A stretch of 64,000 nucleotides of DNA from the NCBI RefSeq assembly GCF_004803465.1, contig NZ_SRSF01000001.1, forward strand, positions 930,501 through 994,500. Reading direction: 5' to 3'. Each line of letters begins with the position of its first letter. Position 1 is the stretch's first letter. Positions 1 to 64,000 of the stretch are shown piece by piece. Both the position numbers and the translations under genes were made by a program. Source of the stretch: Neolewinella litorea (GTDB lineage: Bacteria > Bacteroidota > Bacteroidia > Chitinophagales > Saprospiraceae). Below the pieces are notes generated by a model. That model was not told the origin of the DNA. It worked only from the letters and a program-made list of their open reading frames with translations, and did not search any database.

Positions 1-798
1 GTCGCGGATGCCGTCGTTCTCGTCACGGATAATCATGTAGGGGGTACCGCCGTGTTCGAGGATGTTGCGACACAGCCGGAGGGCTACGTCGTAGGCGTAC
101 TCGTCCTCGGCCAGCAGGTGGTTGCCCCGCCTGCCTACCGCACCGGGGTCGGGGCCGCCGTGACCGGCCACGATGTAAAAAATGCGTCCGGCCAGTTCGC
201 GGTCGATCAGGGGCACCTGGGCGTAGCGCTCACCGAAGATCTTGAAAGTGCGGGGACCGGCCAGGGTCACCTGGTCCGGCACGGCAATGGGTTGGCGGTC
301 GGCGGCGCGGTCCTTGAGGCGGTCAAGTTCCTCTTCACTCCCGGCATTCTCCCCCAGGTTGACGATGTCTGGTTCGCGTTTCACCTGGCTGAAATTGCCC
401 GAGCAGTGATCGATGTGGTAGGGGACGTACAGCAGCATATCCTGCCGGTAATCGCTCTCGCGCAGGCCCGATGCGAGAAGGGATTCGTTGTACTCCTTGA
501 TCGCCACGGCGCGGTCCCAGTCATCGTTGCCCGTGGTACTGCGGATACTGGTCCCGTCGTAGCGGAACACTTCAATCGGCAATTCATAACGGTAACCGAC
601 TAGCAATTTACTGCTGTTAGTCAGTCGGTTCAGTCGTTTGAACTCATCTATATTACAGCCGTAGGCAACCAGGTCGTATCTACGCAGCAGGGAGTATATT
701 CCGTCGCCCCTACGGGCTTCCACGGCGAGCTGTTCGGCCTGCAACCCCGCGCTGCCAAGCAGTAGGGCCAACAACACTATTCGATACAGCAAGGTCAT
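1..798 (-). CDS. N-acetylmuramoyl-L-alanine amidase (Amidase_3) with LysM-like N-terminus, 3' end outside window
   Basis: Reading the minus strand from an ATG at 796-798 gives 266 codons open to the window edge, so the C-terminus is missing. A short signal peptide (MTLLYRIVLLALLLGSAGLQA) is followed by a LysM-like segment (about residues 22-75; GDGIYSLLRRY, LLVGYRYELP). Near residues 205-225 comes FYIVAGHGGPDPGAVG, the zinc-ligand motif of the Amidase_3 family (AGHGG.DPGA). These enzymes cleave the amide bond between muramic acid and L-Ala in periplasmic peptidoglycan. The conserved Glu and second His expected later are beyond the edge or unconfirmed. It is divergent from ccmB. The family call is strong; the exact cell-division or recycling role is unknown. 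Confidence 0.85.
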   Translation of the reverse strand, partial: MTLLYRIVLLALLLGSAGLQAEQLAVEARRGDGIYSLLRRYDLVAYGCNIDEFKRLNRLTNSSKLLVGYRYELPIEVFRYDGTSIRSTTGNDDWDRAVAIKEYNESLLASGLRESDYRQDMLLYVPYHIDHCSGNFSQVKREPDIVNLGENAGSEEELDRLKDRAADRQPIAVPDQVTLAGPRTFKIFGERYAQVPLIDRELAGRIFYIVAGHGGPDPGAVGRRGNHLLAEDEYAYDVALRLCRNILEHGGTPYMIIRDENDGIRD

Positions 799-868
799 TC
801 GGATCGGTTTCAGTAAGCCTAAGTATTAACCGCAACGCCAGGCAATTATTATAGCGTCGGAGCGGACG

Positions 869-876
869 TATCTTTG
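869..876 (+). promoter_or_regulatory. Bacteroidota -7 promoter element for ccmB
   Basis: TATCTTTG matches TAnnTTTG and ends 8 nt before the ccmB ATG at 885. No good -33 TTG is seen at the usual spacing. It implies a leader of only a few nucleotides. Confidence 0.5.
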
Positions 877-884
877 CCCGCCAT

Positions 885-1547
885 ATGTCTACGGTCCGGC
901 AAATTTATAAACTCCTGCGCTGGGAGTTGCGTCTTGAGTGGCGCGACAAGTACGCACTGGGAAGTATTTTCCTGTACGTCATCACTACGGTGGTCATCGC
1001 TTACCTCGCGGTGGGCGGTGCCCTTGAGGGGCCGGTCTTTAACGCCCTGTACTGGATCATTCTCTTCTTCGGCGCCACGGTGGCCGCGGGGCGCAGTTTC
1101 CTGCGGGAGGGCGGGCGGCGACATTTCTATTACTACACGATTGCCGACCCCCTGGCCCTGCTCTTCAGCAAGCTGGTGTTCAACGCCATTATCATCTGGC
1201 TGATCGGTGGCCTCACCTTTGGGCTACTGTCGCTCTTCGCTCCCCTGGCCGTGATCACGAACCCCCTACCCCTGCTGCTGGCGGTCTTTTTCGGAGGCAT
1301 CGGGCTCTCGGCCATTCTGACCTTCGTTTCCGCCATCACGGCCCGCGCGGGGGGCAGTGGCACGCTCATGGCCATCCTGTCCTTTCCCCTGGTCATTCCC
1401 CTGCTTAAACTCCTGCTTGACGCGGGACTCTACGCCATCGACGCCGGTACGAACGACATCTGGCAGCCGATTTACCTCACGGTGGCCGTCGATCTCATCG
1501 CCCTGGCGGTGGGCATTGTGCTCTTCCCCTTTGTTTGGCGCGACTGA
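885..1547 (+). CDS. ccmB: Heme exporter protein CcmB, ABC transporter permease
   Basis: A 220-residue, very hydrophobic protein with about six membrane segments. The start resembles CcmB proteins: a cytoplasmic helix (LLRWELRLEWRDKYALGSI), then TM helices around residues 28-45, 52-67, 95-118, 125-150, 160-178 and 192-214. CcmB is the membrane part of the CcmAB ABC transporter of system I cytochrome c maturation, which drives release of holo-CcmE. The length is the family norm. No ccmA or ccmC is adjacent, so the system is split in this genome. The window encodes several c-type cytochromes (ActA, ActE) that need this machinery. The start is the only ATG compatible with the N-terminal motif and lies just after a -7 element. 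Confidence 0.82.
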   Translation: MSTVRQIYKLLRWELRLEWRDKYALGSIFLYVITTVVIAYLAVGGALEGPVFNALYWIILFFGATVAAGRSFLREGGRRHFYYYTIADPLALLFSKLVFNAIIIWLIGGLTFGLLSLFAPLAVITNPLPLLLAVFFGGIGLSAILTFVSAITARAGGSGTLMAILSFPLVIPLLKLLLDAGLYAIDAGTNDIWQPIYLTVAVDLIALAVGIVLFPFVWRD

Positions 1548-1591
1548 GGCAATCCGCTCGATCCTTGCTGGCTGGGCAACCGCCGGTCGAC

Positions 1592-1599
1592 TATCTTTG
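1592..1599 (+). promoter_or_regulatory. Bacteroidota -7 promoter element for serine dehydratase
   Basis: TATCTTTG about 50 nt upstream of the sdaA ATG at 1651. The upstream TTG is not at the canonical distance, so this rests on the -7 element alone. Confidence 0.45.
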
Positions 1600-1650
1600 T
1601 AGTAGTTGTCAGGGCAACTGTTTCGGCTCCCGACGACCAAAATTTATGCT

Positions 1651-3051
1651 ATGTCACGCCTGAGCGTATTCGACATCTACAAGATCGGCGTTGGACCGTC
1701 CTCCTCCCACACGCTTGGGCCCTGGCGGGCCGGACAGCATTTTGCCGGGGGGTTGGCGGGGGCGCGGGTGCAAAGCATCGGGGTGCAATTGTTTGGTTCC
1801 CTCGCCAAGACCGGGGTCGGCCACGGAACCGATATTGCGGTACTACTGGGCCTCCAGGGTTACGATCCGGTGACCATTCCCACCCAGGAGATCCCCGAGT
1901 TGGTGGACCGGGTGAAGGCCACGGGTTCGATCCTAATCAACGGCGCACCGGTACCCTTCTCCTTCGCGAACGACATCGTCTTTCAACCTACTACGCATCC
2001 GGGACACCCGAATACCCTCATATTCACTGCTTTGACCGACGATGGCGAACTGCGGCGTGAAACATATTTTTCCCTGGGTGGCGGATTCATCGAGCGGGAG
2101 GGAGAGACCGTTAACCTGGATCAAAACCACAAGTTCGTACATGACGTCTCCTCCGGCAAGAAGATGATTGCTCTGTCCGCCTCTTCCGGAAAGACCATTA
2201 CCCGGCTGCTTTATGAGAACGAGCGTTGCCTGTACTCCAGCGAGGAGATTCACCGGCGCATCGAGAATCTCTTTCAGGTGATGCTCAACTGTGTTTACCG
2301 GGGTTGTCACACGGAAGGGGTATTGCCCGGCGGACTGTACGTACAGCGACGTGCCGCGGGTCTGAATCGCAAACTACTGGGCGGGAAGACTTACCCCGAC
2401 CGGAAAAGCTGGCTGGAAGCCATCCGCCGCACCGCGCGCGACTTCTCCACGATCAACCAATGGATCAGCTGCTTTGCCCTGGCCGTGAACGAGGAGAACG
2501 CGGCCCTGGGCCGCGTGGTGACCTCCCCCACCAACGGAGCGGCGGGGGTGATTCCGGCCGTATTGCTCTACCATTACCTGTTCGGAAACTTCGGGGAGGA
2601 CGACCTTATGCGCTTTTTCCTGAGCAGCGGACAGATCGGTGCCCTCTTCAAGCAGGGTGCCACCATCAGTGCCGCCGTAGGGGGCTGTCAGGCGGAGGTC
2701 GGCGTGAGTTCCGCCATGGCCGCGGCCGGATTGACAGAAGTCCTCGGTGGAAGCACCAAGCAGGTCCTGCAGGCAGCCGAGATCGCCATGGAGCACCATC
2801 TCGGACTTACCTGCGACCCCATTGGGGGGCTGGTGCAGGTGCCCTGCATCGAACGCAATGCCATGGGAGCCATGAAGGCTATAACGGCCTCTAACCTGGC
2901 CCTGGCCGGCAATGCCAGCAATGCTGTCGTCGACTTCGACGCCGTGGTGGCTACGATGTGGGAAACCGCTCAGCACATGCACAGTAAGTACAAGGAGACA
3001 GCGGAGGGTGGCCTGGCGGTTCACGTTTCGGTGGCCCGGCCTGAGTGCTGA
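1651..3051 (+). CDS. sdaA: L-serine ammonia-lyase, iron-sulfur dependent, single chain
   Basis: The enzyme converts L-serine to pyruvate and ammonia in the cytoplasm. The 466-residue protein begins [20 protein letters not shown], the N-terminal beta-domain signature of type 2 (single-chain) serine dehydratases. The C-terminal catalytic domain keeps the [4Fe-4S] cysteines in GGCQAEVG and [13 protein letters not shown], and the serine/threonine-rich loop [14 protein letters not shown] chose the internal ATG at 1651 because an upstream in-frame start at 1606 adds 15 residues that do not resemble the family. It follows ccmB by about 100 nt with its own -7 element, so it is probably monocistronic. 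Confidence 0.93.
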
Positions 3052-3055
3052 CGCA

Positions 3056-3562
3056 CTACCACTCGTCGGCAAAGGCGCGGTTAAATATCTTCTCGTTGAG
3101 GTTCTCAAAAATCTCCGCCAGGGCCTCGTCCTGAATACTGGCCAGCGTCTGGCTGCCCGGAAAGGGAAAGTATTCGGTGAAGTTGCTCTTCCAATTCTCC
3201 GCGTCCGGGTCCTTAAGGTTGGTGTATTCAATGGCCACCACCACGGTCAGGCGGTTGAGTTTGGAGAAGGCCGCGGTTTCATTCCCCGCGCTGGCCCCTT
3301 CGGCCGTTACGCGAAAGTCAACCAGCGTACCGCGTATCTCTATGTCGGGGTCTTCCTCAGTCACGACCAGTCGGGCCTCGTCGCGCACCTTGTCGCGTAG
3401 CGACTCCGTCAGATCCAGGGCCAGGGTTGGCGGGGCACTTAGGGCATTGTTCAGGTATACGGGAACGTAGGCCCGCTCCACCCCCTCGGGGATGGTAATG
3501 CCGCGAAACGTATAGCAGGCGCTGAGCACAAGGGAAACAACGAGTAGGAGAGGTATGCGCAT
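3056..3562 (-). CDS. lptE: LptE-like LPS assembly lipoprotein
   Basis: A 168-residue lipoprotein. The signal peptide MRIPLLLVVSLVLSAC has a lipobox (LSAC, Cys16), followed by YTFRGITIPEGVERAYVPVY, typical of Bacteroidota LptE-family proteins (a TFxG-type start). LptE is the plug lipoprotein of the LptDE outer-membrane translocon that inserts lipopolysaccharide. The start at 3562 was chosen because the longer in-frame extension to 3679 would bury the signal peptide. It is tail-to-tail with sdaA, 4 nt apart, and downstream of the crp-like gene, separated by a hairpin. The family call rests on the N-terminal pattern and size; sequence conservation in LptE is low. Confidence 0.7.
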   Translation of the reverse strand: MRIPLLLVVSLVLSACYTFRGITIPEGVERAYVPVYLNNALSAPPTLALDLTESLRDKVRDEARLVVTEEDPDIEIRGTLVDFRVTAEGASAGNETAAFSKLNRLTVVVAIEYTNLKDPDAENWKSNFTEYFPFPGSQTLASIQDEALAEIFENLNEKIFNRAFADEW

Positions 3563-3570
3563 GGAAGTAA

Positions 3571-3619
3571 AACGGAAAACTCCCGGCCCGCGTTGCCGCC
3601 GGTCGGGAGTCAAATTTTT
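3571..3619 (-). terminator. Bidirectional rho-independent terminator between crp-like gene and lptE
   Basis: The arms ACTCCCGGCC (3579-3588) and GGTCGGGAGT (3601-3610) form a 10-bp stem with one G-T pair. On the minus strand the stem is followed by TTTTCC, and on the plus strand by CAAATTTTT. It probably ends the crp-like transcript before lptE. Confidence 0.7.
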
Positions 3620-3653
3620 GGGACCACAATGTAAGTTTCCCCGGGGCAAAGCC

Positions 3654-4346
3654 CTAGGCGGCGCTGGCCAGGAGTTCATCCATATCGCGGACCAGAATGC
3701 GGCCGCGGTTGAAATAAATCAGGTTCTCCTTACGCAGTTCGTTGAGCACTAGGGTAACCGTTTGGCGGCTGGTGCAGGTGATGTTGGCGATGTCCTGGTG
3801 GGTCAGGCTGTGCTTGAGCAACATCTCGTAGCCGACGCGGCGCCCGCGTTCGCTGACCACCTGGTGCAGGAAGCCGACGATTCGGCTGCGTGCATCCTTG
3901 AAGATGAGGTCTTCCAGCTTGTGCTCGGCGGCCATCATCCGCTTACCGAAAAGATTGAGGATGCGGCGGCTGAGGGTGGGGTTTCCGAAGACGATGCGTT
4001 GGAAGTCAGCTACACGGATCGTGTAGTAGTGCACTTCCTCCTTCAGCGACTGGGCCGTTTCCGAGCGCGTGGTCTCACCGACCAGCGAGAGCTCACCGAA
4101 TACGGCTTCGGGGTGAATGAGTTGCTTGATCACTTCCTTACCCTCGTTGCTGTGGGTGCTGATCTTGATCGGGCCTTTGGCGAGCAGAAAAATGTGCTCG
4201 CTGGGTTCACCCGGCTGGTAGATGACCGAGTAGCGGGGTTTCTTTTTATACTCCATGGTTTCGCTGAGCCGCTTCTTCTCGTCGGTGCTCAAGCCGTCGA
4301 AAAGGTCGAACTGCTCCAAAAGAGTAATTTTATTGACAGAATCCAT
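3654..4346 (-). CDS. Crp/Fnr family transcriptional regulator
   Basis: 230 residues. An N-terminal cyclic-nucleotide-binding-type beta-barrel (about 12-125; GEPSEHIFLLAKGPIKI, AVFGELSLVG) is followed by a long dimerisation helix and a C-terminal Crp-type winged helix (about 155-225; LTHQDIANITCTSRQTVTLVLNELRKENLIYF). The recognition helix is TSRQTVTLVLNEL. No N-terminal Fnr cysteine cluster is present, so it is not an FNR-type oxygen sensor. The effector cannot be read from the sequence; the pocket lacks the obvious cAMP-binding arginine/serine motif (GETTRSE only partly resembles it). Its neighbours are unrelated, so the target genes are unknown. Confidence 0.88.
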   Translation of the reverse strand: MDSVNKITLLEQFDLFDGLSTDEKKRLSETMEYKKKPRYSVIYQPGEPSEHIFLLAKGPIKISTHSNEGKEVIKQLIHPEAVFGELSLVGETTRSETAQSLKEEVHYYTIRVADFQRIVFGNPTLSRRILNLFGKRMMAAEHKLEDLIFKDARSRIVGFLHQVVSERGRRVGYEMLLKHSLTHQDIANITCTSRQTVTLVLNELRKENLIYFNRGRILVRDMDELLASAA

Positions 4347-4502
4347 GATTTAGCTTTGTGGTTAGGACGAAGACCATTTGGTCGTTCGCGACGCCCGCCG
4401 ACTTTTGTCTTCGTCCGTCTGCCTACAAGACACCGGGAAGGGCCCTTACCCCCTAAGCTAAACGCATTTTGTTTTGAAATTTTCTTTCGTCGCCCCGCTT
4501 GC

Positions 4503-5051
4503 CTAACCAATTCCCAACAATGCCACCCTTTGCAGAGCCAGAATGCTTAACGCGTCCGTGATTCTGCCGTCCAGCGTCATGTCGATGGCTTCGCGCAGCG
4601 GCAGGCGGCGCAGCCGCAGTTCCTCGGTATCCTCCGGTTCGGCGCTCTCTTGCCGCAGATTCCTGGCTACGTAGGCTACGCCCCATTCGTCACTCACCGA
4701 ATTGCTCAGGTGAAATTCCATAAGCTTTTCCCATGAGTCGGCTACCAGCCCGGTTTCCTCACGCAATTCCCGCTGGGCCGTTTCCAGGGTGCCGGTACCC
4801 ACCGGGCAGCCCCCCTCCGGAATTTCCCAACTGTATTCGTCAAGCGCGTACCGATACTGCCCCACTAGGTAGGTAAAGCCCTCGTCGTCAATGGGAACAA
4901 TGCCAATAGCGTGATTTTTGTACCGCACGAGTCCGTAGATACCGTCCTTGCCGGCGGGGTTGACAACTTCGTGGTGCTCAACCCGGATCCAGGGATTTTC
5001 GTAGCGGATCGCGGTAGACTTGTGCCGCCAGGGATTGCGTTCTGTGGTCAT
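4503..5051 (-). CDS. Nudix hydrolase, ADP-ribose pyrophosphatase-like
   Basis: 182 residues with the Nudix box in PEGGCPVGTGTLETAQ followed by RELREETGL (about residues 80-104). The metal-binding REUxEExGU part is intact. The first box glutamate (G-x5-E) is threonine here, a position that tolerates change. The N-terminal part (NPWIRVEHHEVVNPAG, YKNHAIGIVPID) matches the ADP-ribose/GDP-mannose pyrophosphatase branch, which hydrolyses nucleoside diphosphate sugars. A -7 element lies 4 nt before the start. It is 31 nt upstream of the crp-side intergenic region and next to a cupin gene, but shares no operon overlap. Confidence 0.85.
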   Translation of the reverse strand: MTTERNPWRHKSTAIRYENPWIRVEHHEVVNPAGKDGIYGLVRYKNHAIGIVPIDDEGFTYLVGQYRYALDEYSWEIPEGGCPVGTGTLETAQRELREETGLVADSWEKLMEFHLSNSVSDEWGVAYVARNLRQESAEPEDTEELRLRRLPLREAIDMTLDGRITDALSILALQRVALLGIG

Positions 5052-5055
5052 GCGA

Positions 5056-5063
5056 CAAAAGTA
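5056..5063 (-). promoter_or_regulatory. -7 promoter element for Nudix hydrolase gene
   Basis: On the minus strand TACTTTTG is a full TAnnTTTG match, with only 4 nt before the ATG at 5051. This implies a leaderless or nearly leaderless transcript. No -33 TTG is seen. Confidence 0.45.
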
Positions 5064-5076
5064 CTACAGACCCGGT

Positions 5077-5445
5077 CTACAGCCGGTCGTAGGAGTTAAC
5101 CGTACGCACGTCATCCACATCGCCGGTGTGCTTCGTGCTGATGGGTTCCAGTAACATCAGCCAAACCTCCTCTTCGTTGAGGGTGCGCGGACAGTGACGT
5201 ACTCCGCGTGGCACAACGTACAGTTCTCCAGGTGCCAGCTGCACGTCCTCGCGATCCTCGAAGGCCAGGATCAGCGTGCCGCGCAGGACGTAAAAAAGCT
5301 CGTCCTCCTGCGCGTGATCGTGCCAGACGAACTCACCCTGCACCTTGGCCAGCTTCACGGCCTGCCCGTTCAGTTCTGCAATGACCTTGGGCGACCACTG
5401 GTCGGTAAATCGGGAGAATTTTTCCAGGATATTGATGGCTGACAT
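5077..5445 (-). CDS. Cupin domain protein
   Basis: A small 122-residue single-domain cupin. Motif 1 reads GEFVWHDHAQEDELFYVLRG (metal ligands His-x-His...Glu, about residues 37-56) and motif 2 PGELYVVPRGVRHCP (about 73-87, with the second His). Such proteins bind a divalent metal and may act as isomerases, dioxygenases or sensors; the substrate cannot be inferred. The motif-1 N-terminus (LNGQAVKLAKVQGEF) is typical of Bacteroidota cupins annotated only by fold. Its transcript would start with a hairpin just ahead of the ATG. Confidence 0.82.
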   Translation of the reverse strand: MSAINILEKFSRFTDQWSPKVIAELNGQAVKLAKVQGEFVWHDHAQEDELFYVLRGTLILAFEDREDVQLAPGELYVVPRGVRHCPRTLNEEEVWLMLLEPISTKHTGDVDDVRTVNSYDRL

Positions 5446-5448
5446 AAT

Positions 5449-5472
5449 GCGGGTGTTTACCCGCCAAAGGTA
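5449..5472 (-). promoter_or_regulatory. -7 element and 5' mRNA hairpin of the cupin gene
   Basis: On the minus strand TACCTTTG (5472-5465) is followed directly by GCGGGT-AAAC-ACCCGC (5464-5449), a perfect 6-bp stem with a tetraloop. It ends 3 nt before the ATG at 5445. If transcription starts about 4 nt after the -7 element, most of this stem sits at the 5' end of the mRNA. Confidence 0.45.
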
Positions 5473-5480
5473 CGCCCCCG

Positions 5481-7796
5481 CTATTCGAGCCCGTAGCGAA
5501 CGCCCGCAAAAAGCCGAATGCCCTGGTTGGGTGCAAAAACGTAGGTAGGGTCGAACGTCAGCGCGTGCGGATTGCCGGGAGTGGCGATGACTTCCCCATC
5601 GGAATTAAAGGTGACGTCCCGATCAAACGGATCGAATGGGCGGGCAATGCTGTTGCCCGGGGGCGTGTAGTTCAAGAGGTTCTTTACACCCCCGTAAACT
5701 TCGACCGATTCGCCCCATTTCTTCGTCACCTGCAGATTCTGCAGACTGAACCAGGGGGAGGTAGCAGGTCGGTTGTCCAGTTCTCCGAGTAGCGGAAGCC
5801 GCATCGGCCCGTAAAGGTTGCCGGTGTAGTCCACCGTCCAGCCGCGGGACAGCGGCTGCGTGATCTTCCAGACGGCGGAAGCTCCCTCGGTCAGCAACTG
5901 TCTTTGGCGCTCCCCACCTTCGTTGACGTATACTTCCTGGATGGTTACGCCGAGATTGGCCAGCATTCCGGTGGTGAGGTTGACGTCTACGTTCAGACTT
6001 CCGCCGCGCGAGACGGCATGGCCGTCGAGGTTGGCATAAATAATTTGGTTGGGATTGCTTTCGTAGTCGGGCAGAATGCGGTTCCCGAATCGGGTGTACC
6101 ACAAGCTGCCGTCGAAGCCGACGATTCCCCACGACCAATCATAAATCCTGCGTACGTAATTCAGGTTGGCGTTCCAGGAGGTCTCGGGACGCAGTTCCTC
6201 GGCGAAGATCACCTCGCGTGCCCCGGTCAGGGCCGCGTGGTCCTCCGTAAAGACATTCGCCACCCGGTAACCGTTGCCGATGCTTACCCTTATGACGTTA
6301 GACTGGTCATCATCGTTCCACTTGTAGTTGAGGCGGGGCGTGAATATGGCTCCGTGTCGATTGTTGTGGTCGAAGCGCAGACCAAGCAGCAGGGTATTTC
6401 TGCGATTAAGGTGAATTTCGTCTTGCACAAACGCACCCGGCAGGGAGGTGATGGCCGGAGCGTTGCCCGTTTCCGCGCCGGTGGCGGTGGTGTTGTCGTC
6501 GTACCAGGTATACCGGTAGGCGGTACCGAAGAGCAGGTCGTGGTTTCCGTCGATCACCGGCCGGTAGGTGAATTGTCCGAAACCGATGTACTGCTTGCCC
6601 AGGTAAACCGTATTGCCGTAAGCGGAATCGTGGTAATGGCCATTCAGGCTGAATTGGAAAAAAGCTTCGCCGGCCACCGGCAGTTGGTAGTTGCCGATGC
6701 TTTCCCAGCGATTGGTGTAGATGCTTTCACCGTAAACTTCGTTGCCGCCCCGGTAGGCTGGACCGTACTCGAGCTCTCCGCCCCACCGGTCTTCATAGAG
6801 GTAGCGCGCCGCCAGGGTGAAGACCCGGTCTTCAACGCGGTCGAAACTCCATTTGTTGAACACCGAGATCCGATCCTGCAGGGTGACGTCGGTAAAGTTG
6901 TCCCCGTTGTTGTCGCGGGGGTCGGCATACCGGAAGTAGTTCAACCCGAGCAGGGTCCGGCTCCCCCGCCCTACCCTGCGGTTCAGCCCCAGATCCAGAT
7001 TGGTTTCCCCCCAACTAGTGACCATCGCATCGGCCACCAGTTCCGGCCCGCTGCCGGGATCCCGGGTGATGATGTTAATGAGCCCGCCCACCGCTTCGGA
7101 ACCGTACAGCGTGGAGGCGGGTCCCTTCACCACCTCCATACGCTCGATCAGCCCCTGGGGAATGCCGGTCAGTCCGTAGACCGTAGACAGCCCACTCACG
7201 ATCGGCATGCCATCGAGCAGTACCATGGTGTACGGTCCCTCCAGTCCGTTGATGTGGATGTCGCCGGTGTTGCAGACGTTGCAGTTGAGTTGCGGACGTA
7301 CCCCGTTAACCTGTTGCAGGGATTCAAAGAAATTAGGGGCCGGGTTGGCGGCAAAATAACGCGCCGTGTATACCTCAATGGGCACTGGGCTGCTGCTTCG
7401 GCTCACCTCCTTGAGCGTTCCGCTGACTACCACTTCATCCAGGAAGGCATCGCGGGGTTCCAGGACGATGGTAACGGTCGGGTTCGATGCTGCTACCGAA
7501 AAAGACTGGTCGAGCGGATGGTAGCCAATCCGGGAAAACCGCAGCGAAAGCTCCCCTCCGGAAAGGCCCGTGAAGCGGAACGATCCATCGGCCTCCGTCC
7601 ACGTCCCCCGGTCAGAATCAGCCAACCTCACCGAAACCCCCTCGAGCGGACTGCCGTCCACACCGATAACGATCCCCGAGAGTTCCGCCCCCTGCCCCAG
7701 CAGTCCCAGGCTCAGGAACAGCAAACCCCCAAGGCCCGCTACACGAGAAAATACGGAACCCGCGCACCGCCGCAATAAAGAATAGTGGAACATCAT
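5481..7796 (-). CDS. TonB-dependent outer-membrane receptor
   Basis: 771 residues: a signal peptide (about 1-37), a carboxypeptidase-regulatory-like beta domain (38-115), a TonB-box-like DEVVVSG (120-126), a plug (about 135-240) and a 22-strand-type barrel ending in an aromatic terminus. The plug carries the unusual pair Cys172-x-x-Cys175 (NCNVCNTGDIHINGLEGPYT), which could bind a metal or form a disulfide. Such receptors import metal chelates, cobalamin or glycans with energy from TonB. The divergent neighbour is an MntR/DtxR-type regulator with a palindrome between them, so a manganese or iron-related substrate is likely; this is inference. Two adjacent ATGs (7796 and 7793) are possible starts. 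Confidence 0.9.
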   Translation of the reverse strand: MMFHYSLLRRCAGSVFSRVAGLGGLLFLSLGLLGQGAELSGIVIGVDGSPLEGVSVRLADSDRGTWTEADGSFRFTGLSGGELSLRFSRIGYHPLDQSFSVAASNPTVTIVLEPRDAFLDEVVVSGTLKEVSRSSSPVPIEVYTARYFAANPAPNFFESLQQVNGVRPQLNCNVCNTGDIHINGLEGPYTMVLLDGMPIVSGLSTVYGLTGIPQGLIERMEVVKGPASTLYGSEAVGGLINIITRDPGSGPELVADAMVTSWGETNLDLGLNRRVGRGSRTLLGLNYFRYADPRDNNGDNFTDVTLQDRISVFNKWSFDRVEDRVFTLAARYLYEDRWGGELEYGPAYRGGNEVYGESIYTNRWESIGNYQLPVAGEAFFQFSLNGHYHDSAYGNTVYLGKQYIGFGQFTYRPVIDGNHDLLFGTAYRYTWYDDNTTATGAETGNAPAITSLPGAFVQDEIHLNRRNTLLLGLRFDHNNRHGAIFTPRLNYKWNDDDQSNVIRVSIGNGYRVANVFTEDHAALTGAREVIFAEELRPETSWNANLNYVRRIYDWSWGIVGFDGSLWYTRFGNRILPDYESNPNQIIYANLDGHAVSRGGSLNVDVNLTTGMLANLGVTIQEVYVNEGGERQRQLLTEGASAVWKITQPLSRGWTVDYTGNLYGPMRLPLLGELDNRPATSPWFSLQNLQVTKKWGESVEVYGGVKNLLNYTPPGNSIARPFDPFDRDVTFNSDGEVIATPGNPHALTFDPTYVFAPNQGIRLFAGVRYGLE

Positions 7797-7816
7797 AATT
7801 AGCTTTATTAAACTGT

Positions 7817-7838
7817 AAAGTTAGTACTATCTAACTTT
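7817..7838. promoter_or_regulatory. Candidate MntR/DtxR operator between tonB receptor and regulator
   Basis: A perfect inverted repeat with arms AAAGTTAG and CTAACTTT around a 6-nt spacer. The 8+6+8 layout equals that of the E. coli MntR box. It covers the -33 TTTG (7836-7839) of the plus-strand regulator promoter (-7 TACTTTCG at 7858-7865). On the minus strand it lies between TTG and TAACTTTA (20-nt spacing), the likely receptor promoter. One site could therefore repress both genes. Confidence 0.7.
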
Positions 7839-7868
7839 GTTTGCAAGCATTTCTTTTTACTTTCGGGA

Positions 7869-8555
7869 ATGGCTTCTCCAACCGTCGAAAATTATCTGAA
7901 AGCGCTGTTGTCGCTCAGCCGGGAGCGGGACACCGTGACCATCAGTGACCTAAGCGCCGAATTGGGGGTAAGTAAACCTTCTGCCAACAGCATGATCAAG
8001 CGGTTGCACGAGCGCGGGCTGCTGGAGTACGAGCGGTACCGCCCACTGCGATTAACGCCCGCCGGGAAAAAGCAAGCGGCTCTGATCGTGCGCAAGCATC
8101 GCCTGACCGAAATGTTTCTGGTACAGAAGATGGGGTTCGGATGGGAAGAGGTGCACCCGATCGCGGAGCAAATCGAGCACATCGACAGTCCGGCACTCTT
8201 CGAGCGGATGGACCAACTGCTGGGGTCGCCGGATTTTGATCCGCACGGCTCACCCATTCCCGATCGCAATGGTAATATGTCAGCCAAGGTAGGCATGCGC
8301 CTCAGCGGCTGCCGGGCGGGCGACGTGGTAATCCTAATGGGGCTGGAAAACTCCTCGCCGGAATTCCTCAACTACCTGAACGAAAAGGGACTGCGGCTGG
8401 ATGCCGTTATCAAGGTGGAGGGCCGGGAAGAGTACGACGGCAGTCTGCACGTTGCCTACCGGGGGAGGGAACTGACCTTGCCCAGAAGTACGGCCGAACA
8501 GCTATTGGTCACTAGACAATTTCCTGCTCCCGCTTCCGATTCCGCCACCAGATAA
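7869..8555 (+). CDS. DtxR/MntR family metal-dependent transcriptional regulator
   Basis: 228 residues. An N-terminal winged helix (1-65; TVENYLKALLSLSRERDTVTISDLSAELGVSKPSANSMIKRLHERGLL) is followed by the dimerisation/metal domain (66-140; HRLTEMFLVQKMGFGWEEVHPIAEQIEHI) and a C-terminal SH3/FeoA-like domain (about 150-215). Metal ligands are expected in the HRLTE and E..H regions (Glu and His of the primary site are visible). In the family, Mn(II) or Fe(II) binding triggers DNA binding and repression of uptake genes. The ATG at 7869 lies 3 nt after TACTTTCG, a near-consensus -7 element. The 3' end overlaps the convergent small CPMC gene by 44 nt. Confidence 0.9.
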   Translation: MASPTVENYLKALLSLSRERDTVTISDLSAELGVSKPSANSMIKRLHERGLLEYERYRPLRLTPAGKKQAALIVRKHRLTEMFLVQKMGFGWEEVHPIAEQIEHIDSPALFERMDQLLGSPDFDPHGSPIPDRNGNMSAKVGMRLSGCRAGDVVILMGLENSSPEFLNYLNEKGLRLDAVIKVEGREEYDGSLHVAYRGRELTLPRSTAEQLLVTRQFPAPASDSATR

Positions 8556-8748
8556 AGGCGATGGTGCCCACCAGGACATAGGGCATACCGAGGAGGTAGA
8601 GAATGCCCTGGTTGAGGCCCTGCCCTTCCGTTCCACCGTTGGCGAGATTACTTTCCGCCGTGGCCCGACACATGGGGCACTGGGCCAGCAGGTCACCGCC
8701 GATGAGCAGCAGGACAAATACGAGGCAGAGGGGCAGCAGCTTTTTCAT
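8512..8748 (-). CDS. Small membrane protein with CPMC motif in the cytochrome oxidase locus
   Basis: 78 residues: a signal peptide (MKKLLPLCLVFVLLLIGGDLLAQ), then CPMCRATAESN at the mature N-terminus, a Gly/Asn linker, one TM helix (about 47-68; ILYLLGMPYVLVGTIAFIWW) and a basic tail. The topology places the Cys-Pro-Met-Cys pair outside the cytoplasmic membrane, where it could bind copper or act in thiol chemistry. It is the last gene of the oxidase locus, 9 nt after the DUF420 gene, which suggests a role in oxidase assembly. No characterised homologue is recognised. Its end overlaps the convergent regulator gene by 44 nt. Confidence 0.75.
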   Translation of the reverse strand: MKKLLPLCLVFVLLLIGGDLLAQCPMCRATAESNLANGGTEGQGLNQGILYLLGMPYVLVGTIAFIWWRNRKREQEIV

Positions 8749-8757
8749 GACAGATGG

Positions 8758-9354
8758 TTACGGATAGTAGGAACGAAGCATCAGGTAGACGACCGGACCC
8801 GTGATGGCCACATAGAACCACAAGGGCCAGACGTAGCGGGCCATCCTGCGGTGGAGCGTCCATTGGCCGGTGATGGCCCTTACCGTAGTTAACAAAATAA
8901 AGGGCAAAAGGATGCCGGCCAGGGTGATGTGGCTAATGAGGATGACGAGGTACCACGGCCGGGTATCGCTGACGGCGAGGCGCTCAGCATCGGACAACAC
9001 CCCGTTACCATCCGCATCGCCGAAGATCACCTCCGGGGTGGTGAAGTGATAGGCCACGTAACAAAGCAGGAACAGCACGGAGAGTCCGAGCGCGACTGCA
9101 TTGGCATTGCGGTGGTGGACAAACTGCCCCCGCTTCACGTAGTAAAGTGAAAACACCAGGGCCAGGGCCGTAAGGCCGTTCAACGTGGCATTGACGGCCG
9201 GCAGGAAACGAACGTCCCAGTCGATGGGAAGCGTGACTTCGCGCATTACAAAAACCAGGATCAGTACTACGGCGCTGAAAACGTAGGTCGAGATCTTGAG
9301 CAGCCTTTCCTTTTCGGGGAAGGTGGTGAGCTCGGGGTGGCGCGGCGCATTCAT
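8758..9354 (-). CDS. DUF420 membrane protein, likely cytochrome oxidase assembly factor
   Basis: 198 residues with five or so TM helices (about 22-38, 52-72, 84-104, 135-158, 172-192). DUF420 proteins accompany caa3 oxidase genes in many phyla and include the assembly factor CtaM of Firmicutes. Conserved histidines appear in YHFTTP and ILISHITLA. An extra loop after residue 110 reads GDADGNGVLSDAER, a complete 12-residue EF-hand calcium loop (Asp113, Asp115, Asn117, Ser121, Glu124) on the exoplasmic side, which is unusual. I chose ATG 9354, directly after the upstream stop codon, over a longer TTG start at 9378 that would overlap the SCO-like gene. Confidence 0.83.
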   Translation of the reverse strand: MNAPRHPELTTFPEKERLLKISTYVFSAVVLILVFVMREVTLPIDWDVRFLPAVNATLNGLTALALVFSLYYVKRGQFVHHRNANAVALGLSVLFLLCYVAYHFTTPEVIFGDADGNGVLSDAERLAVSDTRPWYLVILISHITLAGILLPFILLTTVRAITGQWTLHRRMARYVWPLWFYVAITGPVVYLMLRSYYP

Positions 9355-9355
9355 A

Positions 9356-10000
9356 TCAAAGTTCTTTTCCACGGTCAAGGATGATTTCTTTCTTTTCGGG
9401 GAGGGGAATGATAAGGGATATCAACTGGACGAGTCCAACGGTTTCGTCGCGACGCGCCAGGTCGTAATGCTTGACGATTGTCAAGGAACTGTCGACCAGC
9501 GCCACTACCGGCTGAATGCCGGGCGAGTCGTATTCCCCGAGGGGCAGCTGGAAGGCTTCACCGGTCGTGGCGAACGAACGCTCATCGGCGCGCAGGAAAC
9601 TCAGCATGGGATCTTCCGGCAGATTGTATCGGGTGGCAAATTCGTCGGCGGCGGCTTCCGGATCCTCGGCGAGCATGATGGTCGTAAAGTAAAGGTTGGG
9701 GCTGTCGCGAAACTGCTGGAAGAGACTGTCTAGCATTTGTCCGTACAGCCGCGTGCCGTCCTCCTTGGTCGGGTCAAGCCAGCCGACCACCGTCATGGCG
9801 CCCTTCAGTTCGGGAGGCAGCGACCCGCGGACGGGCTCCAGGTCGTAGAGATTGGGCATTTTGCCAAAATCCTCCTGAGTTTCAATGGCCTCCTTCCGGT
9901 ACTTCGATCCGCCCCGCAGGTAGATGAACGATACCAGCGGAAAGCCCACCAGCAGCAGGAGTAACACCCCCGTGTTCAGAAATTTTTTGGCATCGGCCAT
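9356..10000 (-). CDS. SCO1/SenC-like thioredoxin-fold protein lacking cysteines
   Basis: 214 residues: an N-terminal membrane anchor (about 9-27), then a thioredoxin-like domain. It sits between oxidase subunit IV and DUF420, where SCO1/SenC copper-delivery proteins are normally found, and shares the short QPVVALVDSSLTIVKHYD strand near the end that in SCO carries the conserved metal-binding His. The CxxxC copper motif is absent, and the protein contains no cysteine at all. It may therefore be a scaffold or a derived SCO without redox activity. The family call is by position and fold pattern, not by an intact motif. The ATG at 10000 precedes the anchor helix. Confidence 0.62.
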   Translation of the reverse strand: MADAKKFLNTGVLLLLLVGFPLVSFIYLRGGSKYRKEAIETQEDFGKMPNLYDLEPVRGSLPPELKGAMTVVGWLDPTKEDGTRLYGQMLDSLFQQFRDSPNLYFTTIMLAEDPEAAADEFATRYNLPEDPMLSFLRADERSFATTGEAFQLPLGEYDSPGIQPVVALVDSSLTIVKHYDLARRDETVGLVQLISLIIPLPEKKEIILDRGKEL

Positions 10001-10136
10001 CGGCTGAATCGGTTTACATGGGATAACAGGACGGGCACGGAAGGGATGCGCGGACCTGCCTTTATGACGAAACTTTGAAGGGGGCGGCGGCGCGCAGGTG
10101 CCGGTGAAATTGGCAACGCGAGCTCACCAAAGCGAG

Positions 10137-10169
10137 GAAGGTTTGGGCACACCGGGCACCCAAACCTTC
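10137..10169 (-). terminator. Hairpin between oxidase subunit IV and SCO-like gene
   Basis: GAAGGTTTGGG (10137-10147) pairs perfectly with CCCAAACCTTC (10159-10169) around an 11-nt loop. There is no long T tract on either strand, so it may be an attenuator or an mRNA-stability hairpin rather than a full terminator. The 198-nt gap 10001-10198 contains nothing else recognised. Confidence 0.5.
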
Positions 10170-10198
10170 TTCACCTATTACCGGGTTGCATCCGCGGT

Positions 10199-10609
10199 CT
10201 ATTCCGGAAGGGTTACCTCGTCGTCTGACAGGCCGGCTTCCGTACTGTTGGGTAGGACAAGCTGGTCTTTGTACAGGACTTTCTCGCGACTCTTGCGCCA
10301 TGCGTCCCCTTCGTTAAAGAAGGCGATCAACGCCCACAAGAGAAGCATGGTCGGCAGCAATACGGTCATGGCCAGTCCTTTCACCTCGTAGCCCATGTGC
10401 ATGAACTCGTAGATGATGAAGTAAGCCTTGTAGACCGACAGGGCAATGATGAGGAGCGAGGCCACGTAAATGAGGGGACGGATGGACTCGGCGAACTCGG
10501 CGGCCTTCAGGAGGGAGAGAATGACTTCGGCGACGGTGACGGCGGCCAGGAGGCCAAGGCCTTTCCAAACGCCGCGAACCGACTCTTCGTAACTGAGATG
10601 TTGTGCCAT
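10199..10609 (-). CDS. Cytochrome c oxidase subunit IV (caa3-type)
   Basis: 136 residues with three TM helices (about 15-34, 45-66, 79-99), the size and topology of the small subunit IV (COX4_pro/CtaF-like) of bacterial heme-copper oxidases. The central helix pair with YKAYFIIYEFMHMGYE is characteristic. It contributes to stability of the oxidase core in the cytoplasmic membrane. It follows subunit III by 68 nt in the same direction. The C-terminal 35 residues are soluble and acidic. Confidence 0.85.
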   Translation of the reverse strand: MAQHLSYEESVRGVWKGLGLLAAVTVAEVILSLLKAAEFAESIRPLIYVASLLIIALSVYKAYFIIYEFMHMGYEVKGLAMTVLLPTMLLLWALIAFFNEGDAWRKSREKVLYKDQLVLPNSTEAGLSDDEVTLPE

Positions 10610-10677
10610 AATATGATAGAGGTATCGTTACAACCGGCAAGGTGCGCCGGTAAAAGTTTCAGTGGGGTTGTGCGGGT

Positions 10678-11706
10678 TTAGAGGAGGTAGAATACCAGGA
10701 ATACGAATACCCAAACCAGGTCCACGAAGTGCCAGTACAATCCGATCTTCTCTACCATCTCGTAACCGTTCATGCGGGCTACGTATACACCGCTGGCTGC
10801 ATTGATCAGGATGATCAGGAGGAAGATAACTCCGGTAGCCACGTGGAAACCGTGAAATCCGGTGATGCCGAAGAAGAGGGCTCCAAAAGCCGTCGGGCCG
10901 AACTCTTGGATCTTGAGGATCTGCTCGTTCGTTTCCTCATCGACCACCACGTACTTGCGATGGATGAAGGGCTTGGCGGTGGGGTCACCGGTACCGTCGG
11001 GCCGGGCACCGTCAACAACGTAGCCGGGGTAGTCGCCCGGAATTGTGCTGTACTCGAAGTGATCCCCGGCCTCGCCATCGTGGTTGCCGGCCGCGGCTTC
11101 TTCACCGTGTGATTGTCCGGCAACGTGCAGCAGGTAGGTTTCACCCTCAACGACCTCTTCGTCGGTTATCTCACCGGTTTCCGGGTCGAGGTAGTAGCCG
11201 TTGTCGACGTAGGTCCCGAAGGGGTTGGTCGTAACGGTCATGTTTTCCTTGGTGATCAGGTTCGTCCATTCCCAGGCCTGACATCCGAGGAAGCCCGCGC
11301 CGCCGAGTACGGTAAGGAGCATCCAGAACACTACGCCGCGCTTGTTCTCACGCGCGCCTTCCTGCACCGCCCGTACCATCGTACCCGAACTAATAATCAG
11401 CAGGAACGACATGAAGGTAACGAAGATCAGCGGTGCCTCATCGTTCGGAAAAAGGTGATGGATACCGAAGGGTGCGGTAGCAAAAACCTTATCGGGTACC
11501 GGCCAACTCGGGCTGCTGAAACGCAGGGCGCCGTAGGAGATCAGGAAGCCCGCAAAAGTGAAGGCATCCGAAAGCAGGAAGTACCACATCATCAACTTGC
11601 CGTACGAAGTACGGAATGGCTTGCGATCACCACCTGACCAGTCGTTGGCCAGCTCCGGTTTGTGGTCTTCCGCGATGATGATATCCGTATCTCTTTCTTC
11701 GGTCAT
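10678..11706 (-). CDS. Cytochrome c oxidase subunit III with large soluble insert
   Basis: 342 residues of the heme-copper oxidase subunit III family, which stabilises subunit I and proton pumping. The TM part includes GKLMMWYFLLSDAFTFAGFL near the start and GFHGFHVATGVIFLL and YWHFVDLVWVFVFLVFYLL at the end. Between about residues 155 and 260 there is a long insert of roughly 100 residues, acidic and histidine-containing (GQSHGEEAAAGNHDGEAGDH), on one side of the membrane. Ordinary subunit III proteins are near 200-290 residues, so the insert is the oddity. It is the second of two adjacent subunit III-type genes, 32 nt downstream of the first. Confidence 0.88.
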   Translation of the reverse strand: MTEERDTDIIIAEDHKPELANDWSGGDRKPFRTSYGKLMMWYFLLSDAFTFAGFLISYGALRFSSPSWPVPDKVFATAPFGIHHLFPNDEAPLIFVTFMSFLLIISSGTMVRAVQEGARENKRGVVFWMLLTVLGGAGFLGCQAWEWTNLITKENMTVTTNPFGTYVDNGYYLDPETGEITDEEVVEGETYLLHVAGQSHGEEAAAGNHDGEAGDHFEYSTIPGDYPGYVVDGARPDGTGDPTAKPFIHRKYVVVDEETNEQILKIQEFGPTAFGALFFGITGFHGFHVATGVIFLLIILINAASGVYVARMNGYEMVEKIGLYWHFVDLVWVFVFLVFYLL

Positions 11707-11738
11707 ATCGGTTTCGTTGATAATATATTATAGTAAGA

Positions 11739-12338
11739 CTAGCGCTGCAGGCTCAGGAACAGAATGAGGTAAATCCAAAGTACGTCCACGAAGTGCCAGT
11801 AGATCATGGTCAACTCCAGCCGCAGCTGACGGGCCGGGGTTTTCCGCAACTTGATGGCGTAGGCGAAAACAACCGACACCAGCAGGACGGCCACGCCGCC
11901 CACCACGTGGAGGGCGTGCAACCAACTGATGGCGTAGACGAAATCACCGGCGGGGTTAATCTTCAGGGGAACGCCCTGGGCCGCCAACTCCTCCCACCCC
12001 ATGTACTGGAGAACGAGGAAGGCAAGACCAAGGAGGAAGGTCACCGACATCAACACCTGGTACGCCCGTGTTGCCTCCCGTTTGAAGGCCCGGTACGCGG
12101 CGTGCAAAGTTAGGCTACTGACGACGATGACCAAAGTGTTCACGTAGAAAATGGTCGGGATCGAAAATTCCAGCCAGTTGCTGGATGCCCGGCGCACGAT
12201 ATAGGCGCTGGTCAGCGCGATAAACATCATCACCAGACTACCCAATCCCACGTAAAGGGCAAACTTCAGCGGGTGAAGTTTGCTGCGACGAGACGGAGTG
12301 TCGATGCGGTGGTTCAAAGTTGATTCAATTGCACTCAT
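11739..12338 (-). CDS. Heme-copper oxidase subunit III, short paralogue
   Basis: 199 residues, five TM helices, of the cytochrome c oxidase subunit III family: LGSLVMMFIALTSAYIVRR at the start, SWLHALHVVGGVAVLL in the middle and YWHFVDVLWIYLILFLSL at the end. A second, longer subunit III lies immediately downstream. Tandem subunit III genes occur at Bacteroidota caa3 loci, where the two may be split parts of the quinol-type or caa3-type arrangement. Its ATG overlaps the ctaB stop codon (ATGA, 4 nt), indicating translational coupling to heme O synthase. Confidence 0.88.
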   Translation of the reverse strand: MSAIESTLNHRIDTPSRRSKLHPLKFALYVGLGSLVMMFIALTSAYIVRRASSNWLEFSIPTIFYVNTLVIVVSSLTLHAAYRAFKREATRAYQVLMSVTFLLGLAFLVLQYMGWEELAAQGVPLKINPAGDFVYAISWLHALHVVGGVAVLLVSVVFAYAIKLRKTPARQLRLELTMIYWHFVDVLWIYLILFLSLQR

Positions 12339-13246
12339 GATACATATAGTTTACCGGCCCAGTAGACCGTAAACACGAGCGGCAGGTAGGCAAAGGAGAA
12401 AAACATCATTCGCAGTGCCGTCGACCGCTCGGGACGACGATAGAAATTCAGGGCATAATAGAAAAAAACCACGCCCAGCAAGGCAACCAGAACGGTTGCC
12501 CACGCGGAGGTAACGCCAAGTGCGTACGGAAGCAGGCTCAGCGGAATGAGCACCAATGTAGCGATGATGGCATCTCGACCGAGCGTACGGACGTCAACCT
12601 TGCCGTCGATCTCCGGCACGAGGCGGAAGCCTGCCTTGCGGTAGTCTGCGCTGCCCAAAAATCCGATGGCGTAAAAGTGCGGCAACTGCCAGAAGAACTG
12701 AATCGTGAAGAGGGTAACACCCAATCCCGTGATGGCCCCTTCCGCGGCGGCACAACCGATCAGGGCCGGCAGTGCCCCCGGTACAGCACCCACCACTACG
12801 GCTACGGGCCCTACCCGCTTGAGCGGCGTATAGACGAAGGCGTAGCTCATCAAAGAGATCATTCCGAGGATGGCAGTCCATGGATTGAACAGCGCGAGAA
12901 AGGATATGCCCCCAAGGCTGGCAAAGCCGGCCATCAGCAGGGCTTCGCTGCTTGACATGCGACCTTCTGCCAGGGGGCGGCGGCGGGTGCGTTCCATTTG
13001 CCGGTCATAATCCTTCTCCAGTATCTCGTTGAGAATGTTGGCGGCGGCCGTGGTCAGGAAACCACCTGCGGTCAGGACGCCAACGGCCCACCAACTCACG
13101 CCACCGGCCTCCAGGGCCACCAGGTAAGCCAAAACAGACGACAATACGACAGTGGCCGACAACCGGAACTTCACCAGGGCCGCCAGATCACTGACTTTGC
13201 GGGCAAATTCCAAAGTGTACGTCCGACTTGTGGTTGATGCTTTCAT
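12335..13246 (-). CDS. ctaB: Protoheme IX farnesyltransferase (heme O synthase)
   Basis: A 303-residue polytopic prenyltransferase of the UbiA family. The first Asp-rich motif lies in NILNEILEKDYDRQMERT (consensus NxxxDxxxDxxxxRT, with local variation), and the second prenyl-binding region around GSADYRKAGFRLVPEIDG. It adds a farnesyl group to heme B to make heme O for the oxidase. ATG 13246 was chosen because the 24-residue upstream extension runs into the terminator hairpin. Its stop overlaps the start of the short subunit III gene by 4 nt. It is separated from ctaD by a terminator, so it may have its own promoter or depend on readthrough. Confidence 0.92.
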   Translation of the reverse strand: MKASTTSRTYTLEFARKVSDLAALVKFRLSATVVLSSVLAYLVALEAGGVSWWAVGVLTAGGFLTTAAANILNEILEKDYDRQMERTRRRPLAEGRMSSSEALLMAGFASLGGISFLALFNPWTAILGMISLMSYAFVYTPLKRVGPVAVVVGAVPGALPALIGCAAAEGAITGLGVTLFTIQFFWQLPHFYAIGFLGSADYRKAGFRLVPEIDGKVDVRTLGRDAIIATLVLIPLSLLPYALGVTSAWATVLVALLGVVFFYYALNFYRRPERSTALRMMFFSFAYLPLVFTVYWAGKLYVS

Positions 13247-13253
13247 GCGAGGT

Positions 13254-13300
13254 AAAAAACGACCCGTAGCCGCGGCGACTGGCCTACGGACTACGGGTCG
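13254..13300 (-). terminator. Rho-independent terminator after ctaD
   Basis: CGACCCGTAG (13260-13269) pairs perfectly with CTACGGGTCG (13291-13300). On the minus strand the stem runs into TTTTTTACC. It lies 40 nt after the ctaD stop and 8 nt before the ctaB ATG, so it divides the respiratory locus. Confidence 0.8.
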
Positions 13301-13339
13301 CCAGGACACTCCCGTCAAGGGGTGCCGGTAGATTAAGAG

Positions 13340-15199
13340 TTAGTGCTCGACGCTCTCTCCCTCCAGCGTGGGCTGGACCTGGGAAATGTTATCGATACCG
13401 TCTTTGCTGTAGTCGTAGGCCCAGCGCTGAACCGTCGGCAGTTTACCGGGCCAGTTGCCGTGACCTACCTCGATGGGCGTGGTCCATTCCAGCGTATTGG
13501 CATTGTAGGGGTTCTTGGTGGTCATTTTGCGACCGCGCCAGATGCTGTAGAAGTAATTGATGACGAACAGCAGCTGAAAGCCGAAGGTCAGCAGGGCGGC
13601 AATTGTGATGAACTTGTTCATCCCGTCGAAATGACCAAAAGTCTGGAAACTGTCGAAGCTGTAGTAGCGGCGCGGGACACCGGCCATACCCAGATAGTGC
13701 ATCGGCCAGAATACGCAGTATGCACCGATGGTGGTACCCCAGAAGTGAACCTTGCCGAGGGTATCGTTCATGAAGCGGCCATACATCTTCGGGAACCAGT
13801 GGTAGATCCCGGCGAACATGCCGAAGAAGGCAGCTACCCCCATTACGATGTGGAAGTGAGCCACGACGAAGTAGGTGTCGTGCAGCTGAATATCAAGCGC
13901 GGAGTTACCGAGCCAGATACCGGTCAGGCCACCGGAGATGAACATCGAAACGAACCCAATAGCAAACAGGCTCGCCGGATTAAAGCGAATGTTGCCACCG
14001 TACAGGGTGGCGATCCAGTTGAACACCTTGACCGCCGAGGGTACGGCAATGATCAGGGTGAATATCACGAAGAAGTTGGCAATGAAGGGGTTGATGCCAG
14101 ACATGAACATGTGGTGGGCCCAGACGATGAAAGCCAGGAAGGCAATCGCCAGAATGGAAAACACCATGGCCTGGTAGCCGAAGATGGGCTTGCGGGCGTT
14201 GACCGAAAGTACCTCCGACACGATACCGAAGGCGGGCAGGATGATGATGTACACCTCGGGGTGTCCCAGGAACCAGAACAAGTGTTGGTAAAGGATCGGG
14301 CTACCGCCGACGTGGTCGAGGGCCGCGCCGCCGATGTAGATGTCGCTCAGGTAGAAGCTCGTGCCGATACCGCGGTCAAGCATTAGCAAGAAAAAGGCCG
14401 AGGTCAGTACCGGGAAGGAAAGCAGGCCTAGAATGGCCGTCACGAAGAAAGCCCAGATCGGCAGCGGCAGACGCCACATGCTCATGCCTTTAGTGCGGAG
14501 GTTGAGGACCGTGGTGATGTAGTTGATACCCCCCAGCAGCAGGGAGATGACCAGCAACACCAGTGAAATCGTCCAAAGTGTCATACCCGCGCCGGAACCG
14601 TCCATAGCCTGTGGCAGCGCGGAAAGCGGCGGATACGCCACCCAGCCGCCGGCGAAGGGGCCGGTGGAAAGGAAGAGTGAGGCGAACATGATCATACCGG
14701 AAGTAAAGAAGAACCAGTAGCTGAGCATGTTGAGCAGTGGCGAGGCCATGTCGCGCGCGCCGATCATCAAGGGGATCAACAGGTTGCTGAATGTCCCGGA
14801 GAGACCGGCAGTAAGCACGAAGAACACCAGGATAGTTCCGTGCATGGTAACCAGCGCGTAGTAAAAGTCCTGCTGCAGGGTACCGATACCTTCACTGTTG
14901 ACCGTGATCCACTTGCCCAGCACCGGTTTGAGCCAGGCAAGGCTCTCTTCGGGAAAGCCGAGCTGCATGCGGAAGATCAGCGACATGGCCGCTCCGATGA
15001 TGGCCCAGAACATCCCCGTGATGAGGAACTGCTTGGCAATCATCTTGTGATCCTGACTGAAAATATAGTGGGAGACGAAGTTCGACTGGTACTTGTCACC
15101 GTGGTGGTGCTCGTGGAAGTGATCATCGTACCCAAATTCCTCGATCAGCGCTTCTTCGCGCTTCAGCGGGGCCATCGTAGGTGCTGCTGCTGTAGCCAT
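13340..15199 (-). CDS. ctaD: Cytochrome c oxidase subunit I (heme-copper, caa3-type)
   Basis: The 619-residue catalytic core subunit with about 12-13 TM helices. Diagnostic motifs are all present: WFLGHPEVYIIILPAFGIVS (CuB His and the cross-linked Tyr), WAHHMF (CuB His pair) and HDTYFVVAHFHIVMG (heme ligands). It reduces O2 to water while pumping protons. The N-terminus is longer than usual and His-rich (HFHEHHHGDKYQ, about 27-38), a possible metal-handling tail. It lies 34 nt downstream of the subunit II gene and is followed by a strong terminator. Confidence 0.97.
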   Translation of the reverse strand: MATAAAPTMAPLKREEALIEEFGYDDHFHEHHHGDKYQSNFVSHYIFSQDHKMIAKQFLITGMFWAIIGAAMSLIFRMQLGFPEESLAWLKPVLGKWITVNSEGIGTLQQDFYYALVTMHGTILVFFVLTAGLSGTFSNLLIPLMIGARDMASPLLNMLSYWFFFTSGMIMFASLFLSTGPFAGGWVAYPPLSALPQAMDGSGAGMTLWTISLVLLVISLLLGGINYITTVLNLRTKGMSMWRLPLPIWAFFVTAILGLLSFPVLTSAFFLLMLDRGIGTSFYLSDIYIGGAALDHVGGSPILYQHLFWFLGHPEVYIIILPAFGIVSEVLSVNARKPIFGYQAMVFSILAIAFLAFIVWAHHMFMSGINPFIANFFVIFTLIIAVPSAVKVFNWIATLYGGNIRFNPASLFAIGFVSMFISGGLTGIWLGNSALDIQLHDTYFVVAHFHIVMGVAAFFGMFAGIYHWFPKMYGRFMNDTLGKVHFWGTTIGAYCVFWPMHYLGMAGVPRRYYSFDSFQTFGHFDGMNKFITIAALLTFGFQLLFVINYFYSIWRGRKMTTKNPYNANTLEWTTPIEVGHGNWPGKLPTVQRWAYDYSKDGIDNISQVQPTLEGESVEH

Positions 15200-15233
15200 G
15201 GAATTCAGATTGTAGGGTATTTCTTAAAGGAGA

Positions 15234-16754
15234 TTACTTGGAAGAGAGATCAGGTGCCTGTGGCTCCGAAACCCCACCTTCAGTAATGTATATTTCGATT
15301 AGAGAGTTGCGGCTCTCGGCGGCTTCTCCACCGGATGTCGTCATCAATTGAGTTGAACCATAACCGCGTGACCGCAGGCGGTTCGCGTCGATGCCGGCGT
15401 CGATCAGGTAAGTGCGAATGGCCTCGGCGCGCTGGGTGCTCAGCGATACGTTCTCGGTTTCTTCCGCGCCATTACCGGCATGGCCCATGAGCATAACCCC
15501 TACCCCGTCATTGTCTTCGAGGTAGCCGATCAGGTCGTTCAACTGATACTCACTATCACCGGTCAGATCGGCCGTGCCGTCCTCGAAGTTTACGTGGTCC
15601 AGCGAAATGAAGTTGTCGTCGTTAGCGGGTGTCGCGATGGCTTGACCAATCGCTTCGTTGAAGGCGTTACGGCGCTCCTTTACGTCGGCCATGAACAGCG
15701 GGTCGGCATCCGTACCCATGATGTTAGCCTCGTAGTACGGGGTCTGACCGGCGTACCAGGTGTCAAACTCGTCTTGTTCCAGGATGGTGACCGTACGGGC
15801 CATAGACCAGTGGCCAATACCACAAAGTTCGGCGCAGGCCAGTTCGAAGTTGCGGGTTTCCCAAAGCTGTTGTCCGCTGTCGGATTCCGGATCGATTCCC
15901 TGGTACTCTTCGTACTCAGACAGTCCCTTCCGCCACTCTTTGGTGGTGGTACGTGGGGTGAAGACGAAGTAGGTCGGCAGGCCGGGGACTGCATCCATCT
16001 TGACGCGGAACTGGGGCAGGTAGAAGTCGTGTAGTACGTCGACTGCGGTGATTCTTACCCGGACTTTCTGGTCGACCGGGAGGGTAACGTCGTTCACCAG
16101 AATGTCGTCGTGATTCTTGGGGTCGGTCCAATCTTGGCCTAGCGGGTTGTTGCCGGAAATGAGGCGGAAATCCGTACGTCCGAGCAGACCATCCGGTCCG
16201 GGGTAGCGCATTTGCCAGTAAAACTGCCGGCCGCTGGCCTGGATCTCCATGTAGTTATCATCTTCGCCCACGTCGCTCATGATCTCGTTCCACGCGTCAA
16301 GTCCACCAACTACCAGAAAGGTCATGACGATGGCGGGAATACCCGTCCACACCAATTCCACGGTATTGTTGTGGCTCATGTACTGGGCCTTCCTCCCCTT
16401 GCGGCTGCGGTACTTATAGGCGTAGTAGAACAGGGCGATGTGCGTGAGGATGTAGGTGACGTAAGTAACCCCCAGCGTCCACTTCATCATACTGTCGATC
16501 TCCTCGCCGTGCAGCGAAGCGGATGCATGCGGACCGAAGCCGAGGATGTAATTCTTGTAGTAGTATGCCGAAGCCGTGGTAATCACGAGCAGGGCCACCA
16601 TGAAGAACAGCAGGCCATAACCCGTGGATTTAGTGGCCTTGGCCTCTACTTCCTCGCTGCCGCGCAGTTTCTTCGCCAGGTCCCGCACCCGCGCGACCTG
16701 CACGATGATCAGCAGCAACAGCGCTATGCAAATAAAGATGATGAACGTAGTCAT
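15234..16754 (-). CDS. ctaC: Cytochrome c oxidase subunit II fused to a C-terminal OmpA-like domain
   Basis: 506 residues. Four predicted TM helices (about 3-21, 45-66, 91-112, 132-152) precede a periplasmic cupredoxin with an intact CuA site: His242, then CAELCGIGHWSM giving Cys307, Cys311, His315 and Met318. After residue 378 an OmpA_C-like domain follows (FEDGTADLTGDSEYQLNDLI, SLSTQRAEAIRTYLIDAGID, RLRSRGYG), ending at about 492. In OmpA-family proteins this domain grips peptidoglycan; the conserved Arg (Arg442) is kept but the ligand Asp of GHTD is replaced (GHAG, 424-427). Most bacterial caa3 enzymes carry a cytochrome c fusion here instead. Subunit I is 34 nt downstream. Confidence 0.93.
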   Translation of the reverse strand: MTTFIIFICIALLLLIIVQVARVRDLAKKLRGSEEVEAKATKSTGYGLLFFMVALLVITTASAYYYKNYILGFGPHASASLHGEEIDSMMKWTLGVTYVTYILTHIALFYYAYKYRSRKGRKAQYMSHNNTVELVWTGIPAIVMTFLVVGGLDAWNEIMSDVGEDDNYMEIQASGRQFYWQMRYPGPDGLLGRTDFRLISGNNPLGQDWTDPKNHDDILVNDVTLPVDQKVRVRITAVDVLHDFYLPQFRVKMDAVPGLPTYFVFTPRTTTKEWRKGLSEYEEYQGIDPESDSGQQLWETRNFELACAELCGIGHWSMARTVTILEQDEFDTWYAGQTPYYEANIMGTDADPLFMADVKERRNAFNEAIGQAIATPANDDNFISLDHVNFEDGTADLTGDSEYQLNDLIGYLEDNDGVGVMLMGHAGNGAEETENVSLSTQRAEAIRTYLIDAGIDANRLRSRGYGSTQLMTTSGGEAAESRNSLIEIYITEGGVSEPQAPDLSSK

Positions 16755-16880
16755 ACCAGTAGATTAGCTTCGTTTCGTGCCGTTGACTTCTTTTGGTCGG
16801 GACGGCTGTAAAATTAACGAGTGGTGCTTAAGTTGGTTACCACCTTACACTTTTTTTAGATTTAGTCTAAACAGTGGATT

Positions 16881-18527
16881 CTAGGTGTGGTGGTGAATGC
16901 TCTCTTCCAGGTAAGGATCATTCTTGGGCTCCAGGCGAACGGCGGCCAGTTTACTCATGGTGAAGAAGAGAAAACCACCAAGGAAGCCGAGGAAAGTACC
17001 GATCTCAAGAAGGCCTGGCAGGGTATACCCGGATTTGAATCCCAGGGTATGCAGGGCTTCACTGTGGCCACCGGCCGACTCGAGGTGCCCGAGCAATTCA
17101 TTATCGCTGACGTACTGTTCCTGGACGAAATGGTTCGGCTCGAAGACGTCGGGGTCCGTGCGATCGGTGGCGGTTGCCAGCACTTCGCGGCTGTTCTCCC
17201 TGGTCTGGGGCGGTCCGCCACGGAATTCGTTGGCTACCGGCACACCTTCATCCTGGGCGGATGCGTCGAAGTGAACGTTGTCATTGGCGTAGGCATCGTC
17301 GACGATCGGTCCTTCTTCCAGATTGTCGCCTTCGCTGACCACTTCGCCCTCGGCCAGAGCGGCGGTTTCGTCGCCATCGTGCTCATCCGCGTGTTGATCG
17401 TGACCCATTACAGCGGTATCACCGTGCTCCTCCCCGCCATGCTCACCACCGTGCTCTTCGTGGGCGGCCATCTCGATGAGCGTCAGCCGCGCACCGGGCT
17501 TGATCATGTTGAAGTAGTCCAGCCAGTGGCCGAAGAACAGGAAGGCCGAGGCGAAGAACAGGGTACCCATCTTGCGCTTGGTATCGTTGCGCATCAGGAC
17601 GAAGAAGGGCAGCACGAAATTGATGGCGAGGTTCGACCAGAACAGTACCGGATAGTTTTGCATCCGCTCCCGGAAGTAGATAGTCTCCTCTCCCACGTTG
17701 GCGTACCAAATGAGCATGAACTGGCTGAACCACAGGTAGGTCCAGAAAATCGAGATCGCAAACAGGTACTTGCCAAGGTCGTGGAAGTGCTCCTCATTGA
17801 CCAGGGTGTAGTAACCGCGGCTCTTCAAGTAAATGAGCAGCATGATGGTCAGGGCCGTCATCGCAACGAAGAGCGAAGCCGTGGCGTACCAGGCGAACAT
17901 GGTGGAATACCAATGGCTGTCGATAGACATTACCCACTGCCAGATCATTGCCGCGCTGGTGAATCCAAAGATCGGCAGGAAGATGGCGGCGTATTTCTTG
18001 TAGCGGCGGTAGTAGGAGAAGTCCTGGTCCGCATCGTCGCGGTCCTCGGCCAGGCTGATGTTACGCATTTTGCCGAGCAGGAAATACCACAGGCCGACGA
18101 ATCCAATGGTTCCGAAGGCGAACCACCACTTGTTCAGGAAGGAGGATTTGTGCGTAAGGATGGGATCCTCAAGCACGGCCGCCTCGTCGTTCCAGTGGTA
18201 GAGGTGATGGCTGTGCAGGAACAGTCCTACAATAATGACCCCCATGAGAAAGAGGCCCGGCAGCAGGAAGGTGGAAAAGCTTTCCCACACCCGCTTGAAC
18301 TGTACGAACCAGCCGGCGTAGGCGGTCGTAAAAGCGGCCAGCGCGAAGCCAGACAGGGCGGCGATACCCAGGAAGAAAACGGAGTTGTGGAGGAAGTTGG
18401 TCCAGAACCGCATGTGGTGACCTTCTCCACCGTCAACGAAGTAACTGATGATGAGACAGACCAGACCGACACCCATGAGGGCCAGGTTGGTGGTCTTTGC
18501 GCGGGAAGAGAATACAAAGTTCTCCAT
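16881..18527 (-). CDS. actF: Alternative complex III subunit ActF, quinol:cytochrome c oxidoreductase
   Basis: 548 residues: about ten TM helices of the ActF family (e.g. WWFAFGTIGFVGLWYFLLG, WQWVMSIDSHWYSTMFAWY, FSQFMLIWYANVGEETIYF). The helix WSNLAINFVLPFFVLMR and the last helix near 510-530 flank a soluble insert of about 130 residues that is rich in His, Asp and Glu (HEEHGGEHGGEEHGDTAV, GHDQHADEHDGDE). ActF is one of the two quinol-side membrane subunits of alternative complex III. It is the last act gene, 52 nt after actE, and is followed 126 nt later by the oxidase subunit II gene. Confidence 0.93.
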   Translation of the reverse strand: MENFVFSSRAKTTNLALMGVGLVCLIISYFVDGGEGHHMRFWTNFLHNSVFFLGIAALSGFALAAFTTAYAGWFVQFKRVWESFSTFLLPGLFLMGVIIVGLFLHSHHLYHWNDEAAVLEDPILTHKSSFLNKWWFAFGTIGFVGLWYFLLGKMRNISLAEDRDDADQDFSYYRRYKKYAAIFLPIFGFTSAAMIWQWVMSIDSHWYSTMFAWYATASLFVAMTALTIMLLIYLKSRGYYTLVNEEHFHDLGKYLFAISIFWTYLWFSQFMLIWYANVGEETIYFRERMQNYPVLFWSNLAINFVLPFFVLMRNDTKRKMGTLFFASAFLFFGHWLDYFNMIKPGARLTLIEMAAHEEHGGEHGGEEHGDTAVMGHDQHADEHDGDETAALAEGEVVSEGDNLEEGPIVDDAYANDNVHFDASAQDEGVPVANEFRGGPPQTRENSREVLATATDRTDPDVFEPNHFVQEQYVSDNELLGHLESAGGHSEALHTLGFKSGYTLPGLLEIGTFLGFLGGFLFFTMSKLAAVRLEPKNDPYLEESIHHHT

Positions 18528-18579
18528 GGGGAGTTATTCGATTTGGTGGCGGCGGGCCGCCACTAAAGATGAAGGGTCG

Positions 18580-19488
18580 TTATTTCTTGCGGAGGGTCGG
18601 TTGGGTGGCACCACCGGTGGGGGCGGCGTCGCTCATCAGTTCAGGGTCCTCCTGCTGGACGTTGGGCACCTGCTGGGCCAGCGGATCAAAGTCTACCAGC
18701 GGGGTAGCTACCGAAGGATTAAAGGTGTTGAACTCCTCGTTGTACTCCGTTTCCGTTTCCTTGGCCTGCAGAGAGCGGATGTAGTGAATCACCTGCCAAC
18801 GCTCTTCGTAGTTCATCTTGTCGGCGTAAGCACCCATCACGTTGTAGCCGTACATGATTGCGTGGTAATAGCGACCGTTGGATGCTTCCAGGAATTCCGG
18901 GCGAAGGAAGCTGGCCGGGGCGGCCGGGTACTTTGCCTGGGGGTTCTTGTCGGTATCGTAGATGTAGCCCAGTCCATCGCCAGCTTCCCCGTGGCAGATG
19001 CCACAGAAGATGCTGTACAGGTTGGCCCCGCGCACGAGTCCGGTCTCCGTGATAGGGAAAGGGTTAGTCATGTTGTCGGCGATGGCGGCTTCACGACCTT
19101 CCGGTGTATCGTCGTAGTAGTAGGGCACGTGGCCATTGGTGGGGATAGACATGGCGTTCGGCGAGTCAGTAGGCATCAGACCACCGAGCATGCTCTCCGC
19201 GTCGCCGATATTATTCGGCGGGCGCATACCCGGGATGTACTGCCCGGCGTAGCCGCGGGGTACCGTTCCGTCGACCGTATACTTGGGGTAGGCCAGTTCA
19301 CCGAGCTTCACCGTGGAACGGTCATTCCAGGTATTGTAGTAATAATAGTTATAGGTGTTGGCTTCCATTGCCACCGAGTGAGCCATGTCGGGCATGTACT
19401 CGCTTCCGGGGAAGTCATCCTCCGCGTCGCTACAGGCGGCAAGAGATGCTGCCAGGACGAGTACGGTGATCAGATTGTGCAGTTTCAT
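18580..19488 (-). CDS. actE: Alternative complex III subunit ActE, monoheme cytochrome c lipoprotein
   Basis: 302 residues with a lipoprotein signal peptide ending LAAC (Cys19). One c-type heme motif, CGICH, sits near residue 162 in a cytochrome c domain with a downstream methionine-containing segment (YGYNVMGAYADKMNYEERW). It receives electrons from ActA/ActB in the periplasm and passes them toward the oxidase. The region before the heme (about 20-150) carries the ActE-specific extension with YPKYTVDGTVPRGYAGQYIP. It lies 29 nt after actD. Confidence 0.93.
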   Translation of the reverse strand: MKLHNLITVLVLAASLAACSDAEDDFPGSEYMPDMAHSVAMEANTYNYYYYNTWNDRSTVKLGELAYPKYTVDGTVPRGYAGQYIPGMRPPNNIGDAESMLGGLMPTDSPNAMSIPTNGHVPYYYDDTPEGREAAIADNMTNPFPITETGLVRGANLYSIFCGICHGEAGDGLGYIYDTDKNPQAKYPAAPASFLRPEFLEASNGRYYHAIMYGYNVMGAYADKMNYEERWQVIHYIRSLQAKETETEYNEEFNTFNPSVATPLVDFDPLAQQVPNVQQEDPELMSDAAPTGGATQPTLRKK

Positions 19489-19517
19489 GCGGAAAGGGTT
19501 TAGAAGGGAGGCGCCCG

Positions 19518-20120
19518 TTAGGCCGCCACCATTTTTTGGTGCACGGTTTCCACACCGGTGCGGTCGAAGTAATCACGCAGGCGGTCGACTTCTTTACCGC
19601 TCAGCTCGGTGACGTCAAAGGCGATGCAGAACTTGTCGTCGGTTATGCGATCGTGCAGGCGGCGGGGCTCGGCGCCCGGCCCCAGGCCGTTTATGATGTA
19701 AAAGACCGTTACCATCCCGACGGCCGAGAAAAGAACCGTCAGCTCGAAGGTGATCGGGATGAAGGCCGGTACAGACCAGTAGGGCTTACCGCCGAAAATA
19801 ATGGGCCAGTCGCGGGTGAAGACCCAGGTCATGAAACCGAAGCCGAACAGACAGCCGATGGTTCCAAAGATGAAGCCCGCCACGTGGAGGCGGCTTTCCT
19901 CGAGGCCCAAAAGGGGATCCAGTCCGTGAACGGGGAACGGGGTGTACACGTCGTCGATGTCCAAGTGATCGGCATTCGCCGCCTTAACCGCGTCGAGCAG
20001 TTTCACTTCATCGTCATACAGCCCGAAAAGGATGTTGCGTTGCCCGGCGGCTACGAATTCCCGGTTGCTTTCCACTGCACCCGCGTCCGCGCCGTCTCGT
20101 TCTATTCTGATTGTTGCCAT
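19518..20120 (-). CDS. actD: Alternative complex III subunit ActD (DUF3341)
   Basis: 200 residues with two TM helices (about 79-101 and 122-146) between soluble ends, the DUF3341/ActD architecture. Typical segments are ILFGLYDDEVKLLDAVKAA and IDDVYTPFPVHGLDPLLGL near the N-terminus and FDVTELSGKEVDRLRDYF at the end. It is a structural membrane subunit of alternative complex III without cofactors. The start follows actC by 21 nt. Ordinary length for the family. Confidence 0.93.
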   Translation of the reverse strand: MATIRIERDGADAGAVESNREFVAAGQRNILFGLYDDEVKLLDAVKAANADHLDIDDVYTPFPVHGLDPLLGLEESRLHVAGFIFGTIGCLFGFGFMTWVFTRDWPIIFGGKPYWSVPAFIPITFELTVLFSAVGMVTVFYIINGLGPGAEPRRLHDRITDDKFCIAFDVTELSGKEVDRLRDYFDRTGVETVHQKMVAA

Positions 20121-20141
20121 GATATGATCGCGTTAAGCGGC

Positions 20142-21650
20142 TTAGTCTAGTGGTTTGTCGTTTTCTCCGTCGATGTCTACCGTACCCCGGGCCGACAGGT
20201 CGTTTACCTCCGGTGGTACTACCGTACCATGCTGGGTGGCGCTGTGGGCAGGCGAGGTGCCGGCGTGAGAATGTGCAAGGGCATTGGGGCCAATGTACTG
20301 GTCACCGGCCGTCTTCAGGATGCTCTTGATCTCGGCGATGGCCACTACGGGTGCCACGCGGGTGAAGATGAGGAACAGCGTAAAGAAGAGGCCCAGCGTA
20401 CCGATGAAGATGCAAATCTCAACCCAGGTAGGAACGTAGTAGCTCCAGCTCGAGGGCAGGTAATCGCGCGCCAGTGTGGTGGCGATGATGACGAAGCGCT
20501 CGAACCACATACCGATGTTGATGAAGATCGACATGAAGAAGGTCCAGAACAGGCTCGTACGCAGGCGGCGGCTCCAGAAAATTTGGGGAGAAACCACGTT
20601 ACACAGCATCATACCGATGTAGCTCCAGTAATAAGGCCCGAGCACCCGGTTCAAAAACGCGAACTGCTCGTAGATGTAGCCCGAGTACCAGGCGATGAAG
20701 AGCTCGGTGAGGTAGGCTACCCCGACGATGGAGCCGGTGAGCAGGATCACCTTGTTCATCGACTCGATGTGCTCGATGGTGATGTAATCCTCCAGGTGCA
20801 GCACCTTGCGGGCGATCAGCATGAGCGTGAGTACCATGGCGAAGCCGGAAAAGATGGCCCCCGCCACGAAGTAAGGCGGGAAGATCGTGGTGTGCCAACC
20901 CGGGATCACCGAAGTGGCGAAGTCAAAGGATACGATGGTGTGTACCGAAAGTACCAGCGGCGTAGCCAGTCCGGCGAGGATGAGCGAAAGACTCTCCCAC
21001 CGCTGCCAGTGCTTGGCCGATCCGTTCCAGCCGAAACTGAATATGCTGTATATCTTCTTGCGGAGTCCTACCGCCCGGTCGCGCACGGTAGCGAGGTCGG
21101 GAACCAGACCGGCATACCAGAAGAGCAGCGATACGGTGAAGTAGGTCGAAATGGCGAATACGTCCCAGAGTAGCGGGCTGTTGAAGTTCACCCACAGTGG
21201 GCCCCGCGTATTGGGGTACGGGAAGATGAAGATGGCCAGCCACAGGCGCCCCATGTGGATGAGCGGAAACTGACCGGCACACATTACGGCGAAGATTGTC
21301 ATGGCCTCCGCGGCCCGGTTCACCCCCGTCCGCCACTTCTGGCGGAACAGCAAGAGGATCGCCGAGATGAGCGTACCGGCGTGACCGATACCCACCCACC
21401 AGACGAAGTTGGTGATGTCCCAGCCCCAGTTAATGGTGCGGTTGAGGTTCCAGGAACCGATGCCGACCCAGACGGTCCAGGCAACGCTGAAGGCGAACAG
21501 CCCCAGGCACATCACCGAGATGATGAAGGTGATGACCCACGACAGGGAGGGTGCCGTTTCCGTCGGCCGACAGATGTCCTCCGTAATCTGGTGATAGGTC
21601 TTATGACCCGTAACCAGCGGCTGACGTACCGGTGCTATATGTCCACTCAT
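20142..21650 (-). CDS. actC: Alternative complex III subunit ActC, NrfD/PsrC-like quinol subunit
   Basis: 502 residues, ten TM helices of the NrfD/PsrC type. Segments such as WGWDITNFVWWVGIGHAGTLISA and FSIFSFGWNGSAKHWQRW are typical of ActC and of the related MopB-complex membrane anchors. ActC is the quinol-oxidising membrane subunit that contacts the Fe-S protein ActB. The start at 21650 gives the family N-terminus (HKTYHQITEDI). A 168-nt gap separates it from actB; this gap includes an AT-rich stretch (GATTTACGATTTTCGATT near 21656) like sequences near 44.47 and 44.9 kb. Confidence 0.95.
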   Translation of the reverse strand: MSGHIAPVRQPLVTGHKTYHQITEDICRPTETAPSLSWVITFIISVMCLGLFAFSVAWTVWVGIGSWNLNRTINWGWDITNFVWWVGIGHAGTLISAILLLFRQKWRTGVNRAAEAMTIFAVMCAGQFPLIHMGRLWLAIFIFPYPNTRGPLWVNFNSPLLWDVFAISTYFTVSLLFWYAGLVPDLATVRDRAVGLRKKIYSIFSFGWNGSAKHWQRWESLSLILAGLATPLVLSVHTIVSFDFATSVIPGWHTTIFPPYFVAGAIFSGFAMVLTLMLIARKVLHLEDYITIEHIESMNKVILLTGSIVGVAYLTELFIAWYSGYIYEQFAFLNRVLGPYYWSYIGMMLCNVVSPQIFWSRRLRTSLFWTFFMSIFINIGMWFERFVIIATTLARDYLPSSWSYYVPTWVEICIFIGTLGLFFTLFLIFTRVAPVVAIAEIKSILKTAGDQYIGPNALAHSHAGTSPAHSATQHGTVVPPEVNDLSARGTVDIDGENDKPLD

Positions 21651-21818
21651 AGAGATTTACGATTTTCGATTCACATTGTACGGTGGAAGAGCTGGGTACA
21701 CCCTCCGGCGGTCTAAAGCAAATCGGTTCAGTTGTTGTTGCGGGTTCGTTTCGTTATTGTAATCTGCTGGTAACCCGCCCCTTACCCGGGATGGATGGCC
21801 AACGGTTAGCGCACTGGA

Positions 21819-24800
21819 CTAGGATTCCAAAGCGTCGATCGGGTTGTGTACCCGGGCGGCGTAGAATACGGAAGATTGGGTATTGACCTCTTCCAGAGCG
21901 AGGTAGTTCAGGGGGTTATCGAGCTTGCGCCGTACATCTCCCTGATTGTTGTTGCGGTCGCCAAAGGTGATCGCACCGGTCGGGCAGGCGGTCTGGCAGG
22001 CCGTCCGCACGTCGGAATCACGCAGGGCGCGCTTTTCGATCTTCGCGGTGAGCTTGCCCGACTGCAGGCGCTGGGCGCAGAAACTGCACTTCTCGATGAC
22101 ACCGCGGCTGCGCACGGTAACGTCGGGGTTAAGCACCATCCGGGTGAGGTTGTCGGCTCCGAAGGGCAGGTCCTCGTCGGCGATCTCCGGCTCGTTGCTG
22201 CTGAAGAGGTCGGCCGTGGTGTAGTCGAGCCAGTTGAAACGACGCACCTTGTACGGACAGTTGTTGGCGCAGTAGCGGGTTCCGATACAGCGGTTGTAGA
22301 TCATCTGGTTGGCACCCTCATCGCTGTGCTGCGTGGCGTTTACCGGGCAGACGTTCTCGCAGGGTGCGTTGTCGCAGTGCTGGCACATCATGGGCTGGTA
22401 AACAGCGCGGGGGTTCTCAACGTCTCCGTAGAAGTAGCGGTCGATCCGCAGCCATTTCATCTCGTGGTGGCGCGAGACCTCGTACTTACCCACGACCGGC
22501 ACGTTGTTTTCCGCCACGCAGGCCACCTCACAGGCGGCACAACCGATACAGGCGGTCAGGTCCACGTGCATGGCCCACCAGTGGCCCTGGCTGTAGATGT
22601 CCTTGACGTACTCCTCGTAGGGGTACAGGGTCTGTTCGTTGAGGTGCTGGCTTTCGGCGCGGCGTTCGGCGATGTGCTCCCGCAGTTCGGGCAGTCCTTC
22701 GAAGGTACCCTGGAAGATGATCGAGCGATCGGTCAGGCCACCCTGCATACCCTCGCCGATCTCCATCACGGTGACTTCGTCGACGTTGTAGGGTTCGAGG
22801 TGCTCCATCTGCTCCTCGGTGAGTTCTCCGGCGATCTTCTGGGTTTCACCCGTGCGCTTGTCGTAGTAGGTGGTGCCCTCTTCGTTGCTGGTGGTGAGTC
22901 CCATCGTGTGGTGGTACTGCACGCTGGCAAATTCGTCTTCCACCCCGACGCGGCCGGAGATGGTCGCTTCCGTGGAGTAGTACTGCACGTAGCCGTCGGC
23001 GTCGACGGTGAGCCAGGGGTAGACGTTCACGCCGACCGATTGGCCGAGTGCACGACCCGGAGCACCCGTGAGGCGACGACCGTAGCCGAGTGCCAGGCCG
23101 AAGGTGCCGGGCATCTGCCCAAACTGGCGCACAACGGTCACGGTTTCGGGGGTTTCGCGGACGCTGAGTTCTACCAGGTCGGCCTTACCCTTGTATTCCT
23201 CGCCGTTTAGGTCCTTGTATGCCGTGTAGGAATTTCCACCGGTCCAGGTCACGGGGATGGTCAGGTAGTTGCCCCAGACCGTACGGGTGACGGGGTCGGG
23301 ACATTCCTGCAGCCAGGGGTTGGTGGCGTACACGCCGTTGCCCATATTGATGGTCTCGTAGAAAGTAATCTCGCTTTCTACCTGTACGGCGGCCGAGATT
23401 CGGCGTACGGCATCGGATTCGTCGAAGTCATTCACGTCGAGGACCACAATCTCCGCCTGCGGCAGAATGGCCGTTGCGGCTACATCTTCTTCGGGCGCGG
23501 TCGCGGGTGCCGTAGTCGTGGCGGAAGGCCGGGCGGGACTTCCGTAGCCCAGTCCGTAATCCTGGATCGTTCCCGAAGCGGCGGCGTTAAATACGCCATC
23601 GTGCAGGGCACTGTCCCAGAATGAACGGAAAGAGGTGAAGGTGTTCTGGGCGGCAAAGGCCGTTTCCTCCCAGTTCTTCATCACGTACTGCATGTATGGT
23701 TGCTCGGCCGTGGCGTCGTAGCGCTCGGTTTCGCCGGCCCAGATCAGCAGACTTTCACCTTCCTGCCGCGTACCGTAACGGTTGACGCTGGCGAAGATCG
23801 GGACGATGGCGGGCTGGATCAGGGAGTATACCCCCTGGACGGCTTCGGCGTCGCTCCAGCTTTCCAGGTAGTGGTGGTTCGGCGTGATGTACTCGCACAG
23901 CTGGCTGGTCTCCGTGGGGATACCGCTCATGCTGATGGTAAGGATACGGCGGAAGCCGGCGCGGATGGGATCGTCGATTACGTCGGAATCTACGCCGGGA
24001 TCGTTCTCGGCCTTGGCATCGGCCTCCTCGCTGCGGTCGTCGATTTCGTCGGCGTCCAGGCGGGTGGGTTCGTAATCCGGGTCGTTGCGTTCCAGCACGG
24101 CGTTGATGCGGCCGGCCCAGGGGTTATCGTAGGCCGGGTTGGCGCCGTCGAGCACGATGAGGGCGTCTACCCCACCCGATTCCAGTTCTTCAACGAAGCG
24201 GGCCATATGCTGGTCGCTTCCCTGGCGCTGGTAGCTCCAGCGGTTGGTCTCTATGGTGCTGCCGTAGCTGCCCAGCGCACGGTTGATGGCCAGGACAAGC
24301 TGCTGCTCGTACAGGTTGTTGCTGCCGCTGACTACGAGTCCGGCACCGCGGGCACCCTTCAGTTCACGGGCAACGGCTTCGATTTTGGCAGTGGTGGCCG
24401 CGTCGAGATTGGCCGACGCCCCACCGCCGACTACGGCGTTGTAGAGGGCGAGAATGGCCTGTCCCTGCTGGCTCGGCTTGACCATGATGCGGTTGTCGGC
24501 GTTGGAACCGGTCAGGCTCATGTGGCTTTCCACCTGAATGTGGCGCGACATGCGGCCACTGTCGGTGCGGCGACCCGTGGCGTACTGCCGGGCGTACTCA
24601 ACGGGCGAGATCCACGTACCGAGGAAATCGCAGTTGAAGCCGACAATTACATTGGCGTTGTCGAAGCGGTAGTGCGGAATGGCGCGAACGCCGAAGGCCG
24701 ACTGGTGCGCATCGAGCAGTGCCGAAGACGACACCGGGTCGTACTGCACCAGGACGGTATTTCCGGGCATCCGGTTCTTGAAGTCGCGGATGGCCGCCTT

Positions 24801-25382
24801 GGTAGAGGGGCTCAGCAGCGTGTGCGAGAGGATGCGGATCTGGCGAGCCTCCTTGAGGCGGTCGCTGATCTCGGCGTCGAACACTTCCCAACCGGGGTTG
24901 TCGCCGTAGTTACGGGCGCGCTGCACCTGCCCGTTCCGGACCCGGAATGGGCCATCGAAGCGGCTGGTGTCGTACATGCTCAGCACGCTGGCCTGGGCGC
25001 GGGCGCTGGTACCGCCTTCGGTGATCGGGCTCATGGAGTTGCCTTCGATCTTGATGGGGCGTCCTTCACGGGTCTTGACCAGCACGGGTACATAGTCTCC
25101 GCCCTGGACGAAAGTAGAGGCGAAGTAGGTCGCCACGCCCGGTACGATGGTATCCGGCTTGGAAACGTAGGGGATCGCCTTACGGACGGGGATGTCACAG
25201 GAGGCGATGGTGGCGGCCGTCACGCCGAAACCCAGGTACTTCAGAAAATCGCGGCGGGTGGCTTCGAGACGGGGATTCTCAAAATCCCGCTGGGCAACTT
25301 CACCGTCGGTAGCGGCCCGGTACGCCGGGCTGTTTTCTAACTGGTCGGTTCCTATCCAGACGTTGTTGACTTGCTTCTTCAT
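21819..25382 (-). CDS. actB: Alternative complex III subunit ActB, TAT-exported iron-sulfur protein
   Basis: 1187 residues. A twin-arginine motif RRDFLK (43-48) precedes a hydrophobic stretch and IASC (Cys62), a possible lipobox. The large N-terminal half is molybdopterin-oxidoreductase-like but lacks the cofactor. The C-terminal ferredoxin-like domain carries four cysteine groups: CIGCAACEVAC, CQHCDNAPCENVCPVNA, CIGTRYCANNCPYKV and CSFCAQRL with CQTACPTGA, enough for four clusters (in known ActB proteins three [4Fe-4S] and one [3Fe-4S]). It takes electrons from ActC and passes them to the heme subunits. A low-complexity Ala/Thr-rich linker occurs near residues 620-645. Confidence 0.95.
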   Translation of the reverse strand: MKKQVNNVWIGTDQLENSPAYRAATDGEVAQRDFENPRLEATRRDFLKYLGFGVTAATIASCDIPVRKAIPYVSKPDTIVPGVATYFASTFVQGGDYVPVLVKTREGRPIKIEGNSMSPITEGGTSARAQASVLSMYDTSRFDGPFRVRNGQVQRARNYGDNPGWEVFDAEISDRLKEARQIRILSHTLLSPSTKAAIRDFKNRMPGNTVLVQYDPVSSSALLDAHQSAFGVRAIPHYRFDNANVIVGFNCDFLGTWISPVEYARQYATGRRTDSGRMSRHIQVESHMSLTGSNADNRIMVKPSQQGQAILALYNAVVGGGASANLDAATTAKIEAVARELKGARGAGLVVSGSNNLYEQQLVLAINRALGSYGSTIETNRWSYQRQGSDQHMARFVEELESGGVDALIVLDGANPAYDNPWAGRINAVLERNDPDYEPTRLDADEIDDRSEEADAKAENDPGVDSDVIDDPIRAGFRRILTISMSGIPTETSQLCEYITPNHHYLESWSDAEAVQGVYSLIQPAIVPIFASVNRYGTRQEGESLLIWAGETERYDATAEQPYMQYVMKNWEETAFAAQNTFTSFRSFWDSALHDGVFNAAASGTIQDYGLGYGSPARPSATTTAPATAPEEDVAATAILPQAEIVVLDVNDFDESDAVRRISAAVQVESEITFYETINMGNGVYATNPWLQECPDPVTRTVWGNYLTIPVTWTGGNSYTAYKDLNGEEYKGKADLVELSVRETPETVTVVRQFGQMPGTFGLALGYGRRLTGAPGRALGQSVGVNVYPWLTVDADGYVQYYSTEATISGRVGVEDEFASVQYHHTMGLTTSNEEGTTYYDKRTGETQKIAGELTEEQMEHLEPYNVDEVTVMEIGEGMQGGLTDRSIIFQGTFEGLPELREHIAERRAESQHLNEQTLYPYEEYVKDIYSQGHWWAMHVDLTACIGCAACEVACVAENNVPVVGKYEVSRHHEMKWLRIDRYFYGDVENPRAVYQPMMCQHCDNAPCENVCPVNATQHSDEGANQMIYNRCIGTRYCANNCPYKVRRFNWLDYTTADLFSSNEPEIADEDLPFGADNLTRMVLNPDVTVRSRGVIEKCSFCAQRLQSGKLTAKIEKRALRDSDVRTACQTACPTGAITFGDRNNNQGDVRRKLDNPLNYLALEEVNTQSSVFYAARVHNPIDALES

Positions 25383-25452
25383 TCAACTATACTTTGGGTG
25401 GGGAGGCTTCCCGCACACCGGAAATCCGCCGAGGCGGTATTGATAAGATTTT

Positions 25453-26991
25453 TTAGTAGTGGCAGCGCTGGCAGTTCAGTCCGCCGATGTCTTCTACGGT
25501 GACACCGTCCCGGGCTCCTTCCTTCAGCTCTTCGTGGTAGCGCTGGTAGGAGTTGTAGTAGTCGTTGTCCTCAAACTGTACCTGCGTTTCGCGGTGACAG
25601 TTGATACACCAGCCCATGCTCAGGGGGCTGTACTGGTACACCACTTCCATTTCCTCCACGGGGCCGTGGCAGTTCTGGCACTTCAGTTTACCGACGGTAA
25701 CGTGCTGTGCGTGGTTGAAGTAGGCGTGATCGGGCAGGTTGTGGATGCGCGTCCACTCAATGGGACCGGGTACCCGCTCGTCGCTGGTGTACTCGTTGGT
25801 GAGGGCGGCGTAAATGCCTTCCCACTGCTCCTCGACTACATTTTCTACCTCGTCGATGTCGCCGCCTTCGCTGATGTACTTGTCGGCGATCCATTTGCTG
25901 TAGATCTTTTCGGCCTGCTCATTGGTCATCTGGTCGTAGTTCTCGATGTAGGCCCCTTCCGTGGGGTCCCAACCGATGGCGGCGAAGATCTTGGTGATCT
26001 CGGCGGTACCGTACTGGCTACCGTAGTTAATGGCGCGGTGGCAATTCATACAGGTATTCACAGCCGGAATTACCGAGTGCTTGGACCGGCGGGCGCCGTC
26101 GTGGCAGTACTGACACTCAATTTTGTGGATGCCGGCGTGAACCTCGTGGCTGAACTTGATCGGCTGCTCGGGCTGGTAGTCCTGCTGCCGCCCCAGGTCG
26201 ATAGCATGGTTCACCGTGGTGTATCCGCCGAGTACTACTACTACGAAGATCACGAAGGCGATCATTCCGCGGCTTGTCAGGATCTGAGCCAGGGTACGGC
26301 GGGTACCGGGGGTGGTCCCTTCCGCCGTCTCTACCATATACTGCAGGTTACTGGTGACCCGGGCCAGGATCAGCGAGAGCAGCACCAGGGCACCGCCGAG
26401 GATTACGAACAGCCAGGTATTGTCAGCGCTTTCCTGGTTTTCAGCCACGGCCGGCCCGACGGTAATTCCCTTAGGGCCGTAGGTGCCGGTGTAAACGGCG
26501 TTGATGTAGGCGAGCAGGTGCTCGACGTCGTCGTTGCTCAGGTTGGTGTAGCTGGACATCACGGTGGGTTTCCACTCGTTCCAGACGGCTATGGCACGGG
26601 CACTCTTACCGGACCCAATAAGTTTCTGGGAATTCTGGATCCACTCATACAGGTGCTCGCGTGGCTCGCCGGCCCAGCGTTCCTGGACGCCGCCGAGCGC
26701 GGGACCCGTCATATTATCCTTCATGCTGGCCGCGTGGCAGGAACCACAAATATTTGCCTTCCATAGCGCCGCCCCCAGGTCGGCATCGCCTTCACCGGGA
26801 GAAACGGCGGCGGTGGCCGCATCGGGAATTGGGGTGGCATCCGCGGCCGCCGTAGCGGCGGGATCGCCTTCTGCGACTGACTCAGCGGTAAGGTCATCGG
26901 CTTGTTCCTGCTGCGCGAAGGTGCTGCCCGCCCCCAGGAAGAGGCAGAAAATCAGCAGGAGGTACCGGTAGGTTTTGGTAAAATATGTCAT
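25453..26991 (-). CDS. actA: Alternative complex III subunit ActA, multiheme cytochrome c with extra N-terminal monoheme domain
   Basis: 512 residues with six CxxCH heme motifs. The N-terminal cytochrome c domain has CGSCH at 82-86 after an Ala/Pro/Asp-rich linker. Two TM helices follow (about 185-206, 240-262), then the pentaheme domain with CQYCH, CMNCH, CQNCH, CINCH and a terminal CQRCHY. ActA mediates electron transfer on the periplasmic side of alternative complex III. The ATG at 26991 places a good signal sequence (YRYLLLIFCLFLGAGSTFAQ); an upstream in-frame extension to 27084 overlaps the promoter and was rejected. First gene of the act operon. Confidence 0.93.
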   Translation of the reverse strand: MTYFTKTYRYLLLIFCLFLGAGSTFAQQEQADDLTAESVAEGDPAATAAADATPIPDAATAAVSPGEGDADLGAALWKANICGSCHAASMKDNMTGPALGGVQERWAGEPREHLYEWIQNSQKLIGSGKSARAIAVWNEWKPTVMSSYTNLSNDDVEHLLAYINAVYTGTYGPKGITVGPAVAENQESADNTWLFVILGGALVLLSLILARVTSNLQYMVETAEGTTPGTRRTLAQILTSRGMIAFVIFVVVVLGGYTTVNHAIDLGRQQDYQPEQPIKFSHEVHAGIHKIECQYCHDGARRSKHSVIPAVNTCMNCHRAINYGSQYGTAEITKIFAAIGWDPTEGAYIENYDQMTNEQAEKIYSKWIADKYISEGGDIDEVENVVEEQWEGIYAALTNEYTSDERVPGPIEWTRIHNLPDHAYFNHAQHVTVGKLKCQNCHGPVEEMEVVYQYSPLSMGWCINCHRETQVQFEDNDYYNSYQRYHEELKEGARDGVTVEDIGGLNCQRCHY

Positions 26992-27053
26992 TATGAGCTT
27001 GACATTTAAGGGATTGCAGAGCGAAGCCGTAAGGCCCCTCTCCGCTGGTCGGG

Positions 27054-27085
27054 CAAAGATACTTTGATGACAATTCTTTAACAAA
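27054..27085 (-). promoter_or_regulatory. Consensus Bacteroidota promoter of the act operon
   Basis: On the minus strand TTTG (27085-27082) is followed after 20 nt by TATCTTTG (27061-27054), a full match to TTG-N19-21-TAnnTTTG. The leader to the actA ATG at 26991 is about 60 nt. This is the best promoter in the window. Confidence 0.8.
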
Positions 27086-27374
27086 CTTGTAGCAAAAGGG
27101 AAGTCTTATTTAGATTGAGTCCAGTTTATAGCCACTTTTTGTGGTTAATCCTACAGGATCGCAGCCTCCTCCCCTAAGCCGGAGGTAAAGTAACGCGAAA
27201 AATTCGCTGTGCCCCTATGCAGAATTCTACATGGAAAGCTATTTAGGAGATAAACTACCGCAAGCTGGGAGGTACCTCCAGTGAAAGGGTCCGGTACGCC
27301 ACCAATGGCTGACTGAACCACCCTACTGGCCTTGCCCTCAGGTACGGCACCTGCGACCGCGCCCACTTCAGCAT
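27086..27374. other. Intergenic region upstream of act operon
   Basis: About 290 nt with no supported gene, between the act promoter and the carboxylesterase terminator. It contains AT-rich stretches and short unrelated open frames only; nothing further is recognised. Confidence 0.5.
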
Positions 27375-27411
27375 AAACGAAAACATCCCCGATCGGATGA
27401 ACGGGGATGTT
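27375..27411 (-). terminator. Rho-independent terminator after carboxylesterase gene
   Basis: AACATCCCCG (27382-27391) pairs with CGGGGATGTT (27402-27411). On the minus strand the stem is followed by TTTTCGTTT. It lies 40 nt after the stop at 27451. Confidence 0.75.
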
Positions 27412-27450
27412 GACTGTAGCAGGGATGTGCCTGAAATCCTGGACTTGTGC

Positions 27451-29055
27451 TTACCGGGAAGCATTTACGAACTCGAGCAATTCGCGGTCGGGGTGGTAGC
27501 GCAGGTGGCTCTCGGTATTCAACATCATGGTGGCCCCGTTGACTTCTGTGTAGGGCTCCCACCGCGGCAGGTCTTCGGTGTTAGGGTCACCGGTGCGGGC
27601 AAAATTGATCCAGGCGCTGCTCACGCGGTCGGCCAGCGCTTGTGCTGCAGGTCCTCCACCGGTCATTTGCCGGCAGCGCTCGACGTTGTCGAATACGAAA
27701 GGTATCTCCATGCAGTGCAGCGCTTTGTACTTGCCGTCGAGCACCGGCGACTGCCAGGTAAACAGGTACATGTACACCGGTGCGGCTTCGGGCAGGGCCG
27801 ACTTGAGGTTGGCCTGTTGCACCGCTCCGGGGCGGAAGGTCATGTCCACGTCAATCAGGTCGGTCGGGCGGTTATCCTCGGGATAGGCTGCGCGTACTGC
27901 CTGCCGGTAGGCTTCCGCTTTTTCGCCGTACTGATTGGTTAGATAGGTATCGATCTCCTGTTGGCTGGCGTTCGAGAGTCCGGACCGGATGGACGGCATG
28001 AACTCGTTCTTTGCGGTGCCGATCAGCAGGGGCACCTTTTCCGACAGCGCCAGGGCCTCGGGGGCATACATCTGGTAAGGCAGTACGTTGCCGTCCACGC
28101 TCGGTCCCCAGCTCAGTCCGAAGGCATGGGTAGGCGCGCCCTGCGCCCGCATTCGTTCTTCCACCAGCGCCAGGGCACGACGACCGGCCGCGGCCAGGGT
28201 ATCAAAAGGTACCTGCTGGATCTCATCAATGGTAGCCGGTGTAAGGCCAAGGTCTTCAACTACCGCTTCGGCGATGGCCCGCGTGGTGGACTGCTCCAAA
28301 ATGCCCGAACGGAAGGCACCGCTTTGGTTCACGGCCCGGTGGAACAGGCCCCGGGCCGAGGGCATGGCCATGAGCGTATTTACCTTCGCTCCCCCACCCG
28401 ACTGTCCGAAAATCGTGACATTATTGGGGTCGCCACCGAAATTTTCGATGTTGTCGCGCACCCACTCCAGGGCCACCCGCATATCGACAATGCTGTTGTT
28501 GGCTGAGCTCCGGTACTTTTCGCCGTAGGCGCTTAGATCCAGGAAGCCGAGAATATTCAGCCGGTGATTGATGGAGACCACCACTACGTCTCCCTTGCGG
28601 GCCAGGTTCTCGCCGTGGTACGAGGGCAGTTCCTGACTCGAGCCCGCCGTGAATCCACCACCGTGGATCCAGAACATTACGGGGCGCTTTTTCCCGTCGT
28701 CGAGCGCCGGGGTCCAGACGTTAAGCCGCAGGCAATCCTCATTGGGATACCCCCAATCGTGGTCGAAGACGAATTCCAGCTCATCCGGTACCGCAGTCGT
28801 TGGCGTTAGCAAGGGGGCTACCGGACCCCACGACATAGAACTGCGGACTTCGGTCCAGGGCTCGGGTTTGCGCGGGGATTCGAAGCGATCCGCCCGGGCA
28901 TAAGGAATACCCTTATAGGTATAGATACCATCGGAGATGTACCCACGAACGGGACCCGATTCGGTATCGGCGACGGCTACGTCCATTCCGGTAACCAGTT
29001 GGGCGAAAGCGAGAGGTGACATCAGCAGGAAAAGCGGAAGAAAGATTCGGTGCAT
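27451..29055 (-). CDS. Type-B carboxylesterase, exported
   Basis: 534 residues: a signal peptide (1-18, ending PLAFA), then a carboxylesterase/lipase type B alpha/beta-hydrolase fold. The oxyanion motif is FWIHGGGFTAG, the nucleophile elbow GQSGGGAKVN (catalytic Ser), and the catalytic His falls in KALHCMEIPFVFDN near residue 435. EDCLRLNVWTP is the family's second signature. It hydrolyses carboxylic esters in the periplasm or outside; the substrate is unknown. A second gene of the same family lies 28 nt upstream in the same direction, suggesting a tandem pair from old duplication. Confidence 0.92.
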   Translation of the reverse strand: MHRIFLPLFLLMSPLAFAQLVTGMDVAVADTESGPVRGYISDGIYTYKGIPYARADRFESPRKPEPWTEVRSSMSWGPVAPLLTPTTAVPDELEFVFDHDWGYPNEDCLRLNVWTPALDDGKKRPVMFWIHGGGFTAGSSQELPSYHGENLARKGDVVVVSINHRLNILGFLDLSAYGEKYRSSANNSIVDMRVALEWVRDNIENFGGDPNNVTIFGQSGGGAKVNTLMAMPSARGLFHRAVNQSGAFRSGILEQSTTRAIAEAVVEDLGLTPATIDEIQQVPFDTLAAAGRRALALVEERMRAQGAPTHAFGLSWGPSVDGNVLPYQMYAPEALALSEKVPLLIGTAKNEFMPSIRSGLSNASQQEIDTYLTNQYGEKAEAYRQAVRAAYPEDNRPTDLIDVDMTFRPGAVQQANLKSALPEAAPVYMYLFTWQSPVLDGKYKALHCMEIPFVFDNVERCRQMTGGGPAAQALADRVSSAWINFARTGDPNTEDLPRWEPYTEVNGATMMLNTESHLRYHPDRELLEFVNASR

Positions 29056-29083
29056 AATCTAGCAAACTGTGCCTAAAGGGCGA

Positions 29084-30718
29084 TTAGCGTGGAGTGTAAA
29101 AGGTGTCAAGCAGTCGGTAGCGGGCGTCGTTCGATGCTTTGACGGTTTCCGGGTCGGTGTCGATGACGAGTATGGGCGGCTGTTCATCGTCAGCGGAAGC
29201 GGCGGGCCAATCGGCCAGTTCACTGCCGTTGGGATTTCCGGTCTTTACAAAATTGGCGAAGTAGGCCTGCATTTGCCTAGAGACGCGGTGGTCTTCTTCC
29301 GTCCAGGCGTAATCGTCGACCAGGTGCAGGTTGCCCATGCAGTATTCGATCTCGCTTGCGTGGGGCGCGCCGATCGGGCGCGGCGGGGGCGGAGCATCGT
29401 TGGTCCGTTCCACCGTACCGCCCGCGAGGCCCGGCATTTTGTCGGAGTCGCGCAATTGCGGGCGGATGTGACTGAACAGATAGCGGTATACGGATTGGTC
29501 GCTGTTTTTTCGGTGCAGATCGAACCATTTCCAGGTGCTGTAGACGATGAAGCGGTCGGACGCCAGATCGGTGGCCGAGTGCTCGATTTCGGCTTCACTA
29601 CCGTGGGGATATAGGGCGAGCACCTTATCGGCCAGATCGGGAAATGCTTCCTTGACCTTCTGCCGAAAATTATCAGCCGCGTAGGGTTGCCCCTGCATGA
29701 GGGCCATTCCAGGTATCTCGGCGGAGTTCCAGCCTACGAGCAGCGGCACCTGGGCCTGCTCCTTCGCGGCAAAGATCTCGGGAAGGGTGGCGGGCAGAAA
29801 ATGGCCGTCGACCACCAGCGGGAAGCCGAAGCGTTGCGACTCGACGTAGGCCTGGTAGAGATCGCGGGTGCTCAGTTGCCGCAGTTGCGCCAGGCTGCCA
29901 TAGCCGGCCTGCTCGGCGAAGGTCTTACCAGTGGTTTCCGCCTCGGCCAGTGGGACTGGGGCGAGGGTGGGATGGATGCCCGCGCCGCTTTCGCCGATTG
30001 CGCCGTGGATCAGGTCGCGAGACAGGGGGCTGGCCATCTGAGCGCTCACGGAAATGGAGCCGGCGGACTCCCCCGCGATCGTCACCCGGCCGGGATCACC
30101 GCCGAAGGCGGCGATGTTGTCGTGCACCCATTGCAGGGCGGCTTGCTGATCGAGCAGACCGTAATTGCCGGAGGCGCCGTAGGGAGCTTCCGCACTCAAT
30201 TCCGGGTGGGCGAAGAAACCGAAGATGTTGAGGCGGTAATTGACGGTCACCACCACCATTCCCTGGGTGGCCATGCTGCGGCCATCGTACCGCGGCTCGG
30301 ATCCGTCGCCGGCTACGAAGCCGCCACCGTAAAAATAGACCAGGACCGGGAGGCCGGTGGTGTGTCGATCCGCTGGCGTCCATATATTAAGGTAGAGGCA
30401 ATCCTCGCTCATACCGGCGGAGCGAAAATCCATATCACCGAAAACCGGTGGCTGGACGGCGCGGGGACCGAACGATTTGGCCATCCGGACGCCCTCCCAT
30501 GGATTGACCGGTTGCGGGGCCTTCCACCGAAGGTCGCCGACCGGCGGCTGCGCGAAGGGGACGCCGAAATAGGTCTGGATGCCGTCATGGACGTTAAAAC
30601 TGCCCTCTACTACCCCGGATCGGGTGGTAACCTGGTGCCCGAACGCGTCGTTGTCCTGGGCGGCGGTAGGAACAAAGGGAGAAACGAAGAGCATCAGAAA
30701 GAGTAGGATTCGGGGCAT
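29084..30718 (-). CDS. Type-B carboxylesterase, exported (paralogue)
   Basis: 544 residues with a signal peptide (1-20) and the type-B esterase fold. Motifs: EDCLYLNIWTPA, VYFYGGGFVAGDG (oxyanion, with Tyr in place of the usual His), GESAGSISVS (nucleophile Ser), and a catalytic His expected near APHASEIEYCMGN. It shares about the same layout as its downstream neighbour but is clearly diverged. The pair may act on acylated plant or algal polymers; that is only a suggestion. Divergent from the Nudix-type regulator gene. Confidence 0.92.
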   Translation of the reverse strand: MPRILLFLMLFVSPFVPTAAQDNDAFGHQVTTRSGVVEGSFNVHDGIQTYFGVPFAQPPVGDLRWKAPQPVNPWEGVRMAKSFGPRAVQPPVFGDMDFRSAGMSEDCLYLNIWTPADRHTTGLPVLVYFYGGGFVAGDGSEPRYDGRSMATQGMVVVTVNYRLNIFGFFAHPELSAEAPYGASGNYGLLDQQAALQWVHDNIAAFGGDPGRVTIAGESAGSISVSAQMASPLSRDLIHGAIGESGAGIHPTLAPVPLAEAETTGKTFAEQAGYGSLAQLRQLSTRDLYQAYVESQRFGFPLVVDGHFLPATLPEIFAAKEQAQVPLLVGWNSAEIPGMALMQGQPYAADNFRQKVKEAFPDLADKVLALYPHGSEAEIEHSATDLASDRFIVYSTWKWFDLHRKNSDQSVYRYLFSHIRPQLRDSDKMPGLAGGTVERTNDAPPPPRPIGAPHASEIEYCMGNLHLVDDYAWTEEDHRVSRQMQAYFANFVKTGNPNGSELADWPAASADDEQPPILVIDTDPETVKASNDARYRLLDTFYTPR

Positions 30719-30781
30719 ATGAAAGGCATGAGTGTTTGCAATTTGTGCTTGCTGTGAGGTGGTATCGTATTGAGCTACCCC

Positions 30782-30802
30782 ATTGTCGCAAGGTGAGACA
30801 AT
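30782..30802. promoter_or_regulatory. Palindrome upstream of Nudix-type regulator
   Basis: ATTGTC (30782-30787) and GACAAT (30797-30802) flank a 9-nt spacer that itself has one more symmetric C/G pair. It lies just upstream of GATCTTTG (30808-30815), a one-mismatch -7 element, over the expected -33 region. Candidate operator for the adjacent regulator and perhaps the divergent esterase genes. Confidence 0.5.
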
Positions 30803-30868
30803 AATACGATCTTTGTTTCACTGCAGCAATAGTCCGCCGGAATATGCGGCATGTGATACCTTGAAGGC

Positions 30869-31582
30869 ATGCAGGCACCGACCACAGCAACCTATCTCCC
30901 GCATCTGGCTTACGACTCCGTGGTATTCGGTTTCTCGGGGGACCAACTGAAAATCCTCATTATGGAGTACCACAAGACCAACTGGTTCGCCCTGCCGGGC
31001 GGGTTCGTGCGGCGTGATGAGAACCTGAACGACGCGGCGCGGCGGGGTTTGCGGGAGCGTACCGGACTGGACGAAGTGTACCTGGAGCAGTTTTACACCT
31101 TTGGCGACACGGCCCGGTTCCGGCCGGGGGTGATGGAGGGCATCCTCGCCGCCAACGACATCTCGGTCGCCTCCGACCATTGGTTGCTTGACCGCTTCGT
31201 AACCGTTGCCTATTATGCGCTGATCGACTACAACACCGTGGTGCCCCGCCCCGACGCCCTTTCCGACTCCATCAATTGGTATGCGCTCGACGAACTGCCC
31301 CCCTTGCTTTTCGATCACGAAGAGATCGTGCAGCGGGCACTCGTGACCCTGCGTGAAAATCTCGGTAAAAAACTCGTGGGCATGAATCTTCTGCCCCCAC
31401 TCTTCACCATGAAGGAGTTGCAGCGGGTATACGAGGCCATCCTGGGAGAAAAACTGCACCGCAGCAGTTTTCAGCGCAAAATGCTGGCGTCGGGACTGCT
31501 CGAGCGGCGGGAAAAACGGCTTTCCGGCAAAGCCCATAAGGCTCCTTACCAGTACCGTTTCCTTTCTAAGGCTAATCCGTGA
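30869..31582 (+). CDS. Nudix-domain transcriptional regulator (NrtR-like)
   Basis: 237 residues: an N-terminal Nudix fold (about 8-150) and a C-terminal winged helix (about 165-235; LFTMKELQRVYEAILGEKLHRSSFQRKMLASGLL), the NrtR/AraR regulator architecture. The Nudix box is degenerate: GGFVRRDENLNDAARR then GLRERTGLD, with the catalytic REUxEE glutamates partly lost, as expected for a regulator that senses rather than hydrolyses. In Bacteroidota such proteins regulate sugar or NAD metabolism. A palindrome lies upstream of it. It is followed after 64 nt by an aldo-keto reductase gene, a plausible target. Confidence 0.82.
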   Translation: MQAPTTATYLPHLAYDSVVFGFSGDQLKILIMEYHKTNWFALPGGFVRRDENLNDAARRGLRERTGLDEVYLEQFYTFGDTARFRPGVMEGILAANDISVASDHWLLDRFVTVAYYALIDYNTVVPRPDALSDSINWYALDELPPLLFDHEEIVQRALVTLRENLGKKLVGMNLLPPLFTMKELQRVYEAILGEKLHRSSFQRKMLASGLLERREKRLSGKAHKAPYQYRFLSKANP

Positions 31583-31646
31583 CCGTTCACATGCGGAAGA
31601 CCGGCCGGGCCTCCGAAACATTACCGTCGTCAGGCGTTAAAGGACC

Positions 31647-32708
31647 ATGGACGTAAAAAATCACCATTCCGAAATGCGCTACGGCCCGTTCGGTACAACT
31701 GACTGGCAGGTATCCAAGATCGCCCTCGGCACCATGACCTTCGGTCAGCAGAACACCGAGGCGGAAGGCCACCGGCAGTTGGACTATGCGCTGGAGCGCG
31801 GGATCAATATGATCGACACGGCGGAAATGTATTCGGTTCCCCCCCGCCCGGAGACCCAGGGCAGTACCGAACGCATCATCGGCACCTGGATACGGGCCCG
31901 CAAGCACCGCGACCGCTATTACCTGGCCACCAAGATCGCCGGGCCCCGCGATATGGCCGCGCACATCCGTCCCGACCTGGGCTTCGGCCGCGCACAACTG
32001 CGGGAAGCCATCAATAAAAGCCTGGAGCGCCTGCAGACCGATTACGTTGACCTTTACCAACTCCACTGGCCCGAACGGGAGGCTAACTTCTTTGGTCAGC
32101 GTGGGGTGCAGGAGCTCGACGGATGGCAAGACAATTTTCAGGAAATGATGGAAGCCCTGGACGAGCTTCGCCGGGAAGGCATGATCCGGGAATGGGGTAT
32201 GAGCAACGAAACCCCCTGGGGGTTGATGCACGCCCTGCACCTGGCCGATAAGCACGGGCTACCCCGCCCCGTGAGCATCCAGAATCCTTATAGCCTCCTG
32301 GCCCGGGGATTCGAGGTCGGTTTATCGGAAGTTTGCCTGCGGGAGAACATCGCCGGCTTCCACTATTCCCCGCTCGCCATGGGCCGGCTCAGCGGAAAGT
32401 ACCTGTATAATAAGGATACTCCCGCCAGCCGCCTGAACCAGTTTACGCACTACACCCGCTACAACAGCGACAACTGCCTGGAGGCGACGCGGGCCTACGC
32501 AGCCATTGCCGAAGCGCACGGCCTGAACATGACCCAGATGGCCCTGGCCTTTGTAAATGACCGTCCCTTTACCCAGAGTACCATCATCGGGGCCACCACA
32601 TTGGAACAACTGAAAGAAAATATCGACAGTGTTGACTTGCGGCTTTCGGATGCCGTGCTGGAAGAGCTGGAAGCGGTGCAGCGGGCTATTCCGAACCCGG
32701 CGGTGTAG
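31647..32708 (+). CDS. Aldo/keto reductase (Tas-like)
   Basis: 353 residues, a (beta/alpha)8 NADP(H)-dependent oxidoreductase. Catalytic tetrad candidates: Asp and Tyr in INMIDTAEMY, Lys in LATKIAG and His in LYQLHWPE. The coenzyme-binding end includes STIIGATTLEQLKENI. The extended loops (RPETQGSTERIIGTWIRARK, QELDGWQDNFQEMMEAL) match the Tas/YghZ branch. It reduces carbonyl compounds in the cytoplasm; the substrate is unknown. ATG 31647 gives an 8-residue lead before HSEMRYGPFG; the Met at 31674 is an alternative start. Confidence 0.92.
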   Translation: MDVKNHHSEMRYGPFGTTDWQVSKIALGTMTFGQQNTEAEGHRQLDYALERGINMIDTAEMYSVPPRPETQGSTERIIGTWIRARKHRDRYYLATKIAGPRDMAAHIRPDLGFGRAQLREAINKSLERLQTDYVDLYQLHWPEREANFFGQRGVQELDGWQDNFQEMMEALDELRREGMIREWGMSNETPWGLMHALHLADKHGLPRPVSIQNPYSLLARGFEVGLSEVCLRENIAGFHYSPLAMGRLSGKYLYNKDTPASRLNQFTHYTRYNSDNCLEATRAYAAIAEAHGLNMTQMALAFVNDRPFTQSTIIGATTLEQLKENIDSVDLRLSDAVLEELEAVQRAIPNPAV

Positions 32709-32978
32709 GCGACGCTTAACCTTTCATCTGCCCCGCAAGCAAATTCGGCAAAGGGTATGGAAACCCCTCCATCGGGCGACAAGCTTTTTGGTGCGTATCC
32801 TGAATTAAAAATTGTAATTACAGAATAAACCGTATAAAATTGCATTAAACCGCCCTAACACCCATTGTCTCAACACTAATGGAGGTTCAACCGCGTTAGT
32901 GCCCATAAGGTGGTTTTTAATACACTCGTAGAAGGCCACCCCTTCCGCCTTCCCAGTTTAACCCCGGTGTCAGAACTC

Positions 32979-34520
32979 ATGATCAAGCCAAACCACGAAA
33001 CCTTTACGGAGAGTAATCTTTCCGCTGTAGCTTCACGCCCAACCTACCCCCCCAGTATGCAATTACCCGTTGAGCGCAAGCCCCTGCGCATGTATGGCGA
33101 TTCGAGTCGCGTAATCGGTCGCTTCTTTTGGGCCGGTAAAAGTCGCGCCTACCAATTGATTGACCGGGTGATCGACCTCGATGACCAGGAAACGCACGAC
33201 AGTCTGATGCGGACCCTGCGCGACTTCGCACGGCGCCACCGCAACACCATTGGCATCTACCGCCGCCACCTCAGTGCCGCACTCGAACGGGTTCCCGAAC
33301 AACGGGAGAAGGTCCTGGCCCTGAGTGAGGAAAAGCAGACCCTGATCGGCGCCTACTTCACCCACGAATACAGTATCGAATCCGCCGCCTTCTTCAACCC
33401 CTCGGTTGTCCCGGCGCTGGACCAAACCGGCCTGCAACAGGGCCAAATGCGCATCGTCATGAGCATGCGGGCCGTCGGGGAAGGCCACACCTCCAGTATT
33501 GTTTTCCGCAACATCATTCTGGATTCGGAGAACAACCCCCTGGCGGAGCCTACCAACCAGTTCGTCGGACTGGCCGAACGCATCTACTACTCCAAGTACA
33601 CCAAGGAAGCCTTCTACAAAAGGTGCCATTCCCGCGAGGAGATCGATGAGGAATTGTACAACGAACTGGTAGGGGACCTGCCCGACAACTTCAATCACCG
33701 CGAACTCTACGAGCGCTACTGGAGCCTGTGGATGCAGTTCGAGGAAGACAGTCCCCAGCGCGATCACCTGAACCAGTTGATGACCGTTGCTGATCGGTAC
33801 TACGAACTGCATTTCAGCCTGGATACCGACATCAGCGAGCGGGTGCTTTACCCCATGATCGATTTCGAGATGAAAGGCATGGAAGACGCACGCTTCCTGC
33901 AGTTCGTCCACGAAGACGGCCGCAAGACCTACTACGGGACCTATACCGCCTACAACGGCAAGCAGATCCGCCCGATGATCATCGAGACGGAAGACTTCTA
34001 CAGCTTCATCATTCGCCCCGTGTACGGCGACGCCGCGGTCAACAAGAACCACGCCATCTTCCCCCGGAAGATCAACGGTAAATACTATGTTCTTTGCCGC
34101 ATCGACGGGATTAACAACTACATCATCTCCAGCGACCGACTCCAAGTATGGGACGATGCTGTCAAACTGACCGAGCCGAAATTTCCCTGGCAACTTTACC
34201 AGGTAGGCAACTGCGGTGCTCCGCTGGAAACCGAGAGAGGTTGGCTGGTCATCACCCACGGAGTAGGACCCATGCGGCGCTACTGTTTGGGCGCCATGCT
34301 ACTCGACCTCGACGATCCTACGAAGGTGATCGGACAACTGGAGGAGCCGCTGATCAGTCCCATGGACGATGAACGCGAAGGCTACGTACCGAACGTAGTG
34401 TATAGCTGCGGCAGCATCATTCACAACGGTGAGGTATTCATTCCCTACGGCATCAGCGACGAAGCCGCTCGTTTCGCCACCGTCAACCTGGAAGCACTAT
34501 TGGATACCCTGACCAACTGA
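32979..34520 (+). CDS. Glycoside hydrolase family 130 protein (beta-mannoside phosphorylase/hydrolase)
   Basis: 513 residues, a five-bladed beta-propeller type GH130 protein with a long helical N-terminal extension (about 1-185). The catalytic region reads GMEDARFLQFVHEDG then KTYYGTYTAYNGKQ, with the conserved Asp general acid. GH130 enzymes phosphorolyse or hydrolyse beta-mannosides. Several typical phosphate-binding Arg/His positions cannot be judged by eye, so phosphorylase versus hydrolase is open. I prefer ATG 32979; a GTG at 32910 is also in frame. Its stop abuts the stop of the convergent glycosyltransferase (TGATCA), and two glycosyltransferase genes follow on the other strand. Confidence 0.85.
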   Translation: MIKPNHETFTESNLSAVASRPTYPPSMQLPVERKPLRMYGDSSRVIGRFFWAGKSRAYQLIDRVIDLDDQETHDSLMRTLRDFARRHRNTIGIYRRHLSAALERVPEQREKVLALSEEKQTLIGAYFTHEYSIESAAFFNPSVVPALDQTGLQQGQMRIVMSMRAVGEGHTSSIVFRNIILDSENNPLAEPTNQFVGLAERIYYSKYTKEAFYKRCHSREEIDEELYNELVGDLPDNFNHRELYERYWSLWMQFEEDSPQRDHLNQLMTVADRYYELHFSLDTDISERVLYPMIDFEMKGMEDARFLQFVHEDGRKTYYGTYTAYNGKQIRPMIIETEDFYSFIIRPVYGDAAVNKNHAIFPRKINGKYYVLCRIDGINNYIISSDRLQVWDDAVKLTEPKFPWQLYQVGNCGAPLETERGWLVITHGVGPMRRYCLGAMLLDLDDPTKVIGQLEEPLISPMDDEREGYVPNVVYSCGSIIHNGEVFIPYGISDEAARFATVNLEALLDTLTN

Positions 34521-35534
34521 TCAGGCGCGCGCCAGCATCGTTTGGTATACATCGATGTAGTTATCTACCATCCGTTCTACGCTGAAGCGCTCCCGGGCGG
34601 TGTCCGCTACGAAAAACCGGTCAAGATCGGTCACGCAACCCACCAGGTCGGCCGCTTCCTCAATTGAATCGGTCAGGTAACCGGTTCGACCCTGATCGAT
34701 TAATTCCGGCATTGCGCCCCGATTGAAAGCAACTACGGGCGTACCCGTCATCATGCTCTCCGCCACGCTGAGTCCGAAAGGTTCGTCGAAGGAGATCGGG
34801 TGCAGTAAGGCATGGGCACCACCAAGAATCCGGTCGCGGTCCTCCGGTCCGACGTTGCCCAGGTAACGTACCCGCTCGTCGTCGATGTGGGGGGCCACCC
34901 GCTCTTCAAAGTAGCGCTGGTCCTGGATCAATCCGGCAATCCACAGGGGCATTTTGGCACGGCGGGCGATGGCAATGGCTTCGGAAGCCCCCTTGTCCGG
35001 GTGAATTCGACCGAAGTAAAGCAGATAATGGCCCGGCTGATCGCGGAAGGTGAATTGAGTTGTATCCACGCCGTTATACACGGTAGCGATGTAATCCAGC
35101 CGCCGGTCGCGGTTGGAATCACTGATCGATACGTAGTCGGTCGTATCATTGTATTCCTGGTACACGGGTACGATATGCTCACTGCTGAAGCCGTGGACCG
35201 TCGTCACCATGGGAGGAGAAATCAGGGGGCTGTATCCGAGTGGCATAAAATCAAATTGGTTGTGTACTATGTCAAAATCCCGGGCCGCCCGCATCACCTG
35301 CCCGATGTGAAGATGCTCCAGCACCTTTGGGTCCTGCCCCCCTCGTTCGGCGTAACCGGCAGCTACCGTGGCTACCAGCTTTCCGGCGGTGCGGCTCGTT
35401 CCCGTGGCAAACAGGGTAACATCGATACCGCGCTTAACCAGTCCTTCCGTAAGGTGGCTCGTTACCTGTTCCCAGGGGCCGTAAGCGGCCGGGGGGGTGG
35501 CCCAGGCAATGGGAGCCAGCATCGCTACCCTCAC
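34521..35534 (-). CDS. Glycosyltransferase family 4 protein
   Basis: 337 residues with a GT-B fold: an N-terminal acceptor domain (MRVAMLAPIAWATPPAAYGPWE) and a C-terminal nucleotide-sugar domain (YLLYFGRIHPDKGASEAIAI; then ISFDEPFGLSVAESMMTGTPVVAFNRG, the retaining GT4 E-x7-E motif). It transfers a hexose from a nucleotide or phospho sugar to an unknown acceptor. The GTG start at 35534 overlaps the upstream gene's stop codon (GTGA), so the two are translationally coupled. The set looks like one pathway for a mannose-containing oligosaccharide or glycolipid, by analogy with GH130/GT clusters; this is inference. Confidence 0.9.
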   Translation of the reverse strand: MRVAMLAPIAWATPPAAYGPWEQVTSHLTEGLVKRGIDVTLFATGTSRTAGKLVATVAAGYAERGGQDPKVLEHLHIGQVMRAARDFDIVHNQFDFMPLGYSPLISPPMVTTVHGFSSEHIVPVYQEYNDTTDYVSISDSNRDRRLDYIATVYNGVDTTQFTFRDQPGHYLLYFGRIHPDKGASEAIAIARRAKMPLWIAGLIQDQRYFEERVAPHIDDERVRYLGNVGPEDRDRILGGAHALLHPISFDEPFGLSVAESMMTGTPVVAFNRGAMPELIDQGRTGYLTDSIEEAADLVGCVTDLDRFFVADTARERFSVERMVDNYIDVYQTMLARA

Positions 35535-37879
35535 GTATCGGCGGACTTGTCAGTGCGGTGAACTTCCCGTCCCGCCATTTCCGGCATGGCAAAACCGTTC
35601 AGTAATACCTTCAAGGCACGCTCGGGATCTTCCGGGTCGCCTGGGTGCGCCCAGAGCGACCGCTCGCTGAAAAAGTTCTCCATTTCCACCCGGCTGATCA
35701 GGTAGGCCAGCAGGCTTTCCGCGCCCTGGTTGTGGTTGACGCCGCGCTGCATCAGGCCGTCGAAACAGCCCCCCGTTTCCGGGTTGTACATCGTGGCTTT
35801 CATCTCATTGTGTCCGGTGAACCACCCGAAGGCCAGGTTCAGGTACCCCCCATAAGGCTGCAAGCCTTCGTGACGGCAAGCTTCACTGAATAACAGCACC
35901 TTGCACATCACGTCAATGGGTTGCTGGTCGAAGTGAGGCCGCTCCTGCTGGTGAACGTACGGCATGTCGCAACCTACGGGGCAAAGCATTCCATTCAGAA
36001 CGGTCTGCCCAGCCAGGAAGCGGGTCGTGCGCTTCGCAACGGTGAGGATCTCTTCCTTGCTGATGTGCCGAAGGGTCCGGAAGAGGGCCAGGGGGATGAT
36101 TCCGTTGCAATAGGTCAGGTACCCCTCGAACCACTCCCAACCTTCCCGGCGGCTGTCGCGGTAATGGTCGAGCAGGCGATTGCAGCTGCGGTCCAACAGG
36201 TTCAGCATTGCCTCATCCGTCGGCTTGTAGTCGAGGAAGTAGGTCAGCGCAAGGATGCCATAGGCCAGGGTGCGCGGACTTTTCACTCTGTCGAGGTGGT
36301 TGATCCCCCGCACGAAGATCTCTTCCAGAAGCAGGCGCTGGTCGGAGCGCGGTGGATGTGCCAGACAGTAGCCGACGCCCCAGAGGGCCCGGCCGTAGCT
36401 GTCTTCGGATCCCCGGTCTTCCAGCCAGCGGCGGTCGTAACCCATGAAGTTTCGGAAGGTTCCGTCCGGAGCCTGGGCGTGGTAGATATAACTCAGATAG
36501 GTATCGGAGAGCCGCTGCAATTGTTTGCGGTTGCCAAGACCGCGCTGCAGCAGCATGCCGGTCAGGAGCAAGGCCCGGCCGTTATCGTCAAGGCAATAGC
36601 CCTCCGCCCGGTTGGGCGTAGCATATTTGGCGTGCTGCAGAATGCCGCAATCGTCGGTAAGTCGCAGCAGGTGGTCCAGATTCAGAGCGGGAAGTTCCGC
36701 CTCGGCGGCCAACCGCCGGCCATAGGTTTTGTACGCCACCTTTGCCTTTCCAAAGACGCGGAGGTACTGTCGCCCAATCCGGGGCCAGAGCAGCGAATGC
36801 CCGTAGGCGGCCGCCCGCTGACGTAAGTCCTCCAGGGCTTCATTGTCGCGGAACAGTTCCAGGATCACCTTGCCGAGTGCCTGGTGGTCGTGAAACGGAA
36901 AGAGCCGCCCCCTACCCTCCTGCAGCAATTCCTGTGCGTGCCAGAAGGGCGTACTTACGATCGCCGCCCCAGCTCCTACCGCGTAGGCCAGGGTACCGCT
37001 CGTGATCTGCGCCTCATTGGGATAGGGTACGACATAGATGTCTGCCGCGCGCAGGCAGTCAAACAATTCCTGCTCGGAAGCAAATTTGCTGATCATCCGG
37101 ACATTGTCGCCGACGCCCAGTTCATTTGCCAGATCGAGCAGGTATTCCCGGTATTCCTCGCCGTTGTCGCGCACCACGTGGGGATGGGTTTTGCCCAACA
37201 CCACATAAAGGGTATTGGGAAATTCCTTCACAATTGCGGGAAGAGCCCGAATGGAGGTCTCGATCCCCTTTCCCCGGCCCAGCAGACCGAACGTGAACAG
37301 GACGCGGTGATCTTCCCAGCCCAGGCGCTCGCGTAGCGTTATGCGGTCTTCGGACTCAATGACGGGTACGCCGTGCTCGATCACGTTTATCTTTTCCTCG
37401 TCCACCGTAAAGACGTCCCGCAACAGGTTTCGTGCCATTTGCGTCATTACGACGACCTCCTGCGCGCGTTCAGCAATGCGGCTGAGCACATTGCGTTGCC
37501 CGAAGCTGGGTTCCCGCAGAACGGTGTGAAAAGTGACGATCAGCGGGATGCGCAGGTCGTCCAGGAGGTGTAGCACGTAGGCTCCATCGTCGCCGCCGAA
37601 GATGCCGTACTCGTGTTGCAGTACCAGCAAATCGAAGCGTTCCCGGTTCAGGTAGGCGGCCGTATCGCGGTAGTCCTGGACGACCTGCGGGCGGATCTTG
37701 CGCTTCACTTCCTCCGGGTAAGCGTGATCATCCTGGGGCTCCTCCATCGCAATGACTTCGGCATACTCCTGAATCTCAGTCGCCCGGAGGTTGCTGAGAA
37801 CCGCGCGGGCCAGACTGTTGGTGAAGGTGCCGATGCCACAGGCTTTAGGTGGGTAGTTACCCAGGAATGCAATCTTCAT
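35531..37879 (-). CDS. Glycosyltransferase family 4 fused to an alpha/alpha-barrel glycosidase-like domain
   Basis: 782 residues. Residues 1-380 are a GT4 glycosyltransferase (MKIAFLGNYPPKACGIGTFT; VLFTFGLLGRGKGIETSIRA; ITSGTLAYAVGAGAAIVSTP, with the usual acidic pair weakened). Residues about 390-765 are predicted all-helical with repeated hairpins (HLLRLTDDCGILQHAKY, YCLDDNGRALLLTGMLL, EGWEWFEGYLTYCNGIIPLALF, GGCFDGLMQRGVNHNQGAESLLAYL), like six-hairpin glycosidases or epimerases. The domain could cleave or bind the product of the transferase. Start at ATG 37879 is unambiguous; the stop overlaps the next gene. Confidence 0.85.
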   Translation of the reverse strand: MKIAFLGNYPPKACGIGTFTNSLARAVLSNLRATEIQEYAEVIAMEEPQDDHAYPEEVKRKIRPQVVQDYRDTAAYLNRERFDLLVLQHEYGIFGGDDGAYVLHLLDDLRIPLIVTFHTVLREPSFGQRNVLSRIAERAQEVVVMTQMARNLLRDVFTVDEEKINVIEHGVPVIESEDRITLRERLGWEDHRVLFTFGLLGRGKGIETSIRALPAIVKEFPNTLYVVLGKTHPHVVRDNGEEYREYLLDLANELGVGDNVRMISKFASEQELFDCLRAADIYVVPYPNEAQITSGTLAYAVGAGAAIVSTPFWHAQELLQEGRGRLFPFHDHQALGKVILELFRDNEALEDLRQRAAAYGHSLLWPRIGRQYLRVFGKAKVAYKTYGRRLAAEAELPALNLDHLLRLTDDCGILQHAKYATPNRAEGYCLDDNGRALLLTGMLLQRGLGNRKQLQRLSDTYLSYIYHAQAPDGTFRNFMGYDRRWLEDRGSEDSYGRALWGVGYCLAHPPRSDQRLLLEEIFVRGINHLDRVKSPRTLAYGILALTYFLDYKPTDEAMLNLLDRSCNRLLDHYRDSRREGWEWFEGYLTYCNGIIPLALFRTLRHISKEEILTVAKRTTRFLAGQTVLNGMLCPVGCDMPYVHQQERPHFDQQPIDVMCKVLLFSEACRHEGLQPYGGYLNLAFGWFTGHNEMKATMYNPETGGCFDGLMQRGVNHNQGAESLLAYLISRVEMENFFSERSLWAHPGDPEDPERALKVLLNGFAMPEMAGREVHRTDKSADT

Positions 37880-38170
37880 CAGTTGTTCAAAGTGTTAGGG
37901 TTGTAGGAGAATACTCCCTTGAATTTAACTGAAATTTTGCACCTCAAGTTCGAGTCGCGACAAGGGCTCACCCCGCCTGTTCGGTCAAAGTAGGCGTAAA
38001 GCCTGATGTTTATTAGCTTCTCATTTGTCAGAATCGGGTTGAATTTTTTTCTCAGCTTACCATTTTTTCTTCGTAAGCAGGGGGCGCCGCGCGCGGGTGC
38101 ATGGCGGGGGCGGGCGGGCGGGGGGCAGTGGTTTTTGCTATCTTTGTGCCCCAAACCTTCTCCCTACCCT
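37880..38170. other. Intergenic region upstream of parB and the glycosyltransferases
   Basis: About 290 nt between divergent genes. It contains a G-rich tract (about 38092-38126) and the parB -7 element. No parA or parS-like palindrome was recognised. Confidence 0.5.
38139..38146 (+). promoter_or_regulatory. -7 promoter element for parB
   Basis: TATCTTTG, 24 nt before the parB ATG at 38171. No TTG at the -33 position, where the sequence is G-rich. Confidence 0.5.
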
Positions 38171-39082
38171 ATGGCCAAGAAATTAAAGCGGGGCAAACCC
38201 AGCAGCAGCGACCTGAAAAACGGACTGAGCGCGCTGTTTCCCGGCCAACGGCTCGACAAGGCCAGCGAAGAGGAAACCATCAAGACCCTCAGCCGCAACT
38301 TCGCCATGCTCCCGATCGATAAGATCGCCGCCAACCCCGACCAGCCCCGGCAGGAGTTCGAAAAGGAAGCCCTGAAGGAACTGGCCGACAGCATCCGCGT
38401 CCATGGCATCATCCAGCCGATGACGGTGCGTCACATGGGCGACGGCACCTACCAGATCATCAGCGGTGAGCGCCGCTACCGCGCCAGCCAATTGGCCGGA
38501 CTGCGTGAAGTTCCCGCCTTTATCCGCACGGCCAACGACCAGACGCTGCTGGAGATGGCCCTCATCGAGAACATTCAACGCGAGGACCTTAACCCCATGG
38601 AGGTGGCCTACTCTTACCTGCGGCTGCAGGAGGAGTTCGACCTCACGCAGGAACAACTGGCCCGCCGCGTAGGCAAGAAACGCTCGACCATCACGAATTA
38701 CCTGACCATCCTGAGTACTTCCAACCGGGTGCGCCAGGCGATCAAGGACCGCAAGATCAGCATCGGCGCCGCCAAGACGTTTTCGGGCATCAAGGACATC
38801 GGCCAGCAGGAGACCTTCCTCGACGACATCCTCTCCCACCCCAACTGGTCGGTTCGCGATATCGAGCGCGAAAGCCGCGTATACAAGCACAAGAACAAAG
38901 TAGCCAAAGGCGCCCCGCCCTCCAACGACGACGCCCAGCGCGTGGAGCAGGCCTTCGCCGAATTCTTCGGCACCAAAAAGGTCAAGGTCAAGGTCGACAA
39001 TCGCGAGGGACGCTCCGGCAGTATTGTGCTCCGCTTCGAAAGCAAGGAACAACTCGACCAGTTCTACAAAGCCGTAGAGTGA
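38171..39082 (+). CDS. parB: Chromosome partitioning protein ParB
   Basis: 303 residues. The N-terminal ParB/Srx domain (about 55-145) holds the CTP-binding GERRYRASQLAGLREVPAFI; the helix-turn-helix (about 160-205; LTQEQLARRVGKKRSTITNYL) binds parS, and the C-terminal dimerisation domain ends LRFESKEQLDQFYKAVE. It loads on centromere-like parS sites and recruits ParA and SMC. ATG 38171 (MAKKLKRGKPSSSD) is the conserved start; a 55-residue upstream extension is not ParB-like. parA is not adjacent, unlike the common parAB order. Stop overlaps a possible GTG start of the next gene. Confidence 0.95.
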   Translation: MAKKLKRGKPSSSDLKNGLSALFPGQRLDKASEEETIKTLSRNFAMLPIDKIAANPDQPRQEFEKEALKELADSIRVHGIIQPMTVRHMGDGTYQIISGERRYRASQLAGLREVPAFIRTANDQTLLEMALIENIQREDLNPMEVAYSYLRLQEEFDLTQEQLARRVGKKRSTITNYLTILSTSNRVRQAIKDRKISIGAAKTFSGIKDIGQQETFLDDILSHPNWSVRDIERESRVYKHKNKVAKGAPPSNDDAQRVEQAFAEFFGTKKVKVKVDNREGRSGSIVLRFESKEQLDQFYKAVE

Positions 39083-39135
39083 GTATTCACCCGCCGGTGG
39101 CAACCCGCCCCCGCTCCCGGGCCTCCTTAGTACCT

Positions 39136-39801
39136 ATGCCGTACCCATTGCTGCGTCGTGCTTACCTCATTGCCCTGCTTCTGTTGGCGGGCCTGGCACC
39201 CGCGTCCGCGCAATATGACCTCATACGCGATACCGTGCCGGAGCCCGCGCCGGTGCTGACGCTCAAACAGATCAACCGCCAGCCCAAGCAGGCCTTGTTA
39301 TGGGCGATCATCCCGGGGGGCGGACAGGTATTCAACAACGCCTGGTGGAAGGTGCCGCTGGTGTACGGTGGACTGCTCGGTATCGTGGCAGTGGCCGACT
39401 ACAACCAAACGCTCTACACGCGCTACGTGACGGCCCTGGAACAGCGCTGCCTGGGCGACGGGAAGGTGATCGTGATCCCGAACGCCGAATGCATCCCCAC
39501 GGAAAATGAGCCTTCTTTGGCCGGAGTGGGTACCGCAGCGTTGGTGCAGGCCCGCAACGGGGTAAACCGCAACCGGCAGACGGCCTACATCTTTGTCATT
39601 GCCGGCTACGTGCTGCAGGCGGTGGAGGCATTTACCGACGCCCACTTGCAGGATTTTGACATCAGTGACGACCTCAGCCTGCAGATCGGACCGGTCGTAT
39701 CGCCTCAGACCGGCGCGGGGGCGGGCGTGGTGGTACCCCTGGGCAGCGGACGGCAGCGCCGGCTCGAGGAGGCTACCGTCAGATCGTTGTCGGCGCGCTG
39801 A
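39136..39801 (+). CDS. DUF5683 domain membrane protein
   Basis: 221 residues: a signal peptide (MPYPLLRRAYLIALLLLAGL, ending ASAQ), then LKQINRQPKQALLWAIIPGG-type DUF5683 sequence with TM helices near 55-75 and 140-160. DUF5683 genes commonly follow parB in Bacteroidota; the function is unknown. ATG 39136 gives the signal peptide directly. A GTG at 39079, overlapping the parB stop, would add 19 residues and is less likely. Its 3' end overlaps convergent hemC by 23 nt. Confidence 0.8.
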   Translation: MPYPLLRRAYLIALLLLAGLAPASAQYDLIRDTVPEPAPVLTLKQINRQPKQALLWAIIPGGGQVFNNAWWKVPLVYGGLLGIVAVADYNQTLYTRYVTALEQRCLGDGKVIVIPNAECIPTENEPSLAGVGTAALVQARNGVNRNRQTAYIFVIAGYVLQAVEAFTDAHLQDFDISDDLSLQIGPVVSPQTGAGAGVVVPLGSGRQRRLEEATVRSLSAR

Positions 39802-40681
39802 GCAGTTGCTCGACCACCGCCTCGGGTAGCCCGGCGCGGGTCGACTGACTGAGTTGCACCCTCCGCAAGTGTGCCCCAGCACCCGGTGCGTAAGCCGCCC
39901 AAACGTGAAAATTCCCCATCTGATCCTTTTCGCAGTACACGCCCAGGGGCATGGAGCATCCTCCCTGCATCAGGTTGAGCACGGTGCGCTCCACGTTGGT
40001 GCATTCTCCCACTACGGGGTGGTGGAGTAGCGACAGCTTTTTGCGCATGTCGATATCCTCCTCACGGGTCTGCACAGCCATCACGCCCTGCCCTGGGGCG
40101 GGGACGAATTCGCGGGGGGAGGGCCGGATAACTTCCAAATCGCTCAGGTCCAGTTCCAGCCGTTCGAGGCCAGCGGCGGCCAGGACCACGGCGTCGAGCT
40201 CGCCGGTCAGGGCTTTCTTCATGCGGGTGGGCACGTTGCCGCGGATGTCGACCGGCTGCAAGCCCGGGTGCAAGTCTTTTAGGATCGCCTTGCGGCGGTT
40301 GCTGCTGGTACCAATGGTGGCGCCGTCGCCGAGCCAGAATGGTTGTCCCTTCACTACCCGGTCGCGGTGGATCAGCACCACGTCCTCCACCGAAGCCCGG
40401 TAACTGAGGGCGGCGAGCACCAATCCGTCGGGCTGGTTGGTCGGCAGGTCCTTCAGGCTGTGGACGGCGCAGTCGATCTGACCGGCCAGCAGCGCGTCTT
40501 CAATCTCTTTGGTGAAGAAGCCCTTGCCCTCCAGCTTATCGAAGCCGAGGTGCTGAACCCGATCACCCTGGGTCTTGATGACTTCCAGTTCGCTATCCAA
40601 TCCGTGCTTGCGCAGTTCTGCCTGGACGAAGTGGGCCTGCCAAAGGGCCAGGCGGGAGCCGCGGGTACCGATACGTATCAT
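39779..40681 (-). CDS. hemC: Hydroxymethylbilane synthase (porphobilinogen deaminase)
   Basis: 300 residues; polymerises four porphobilinogens into hydroxymethylbilane in heme synthesis. Starts RIGTRGSRLALWQA; HSLKDLP and the substrate loops SNRRKAILKD and DIRGNVPTRMKK are intact. The dipyrromethane-cofactor cysteine is in GGCSMPLGVY near residue 244. The C-terminal domain is slightly short and ends in SAPTTI. No other hem gene is next to it. The start ATG is at 40681; the upstream intergenic region is repeat-rich. Confidence 0.96.
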   Translation of the reverse strand: MIRIGTRGSRLALWQAHFVQAELRKHGLDSELEVIKTQGDRVQHLGFDKLEGKGFFTKEIEDALLAGQIDCAVHSLKDLPTNQPDGLVLAALSYRASVEDVVLIHRDRVVKGQPFWLGDGATIGTSSNRRKAILKDLHPGLQPVDIRGNVPTRMKKALTGELDAVVLAAAGLERLELDLSDLEVIRPSPREFVPAPGQGVMAVQTREEDIDMRKKLSLLHHPVVGECTNVERTVLNLMQGGCSMPLGVYCEKDQMGNFHVWAAYAPGAGAHLRRVQLSQSTRAGLPEAVVEQLLSAPTTI

Positions 40682-40702
40682 AAGGGGTCTATTGGTGAAT
40701 GC

Positions 40703-40782
40703 CTGAATTAGTGAATGTTTGAATTAGTGAATTGGTGAATTTGCTCCCAGGGCCAGTTCTCGGCACATATTCACTAATTCAG
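40703..40782. repeat. Repeats and inverted repeat between asnS and hemC
   Basis: TGAATTAGTGAAT occurs twice in direct orientation (40704-40716, 40720-40732) and once inverted as ATTCACTAATTCA (40769-40781). The first pairing extends to 14 bp. The rest is AT-rich TTCAATAATTCAATAATTCA-like sequence to 40806. It may form a long hairpin acting on asnS transcripts. Confidence 0.75.
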
Positions 40783-40802
40783 CCATTCAATAATTCAATA
40801 AT

Positions 40803-42236
40803 TCAAAACTGTGCCAGGCGCGGGGCCCGCGGGAAAGGAATTACGTCGCGGATATTGCCCATTCCGGTGATGAACTGGACGATGCGTTCGAAGCCCAATC
40901 CGAAGCCGGCGTGGGGGCAACCGCCGAAGGTGCGGAGCTGGAGGTACCAGTCGAGCTCGTCGGCGTGGACGCCCATTTCATTCATGCGTTGGCGGAGCTT
41001 GTCTTCCCGCTCTTCCCGCTGGCTTCCGCCGATCACCTCGCCGATATAGGGGAAAAGAACGTCCATGGCGGCAACCGTTTGGCCGTCGTCGTTCTGCCGC
41101 ATGTAGAATGCCTTGATGTCCTTCGGGTAATCCCGCACGATGACGGGCCGCTGGAAGTGCTTTTCCACCAGGTATCGTTCGTGCTCGGCTTGTAGGTCGG
41201 TACCCCAAGCCAGGGGGAACTCAAACTTGCCTTTTTTATACGCTTTGGAGCGCATCAGGATGTCGAGGGCTTCGGTGTAGGTGACGCGGGCAAAGTCGTT
41301 TTCGACCACAAACTTCAAAGTATCGATCAGGCCCATGGGACGGCGGTCGGTGGCCTTCATGTTTTTCTCCGCTTCTTGGATGCGGGCGTCGAGGTATTCC
41401 AGGTCGCCGGCGTAGTGCTCCAGGCAGTAGTTGATGAGGTACTTGACGAAGTCCTCCGCCAGTTCCATGTCGTTTTCCAGGTCAGCGAAAGCGATCTCGG
41501 GCTCGATCATCCAGAATTCCGCGAGGTGGCGGCTGGTGTTGCTGTTCTCGGCGCGGAAGGTGGGGCCGAAGGTGTACACCTTTCCCAGGGCCAGGGCACC
41601 GATCTCGGCCTGCAGCTGACCACTGACGGTAAGGTTAGTGGCCTTGCCGAAGAAGTCCTGACGATAGTCGATCTGTCCATCCTCGGTTTTGGGTGGGTTC
41701 AGTGGATCGAGGGTGGATACGCGGAACATCTCCCCGGCACCCTCAGCGTCGTTGCCGGTGATAATGGGTGTATGCAGGTAGTAGTATCCCCGGTCGTGGA
41801 AGTACTTGTTTACCGCGTAGGCCAGCCCGTGGCGCACCCGGAAGACCGAGCTGAAGGTGTTGGTCCGCATCCGGAACTGGGCATTGTCGCGGAGAAACTC
41901 CATCGACTGCTTCTTGGGTTGCAGCGGGTACCGGCTCAGCTCGTTCTCGCCGAAAATCTTTACGCTGTCCGCAATGAGCTCGACCGATTGGCCGCTGCCC
42001 TGGCTTTCCGTCATGGTACCCGTGGCACTCACGCAAGCGTGAAACCCGATGCCGCGCAGGGTGGCCTCGTCGATGCGGTCGCCGTCGACCACCACCTGCA
42101 GGGTTTCCGGGCCGCTGCCGTCGTTAAGGACCATAAACCGGTTGCCGCGCCAGGCGCGTACCCATCCCATGACGGTAACTTCGCTGCCGATGGGCGGGTC
42201 CTGCAGCAGGGTCTTGATTTCTTGGCGTTCGATCAT
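40803..42236 (-). CDS. asnS: Asparaginyl-tRNA synthetase
   Basis: 477 residues, class IIb synthetase. An N-terminal OB-fold anticodon-binding domain (about 15-105; VTVMGWVRAWRGNRFMVLNDG) precedes the catalytic domain with motif 2 (FGPTFRAENSNTSRHLAEFW) and motif 3 (HAGFGLGFERIVQFITGM). Asn specificity is supported by the IEPEIAFADLENDM region. It charges tRNA-Asn in the cytoplasm. A -7 element (TACCTTTG, 42264-42257) lies about 20 nt upstream of the ATG at 42236. It is flanked by nth-like and hemC genes, all minus strand. Confidence 0.97.
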   Translation of the reverse strand: MIERQEIKTLLQDPPIGSEVTVMGWVRAWRGNRFMVLNDGSGPETLQVVVDGDRIDEATLRGIGFHACVSATGTMTESQGSGQSVELIADSVKIFGENELSRYPLQPKKQSMEFLRDNAQFRMRTNTFSSVFRVRHGLAYAVNKYFHDRGYYYLHTPIITGNDAEGAGEMFRVSTLDPLNPPKTEDGQIDYRQDFFGKATNLTVSGQLQAEIGALALGKVYTFGPTFRAENSNTSRHLAEFWMIEPEIAFADLENDMELAEDFVKYLINYCLEHYAGDLEYLDARIQEAEKNMKATDRRPMGLIDTLKFVVENDFARVTYTEALDILMRSKAYKKGKFEFPLAWGTDLQAEHERYLVEKHFQRPVIVRDYPKDIKAFYMRQNDDGQTVAAMDVLFPYIGEVIGGSQREEREDKLRQRMNEMGVHADELDWYLQLRTFGGCPHAGFGLGFERIVQFITGMGNIRDVIPFPRAPRLAQF

Positions 42237-42256
42237 GCGGTGCTGAATTTAGCGCG

Positions 42257-42264
42257 CAAAGGTA
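42257..42264 (-). promoter_or_regulatory. -7 promoter element for asnS
   Basis: TACCTTTG on the minus strand, 20 nt before the asnS ATG at 42236. No canonical -33 TTG. Confidence 0.45.
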
Positions 42265-42278
42265 CTACATCCACCCGG

Positions 42279-42959
42279 CTACCCCTTCCGCGGAAAGTCA
42301 CAAAGGTGGCGCACCACGCAGCGGCCGCAGTCGGGATCGCGCCAGTGGCACACCCGCTGCCCGTGCCGCATGTACCCCTGGTGGCTGTCGTATACCCGCT
42401 GTCCGTCCCACTCCGCCGGCAGGTACTCCTGCAAGATCTTCGAGGCCTTGTCAATACTTGCCTTGGCCGGCACGATCCCCACTCGCTGCGCTACCCGCTG
42501 GTGGTGGGTATCCACCACGAGGGCTGGCCGTCGCAAGCGGCTGAAGTTCAGCACGGCGGCGCTGGTCTTGGCCCCCACCCCGGGGATCGCCTCCAGCCAG
42601 TCGCGAGCCTCCCGCACGGGCCATCCCGCTAGAAAATCGAGGTTCAGCGCACCCTCGTTGCCTTCCTGCACCCGCCGCAGGGCCTCCTGTATGCGGGGCG
42701 CCTTCACTTCCGGGTAGGTCACGGCGCTAATGGCGGCTTCGACGGCCCCGGTGGGGGCGGCTACTACCTGCTCCCAGGTGGGGAAAGTGTCCGTTAGTTG
42801 CAGAAACGCCGCCCGGGTCACGGCGTTCTTCGTACGGTGCGACAGCAGGGCGCTAACGAGTTCGCTCAGCGGATCCCGAAAACTGAAGGGCACGAAGGGG
42901 GCTCCGTATTCGGCGCAGAGGAGTTCGTCGATCCGCAGGGCGCGTTCTTGAATAGTCAT
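42279..42959 (-). CDS. Endonuclease III-family DNA glycosylase
   Basis: 226 residues with the helix-hairpin-helix-GPD fold. The HhH motif is LEAIPGVGAKTSAAVL, whose Lys is the expected glycosylase/lyase nucleophile; the catalytic Asp is in VVDTHHQRVAQRVG. The [4Fe-4S] loop is a perfect C-x6-C-x2-C-x5-C (CHWRDPDCGRCVVRHLC) at the C-terminus. It probably removes oxidised pyrimidines. The N-terminal substrate loop (LLSHRTKNAVTRAAF) differs from canonical Nth (LLSAQATD), so the substrate preference may differ. Stop lies 42 nt upstream of asnS. Confidence 0.88.
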   Translation of the reverse strand: MTIQERALRIDELLCAEYGAPFVPFSFRDPLSELVSALLSHRTKNAVTRAAFLQLTDTFPTWEQVVAAPTGAVEAAISAVTYPEVKAPRIQEALRRVQEGNEGALNLDFLAGWPVREARDWLEAIPGVGAKTSAAVLNFSRLRRPALVVDTHHQRVAQRVGIVPAKASIDKASKILQEYLPAEWDGQRVYDSHQGYMRHGQRVCHWRDPDCGRCVVRHLCDFPRKG

Positions 42960-43008
42960 GCTTGGAAAGGTGATCGGGGCGGGGGAAAGTTTGCTGCGCC
43001 CAGTGGGT

Positions 43009-43016
43009 TAATTTTG
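43009..43016 (+). promoter_or_regulatory. -7 promoter element for TauE/SafE gene
   Basis: TAATTTTG, ending 5 nt before the GTG start at 43022, implies a nearly leaderless transcript. A TTTG lies 15 nt upstream, closer than consensus. Confidence 0.45.
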
Positions 43017-43021
43017 CTGAC

Positions 43022-43777
43022 GTGGAGTACCTCTGGCTTTTCCTTTCCTTTTTTCTCGTGGCGGCGCTCTACGCTTCGGCGGGTTTCGGCGGGGGCAGTA
43101 GCTACCTGGCACTATTAGCGCTATCGGGCCTACCTACCGGTGCCATTCGGCCCATAGCCCTGGTATGCAACCTGGTGGTCACGGGGGGCAGTTCGGTCGC
43201 TTACGCCCGGGCGGGGGTGACGCCTTGGCGGCGGGCACTTCCCCTGGTGGTGGCCAGTATGCCGGCGGCTTTTCTGGGCGGACGGGTGCAGTTGCCCCGG
43301 CAGCAGTATTTGCTGATGCTCGGCGGACTGTTGCTGCTTGCGGCCGTACTCATGCTCTGGCAGCGATCGGAAGCGGCGGATGCGGAAGCCATAGGACGGC
43401 GGCGGGGCGCGGGTGCCGTAGCCGTGGGCATCGGTACGATCGTCGGTTTCGTGTCCGGAGTGGCCGGAATTGGCGGGGGCATCTTTCTCTCCCCCATCCT
43501 GTTCCTGAGTCGCTGGGACGGGGCGCGCGCTATTGCAGCCACCACCAGTCTGTTCATCGTACTGAATTCCGTGGCGGGGCTGGCCGGACAATTCAGCGTT
43601 GGCGTTGCCCTGGACGTATCCCTTACCCTCCTGCTGACGGTCGCCGTGGCCGGCGGCGGTTACCTGGGCACTCACTTAACGTTGCACCGCTTCCCACCTG
43701 CCGTAATCCGGAAAGTAGCCGCCCTGCTCATCCTTTTGGTTGGCCTGCGGTTAGTTTGGTCTAACTGGGTATTTTAG
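43022..43777 (+). CDS. TauE/SafE family sulfite/anion exporter
   Basis: 251 residues, about eight TM helices. TauE/SafE hallmarks: FGGGSSYLALLALSGLP near the start and, in the second repeat, GIGGGIFLSPILFLSRWDGARAIAATTSLFIVLNS, reflecting the internal duplication of the family. Such proteins export sulfite, sulfoacetate or other small anions. It is 1 nt from moaD, so it is co-transcribed with molybdopterin synthase; sulfite oxidation by a molybdoenzyme is one possible link. The start codon is GTG; no ATG is nearby in frame. Confidence 0.85.
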   Translation: MEYLWLFLSFFLVAALYASAGFGGGSSYLALLALSGLPTGAIRPIALVCNLVVTGGSSVAYARAGVTPWRRALPLVVASMPAAFLGGRVQLPRQQYLLMLGGLLLLAAVLMLWQRSEAADAEAIGRRRGAGAVAVGIGTIVGFVSGVAGIGGGIFLSPILFLSRWDGARAIAATTSLFIVLNSVAGLAGQFSVGVALDVSLTLLLTVAVAGGGYLGTHLTLHRFPPAVIRKVAALLILLVGLRLVWSNWVF

Positions 43778-43778
43778 C

Positions 43779-44018
43779 ATGATGAAGATCCAATGTTTCG
43801 GGGTGGCCCGCGACATCGCCGGTGGGCCCTATCTCACTCTCGACCAACTTGAAGGGCGCAGCGTCGCCGAGTTGCGGCAAGCCCTGCTGCGGACCTACCC
43901 CGCCTTTGGGGAACTGGTCAGTTTCGCGATCGCCCGCAATGAGGAGTACGCCAGCGATGAGGAGCGCATTGAAGCCGGCGACCAGCTCGTCATCATCCCC
44001 CCCGTGGCCGGTGGCTGA
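43779..44018 (+). CDS. moaD: Molybdopterin synthase small subunit MoaD
   Basis: 79 residues, ubiquitin-like beta-grasp fold ending in PPVAGG. The C-terminal Gly-Gly is adenylated by MoeB and converted to a thiocarboxylate, the sulfur donor for molybdopterin. The start is the first of two consecutive ATGs (43779, 43782). It overlaps moaE by 8 nt (GTGGCTGA), giving translational coupling that suits the heterotetrameric MoaD2E2 complex. Confidence 0.95.
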   Translation: MMKIQCFGVARDIAGGPYLTLDQLEGRSVAELRQALLRTYPAFGELVSFAIARNEEYASDEERIEAGDQLVIIPPVAGG

Positions 44019-44445
44019 CCCCAACGATCATATCGACGTTCAACTGAGCGCCACCGCCCTCAGTCTGCAGGTGTGCCGCGATTTCGTCGTCCACCCCTCC
44101 TGCGGCGGACTCTGCTTTTTCGAAGGCACCATCCGCGACCTCAACCTGGGTGCTACCGTCACCCACCTGGAATTTGAGGCTTACGCTCCCATGGCCGTCA
44201 AGGAAATGACCAAAATCGCAGTCGCCGCCCGCAACGACTTCGGCCTCCACGCCGTAGCCCTCCACCATCGCACCGGCGACCTTGCCATCGGGGAAACCGC
44301 CGTCATCATCGCCGTGAGTAGCGTCCACCGCAAGCCCGCCTTCGAAGGCTGCGAGTTCATTATCGACGAGCTCAAGAAAACCGTCCCCATCTGGAAAAGG
44401 GAATACCGTGCGGATGGTAGTCATTGGTTAAATGCGCATCCCTAG
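44011..44445 (+). CDS. moaE: Molybdopterin synthase catalytic subunit MoaE
   Basis: 144 residues from a GTG start inside the moaD end. Typical MoaE features: CGGLCFFEGTIRDLN near the start, LEFEAYAPMAVKEM, HHRTGDLAIGETAVIIAVSSVHRKPAF and the catalytic Lys-rich end LKKTVPIWKREYRADGSHW. With MoaD it inserts two sulfurs into cyclic pyranopterin monophosphate. The ORF is open further upstream, but the frame before 44011 is moaD sequence on another frame. Confidence 0.95.
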   Translation: MADPNDHIDVQLSATALSLQVCRDFVVHPSCGGLCFFEGTIRDLNLGATVTHLEFEAYAPMAVKEMTKIAVAARNDFGLHAVALHHRTGDLAIGETAVIIAVSSVHRKPAFEGCEFIIDELKKTVPIWKREYRADGSHWLNAHP

Positions 44446-44481
44446 GGGGGGTCTCATTTACAATTTTTGATTTACGATTTA

Positions 44482-44552
44482 TGCCCGCGGAGCCCGTTCC
44501 TCGGTGCCCTCGGAACTGACCCCGCTCGTCGTGGATCGTCCCTTCCAGGGCC
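44482..44552. repeat. 71-nt structured repeat, copy 1
   Basis: Direct repeat of 44694-44764 with 6 mismatches (about 92% identity). It begins TGCCCGCGGAGCCCGTTCC and ends CCCTTCCAGGGCC. Potential stems GCGG/CCGC and GTTCC/GGAAC nest around TCGGTGCCCTC, and CCCT-TCC-AGGG forms a second small hairpin. Confidence 0.8.
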
Positions 44553-44693
44553 TGGGGATTTAACATGTTGCCATTTACTACTATGTAAGGTGGGGCTGCC
44601 TGCCGTAAGGTCGAGGTTTTCCAAGCCGAGCGGCAGGGTATTTATCCGAGGGGTTTTGCGATAGTGCCAACGGAATTTGCCTCCTTAATTTCT

Positions 44694-44764
44694 TGCCCGC
44701 GGAGCCCGTTCCTCGGTGCCTTTGGAACTGACCCCGCTCGTCGTAATCCGTCCCTTCCAGGGCC
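44694..44764. repeat. 71-nt structured repeat, copy 2
   Basis: Second copy of the element at 44482-44552. The GTTCC/GGAAC stem and terminal CCCT/AGGG hairpin are unchanged; differences cluster in the loop and the linker before the last hairpin. Confidence 0.8.
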
Positions 44765-44828
44765 GGGAGGGGACTTACCAAGGAAAATCTGCGATTCACT
44801 AGCGTACTGACGCACGAATCTGTTCACC

Positions 44829-44865
44829 CCAGGCAAGGTGGAGTACGAGCATTGAAAATGCCTGG
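44829..44865. repeat. Inverted repeat near end of moeB
   Basis: CCAGGCA (44829-44835) pairs with TGCCTGG (44859-44865). Inside, GCATT-GAA-AATGC forms a smaller alternative hairpin. It lies 70 nt beyond the moeB stop, possibly part of its terminator. Confidence 0.55.
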
Positions 44866-44934
44866 TATAGACCGATGCCTATCTCCGGGGCAATGCTTCA
44901 AAATCGTAAATACAAATATTGTAAATCGTAAATC

Positions 44935-45969
44935 TCAAATCCCCTGTACCCCACCCCGCAAACTCACCACCTCTACCCCCGGCCGTTCCTTTTTGATTTG
45001 GGCGGCGAGGACCAGACTGAGTTTTCCGGAGTTGCAGTAGAGGAGGTATTTGCCACCTTCTTCCATTATTTCCAGGCATTGACCTAGCGGATTGCGCTGG
45101 TCCAGGCGCTGGACGCCCGCGGGAAGTGCCGGCTCACGGGTTTCGGAGAGCATGCTGAAGATGCCATCGTAACCCGGGGGGGTCAGGGTTTCGCTCACTA
45201 CCTCAAGGGCGGCGCGGTCGGTTTCTCCATTGGTGGTAGCCCACGGAATGGGGATCTCACCTTGGTAAGTTTTCTGCAGTTTGATGCGGTGCTGGGTGTT
45301 ATCGAGGGCATGGTAGGTCAGAAGCCGGTCTATGGGCGGGTCGCCGATGCCCAAGAGGTAGCAAAGGGCAGCGTTGGCCTGCAGCAGAGCCACAATACCT
45401 ACCGCGGTGGGCAATACGCCGGCAGTGGCGCAGTCGGGCAGACTGGGATCGGGAGCCGGGTAAACGTCCCGCAGATGAATGCCTCCAGGTTTATTCTCGA
45501 AGAGAGCCAGGTAGCCGCTGTAGCCTTGGGCGGCGGCGTACAACAGAGGGACACCGAGGTATACGCAGGCGTCGTTCAGCAGGTGCTTGGTGCGGGCGTC
45601 GTCGGTACAGTCGAGCACCAGATTAGCTCCCGTCAGGAGGGGACGCGCATTCGCGGCGGTGAGGTGTTTGGCTACGGCCGAGACTTTCACCGACGGGTTC
45701 AACCGCTGCAGGTGTGCTTTGAGTTGAGTGACCTTGTCGTCATCCTCCCCCTCCGCGTAGAATACCTGTCGGTGCAGGTTCGTGGTTTCCGGGCGGTCGC
45801 CGTCTACCAGTCGCAGGGCCCCTACCCCGCTGCCGGCCAGGTAGGCCGCGGCCGGACTGCCCAGTCCGCCACAGCCCACGATCACCACCCGGGCGGCGGC
45901 CAGGCGGGCCTGCCCTTCCTTCCCGATTTCGGGCAATACGGTCTGCCGGGCGTAACGGTCTTCAGCCAC
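44935..45969 (-). CDS. moeB: Molybdopterin-synthase adenylyltransferase MoeB fused to rhodanese domain
   Basis: 344 residues from GTG 45969. The ThiF/E1-like domain (1-240) starts YARQTVLPEIGKEGQARL with nucleotide-binding VVIVGCGGLGSPAAAYLAGSG. The C-terminal rhodanese domain (about 260-344) has the active-site loop YCNSGKLS. It adenylates the MoaD C-terminal glycine, and the rhodanese domain can supply sulfur. The two CxxC zinc pairs of E. coli MoeB are absent (only the DCATAG Cys remains). The start overlaps moaC by 8 nt. An in-frame extension to 46083 is moaC sequence in another frame. Confidence 0.88.
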   Translation of the reverse strand: MAEDRYARQTVLPEIGKEGQARLAAARVVIVGCGGLGSPAAAYLAGSGVGALRLVDGDRPETTNLHRQVFYAEGEDDDKVTQLKAHLQRLNPSVKVSAVAKHLTAANARPLLTGANLVLDCTDDARTKHLLNDACVYLGVPLLYAAAQGYSGYLALFENKPGGIHLRDVYPAPDPSLPDCATAGVLPTAVGIVALLQANAALCYLLGIGDPPIDRLLTYHALDNTQHRIKLQKTYQGEIPIPWATTNGETDRAALEVVSETLTPPGYDGIFSMLSETREPALPAGVQRLDQRNPLGQCLEIMEEGGKYLLYCNSGKLSLVLAAQIKKERPGVEVVSLRGGVQGI

Positions 45970-46435
45970 GGTCGTAATCGCTTTTCCCGCCCCGCTTGCT
46001 TTCGAGGCGCAGGTCCTGAATCTCGATGTCGTGCGACATCGCCTTGCACATGTCGTAGATCGTGAGGGCCGCCACGCTGGCACCGTGCAGGGCTTCCATC
46101 TCCACGCCGGTCTTGCCTTCCGTCTTCACGGTGCAGCTTACCCGCAACGTATCCTCCCCAGTTTCCTCGATAGCCACCTTACAGCCGTTGATCGGCAGGG
46201 GATGACAAAGCGGAATCACCGCCGAGGTTTGTTTTACGGCCATGGTGGCGGCAATGACGGCGGTCTGAATCACCGACCCTTTTTTGGTGGTGAAGTCCCC
46301 GCGGCGCAGTTCGTCCAGAATCGTTTTGCCGAGGACTACCCGGCATCCCGCCGTGGCGGTACGCTGGGTGACGGCCTTATCGCCGACGTCGACCATGGCG
46401 GGCCGCCCGGCATCGTCCAGATGGGAAAGAGGCAT
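45962..46435 (-). CDS. moaC: Cyclic pyranopterin monophosphate synthase MoaC
   Basis: 157 residues. MoaC signatures: MVDVGDKAVTQRTATA, KKGSVIQTAVIAATMAVKQT, IPLCHPLPI, KTGVEMEALHGASVAALTIYDMCKA and the active-site Lys/Asp region near the end. It converts the MoaA product to cyclic pyranopterin monophosphate. It sits 14 nt after moaA and overlaps moeB by 8 nt with GTGGCTGA, the same overlap as moaD/moaE. Full-length. Confidence 0.96.
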   Translation of the reverse strand: MPLSHLDDAGRPAMVDVGDKAVTQRTATAGCRVVLGKTILDELRRGDFTTKKGSVIQTAVIAATMAVKQTSAVIPLCHPLPINGCKVAIEETGEDTLRVSCTVKTEGKTGVEMEALHGASVAALTIYDMCKAMSHDIEIQDLRLESKRGGKSDYDRG

Positions 46436-46449
46436 ACGTATTGTTTTGG

Positions 46450-47424
46450 TTAACCGCCAATACTGGTCATACTGGCGAACACATTTCCTTGCTGCTCACG
46501 CCGTTCGGTTTCCTGCCCGGTAGCGTACTTGCCGTGGACGTACTGCCGGATCAGTTCCTCCAGTTCGTCGCGCGGTATACCCGCCCGCAGCAGGGGCAGC
46601 AACTCCAGTCCCTGGGTTGAATACAGGCAATTCAGCATCGTACCCCGGGGCGTCAGCCGCAGACGGTCGCAGCTACCACAAAGGCTCCGGCTGTAAGCTG
46701 GAATAATGGCCACCTTGCCCCGGTAGCCGGGCACCGCAAATGTTACGGCACTCCCCCCCTGGGCAGTCGTTTGTTCCAGGGTAGGATAGGTTTCCAGGAG
46801 CTGCCGGAGCATGGCGTCGTAGGATAGGAATACGTCGTGGTTGCCGTCGTCGTCGTTAAAGGGCATGGCCTCGATAAAGCGCACGTCCAGCGGGCGGTCG
46901 CGCGTCAGTTCCACGAAGTCAACCAGTTCGTCATCGTTTACGCCGCGCATGACCACCACATTAACCTTGGCGCGGTAGCCTCGCTCTACCACGAGGTCGA
47001 GGGCGGCCAGGGTTTCGGTGTAGTTGTCGCGACGCGTGATCTGGAAGAAACGCTCCGGACGAAGGGTGTCCAGACTAATGTTGAAGGTCGTCAGGCCCGC
47101 GGCTGCCAACTCGTCGAGGTAGCGCGGCAGGAGGATGCCGTTCGTGGTCATGGCCAAGCGGGGAAACAACTCCCCCAGCCCCCGAACCAGCACTGGCAGG
47201 TCGCGCCGCACCAGCGGCTCCCCGCCCGTGAGTCGCACTTTGGTTACGCCCATTTCCGCCAGCACACCGCAGAGAAAAAGGATCTCATCGTAGTTCAGCA
47301 GGGCCTCCCGTGGGGCAAAGGCAATCCCCTCCTCCGGCATGCAGTAGCGGCACCGCAGGTTACAGCGGTCGGTTACCGCCAGCCGCAGGTACGTAAGTTG
47401 CCGGCCGTGTTGGTCGATGAGCAT
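46450..47424 (-). CDS. moaA: GTP 3',8-cyclase MoaA
   Basis: 324 residues, radical SAM enzyme for the first step of molybdopterin synthesis. The SAM cluster motif is CNLRCRYC (residues 21-28); the C-terminal substrate cluster is CGSCDRLRLTPRGTMLNC. The protein ends in Gly-Gly, required in MoaA. The -7-like TACCTTTA is 4 nt before the ATG, so it may be leaderless. The 5' third of this gene is duplicated as a decayed copy at 49.3-49.7 kb. It heads the moaA-moaC-moeB run on the minus strand. Confidence 0.97.
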   Translation of the reverse strand: MLIDQHGRQLTYLRLAVTDRCNLRCRYCMPEEGIAFAPREALLNYDEILFLCGVLAEMGVTKVRLTGGEPLVRRDLPVLVRGLGELFPRLAMTTNGILLPRYLDELAAAGLTTFNISLDTLRPERFFQITRRDNYTETLAALDLVVERGYRAKVNVVVMRGVNDDELVDFVELTRDRPLDVRFIEAMPFNDDDGNHDVFLSYDAMLRQLLETYPTLEQTTAQGGSAVTFAVPGYRGKVAIIPAYSRSLCGSCDRLRLTPRGTMLNCLYSTQGLELLPLLRAGIPRDELEELIRQYVHGKYATGQETERREQQGNVFASMTSIGG

Positions 47425-48414
47425 ACCCTAAAGGTACAACTGAGATCGCGGGGGGTTGCGTGGGAGTTGTGCCCCTTCGGAAACTCTCAAACCATGCATG
47501 CCGTACAGAGTGGCTATTTAGCCGTTGGTGGACAATTGGAATCTCCCAGAGTGCGAGAGCTTATGCTACGGGCTACCGTCGGCCTGAGGTATAATACCAC
47601 AGCGGCGGACAATGCCAATATTCTACTTTGTGAGAAGTGCGTTTTTCCGGGGCGAGGCGGAACTGACCGCGCGCCGGGCTGCCAGTTGACTGCGGGTCAT
47701 TTGTATACTCGTTCTTTCCCTGTCGATCGTTTTCAGCATGTTCGCCAATCGCTTCGTGGGGGTGATGGATACTTCAGGAGAGATTCTGCAACAATCCATC
47801 GGTTACCTCCGGATCAGGTCGTGGTCCCTGGTAGCCTTGGCCCTCATTCTGAACTCAGTAATCATGATGGAAGTGCTCGAGCTGCGGAGTTTGCTGGTGC
47901 GTGTGCTGGCCCTCCGGATAGTATTGGTCCTGGCTATGACCAGCGGCTCAGCACCCAATCCTTCCGGGGCTTGGTTAAGCTGACGACCCGAACTTCATCG
48001 CTACTACCAATCTGGCCACCACCCCCGAAGCCGGGATCTTACCCCGGCAAAGTCCGGCAAAACGCCATCGCCCAGGTAACTCCGGCTACGGTAGAAGGAG
48101 TGCTGGCCCATTAGGGGGTCCGGGAACACTTGAAGGGTGAGTCTAAGAATAAGTGCCGGTAGCTATAGGTCAGGAGTACGTCTGCTTACCGGACCTGATC
48201 ACGGATGTTCCGCGGTCTTCCCCGCTTTAGATTATCTGCCGGTGTCCCATAATCGGTCTACAAAAGTATGCTGGCGGACTTACTCCGTCGCCAATCACCC
48301 GACAATGAAGGTATGGGCAAGCTCTAAGAACACCCCGCAGCCGGGGCCGTTACACCAGCCACATCTACAAGACTTGGACCGGCTCCGCTGAGGATCGGTG
48401 TAAATAAATGAATT
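47425..48414. other. Gene-poor region between moaA and hydratase-like gene
   Basis: 990 nt without a gene I can support. Plus-strand open frames exist, including one at 47738-47983 (81 codons) encoding a hydrophobic stretch after GYLRIRSWSLVALALILNS, which weakly recalls a MATE-transporter helix. It could be a relic. No transposase, tRNA or repeat was recognised. Confidence 0.4.
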
Positions 48415-49305
48415 ATGAGCAGCAGCATTAGACTATCCGTTTTACTTCTTTCCGCCCTATTCGTTTTCGCGGCCTGCGGAGACGACGACTTCGTTGACGA
48501 CATCTTCGATGGGGAGATGGACGAACTCGTCCAGACCTACGCCGACCGCTACGAAGCCAACCTATCCTACCCCGCCGCCACGACGCGTTTGGATGATTTC
48601 GACGACGAGGCCGCCTATGATTTTCAGGAGGAATTCGTGGAGGAATTGGTAGATCGGGGGGATGAGGTGACCGGTTGGAAGCTGGGGTTCACCGGCGATG
48701 CACCCCGCCCCTTCGGTGCCCCTGGCCCCCTGTTCGGCCGACTGCTGCGTAGTCAATCTCGCGCATCCGGTTCGACCATCGACATCAGTGATACCTGGGT
48801 GATGGGTGCTGTAGGCGTCGAAGTCGCCCTCATTATCGGTAGGGACGCCGAGTTCGAGTTGACCGACTTCCCCCTCAGCCGGGAACAGGTGCTAAACTTG
48901 GTGGAGGGCATCGCGCCCCTGACGGAATTCCCCGAACTGGGCTTTGAGGAAGGACTGATGGGTATTAACTACCGCGACCTGATTGCTAATAATGCCGGGG
49001 CGAAGGCGTACGTGCTCGGAGAAACTACGCCCCTGAGCGAGCTCCAGATAGACATTGATTCGATTGACGTGCGGATTTTCCGAGATGATTCCCTTATCGG
49101 CGAGTCCTTCAGTGGGGACGCGCTCGGTAGCCAAGTGGAAGCCCTCGAGGCACTGCTGCGCCATCTGGCCGAACGCGATGTCACGTTGCGCGCCGGTTCC
49201 ATCATAGCTACGGGTAGCTTGGGTGGTGATCTCGGTCTGGAGCCGGGGGAATACCGCTTTGAGTACGAGCAACTCGGCACGAACACCTTTACGTTGGTGG
49301 AGTAA
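48415..49305 (+). CDS. Exported 2-keto-4-pentenoate hydratase-like lipoprotein
   Basis: 296 residues. An N-terminal lipoprotein signal (SVLLLSALFVFAACGDDD; Cys20 or so, acidic after it) precedes a domain like MhpD/HpcG hydratases of the FAH superfamily: GWKLGFTGDAPRPFGAPGPL, VGVEVALIIGRDAEFEL, IANNAGAKAYVLGE and SIIATGSLGGDLGLEPG. Cytoplasmic members hydrate 2-hydroxypentadienoate in aromatic catabolism. Metal-ligand glutamates appear in the GVEVAL and similar positions. A lipid-anchored, periplasmic version is unusual; the substrate is unknown. Neighbours are a partial moaA copy and a toxin-antitoxin pair, so the region looks mobile. Confidence 0.72.
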   Translation: MSSSIRLSVLLLSALFVFAACGDDDFVDDIFDGEMDELVQTYADRYEANLSYPAATTRLDDFDDEAAYDFQEEFVEELVDRGDEVTGWKLGFTGDAPRPFGAPGPLFGRLLRSQSRASGSTIDISDTWVMGAVGVEVALIIGRDAEFELTDFPLSREQVLNLVEGIAPLTEFPELGFEEGLMGINYRDLIANNAGAKAYVLGETTPLSELQIDIDSIDVRIFRDDSLIGESFSGDALGSQVEALEALLRHLAERDVTLRAGSIIATGSLGGDLGLEPGEYRFEYEQLGTNTFTLVE

Positions 49306-49319
49306 GCCGGCCCTCAAAT

Positions 49320-49690
49320 AGGTCGAGGGCGGCCAGCTCATCGAGGTAGCGCGGCAGGAGGATGCCGTTGGTCGACATGGCCAGGCGGGGAAACAAATTT
49401 TCCCAGTCCCCGACCAACACTGGCAGGTCGCGCCGCACCAGCGGTTCCCCGCCCGTCAGCCGCACCTTGGTCACGCCCATTTCGGCCAGTACACCGCAGA
49501 GGTAAAGAATCTCGTCGTAGTTCACCAAAGCCTCCCGTGGGGCAAAGGCCATCCCCTCCTCCGGCATGCAGTAGCGGCAGCGCAGATTGCGGCGGTCGGT
49601 TACCACCAGGCGCAGGTACGTTAGTTGCCGGTTGTGTTGGTCGATGAGCATATGCTAAAGGTGCAACTGAAACCGCGCCGGGTTGCATGG
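49320..49690 (-). pseudogene. Decayed 5' fragment of moaA
   Basis: The minus strand from ATG 49651 encodes about 107 residues nearly identical to MoaA (MLIDQHNRQLTYLRLVVTDR...), then joins YLDELAALDLFEGRL. MoaA residues AGLTTFNISL...ETLAA (about 33) are deleted in frame, as shown by the 17-nt stretch at 49320-49336 matching moaA 46994-47010. The first cluster cysteine is Arg (RNLRCRYC), and the protein stops after 120 residues. The copy also carries moaA upstream sequence to about 49690, with the -7 changed from TACCTTTA to CACCTTTA. Confidence 0.9.
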
Positions 49691-49774
49691 TCGATCACGT
49701 CTTCGTTACTCCGCACCATCACCATGGCAGTATTGGATTTGGGCGGGCACGCAGGTGCCAGGCTCGGAGGTAAC

Positions 49775-49792
49775 GGCTGAACAGCTTCAGCC
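49775..49792. other. Perfect hairpin upstream of xre/res module
   Basis: GGCTGAA and TTCAGCC flank a 4-nt loop (CAGC), a 7-bp perfect stem. No T tract follows. It lies 95 nt before the antitoxin gene. Confidence 0.45.
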
Positions 49793-49859
49793 ATCTACGC
49801 CCTGAAACTTATCCTTGATGTACGGAACCGCTGTCTCAACAAAGAACCCTTCTACATAA

Positions 49860-49891
49860 TGACAAATGTCCGTAACTTAGTGTCAAATGTC
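49860..49891 (+). promoter_or_regulatory. Candidate autoregulatory operator of the xre/res module
   Basis: TGACAAATGTC (49860-49870) and TGTCAAATGTC (49881-49891) differ at one base and are spaced 21 nt apart, two helical turns. The first core GACA-AA-TGTC is palindromic. The second covers the first possible ATG (49887). Confidence 0.6.
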
Positions 49892-50306
49892 TCCTATGGA
49901 ATCCCTGCTGCAAGACATCTTCCCCGGGCAGCCGCTTGACTCCCGGGCCGACCTGATCGCGCTGAGCCGGGGCGGCATCAGCATGAAGGAGGTTCACCGA
50001 TTGCTCGCGGCCCTGTCGCTGACCCTGCGGGAGATTTCACGCATCCTGCCCGTATCGGAGCGACAGCTGAACCGGTACCGTGACGATGACACCCTGCGCA
50101 AGGATCTGTCCAGTCACCTGATCCAACTCGTGGAACTCTTCGAGCATGGGTACGCCGTTTTCGGAAAGGATAAGTTCGACCGCTGGGTACGTACGGAGAA
50201 CCGGGCCGTCGATAACAACCGTCCCATAGACCTCCTCGATACCCCGATCGGCATTGAACTGATCGGCGACATCGTCGGCAGGGTCGCTCACGGCGTATAC
50301 AGTTAG
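49887..50306 (+). CDS. Xre/MbcA/ParS-type antitoxin
   Basis: 139 residues. Helical N-terminal Xre-like DNA-binding part (about 20-75; ISRILPVSERQLNRYRDDD), then a DUF2384-type toxin-binding domain at the end (LVELFEHGYAVFGKDKFDRWVRTEN, PIDLLDTPIGIELIGDIVGRVAHGVYS). It neutralises the RES toxin encoded 4 nt downstream and represses the operon. Start at ATG 49887 or the in-frame ATG 49896; the operator overlaps the first, which favours the second slightly. Only antitoxin-toxin genes form this transcript. Confidence 0.88.
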   Translation: MSPMESLLQDIFPGQPLDSRADLIALSRGGISMKEVHRLLAALSLTLREISRILPVSERQLNRYRDDDTLRKDLSSHLIQLVELFEHGYAVFGKDKFDRWVRTENRAVDNNRPIDLLDTPIGIELIGDIVGRVAHGVYS

Positions 50307-50310
50307 CGGA

Positions 50311-50769
50311 ATGCTGGTTTACCGCATCGCCAAGGACCGGTACATCCGTGACCTCACCGGTACGGGGGCAAAACTGTACGGCGGCCGGTGGAACCCCAAG
50401 GGTTACGCCATGCTGTACACTTCGGAAAACAAGTCATTGGCGGCGCTGGAAGTTCTGGTGCACCTCAGCCCCGGCACCGTACCCGATGATCTCACCATCG
50501 CCACCCTACGCTTGCCCGATGACGAGCTGCGATCCTACGAAGGTGAAGTGTTGGTATCACCAGGATCGAGAGAGCCGGAACACCGCTTCCTTGCGCAGGC
50601 GGGTAAAGCCTGGTTGGACTCCCGAGCCTGTCTGGCCTGGAAGGTCCCTTCCGTACTTATTCCCGGCGAACACAACATCCTTATCAATCCCCTGCACCCC
50701 GCAGCTAATGACATTAGCATCGAAATGCTAGAGCCGTTCACCTTCGACGAACGGTTTTTCATTCGGTAG
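50311..50769 (+). CDS. RES domain toxin
   Basis: 152 residues. The RES fold has conserved Arg26 (GGRWNPKG), Tyr36 (LYTSENKSLAALE), Glu47 and a Ser later. Characterised RES toxins (MbcT-like) degrade NAD+ and halt growth. It immediately follows the antitoxin gene; the order antitoxin then toxin is typical. The C-terminus, NPLHPAANDISIEMLEPFTFDERFF, is the usual RES ending. Full length, no sign of decay. Confidence 0.9.
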   Translation: MLVYRIAKDRYIRDLTGTGAKLYGGRWNPKGYAMLYTSENKSLAALEVLVHLSPGTVPDDLTIATLRLPDDELRSYEGEVLVSPGSREPEHRFLAQAGKAWLDSRACLAWKVPSVLIPGEHNILINPLHPAANDISIEMLEPFTFDERFFIR

Positions 50770-50799
50770 TATAATCACTCGGCCTGCAAGGCTTCGACC

Positions 50800-53490
50800 T
50801 TAGAGCATTTTCTCCAGGCTGGCGATCTTGGCGCGGGCGTCTGCCTGCTTCTTGCGTTCCAGTTCTACGACCTCGGCAGGAGCGTTGGCTACGAAGCGTT
50901 CGTTGCTCAGCTTCTTTTCCACGCCTTTGAGGAAGCCCCTCAAACGATTCAGTTCCTCCTCGGTCTTGGCGCGCTCGGCGGCTAGGTCCACCTCCTCGTT
51001 CAGGATGAGGTAGGCCGTGTCGTTGCCCAGTAAGAATGGCAGACCGTTTGCGGGAGCTGCGTCAACCAAATCTACGGAACCCAGCACCCCGGCTTTTTTG
51101 AGGAAGGCTACGGCACCCGCGTCCGCGCCCAGCAACTGCTCGCTTTGCGGACTGCGCTTGACGGACAGGGTAAGTGCCTCGCCGTGGGAAATCCCCCGCT
51201 GATTGCGGACGTCGCGTACGTGGCTAACGGCCTCTTGCAGCCGGCCAAAGTCGTGCAGCATTTGAGGATCGTAAGTCCGGGCTTCCGGCCAGCGGCTGAC
51301 GATGCAGTCCTCCCCGGCTTTGCGGTCCCGCAGCTGGTGCCAGACCTCCTCGGTAACGAAGGGCAGGAAGGGGTGCAGCAGGGTCATCATGCGTTCGAAA
51401 ACCCCGATGGCCGCGTCATAGGTGGTGCGACTGAGGGTGCCGTCGCTGGGCTTGATGGCCTCCAGGTACCAGCTGCAGAAGTCGCTCCAGATCAGGCGGT
51501 AGAGGGTGACCATGGCCTCGCTGAGACGGTATTCGACCATGAGGCGGTCCACCTCGGTGATGGTAGCGTTGAGGCGCGCCTCGATCCAGCGTGTAGCGAG
51601 TTCGGCCGCCGGTTCCGGAGTACGATCGACTACCGAAAAGCCCTGGATGAGGCGGTTGGCGTTGAAGATCTTGTTGCAAAACTTGCGCCCCTGTTCACAG
51701 AGCTGGCTCTCGTTAAGCACCTCGCCGTCGGCGATGGGGGCGTCGAAGATGATGTCGTTGCCGGCCGCGGCGCTGGACAGCATACCGAAGCGGACGCCGT
51801 CGGCCCCGTAGGTTGCCAGCAGTTCCAGGGCATCGGGGCTGTTGCCGAGTGATTTGGACATCTTGCGGCGCTTCTCATCGCGGACCATGCCGGTGAAGTA
51901 GACGTCGCGGAAGGGCTGGCGGCCGTGTTCCTCGACGAATTCCTTACCGAGCAACTCCTCGCTGAATTCGTAGCCGGCCATGATCATGCGGGCTACCCAG
52001 AAGAACATGATGTCCCAGCCGGTGACGAGGTCGTTGGTCGGATAGTAGTACTTCAATTCGGTCTTGTCCTCCCCGAAACCATCGAAGACCGACATGGGCC
52101 AAAGCCAGCTGGAGAACCAGGTGTCAAGCACGTCGTCGTCTTGCTGCAGGTCGTCCATTGTCAGCCCGGGATGGTGATGGCGGGCATCTTCGAGTGCCTC
52201 TTCTGCGGTTTCGGCCACGTAGACCTCATCGCCGTGGTACCAGGCCGGTATACGGTGACCCCACCAGAGCTGCCGGCTGATGCACCAGTCGCGCACGTTG
52301 TCCTCCTGCAACCACGAACGGTACATATTGACCATACTGTCGGGATGGAATTTGACCTCCCCGGACTCTACGGCCTCCAGCGCGGTGGCTGCCGTCTCGT
52401 CCATCTTCATAAACCACTGTAGGGTAAGCCGGGGCTCCACCACGGCGTTGGTGCGCTCGCTGCGGCCGATCTTGGTGCGGTACTGCTCGATCTTGATGAG
52501 GTCGCCGCTTTCCTTGAGCAGTTTGATGATCTCTACCCGTGCGTCTTCCCGGCTCAGACCCACGGCAAACTGCGCCAGCTCGTTCATTTTTCCGTCGGCG
52601 GTGATGGTATCGATCACCTCCAGGCCGTACTTCTCACCCAGCGCGTAGTCGTTGGGGTCGTGGGCGGGGGTGATCTTGAGCGCACCGGTGCCAAACTCGG
52701 CGTCGACGTAGTCGTCCGGGATGACGGGCACCACGCGGTTCACGAGGGGTACCACCACCTTTCGGCCGTGAAATTTCATGTAGCGCTCATCGTCGGGGTG
52801 GACGGCCACGGCCGTGTCGGCCATGATGGTCTCGGGGCGGCTGGTGGCGATGGTCAGGTAGGTATCGTCGGTGCCCTCCATGCGGTAGCGCACGTGGTAG
52901 AGGTTACCGTTCTCTTCGGTGTGGATGACTTCCTCGTTGCTCAGCACGGTCTGGGCCTCCGGGTCCCAATTCGTCATCCGCTGGGCGCGGTAGAGCTTGC
53001 CCCGCTTGTAGAGCATCACGAAGACCTTGATGACGGTGGCGTACATTTTTGGTTCCATCGTGAAGCGGGTACGCGACCAGTCGCAGCTGGCACCGAGCAA
53101 CTGCAATTGTTGCAAGATGATGCCCCCGTATTCTTCCTTCCATTCGAAGGCGTGCTTGAGGAATTCCTCGCGGCCGATGTCCGATTTCTTGATGCCCTGT
53201 TCCCGCAGTTTCCTGACCACCTTGGCCTCGGTAGCGATGCTGGCGTGGTCGGTGCCGGGTACCCAGCAGGCGTTCTTTCCGTCCAGACGGGCCTTACGGA
53301 TCAGGATGTCCTGGATGGTATTGTTCAGCATGTGGCCCATGTGCAACACGCCCGTCACATTTGGCGGCGGGATCACGATGGTGTAGGGCTCCCGCTCGTC
53401 GGGCACGCTTCGGAAGTAGTCGTGCTCCATCCAGTGGGCGTACCATTTCTTTTCTACCTGGCGGCTGTCGTATGTGGCTTTGGCGGACAT
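50800..53490 (-). CDS. valS: Valyl-tRNA synthetase
   Basis: 896 residues, class I synthetase. The HIGH-like motif is PPPNVTGVLHMGHMLNNT, and KMSKS lies in KRRKMSKSLGNSPDAL. A CP1 editing insert occupies about 180-400, an anticodon-binding domain about 640-790, and a C-terminal coiled coil at about 830-895 (AAERAKTEEELNRLRGFLKG). It charges tRNA-Val and edits Thr mischarging. ATG 53490 (MSAKATYDSRQVEKKW) was chosen; an upstream TTG at 53511 is unlikely. TATCTTTG (53516-53509) is its -7 element, 18 nt upstream. Confidence 0.97.
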   Translation of the reverse strand: MSAKATYDSRQVEKKWYAHWMEHDYFRSVPDEREPYTIVIPPPNVTGVLHMGHMLNNTIQDILIRKARLDGKNACWVPGTDHASIATEAKVVRKLREQGIKKSDIGREEFLKHAFEWKEEYGGIILQQLQLLGASCDWSRTRFTMEPKMYATVIKVFVMLYKRGKLYRAQRMTNWDPEAQTVLSNEEVIHTEENGNLYHVRYRMEGTDDTYLTIATSRPETIMADTAVAVHPDDERYMKFHGRKVVVPLVNRVVPVIPDDYVDAEFGTGALKITPAHDPNDYALGEKYGLEVIDTITADGKMNELAQFAVGLSREDARVEIIKLLKESGDLIKIEQYRTKIGRSERTNAVVEPRLTLQWFMKMDETAATALEAVESGEVKFHPDSMVNMYRSWLQEDNVRDWCISRQLWWGHRIPAWYHGDEVYVAETAEEALEDARHHHPGLTMDDLQQDDDVLDTWFSSWLWPMSVFDGFGEDKTELKYYYPTNDLVTGWDIMFFWVARMIMAGYEFSEELLGKEFVEEHGRQPFRDVYFTGMVRDEKRRKMSKSLGNSPDALELLATYGADGVRFGMLSSAAAGNDIIFDAPIADGEVLNESQLCEQGRKFCNKIFNANRLIQGFSVVDRTPEPAAELATRWIEARLNATITEVDRLMVEYRLSEAMVTLYRLIWSDFCSWYLEAIKPSDGTLSRTTYDAAIGVFERMMTLLHPFLPFVTEEVWHQLRDRKAGEDCIVSRWPEARTYDPQMLHDFGRLQEAVSHVRDVRNQRGISHGEALTLSVKRSPQSEQLLGADAGAVAFLKKAGVLGSVDLVDAAPANGLPFLLGNDTAYLILNEEVDLAAERAKTEEELNRLRGFLKGVEKKLSNERFVANAPAEVVELERKKQADARAKIASLEKML

Positions 53491-53508
53491 AAGGGGTATT
53501 TGGACCGG

Positions 53509-53516
53509 CAAAGATA
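53509..53516 (-). promoter_or_regulatory. -7 promoter element for valS
   Basis: TATCTTTG on the minus strand, 18 nt before the valS ATG at 53490. No -33 TTG at correct spacing. Confidence 0.45.
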
Positions 53517-53564
53517 GGCAGTTGTCCTGCGCCGATCGTCCGGCGGGGGGAGCACGCGAAAAAT

Positions 53565-54746
53565 CTAGTTAAGCGCCTGCTTCAGATCGGAGATGATGTC
53601 CTCCACATGCTCTATTCCGATGCTGAGGCGAATCAGTCCGTCGGTGATCCCGTTGGCCAGGCGGGTTTCCGGGTCGAGGCTACGGTGACTCATGGTACTC
53701 GGGTGCAGCACCAGGGTATCGACGTCGCCCAGGGTAGGTGTAAGGGTGCAGAAAGTGAGCCGGTTCATGAAACTTTTCGCGCACGGCAGGCCGCCCACAA
53801 GCTCAAAGCTTAGCATTCCGCCGTGCAGGATCATTTGTTTACCAATCGTGGAGCAGTCGGGGTGGCCCGGCAGACCGGGGTAATTGACCGCCGCAACGCG
53901 AGGATGAAGCATCAGGAATTCGGCCACCCGTTCAGCGTTTGAGGAGTGACGCTCCATGCGCAGCGCCAGGGTTTTGAGGCCATTGAGTACCAGCCAGGCG
54001 TCCCAGGCATTACCCGTGCCCCCGTGGAGGCGATGGATCGGTACGAAGACCTCTTCCATCAGTTTCTTGTCGCGGGTGACGATCGCTCCCGCCACTCCCG
54101 TGCCGTGCCCGTTCAGGTACTTCGTGGTGCTGTGGACGACTACGTCCGCTCCGTGCTTAAGGGGTTGCTGGCCAATCGGGGTAGCGAAGGTGTTGTCGAC
54201 CACCAACCGGGCGCCGTAATGGTGCGTGAGGTTAGCCAGCAGTACCAGGTCGGTACAACGGAGTGTAGGATTACTGGGGGTTTCGACGTAGACGGTATTC
54301 AGGCTGGGGTTTTCGGAGAGTATGTCCTCCAGTTTTTCCGTATCGCGCAGGTCGGCGGTAATGCGCCGCACGCCGCGAGCGGTCAGGCTGTCAATGAGCG
54401 CGCTGCTGCCGCCGTAAAGGTCGCCCTGGGTAAGGATGATATCCCCGCTCTGGCACAGCCCCGCGAGCACCGTGGAGATGGCCGCCATACCGCTGGCGCA
54501 GAAGAGTCCGAAAGCTTCTCCGTCCAGGCCATGGTTTTCCAGGGCCGCGATTTTGTCCGCCGCCGCATCTACCGTCGGGTTGCCGAATCGCCCGTAGATG
54601 TGGCCCTTCTCAACGCCATCGAAGATGTTTATGCCCTGCTCGATCGTGTCGAACACAAAACTCGACGCGGCCACCAGCGGCACCTGGTGGGCGTGGTTGT
54701 AGTGGTTCTGAGGAGGATCTTTGACAACAAAGCTGGATATCTTCAT
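53565..54746 (-). CDS. Trans-sulfuration PLP enzyme (methionine gamma-lyase / cystathionine gamma-synthase family)
   Basis: 393 residues, fold type I PLP enzyme. The PLP Lys is in HSTTKYLNGHGTGVAGAIVT; YGRFGNPTVDAAADKIAALE and ASGMAAISTVLAGLCQSGD are typical of the Cys/Met metabolism family. The C-terminus carries GDVDTLVLHPSTMSHRSLDP, with the distal substrate loop. Members include methionine gamma-lyase, cystathionine gamma-lyase and -synthase; sequence alone does not decide. ATG 54746 (MKISSFVVKDPPQNHYNHAH) was chosen; 54782 adds 12 less family-like residues. Divergent from the pseudouridine synthase gene. Confidence 0.9.
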   Translation of the reverse strand: MKISSFVVKDPPQNHYNHAHQVPLVAASSFVFDTIEQGINIFDGVEKGHIYGRFGNPTVDAAADKIAALENHGLDGEAFGLFCASGMAAISTVLAGLCQSGDIILTQGDLYGGSSALIDSLTARGVRRITADLRDTEKLEDILSENPSLNTVYVETPSNPTLRCTDLVLLANLTHHYGARLVVDNTFATPIGQQPLKHGADVVVHSTTKYLNGHGTGVAGAIVTRDKKLMEEVFVPIHRLHGGTGNAWDAWLVLNGLKTLALRMERHSSNAERVAEFLMLHPRVAAVNYPGLPGHPDCSTIGKQMILHGGMLSFELVGGLPCAKSFMNRLTFCTLTPTLGDVDTLVLHPSTMSHRSLDPETRLANGITDGLIRLSIGIEHVEDIISDLKQALN

Positions 54747-54911
54747 GGGTGGGCACCAAACCCCTTCGATAATGCTTGCCATTGTCTATCGGCGAGACTA
54801 TATCCGGAGGGGCATTTTGATCAAATTGATCTCCCGAAGATACTCCCCCTGCATCTGGGAAGAATATATTTCTTGAATTTCGGCAGCTGTCCGGAGATCG
54901 CTTCGGCAACC

Positions 54912-54919
54912 TACCTTTG
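54912..54919 (+). promoter_or_regulatory. -7 promoter element for pseudouridine synthase gene
   Basis: TACCTTTG, ending 4 nt before the ATG at 54924, so the transcript is probably leaderless. No -33 TTG at the usual spacing. Confidence 0.45.
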
Positions 54920-54923
54920 CCCC

Positions 54924-55979
54924 ATGGAAGATGAAGCAGACAACGAAGAACTGTTCGAAGTACAAGAAATACTGGTGGATCCAAAGCAGTCGCCGGTTCG
55001 GATCGACAAATTCGTCACCGACAAACTGCCCCGCGTCAGCCGCAACCGCGTACAAAACGGGATCCGTACCGGCTCGATATTAGTCGATGGGCAGCAGGTT
55101 AAACCCAATCATAAACTTTCCCCGGGAGAACTGATCACCGTCATCGTCCCCCGGCACGCCGATCGGCCCGAAGGACTGGTCGCCGAAGACATTCCCCTGG
55201 ATGTTCGCTACGAGGACGACGCCCTGATGATCGTTCACAAACCGCCGGGCATGGTCGTACACCCCGGCGTCGGCAACCCCTCCGGCACGCTGGTCAATGC
55301 CCTGGCTCATTACCTGCGCCACGAAGGTGATATACCTGTACTTCCGGGTAATGACGACGACCGCGTCGGACTCGTTCACCGCATCGACAAGGACACTTCC
55401 GGTCTGTTGGTTATCGCCAAGACCGACGAGGCCATGAGCCATTTGGCGCGCCAGTTCTTCGACCACAGCATCGACCGAACCTACCAGGCCATCGTATGGG
55501 GCAGCCCCGATCCGGCCGAGGGCACCATCGACCGCAACATCGGCCGCCATCCCCGCCTGCGGCAAAACTATACGGTCTTCGACGAAGAGGAAGCCGGCAA
55601 ATCCGCCGTCACCCACTACCGCACCCTGGAAGACCTGTACTACGTGAGCCTCTGCGAACTCAAATTGGAAACCGGCCGCACCCACCAGATCCGCGTGCAC
55701 ATGAAAAGCATCGGTAACCCCGTATTCATGGACGATAAGTACGGCGGCAACCGCATCGTAAAGGGCACCGTCTACAGCAAGTACAAAACCTTCGTGGAGC
55801 GCTGTATGGAATTGTGCCCACGCCAGGCCCTGCACGCCAAGAGCATCGGGTTCATCCATCCTACCACGCGGAAGTACGTGCATTTCGACAGCGACCTTCC
55901 CCAGGACATGCACGACAGCCTTGAGCGCTGGCGCACCTACGTGGGGCACCGACGCCACAACAATCTTCTGGAATCGTGA
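54924..55979 (+). CDS. RluA/RluD family pseudouridine synthase
   Basis: 351 residues. An S4-like domain (about 25-85; RIDKFVTDKLPRVSRNRVQN) is followed by the catalytic domain with HRIDKDTSGLLVIAKTDEA (catalytic Asp) and KLETGRTHQIRVHMKSIGNP. It isomerises uridine in 23S rRNA or similar; RluD-like by length and motifs. ATG 54924 directly follows a -7 element, and the frame is open far upstream without a family match, so the longer ORF was rejected. The stop overlaps the next gene's GTG start (GTGA), so both are coupled. Confidence 0.94.
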   Translation: MEDEADNEELFEVQEILVDPKQSPVRIDKFVTDKLPRVSRNRVQNGIRTGSILVDGQQVKPNHKLSPGELITVIVPRHADRPEGLVAEDIPLDVRYEDDALMIVHKPPGMVVHPGVGNPSGTLVNALAHYLRHEGDIPVLPGNDDDRVGLVHRIDKDTSGLLVIAKTDEAMSHLARQFFDHSIDRTYQAIVWGSPDPAEGTIDRNIGRHPRLRQNYTVFDEEEAGKSAVTHYRTLEDLYYVSLCELKLETGRTHQIRVHMKSIGNPVFMDDKYGGNRIVKGTVYSKYKTFVERCMELCPRQALHAKSIGFIHPTTRKYVHFDSDLPQDMHDSLERWRTYVGHRRHNNLLES

Positions 55980-56479
55980 GCCCAGAACAGGATACCCGTC
56001 GGTGGGTGCAGGACTTCGTGGTCGGCCTGGGACTTTGTCCGTTTGCCGCCCCGGTGTTGGCCGAGGGCCGAGCCATGTTTCTGACCTGTCCGGAAGACTC
56101 GGTTGAGTTAGCCTTTTACTGGGCGGGGGCGCAGGTGCAAGAGTTGCTCAGCCAGCCGCCGTCGGAGGTGGATACGAGTCTGCTGATCTTCCCTGAGGTT
56201 TTGGCCGATTTCGGCGATTTCCTGGACTTCATTGCCGAGATAGAGGATCTGCTCCAGGCCAGCGGTGCCGACGAATGGGTACAGCTCGCGCACTTCCATC
56301 CCCGGTATTGCTTCGGTGGGGTTCCGGAAGAAGATCCGGCCAACGCCACCAACCGCTCCCCCTACCCCACCGTGCAGTTGTTACGTGTGGAGAGTGTGGC
56401 AAAAGCAATAGCGCGCTTCCCGGGGGCCAAATCTATTCCGGATCGGAATATGGCCCTGCTCAGGAAGCGCGCTACGTAA
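55976..56479 (+). CDS. DUF1415 family protein
   Basis: 167 residues from GTG 55976. Typical DUF1415 features: RWVQDFVVGLGLCPFAAPVL near the N-terminus and LAHFHPRYCFGGVPEEDPAN with NRSPYPTVQLLRVE later. The function is unknown. It is coupled to the pseudouridine synthase gene by a 4-nt overlap, which suggests cotranscription but not necessarily a shared role. It ends 22 nt from the convergent T9SS gene. Confidence 0.85.
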   Translation: MSPEQDTRRWVQDFVVGLGLCPFAAPVLAEGRAMFLTCPEDSVELAFYWAGAQVQELLSQPPSEVDTSLLIFPEVLADFGDFLDFIAEIEDLLQASGADEWVQLAHFHPRYCFGGVPEEDPANATNRSPYPTVQLLRVESVAKAIARFPGAKSIPDRNMALLRKRAT

Positions 56480-56500
56480 AAATCAGCGGGTTATCTATCC

Positions 56501-57901
56501 CTACTGCTTAATAAAGGTGCGGCTGATCACGCCGGCTTCGGTAGCCAGCACGAGACGGTATAGTCCGGCGGGCAGGTCGGCCACCGACAACTGACCCTGC
56601 AGTTGCCCGGTAGTTTTACCGTACTGCTGCTGTACCAGTTTGCGTCCGCTGAAGTCGTACACTGCCGCGGTAACGGTTCCCGCAGTGGGATTTTTGAGCG
56701 TGAAGGTCACGAAATTTCCGGCGGGGTTGGGGTACACCGCAACTTCACTGCCCTCGTCGAGGGGCGGACGGGTTGGGGTCAAAGCATTGCTGACACAGTT
56801 CAGGCTGAACTTACCAAATCCACTGGGCTTCGCGGCGTTGCGGCCGAGGTAGATTTTGTCCAGCTGGGTATCCGATTCCCGCTTCGCCACGGTAATGGTG
56901 TGCATGCCAGCGGAGAGATTAAAGCTGGTGCTGTCTCCCGACTTGTTGACCATTCTCCATTCGAATCCGGTGGTTTTGAGATCGGCCCCGCCGATTTCGT
57001 AGGAGAAGTCGATCCAGTCCGAATCGTCCACCTTGACCCAGAAGGAGTTGGCACCCACGTTCTGGGCGTTCATGAGGAAATACAGGAAGTATTCACCGCC
57101 TTCGGTGAGGTTCACCTCAAAATTCACCTTGGCGCGGTCATCAGTGGGCGACGGAACGTTGAGGTTGCTGGGCTGGGACGTTTTGAGAAATCCGCCGTTG
57201 GAAGCACTGGTATTCACCGTGTACTTGATGTCGCTGGACAGATTACCACACTCGGCTTCGATCCACGCAGCACTTCTGCAAGCTTCGGGGAATCGGGTGC
57301 AGTCGGTCTCTTCGTCGCAGTTGATGGCGGGGCCACCCAGTCCGGTAGGAGAAGCGCGCATGGAACTGACGTAGATCTTGTCCAGGCGAGTATTCGGTTC
57401 CCGGAAAGCAAAATCGATGATCATCGGTCCGGCGGGTGCGGGGAAGGGGCTTCCGGCTACCTCCCGCCAGTGCCATTCGTTTTGAAAGCGCAGCCGGTTA
57501 GACCACTGTACCCATTCGCCTTCGTTGATTCTTACCCAGTAAGAGTCTTCATCCGGGCCGGCCGAGCGTACGCGACCCCACACGTGGAAATCGTCGCTTT
57601 GCAGCACGTTAAGGCGGAAGCGCACGCGGTTGGCGGGTACGTCCTCGGGGGGAGTTTGCATGGACTTAAAGCCCGGAGCGATTACTACGAAACTGTCCTG
57701 TGAAGCCAGGGTGTCCCGGAGGATTTGCCAGTTGCCGCCCACTTCGGCACATTCACCTTCGAGGAAAACGGCAAAGGGTACTTTGTAAGGGGTTTCTTGT
57801 GCCTGTAGGGAAGTGGTGGTAAGACCACCCAAAAGGATCATCAGCAACAGGGCAAAGAGGGGGCGACCAGATTGGCCGCGAAAAGGAGTAAAATTGTTCA
57901 T
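56501..57901 (-). CDS. T9SS-exported protein with two carbohydrate-binding-like modules
   Basis: 466 residues: a signal peptide (about 1-36), two related modules (about 45-195 and 205-375) each starting with EGECAEVGG/EAECGNLSS and ending in a strand such as TRLDKIYVSSM or TQLDKIYLGRN, and a T9SS type A C-terminal domain (about 390-466; VAVYPNPAGNFVTFTLKNP). The modules resemble CBM6/35-like beta-sandwiches. Proteins are moved across the outer membrane by type IX secretion. The same module appears in the larger protein at 59.3-62.5 kb. No catalytic domain is visible. Confidence 0.85.
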   Translation of the reverse strand: MNNFTPFRGQSGRPLFALLLMILLGGLTTTSLQAQETPYKVPFAVFLEGECAEVGGNWQILRDTLASQDSFVVIAPGFKSMQTPPEDVPANRVRFRLNVLQSDDFHVWGRVRSAGPDEDSYWVRINEGEWVQWSNRLRFQNEWHWREVAGSPFPAPAGPMIIDFAFREPNTRLDKIYVSSMRASPTGLGGPAINCDEETDCTRFPEACRSAAWIEAECGNLSSDIKYTVNTSASNGGFLKTSQPSNLNVPSPTDDRAKVNFEVNLTEGGEYFLYFLMNAQNVGANSFWVKVDDSDWIDFSYEIGGADLKTTGFEWRMVNKSGDSTSFNLSAGMHTITVAKRESDTQLDKIYLGRNAAKPSGFGKFSLNCVSNALTPTRPPLDEGSEVAVYPNPAGNFVTFTLKNPTAGTVTAAVYDFSGRKLVQQQYGKTTGQLQGQLSVADLPAGLYRLVLATEAGVISRTFIKQ

Positions 57902-58287
57902 CTATACCTATTGGTTAGGATTTGAGAATACGGCAGATGGAGAAACAAAAGTGAATTAAAGGAATCGAACCGGAGGACTAAACCTCCGAAATGTCGGATA
58001 ATTTCCACGTACCACACAATAGCAGGAATGATTGCCGGATGTTCACCGTACCATCAGAATGGCATTTCACGTAGGAGATTACCTAATTCAATTATTGAAG
58101 GATCCGCCATCGTTCTTGATTCCATTTAACAATCACGAGGTAGGCGTGTTCGGTTTTGATTCCGTAACGAAAGGTTAATTGTGCCTGCTTTCCGTTGCCG
58201 TGCCAACATCCGGCGACTGGTAAACCATGCCGACGCGGAATTGTACCCTATCGCAGCGGTCGAGCCGGCCGGTCAATCTCCCGATCT
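57902..58287. other. Intergenic region between T9SS gene and LuxC-like gene
   Basis: 386 nt with a hairpin CGGAGG-ACTAAA-CCTCCG (57971-57988). The minus strand nearby (GGTTCGATTCC) looks like a tRNA T-arm but its stem does not pair. No gene supported. Confidence 0.4.
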
Positions 58288-59334
58288 ATGCATCTTGACG
58301 AACGAATCGAACTATTGTCACAATTGGGCAGCCATCTTCTTGGTCCGGAAGATGAGTTTCTGACCGCCCTGATGAAGCGCACGGAGTTTAACAACGGCTG
58401 GTTCAGCCTCGAACAGCAGCAACGCGCCTTGCAGACCGTCAGCCGCCAGCTACTCGACCGCGATAAACTTCGGGAGTGGGTCGGAGATTATTCCCTCCCG
58501 GCACCCGCGGCCCCGCCCGAACGCACGGTAGGGCTCGTCCTGGCGGGCAACATTCCCCTCGTGGGGATCCACGATCTCGTGAGCGTATTCGTCGCCGGCC
58601 ACCATGCCCAGATCAAGTTGAGCAGCAAGGATCCGTACGTCCTACCGTACCTCATAAAGGTCATGGTCCGCCTCAACCCCGCCGCCGAGCCGTACTTCCA
58701 GATCGTAAACAACCTTTCGGGCTTCGATGCCATCATCGCCACGGGCAGCAACAACAGCGCGCGCTACTTCGAGGCCTATTTCGGGCATTACCCACACATC
58801 ATCCGCCGCAACCGCAATGCCGTGGCCGTTCTCACCGGCGAAGAAACCGAAGAGCAGTTGCGGGGGCTCGGCGATGACATCTTCTCCTATTTCGGACTGG
58901 GCTGCCGCAACGTATCCAAAATCTACGTGCCGGAGGGTTACGATTTCAACCCACTCCTGGAAGTTCTGCACGAGTGGCGGCACCTGCAGAACCACACCAA
59001 GTGGAAAAACAACTTCGACTACAACTTCGCCCTGCTCACCCTTAACAAGGAGCACTTTTTGCACAACGGCTCGATCATTTTGCGCGAAGACACCGGCATG
59101 GCCAGTCACATCGCCGGCCTGTACTACGAGTACTACCACGATCTGGGCGCCGTAGCGCGGGTGCTGCGTAACCGTTCCGAAGAGATCCAGCTGGTCGTGG
59201 CACAGCCCGGGTTGCTGGCCCAACCGGCCACCTACCCCTTCGGTACCGCCCAACAACCAGGTCTGGCTGACTACGCGGACGGCGTTGATACCCTTTCCTT
59301 CCTGACTACCGGGCTTTCACAAACGGCCGGGTAA
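58288..59334 (+). CDS. Acyl-CoA reductase (LuxC-like aldehyde dehydrogenase family)
   Basis: 348 residues. An NAD(P)-binding ALDH-like fold with VGLVLAGNIPLVGIHDLVSVF and, at the active site, GLGCRNVSKIYVPEGYD with a likely catalytic Cys. ATGSNNSARYFEAYFGHYP is typical of LuxC-related reductases. These convert acyl-CoA or acyl thioester to aldehyde. ATG 58288 is the first in-frame start giving the family N-terminus; upstream frame is open but unlike the family. It is flanked by two T9SS-secreted proteins; no lux or lipid operon is visible. The 3' end overlaps the convergent gene by 29 nt. Confidence 0.82.
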   Translation: MHLDERIELLSQLGSHLLGPEDEFLTALMKRTEFNNGWFSLEQQQRALQTVSRQLLDRDKLREWVGDYSLPAPAAPPERTVGLVLAGNIPLVGIHDLVSVFVAGHHAQIKLSSKDPYVLPYLIKVMVRLNPAAEPYFQIVNNLSGFDAIIATGSNNSARYFEAYFGHYPHIIRRNRNAVAVLTGEETEEQLRGLGDDIFSYFGLGCRNVSKIYVPEGYDFNPLLEVLHEWRHLQNHTKWKNNFDYNFALLTLNKEHFLHNGSIILREDTGMASHIAGLYYEYYHDLGAVARVLRNRSEEIQLVVAQPGLLAQPATYPFGTAQQPGLADYADGVDTLSFLTTGLSQTAG

Positions 59335-62300
59335 GTCGCTCCTTTCCGTTGATGAGGTGCAGTTGGTACACACCCGCCGGCAGATCACTCACCGGCAGGG
59401 TCTCCTGCAGCACTTCATCCGCTTTGTCAAAGGCCCTCCGCAGCACGATCCGTCCGGTCAGGTCAGTCACCAGAACATCGACGCGCCCGCTTCCCGCCCC
59501 CTCGAGATGGAAGGTAAGTAGATCGGAAGCGGGGTTCGGGTACACCTCCAGGGAGTTTTCCGCCGTGGGGGTTACGCCTTCGCTCGCTAATGGTGTTGCA
59601 TAGGCTTGGTTGCCGAGTGTCTGGCTGCAATTTGTAGCGGCCGACCCCGATCCGGTGGGCAGTGTGGAAGACGTAGAGAGGTACACTTTGTCGAGCTGGG
59701 TGCCGGCCTCACGGTTGGCGATCGTGATCGTGTGGTTGCCGGCAGTAAGGGGGAAAGATACCGGCCGGGTGTCGTCGTTGACCCTGCGCCAGGCAAACCC
59801 CTGAGTGAGCATATTGCTGCCGTCCTCATCCTTCCAGAACTTGATCCAACTGCCATTATCCACCCGCACCCACAGGGAGTTGCGGGCGTTGTCGATGGCG
59901 TTGAGTCGGGTGAAAAGGTAATATGTGCCGGCATCCGGCAGGGAGACCTGAAAAGAGAGGTGATCGGTGGAGGGGGAAGCGCCCGGGACCGAGAACTGCG
60001 AATCACCCTCCCAGGCAACGTACTTGCCGTTTGACGCCGTGGTCTCCGACTGCACCGTCCAGCGACCACCCTGTAGAGCGCATTCGGCTTCCCCCCAATA
60101 CTCCGCTGAGGTTGCGGGCGGATCGGCAGGGGGGGGTGGCGGCGAACCGCAGGTGCCGTCAGTGTCACCCAGACCGCTGGGCGCGGTAGTTACGGTAGAA
60201 CTGAGCATTACTTTGTCCAACTTCAGCCCATCCTCGCGGTAAGCAATGTCAAGGGTAACGGTTCCCGCCGGCAACGAAAAGTCGGTTACGGGTGCCTGGC
60301 GCCAGTCGTAGGTTCCATTTCCGGTGACCAACCCGGTCCACCAACGCACCCAGCTGCCGCCGTTGAAGCGATAATAAAAGGAGTCGTCGGAAGTATTGTC
60401 AGCCGAAACCCGGGCGAAAAAATTGAACTTGTCCGCCTGAGGCAGGTCGAACTGAAACCGGATCTGGTTGGCGGCGAGGTCCGCGGGCGGAGCGCCGGTG
60501 CTATTCATTCCGGATTTGATGGTAGCGAAGGAGCCGTTCGAAGCTCCGCTGGCCTGCTGTACGATCCAGTTGCTTCCCACCGTTGCGCATTCCACCTCCC
60601 GGTACTGGGTAAAGGTGGTGGGCGTCGGCTCGCTGGGCGGATCGGGGTCGGGAGCCGCACCGCAAGTAGGATCGGATCCGCCAATTCCGGTAGGTGCCTG
60701 GCTGAGGGAGGTCAACAGGATTTTGTCCAGTTTCAGTCCGTCCTCCCGGTAGGCAAAATCGATCGTCGCCGTGCCGGCCGGCAGGGTAAAGGCCGTTACG
60801 GGTGCCCGGCGCCAGTCGTAGGTTCCGTTGCCAGTGACCAGCCCGGAACCCCAAGTAACCCAACTGCCCCCGTTAACGCGGTAGTAGAAGGAATCGTCCG
60901 CGGTATTGTCGGCCGAGACCCGGGCGAAGAGTTGGTATTGGTCGTTGCGCGGCAGGTTAAAGGTGAAGGTGATGCGGTTGGCGGATGCATCCGCGGGCGG
61001 ACCGCTGGTGCTGTTCAGGCCGGGTTTGATGGTCACGTAAGAGCCGTTCGACGCACCACTCGCCTGGCCGACGACCCAGTTGCTACCGACGGCGGCGCAT
61101 TCCACCTCGCGGTAGGCTACGTAGCGGTCGGTGGATGGAGCGGGCTGCCCAACGGTGAAGCTGATGGGCAAACTCGCTGCCGGATAACCCGGGGCAGTAG
61201 CGCGCAGGGAATACTGGTAGGTGCCGGAGGGAAGGCCACGCGGGTCTACGGTTACTTCGACCTCGGCGAAGGACTCCCGGGCCACTCCGGTATTGCGGTC
61301 GATACTGAGCCACTTTGGGAGGTTGCTGTTGTCGATCTGGTAGTTCACCTCATCCTCGGCACTGTAGTTGGCGAGGATAACCTCCGTGGTGGAACGCTCC
61401 TTGCCGCTTACGGCCAGGGTGGCGGGGTGGAAACCCAGCCGGACGGTCTGGTTGGGGGCGAAGGTCTTTATCCGGGTGTGGGATCGGGCTTGGTTTACAG
61501 CTACCTCCCCTCCCGTCATCACGATGAGGTTGCCGTCGTGGACGCGGGCGCCGGGGGCAATAAGGCGAATCGGCAGTTCCATGTCGGTGAGAATCCGCCA
61601 GGCATTGGTGGCCGGGTCGTATTCGCAGACTTTCCGGCTTTCCTGACCCTGCCCGCCAAGCACGTAAATTTTGCCGTTGTAGGCGAAGGTGCTTGGTTCG
61701 ATGTGGGAGTTGACGAAAGGAAAATCGGGCAGCCGTTCCCAGCTATCGGTGTGGGGGTCGTAGCGGTGCACGTACGTCAGGTTCTTGCCGCGCTCGCAGG
61801 CATCGTGCCCGTGTTGACCGGCCACGGCGTAGAGTTTACCGCCGAGGGTGGCCGCTCCGAAATGGTTGCGCGCCAGGGGCATGGGGGAAGTACCGCTGTA
61901 ATCCTGCCAGCCCGCGGCCGGGTTGTCGAGATCGTATACCCAGTGATCGTCCACGTCGCAGGCGGAGCGGTAGTCAAAGCCACCAACGTAGTGTACCTGC
62001 CGACCAAGTCGGACCAGGCCGCCCCCACCCCGCTTTATCGGCAGTTCGGGACCGAGGCGCCAGGTATCCAGGACGGTGTTATAGACCCACACCTCTTCGG
62101 CCACCTCATAGGTATAGTTGCCCGAGCGACCACCCAAAAGCCAGATGTCGTCGCCCACTACCGTTATCCCGGTATGGGTGTTTCCCTTGTAGGATCCATC
62201 GGGGTTCAGGGGGATACTGGCCAGCTTGGTCCAGGTGTTCGTTACCGGGTCATACCGCTCGTTTTCATTCAGGTAGGCTACGTCGGTGGTGAAGCCGTTG

Positions 62301-62467
62301 AAGAGATAAAATTTTCCCTTGTGAGAGATCATGGAACCCTCCGCCCGGGGGTAATTGGCATGACCGATGGTGGTCCAGGTGGGATAGTTGGTTTGCCCTG
62401 GGAGGGCACCCGGCAGGCTGATAAGGAAAAGCGGCAGCAGAATTATCAGGGTAAGGCTGTTCTTCAT
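59306..62467 (-). CDS. T9SS-exported kelch-repeat protein with three beta-sandwich modules
   Basis: 1053 residues: a signal peptide (about 1-24), kelch repeats forming a likely beta-propeller (about 30-335; GKFYLFNGF, GGKLYAVAGQHG, NGKIYVLGGQGQ), a BACON/Ig-like domain (about 345-440), three copies of a carbohydrate-binding-like module (about 450-600, 625-770, 800-955; REVECAAVGSNWVV and similar) and a T9SS type A tail (about 980-1053; LEVYPNPASDLLTFHLEG). Modules 1 and 2 are near-identical in many stretches. The propeller may bind glycans or act as galactose-oxidase-like fold; no active-site residues were identified. Confidence 0.88.
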   Translation of the reverse strand: MKNSLTLIILLPLFLISLPGALPGQTNYPTWTTIGHANYPRAEGSMISHKGKFYLFNGFTTDVAYLNENERYDPVTNTWTKLASIPLNPDGSYKGNTHTGITVVGDDIWLLGGRSGNYTYEVAEEVWVYNTVLDTWRLGPELPIKRGGGGLVRLGRQVHYVGGFDYRSACDVDDHWVYDLDNPAAGWQDYSGTSPMPLARNHFGAATLGGKLYAVAGQHGHDACERGKNLTYVHRYDPHTDSWERLPDFPFVNSHIEPSTFAYNGKIYVLGGQGQESRKVCEYDPATNAWRILTDMELPIRLIAPGARVHDGNLIVMTGGEVAVNQARSHTRIKTFAPNQTVRLGFHPATLAVSGKERSTTEVILANYSAEDEVNYQIDNSNLPKWLSIDRNTGVARESFAEVEVTVDPRGLPSGTYQYSLRATAPGYPAASLPISFTVGQPAPSTDRYVAYREVECAAVGSNWVVGQASGASNGSYVTIKPGLNSTSGPPADASANRITFTFNLPRNDQYQLFARVSADNTADDSFYYRVNGGSWVTWGSGLVTGNGTYDWRRAPVTAFTLPAGTATIDFAYREDGLKLDKILLTSLSQAPTGIGGSDPTCGAAPDPDPPSEPTPTTFTQYREVECATVGSNWIVQQASGASNGSFATIKSGMNSTGAPPADLAANQIRFQFDLPQADKFNFFARVSADNTSDDSFYYRFNGGSWVRWWTGLVTGNGTYDWRQAPVTDFSLPAGTVTLDIAYREDGLKLDKVMLSSTVTTAPSGLGDTDGTCGSPPPPPADPPATSAEYWGEAECALQGGRWTVQSETTASNGKYVAWEGDSQFSVPGASPSTDHLSFQVSLPDAGTYYLFTRLNAIDNARNSLWVRVDNGSWIKFWKDEDGSNMLTQGFAWRRVNDDTRPVSFPLTAGNHTITIANREAGTQLDKVYLSTSSTLPTGSGSAATNCSQTLGNQAYATPLASEGVTPTAENSLEVYPNPASDLLTFHLEGAGSGRVDVLVTDLTGRIVLRRAFDKADEVLQETLPVSDLPAGVYQLHLINGKERLTRPFVKAR
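60135..61110. repeat. Tandem internal duplication encoding two beta-sandwich modules
   Basis: The nucleotide sequence around 60230-60430 reappears at about 540 nt later (60770-60970) with high identity, for example GGCGCCAGTCGTAGGTTCC at both. The repeat unit matches one module plus linker. It indicates recent in-gene duplication or recombination. Confidence 0.75.
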
Positions 62468-62538
62468 GTGGGGGTGTTCATATGTGTCCTAAAAGGAATT
62501 AAAAATAACGGGCCAGGTTTGATTTGTTCCGAGATGTG

Positions 62539-62553
62539 GGAAAATAATTTTCC
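62539..62553. promoter_or_regulatory. Palindrome between kelch gene and acs
   Basis: GGAAAAT-A-ATTTTCC is a perfect 15-nt palindrome between the divergent genes, about 80 nt upstream of the acs ATG. An imperfect ATGGG/CCCAT pair follows at 62556-62574. Candidate operator; the regulator is unknown. Confidence 0.4.
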
Positions 62554-62634
62554 AAATGGGACATTTTTCCCCATCGGCTTCCACAGCGGTCATCGGGCGG
62601 CATTCTATATATTGTCGGCTGAATTTTCCAGATC

Positions 62635-64000
<1,366 letters not shown>

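Follow-up and report, generated by a model that had tools for sequence, protein, structure and literature searches.

A proposed peptidoglycan tether on the ACIII-aa3 respiratory supercomplex of Saprospiria, placed on CoxB or ActE and apparently weakened in Neolewinella litorea

The closest described systems are the ACIII-aa3 supercomplex of F. johnsoniae and the ACIII-caa3 supercomplex of R. marinus, both encoded by actABCDEF followed by the oxidase genes; the accessible parts of the reports mention no OmpA domain in either, and our comparison is with these descriptions (PMC8552683, PMC5928083, PMC8361435). ACIII and the oxidase are physically associated in both organisms (PMC8552683, PMC5928083), an association that we infer for the species studied here. 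In F. johnsoniae, oxidase subunit II lacks a cytochrome and ActA has an extra cytochrome domain, which appears to replace that of subunit IIc in caa3 oxidases (PMC5928083). A 20 A map of the R. marinus supercomplex places ActE on top of ActA, beside the periplasmic domain of subunit II, whereas the F. johnsoniae supercomplex is described as arranged otherwise, with contact via oxidase subunit III (PMC5928083). F. johnsoniae grows more slowly without ActE but keeps its oxidase activity, and the authors favour a second electron path (PMC8552683).

The window, a stretch of 64,000 nucleotides from Neolewinella litorea (contig NZ_SRSF01000001.1, positions 930,501 to 994,500), has the same arrangement, with act genes directly upstream of oxidase genes on the minus strand in an order shared with relatives. 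The product of the multiheme cytochrome gene actA (25453..27084) shares with its F. johnsoniae counterpart an additional cytochrome domain, a cytochrome c that Pfam places at the N-terminal side (residues 102-195). Next to actA come actB (21819..25382; a molybdopterin-type and iron-sulfur protein matched by NCBIfam QrcB and QrcC below their cut-offs), actC (20142..21650), actD (19518..20120), actE (18580..19488; by Pfam a monoheme cytochrome c, with a lipobox-like LAAC by eye and without an OmpA domain here) and actF (16881..18527). The act names rest on similarity and operon order; actC, actD and actF, open reading frames conserved in relatives, were named after the known order of ACIII operons. 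Downstream of the gene for subunit II, coxB-ompA (15234..16754), Pfam identifies coxA (subunit I, 13340..15199; COX1, 470 bits), a ctaB-like UbiA prenyltransferase gene (12335..13318), two COX3 family genes (11739..12338 and 10678..11706) and a COX4_pro gene (10199..10609), and these are followed by a reading frame without a Pfam match, presumably Sco-like, and a DUF420 gene. Beside the operon, on the plus strand, a 228-residue reading frame (7869-8555) resembles by eye a metal regulator of the DtxR/MntR type.

The initial annotation described coxB-ompA as an oxidase subunit II ending in an OmpA-like domain, a description that holds, coordinates included, and to which we add the minus strand. 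Between ATG and stop the frame is uninterrupted over 506 residues, in keeping with the single reading frame proposed across both parts. Pfam matches COX2_TM at residues 76-148 (16311..16529; 38.7 bits), with two more helices N-terminal of it in residues 2-70, and COX2 at residues 169-259 (48.1 bits, covering the first 84 of 120 profile positions); by alignment and model the CuA cupredoxin extends to residue 342 (15729..16250). The ligands His242, Cys307, Cys311, His315 and Met318, read at the outset as intact, are invariant in 61 aligned homologues, and with both matches above the Pfam cut-offs the protein is a heme-copper oxidase subunit II. The NCBIfam CoxB equivalog TIGR02866 scores 137.3 bits against a cut-off of 147.7; because only 4 of 150 family genomes reach it, this cut-off is unsuited to the group. 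A linker of residues 343-384 (15603..15728), with a predicted helix at 352-374, leads to the tail, which has the OmpA_C fold and which Pfam assigns to OmpA (PF00691), the family first suggested for it, at residues 390-483 (15306..15587; 57.7 bits against a cut-off of 27.2, E 1.6e-15; 385-490 with a profile of relatives). In some sources the window gene and its counterparts at loci L010-L015 are filed as OmpA family proteins, in others as cytochrome c oxidase subunit 2.

The window protein is the sole COX2 match of its genome, in which a COX2 profile search found no second CoxB; a second oxidase with an OmpA tail was not found either. Elsewhere in the genome (contig C12, L066) lies a 423-residue exported-looking protein with a C-terminal OmpA domain that reads GHAS for GHTD and has no oxidase or act similarity. 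In caa3 oxidases the C-terminal extension of subunit II is a cytochrome c; the window CoxB has an OmpA domain instead and no cytochrome match in Pfam. The contrast, drawn in the initial annotation, needs a correction: since the extra cytochrome sits on ActA, we rejected the tail as a stand-in for the caa3 cytochrome, and electrons could reach CuA without the tail taking part.

The fusion is widespread in the family of the window species. Among the matches listed, 118 of 120 homologues, the window's own protein (P0002) included, contain PF00691, the two without it being P0087 and P0110. At loci from named records the fusion lies within the same operon in seven of eight, the eighth being the distant CoxB of Longirhabdus pacifica, which matches residues 83-342 only. 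Of the named relatives found, Neolewinella marina is the closest (83% identity); NCBI places it in Lewinellaceae, Saprospiria. In 103 of 150 family genomes the CoxB match extends into the OmpA part, a count that includes one gene split between frames (G043), one split over two contigs (G088) and two whose match ends at position 466 of 505 (G048, G148). A further 36 have CoxB without the OmpA part, in 10 nothing matches the oxidase part (G053 and G077, two of these, have a CoxB of another type) and in one (G129) CoxB is cut by the contig end. The tail of G048 (L145) is shorter, with no OmpA profile match at the locus, and that of G148 is likewise short, which looks like a domain in decay. In the assembly of G043 (L107) actF and actA are split between frames as well as coxB, probably through sequencing error. 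G149 (L158, L159) has two act-cox operons with a CoxB tail in both.

Beyond the family the fusion is scattered. A census of 149 genomes of the order found it in 19 of 19 family members and in 6 of 130 others (G586, G557, G561, G572, G603, G635), and in a class census of 149 genomes no CoxB outside the family reached past position 406 of 505 among the matches listed. The matches listed in a phylum-wide search of 395 genomes were dominated by distant groups and little informative. With the distant protein of G635 as query, 57 of 120 homologues among the matches listed had the OmpA domain; in that lineage CoxB proteins with and without the tail share up to 90% identity over their oxidase part, which points to recent gain or loss of the tail. 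CoxB-OmpA recurs in four families besides that of the window, and ActE-OmpA likewise in four. Other families of the class have long CoxB frames that resembled further tails; we rejected them as such, since in 12 of 16 opened loci (L072-L083) CoxB instead has a CxxCH cytochrome at the N terminus. This monoheme cytochrome c precedes COX2 and in nine of them resembles the cytochrome of the window ActA; the shuttle cytochrome may be portable too. In L082-L085 the COX2 profile matches in two pieces separated by 79-124 residues, an insertion inside the CuA part.

At loci without a CoxB tail, ActE, encoded two genes upstream, often carries the same C-terminal OmpA domain, a placement that appears to be new here. 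Queried with nine ActE-OmpA proteins, the family census found the fusion in 12 of 150 genomes (G003, G005, G033, G036, G071, G099, G102, G114, G115, G127, G128, G136), all of them among the 36 with tail-less CoxB and none among the 103 with CoxB-OmpA; ActE was visible in all but one genome of each group (102 and 35 genomes), the exceptions being G121 with and G027 without the CoxB tail. Since 23 of these 35 have the domain on neither subunit, it is dispensable. Outside the family, ActE-OmpA was present in 12 of 129 genomes in a search of 148 genomes of the order (11 in f66, one in f75), and a class search of 295 genomes added at least five (G790 and G816 in f129; G715, G825 and G910 in f120). 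Twelve of these 17 were opened, and in each the gene either has those of ActD and ActF as its neighbours or lies where an act contig ends. CoxB is tail-less in the 12 genomes of the order and in G790, G816 and G715. The fetched stretches of the act operons of G910, G825 and G715 (L121, L122, L123) contain no CoxB, and short OmpA frames occur in G638 and G642 roughly where ActE would be expected. Pfam finds both OmpA and cytochrome c in 30 of 30 aligned ActE-OmpA proteins, some of which are named 'outer membrane protein OmpA-like peptidoglycan-associated protein' in some sources. A tree of the OmpA domain (about 105 columns) lacks resolution and does not reject a single ActE-OmpA clade (AU p 0.113), and would agree with one origin or several.

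The two placements appear to exclude each other. In the family, 103 genomes have CoxB-OmpA, 12 have ActE-OmpA and none has both (Fisher's test, 0/103 versus 12/36, 1.9e-8, with relatives that are not independent). At opened loci the domain was on CoxB (43) or ActE (24), never on both and never on another operon product; L154 has a separate OmpA reading frame on the opposite strand. On a tree of CoxA and ActC with 99 tips, partly chosen by state (44 CoxB-OmpA, including the window, 24 ActE-OmpA and 31 neither), the CoxB tail requires at least 17 changes and the ActE tail at least 10, with repeated losses. Two independent Markov traits would be expected to overlap at about 9 of the 99 tips, and zero overlap arose rarely under independent evolution: in 0.0002 of simulations with the ActE pattern fixed and 0.0008 with the CoxB pattern fixed (5000 each), and in 0.007 and 0.036, respectively, with the 75 tips of the family only (3000 each). 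In an independent-pairs test the traits never moved the same way, with too few informative pairs. We regard the exclusivity as supported, not proved.

What such a domain might hold is indicated by PorE, in whose solved structure a peptide is bound in the pocket and diaminopimelate is held by the side chains of Asp576, Asn584 and Arg591 (PMC7192894), which we placed by motif at window positions 427, 435 and 442. The triad is intact in 105 of 117 CoxB-OmpA homologues, in 40 of 44 CoxB-OmpA proteins at loci and in 21 of 24 with ActE-OmpA. The three exceptions among the latter (G910, G825 and G715, with SAR, ALR and WAR) have kept NRR, and the triad is invariant across 30 aligned ActE-OmpA proteins, some of them shared with the loci set. 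The pocket Asp, present in 110 of 117 homologues, is replaced in the window, where codon 427 (15474..15476) encodes Gly. The window protein thus reads Gly427-Asn435-Arg442, with GHAG for GHTD, just as the initial annotation had noted, and it also has NSL for NRR.

That annotation doubted whether the window domain still binds, and the doubt was right and goes further. With both Asp and the NRR motif gone, the grip is probably weak, altered or lost, and in A. baumannii OmpA alanine at the equivalent Asp has been used as a wall-binding mutant (PMC6572160). Two relatives are damaged alike, IMCC34183 with Gly-Asn-Arg and NSG and N. marina with Ala-Asp-Arg and NAH, and the damage in N. xylanilytica is of a different kind (Asp-Thr-Arg, NPS). 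The Nei-Gojobori method gives the OmpA part a dN/dS of 0.17-0.22 when the window protein, N. marina and IMCC34183 are compared pairwise (three pairs), against 0.07 in IMCC34191/JB7 (dS 2.9), the only intact pair with a finite value, and 0.06-0.10 for the CuA part of the damaged trio. Saturation of many dS values makes these figures rough, and the linker evolves at the same pace as the tail. The window domain thus evolves, on this rough measure, faster than in the intact pair, and to judge from its residues it is a kept fold with a damaged pocket.

We propose that in Saprospiria and scattered relatives each ACIII-aa3 supercomplex would carry one OmpA_C-like domain, attached C-terminally to CoxB or to ActE. 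In this enzyme family the CuA domain lies in the periplasm, as does the cytochrome ActE, which is anchored by a lipid, and this would make the OmpA domain periplasmic. There its Asp, Asn and Arg would grip the diaminopimelate of peptidoglycan stem peptides, and the wall-bound tail would tie the supercomplex to the wall and limit its diffusion, presumably to some benefit, with electrons still flowing from ActA (and ActE) to CuA; in the window species the fold is kept, whereas binding has probably been weakened, altered or lost. Should the arrangement seen in R. marinus apply here, a tail from either C terminus would start on one side of the assembly; since F. johnsoniae is arranged differently, the nearness of CoxB and ActE is uncertain here. 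The linkers have similar medians, 42 residues for CoxB (29-71, n=43) and 42.5 for ActE (up to 73, n=24), measured between chosen profile edges; a negative ActE minimum reflects overlapping matches. A wall tether for the respiratory supercomplex, as the initial annotation had suggested, appears well supported for the gene family by the conserved pocket, the domain on a second subunit and the lack of any genome with both; for the window protein itself the suggestion fares worse. We lean, with some reserve, towards the whole proposal of one peptidoglycan tether per supercomplex with a weakened grip in the window copy, and consider a tether the likeliest reading, ahead of the two set out below. 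The chances are about even that in evolution the anchor has belonged to the machine as a whole, being put on complex IV (CoxB), put on complex III (ActE) or given up, and never doubled; the sacculus would then position respiration as it does flagellar stators.

The OmpA fold might instead serve assembly or dimerisation by contacting proteins (two supercomplexes, or other periplasmic subunits), with wall binding secondary and the window copy an example. One domain per complex would fit this too, as does the purifying selection on the fold in the damaged clade (dN/dS 0.17-0.22), but conservation across both placements falls on the residues of the peptidoglycan pocket, and we consider such a module unlikely. 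The domain could also be a passenger, one of the common OmpA modules joined by chance to exported proteins, tolerated with little effect and often lost. OmpA modules are abundant (a profile search gave 14 matches in this genome alone), and the many losses, the recent turnover in the G635 lineage and the pocket decay in the window clade are all as expected of a passenger. However, most members have kept the pocket despite much divergence, only two operon products carry the domain, and their overlap is below that of independent evolution, so that chance joining seems to us rather improbable. That a frame error or chimera fused coxB with an OmpA gene can practically be dismissed: nothing at the window locus hints at it, the split coxB of G043 notwithstanding, 117 of 119 other homologues among the matches listed and the 103 family genomes have the same fusion, and G+C is even along the gene (0.50-0.59), with no foreign base composition seen in the tail.

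Returning to the tether, it would, if true, connect an electron-transfer supercomplex physically and directly to the cell wall. The genomes suggest that many of these bacteria tie respiration to the wall and that the grip looks weakened in the window species. Titles and abstracts in the literature searched, which covered few subscription papers, yielded no description of an OmpA domain on CoxB or ActE. At the level of genomes, the exclusivity of the tails also argues that in these bacteria CoxB and ActE function within one assembly. The finding has a bearing on a further role of ActE, as sought in F. johnsoniae; tethering is a possibility only where ActE carries the OmpA domain. The intact, damaged, relocated and lost anchors form a natural set for studying the effects of immobilised respiration, and they carry a warning for annotation, in that several such oxidase subunits and cytochromes go under the name of OmpA family proteins.

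Among known systems, the OmpA-like domains of MotB, TssL and TagL hold inner-membrane machines to the wall, and we know of no respiratory enzyme among anchors of this type. In these unrelated machines, as proposed for CoxB, a C-terminal OmpA-like domain is attached to an inner-membrane complex, and the NCBIfam models of MotB and TssL match the window tail below their cut-offs. The caa3 oxidase of Thermus thermophilus (2yev), a fold match to the window CoxB, likewise has a subunit II with a periplasmic C-terminal extension. The closest parallel for the pocket is PorE of the type IX secretion system, described as a Bacteroidota OmpA_C-like domain with the same pocket positions as the CoxB-OmpA family; unlike the oxidase subunits, it is an outer-membrane lipoprotein of a secretion system, and it has the Asp that is absent from the window tail (PMC7192894).
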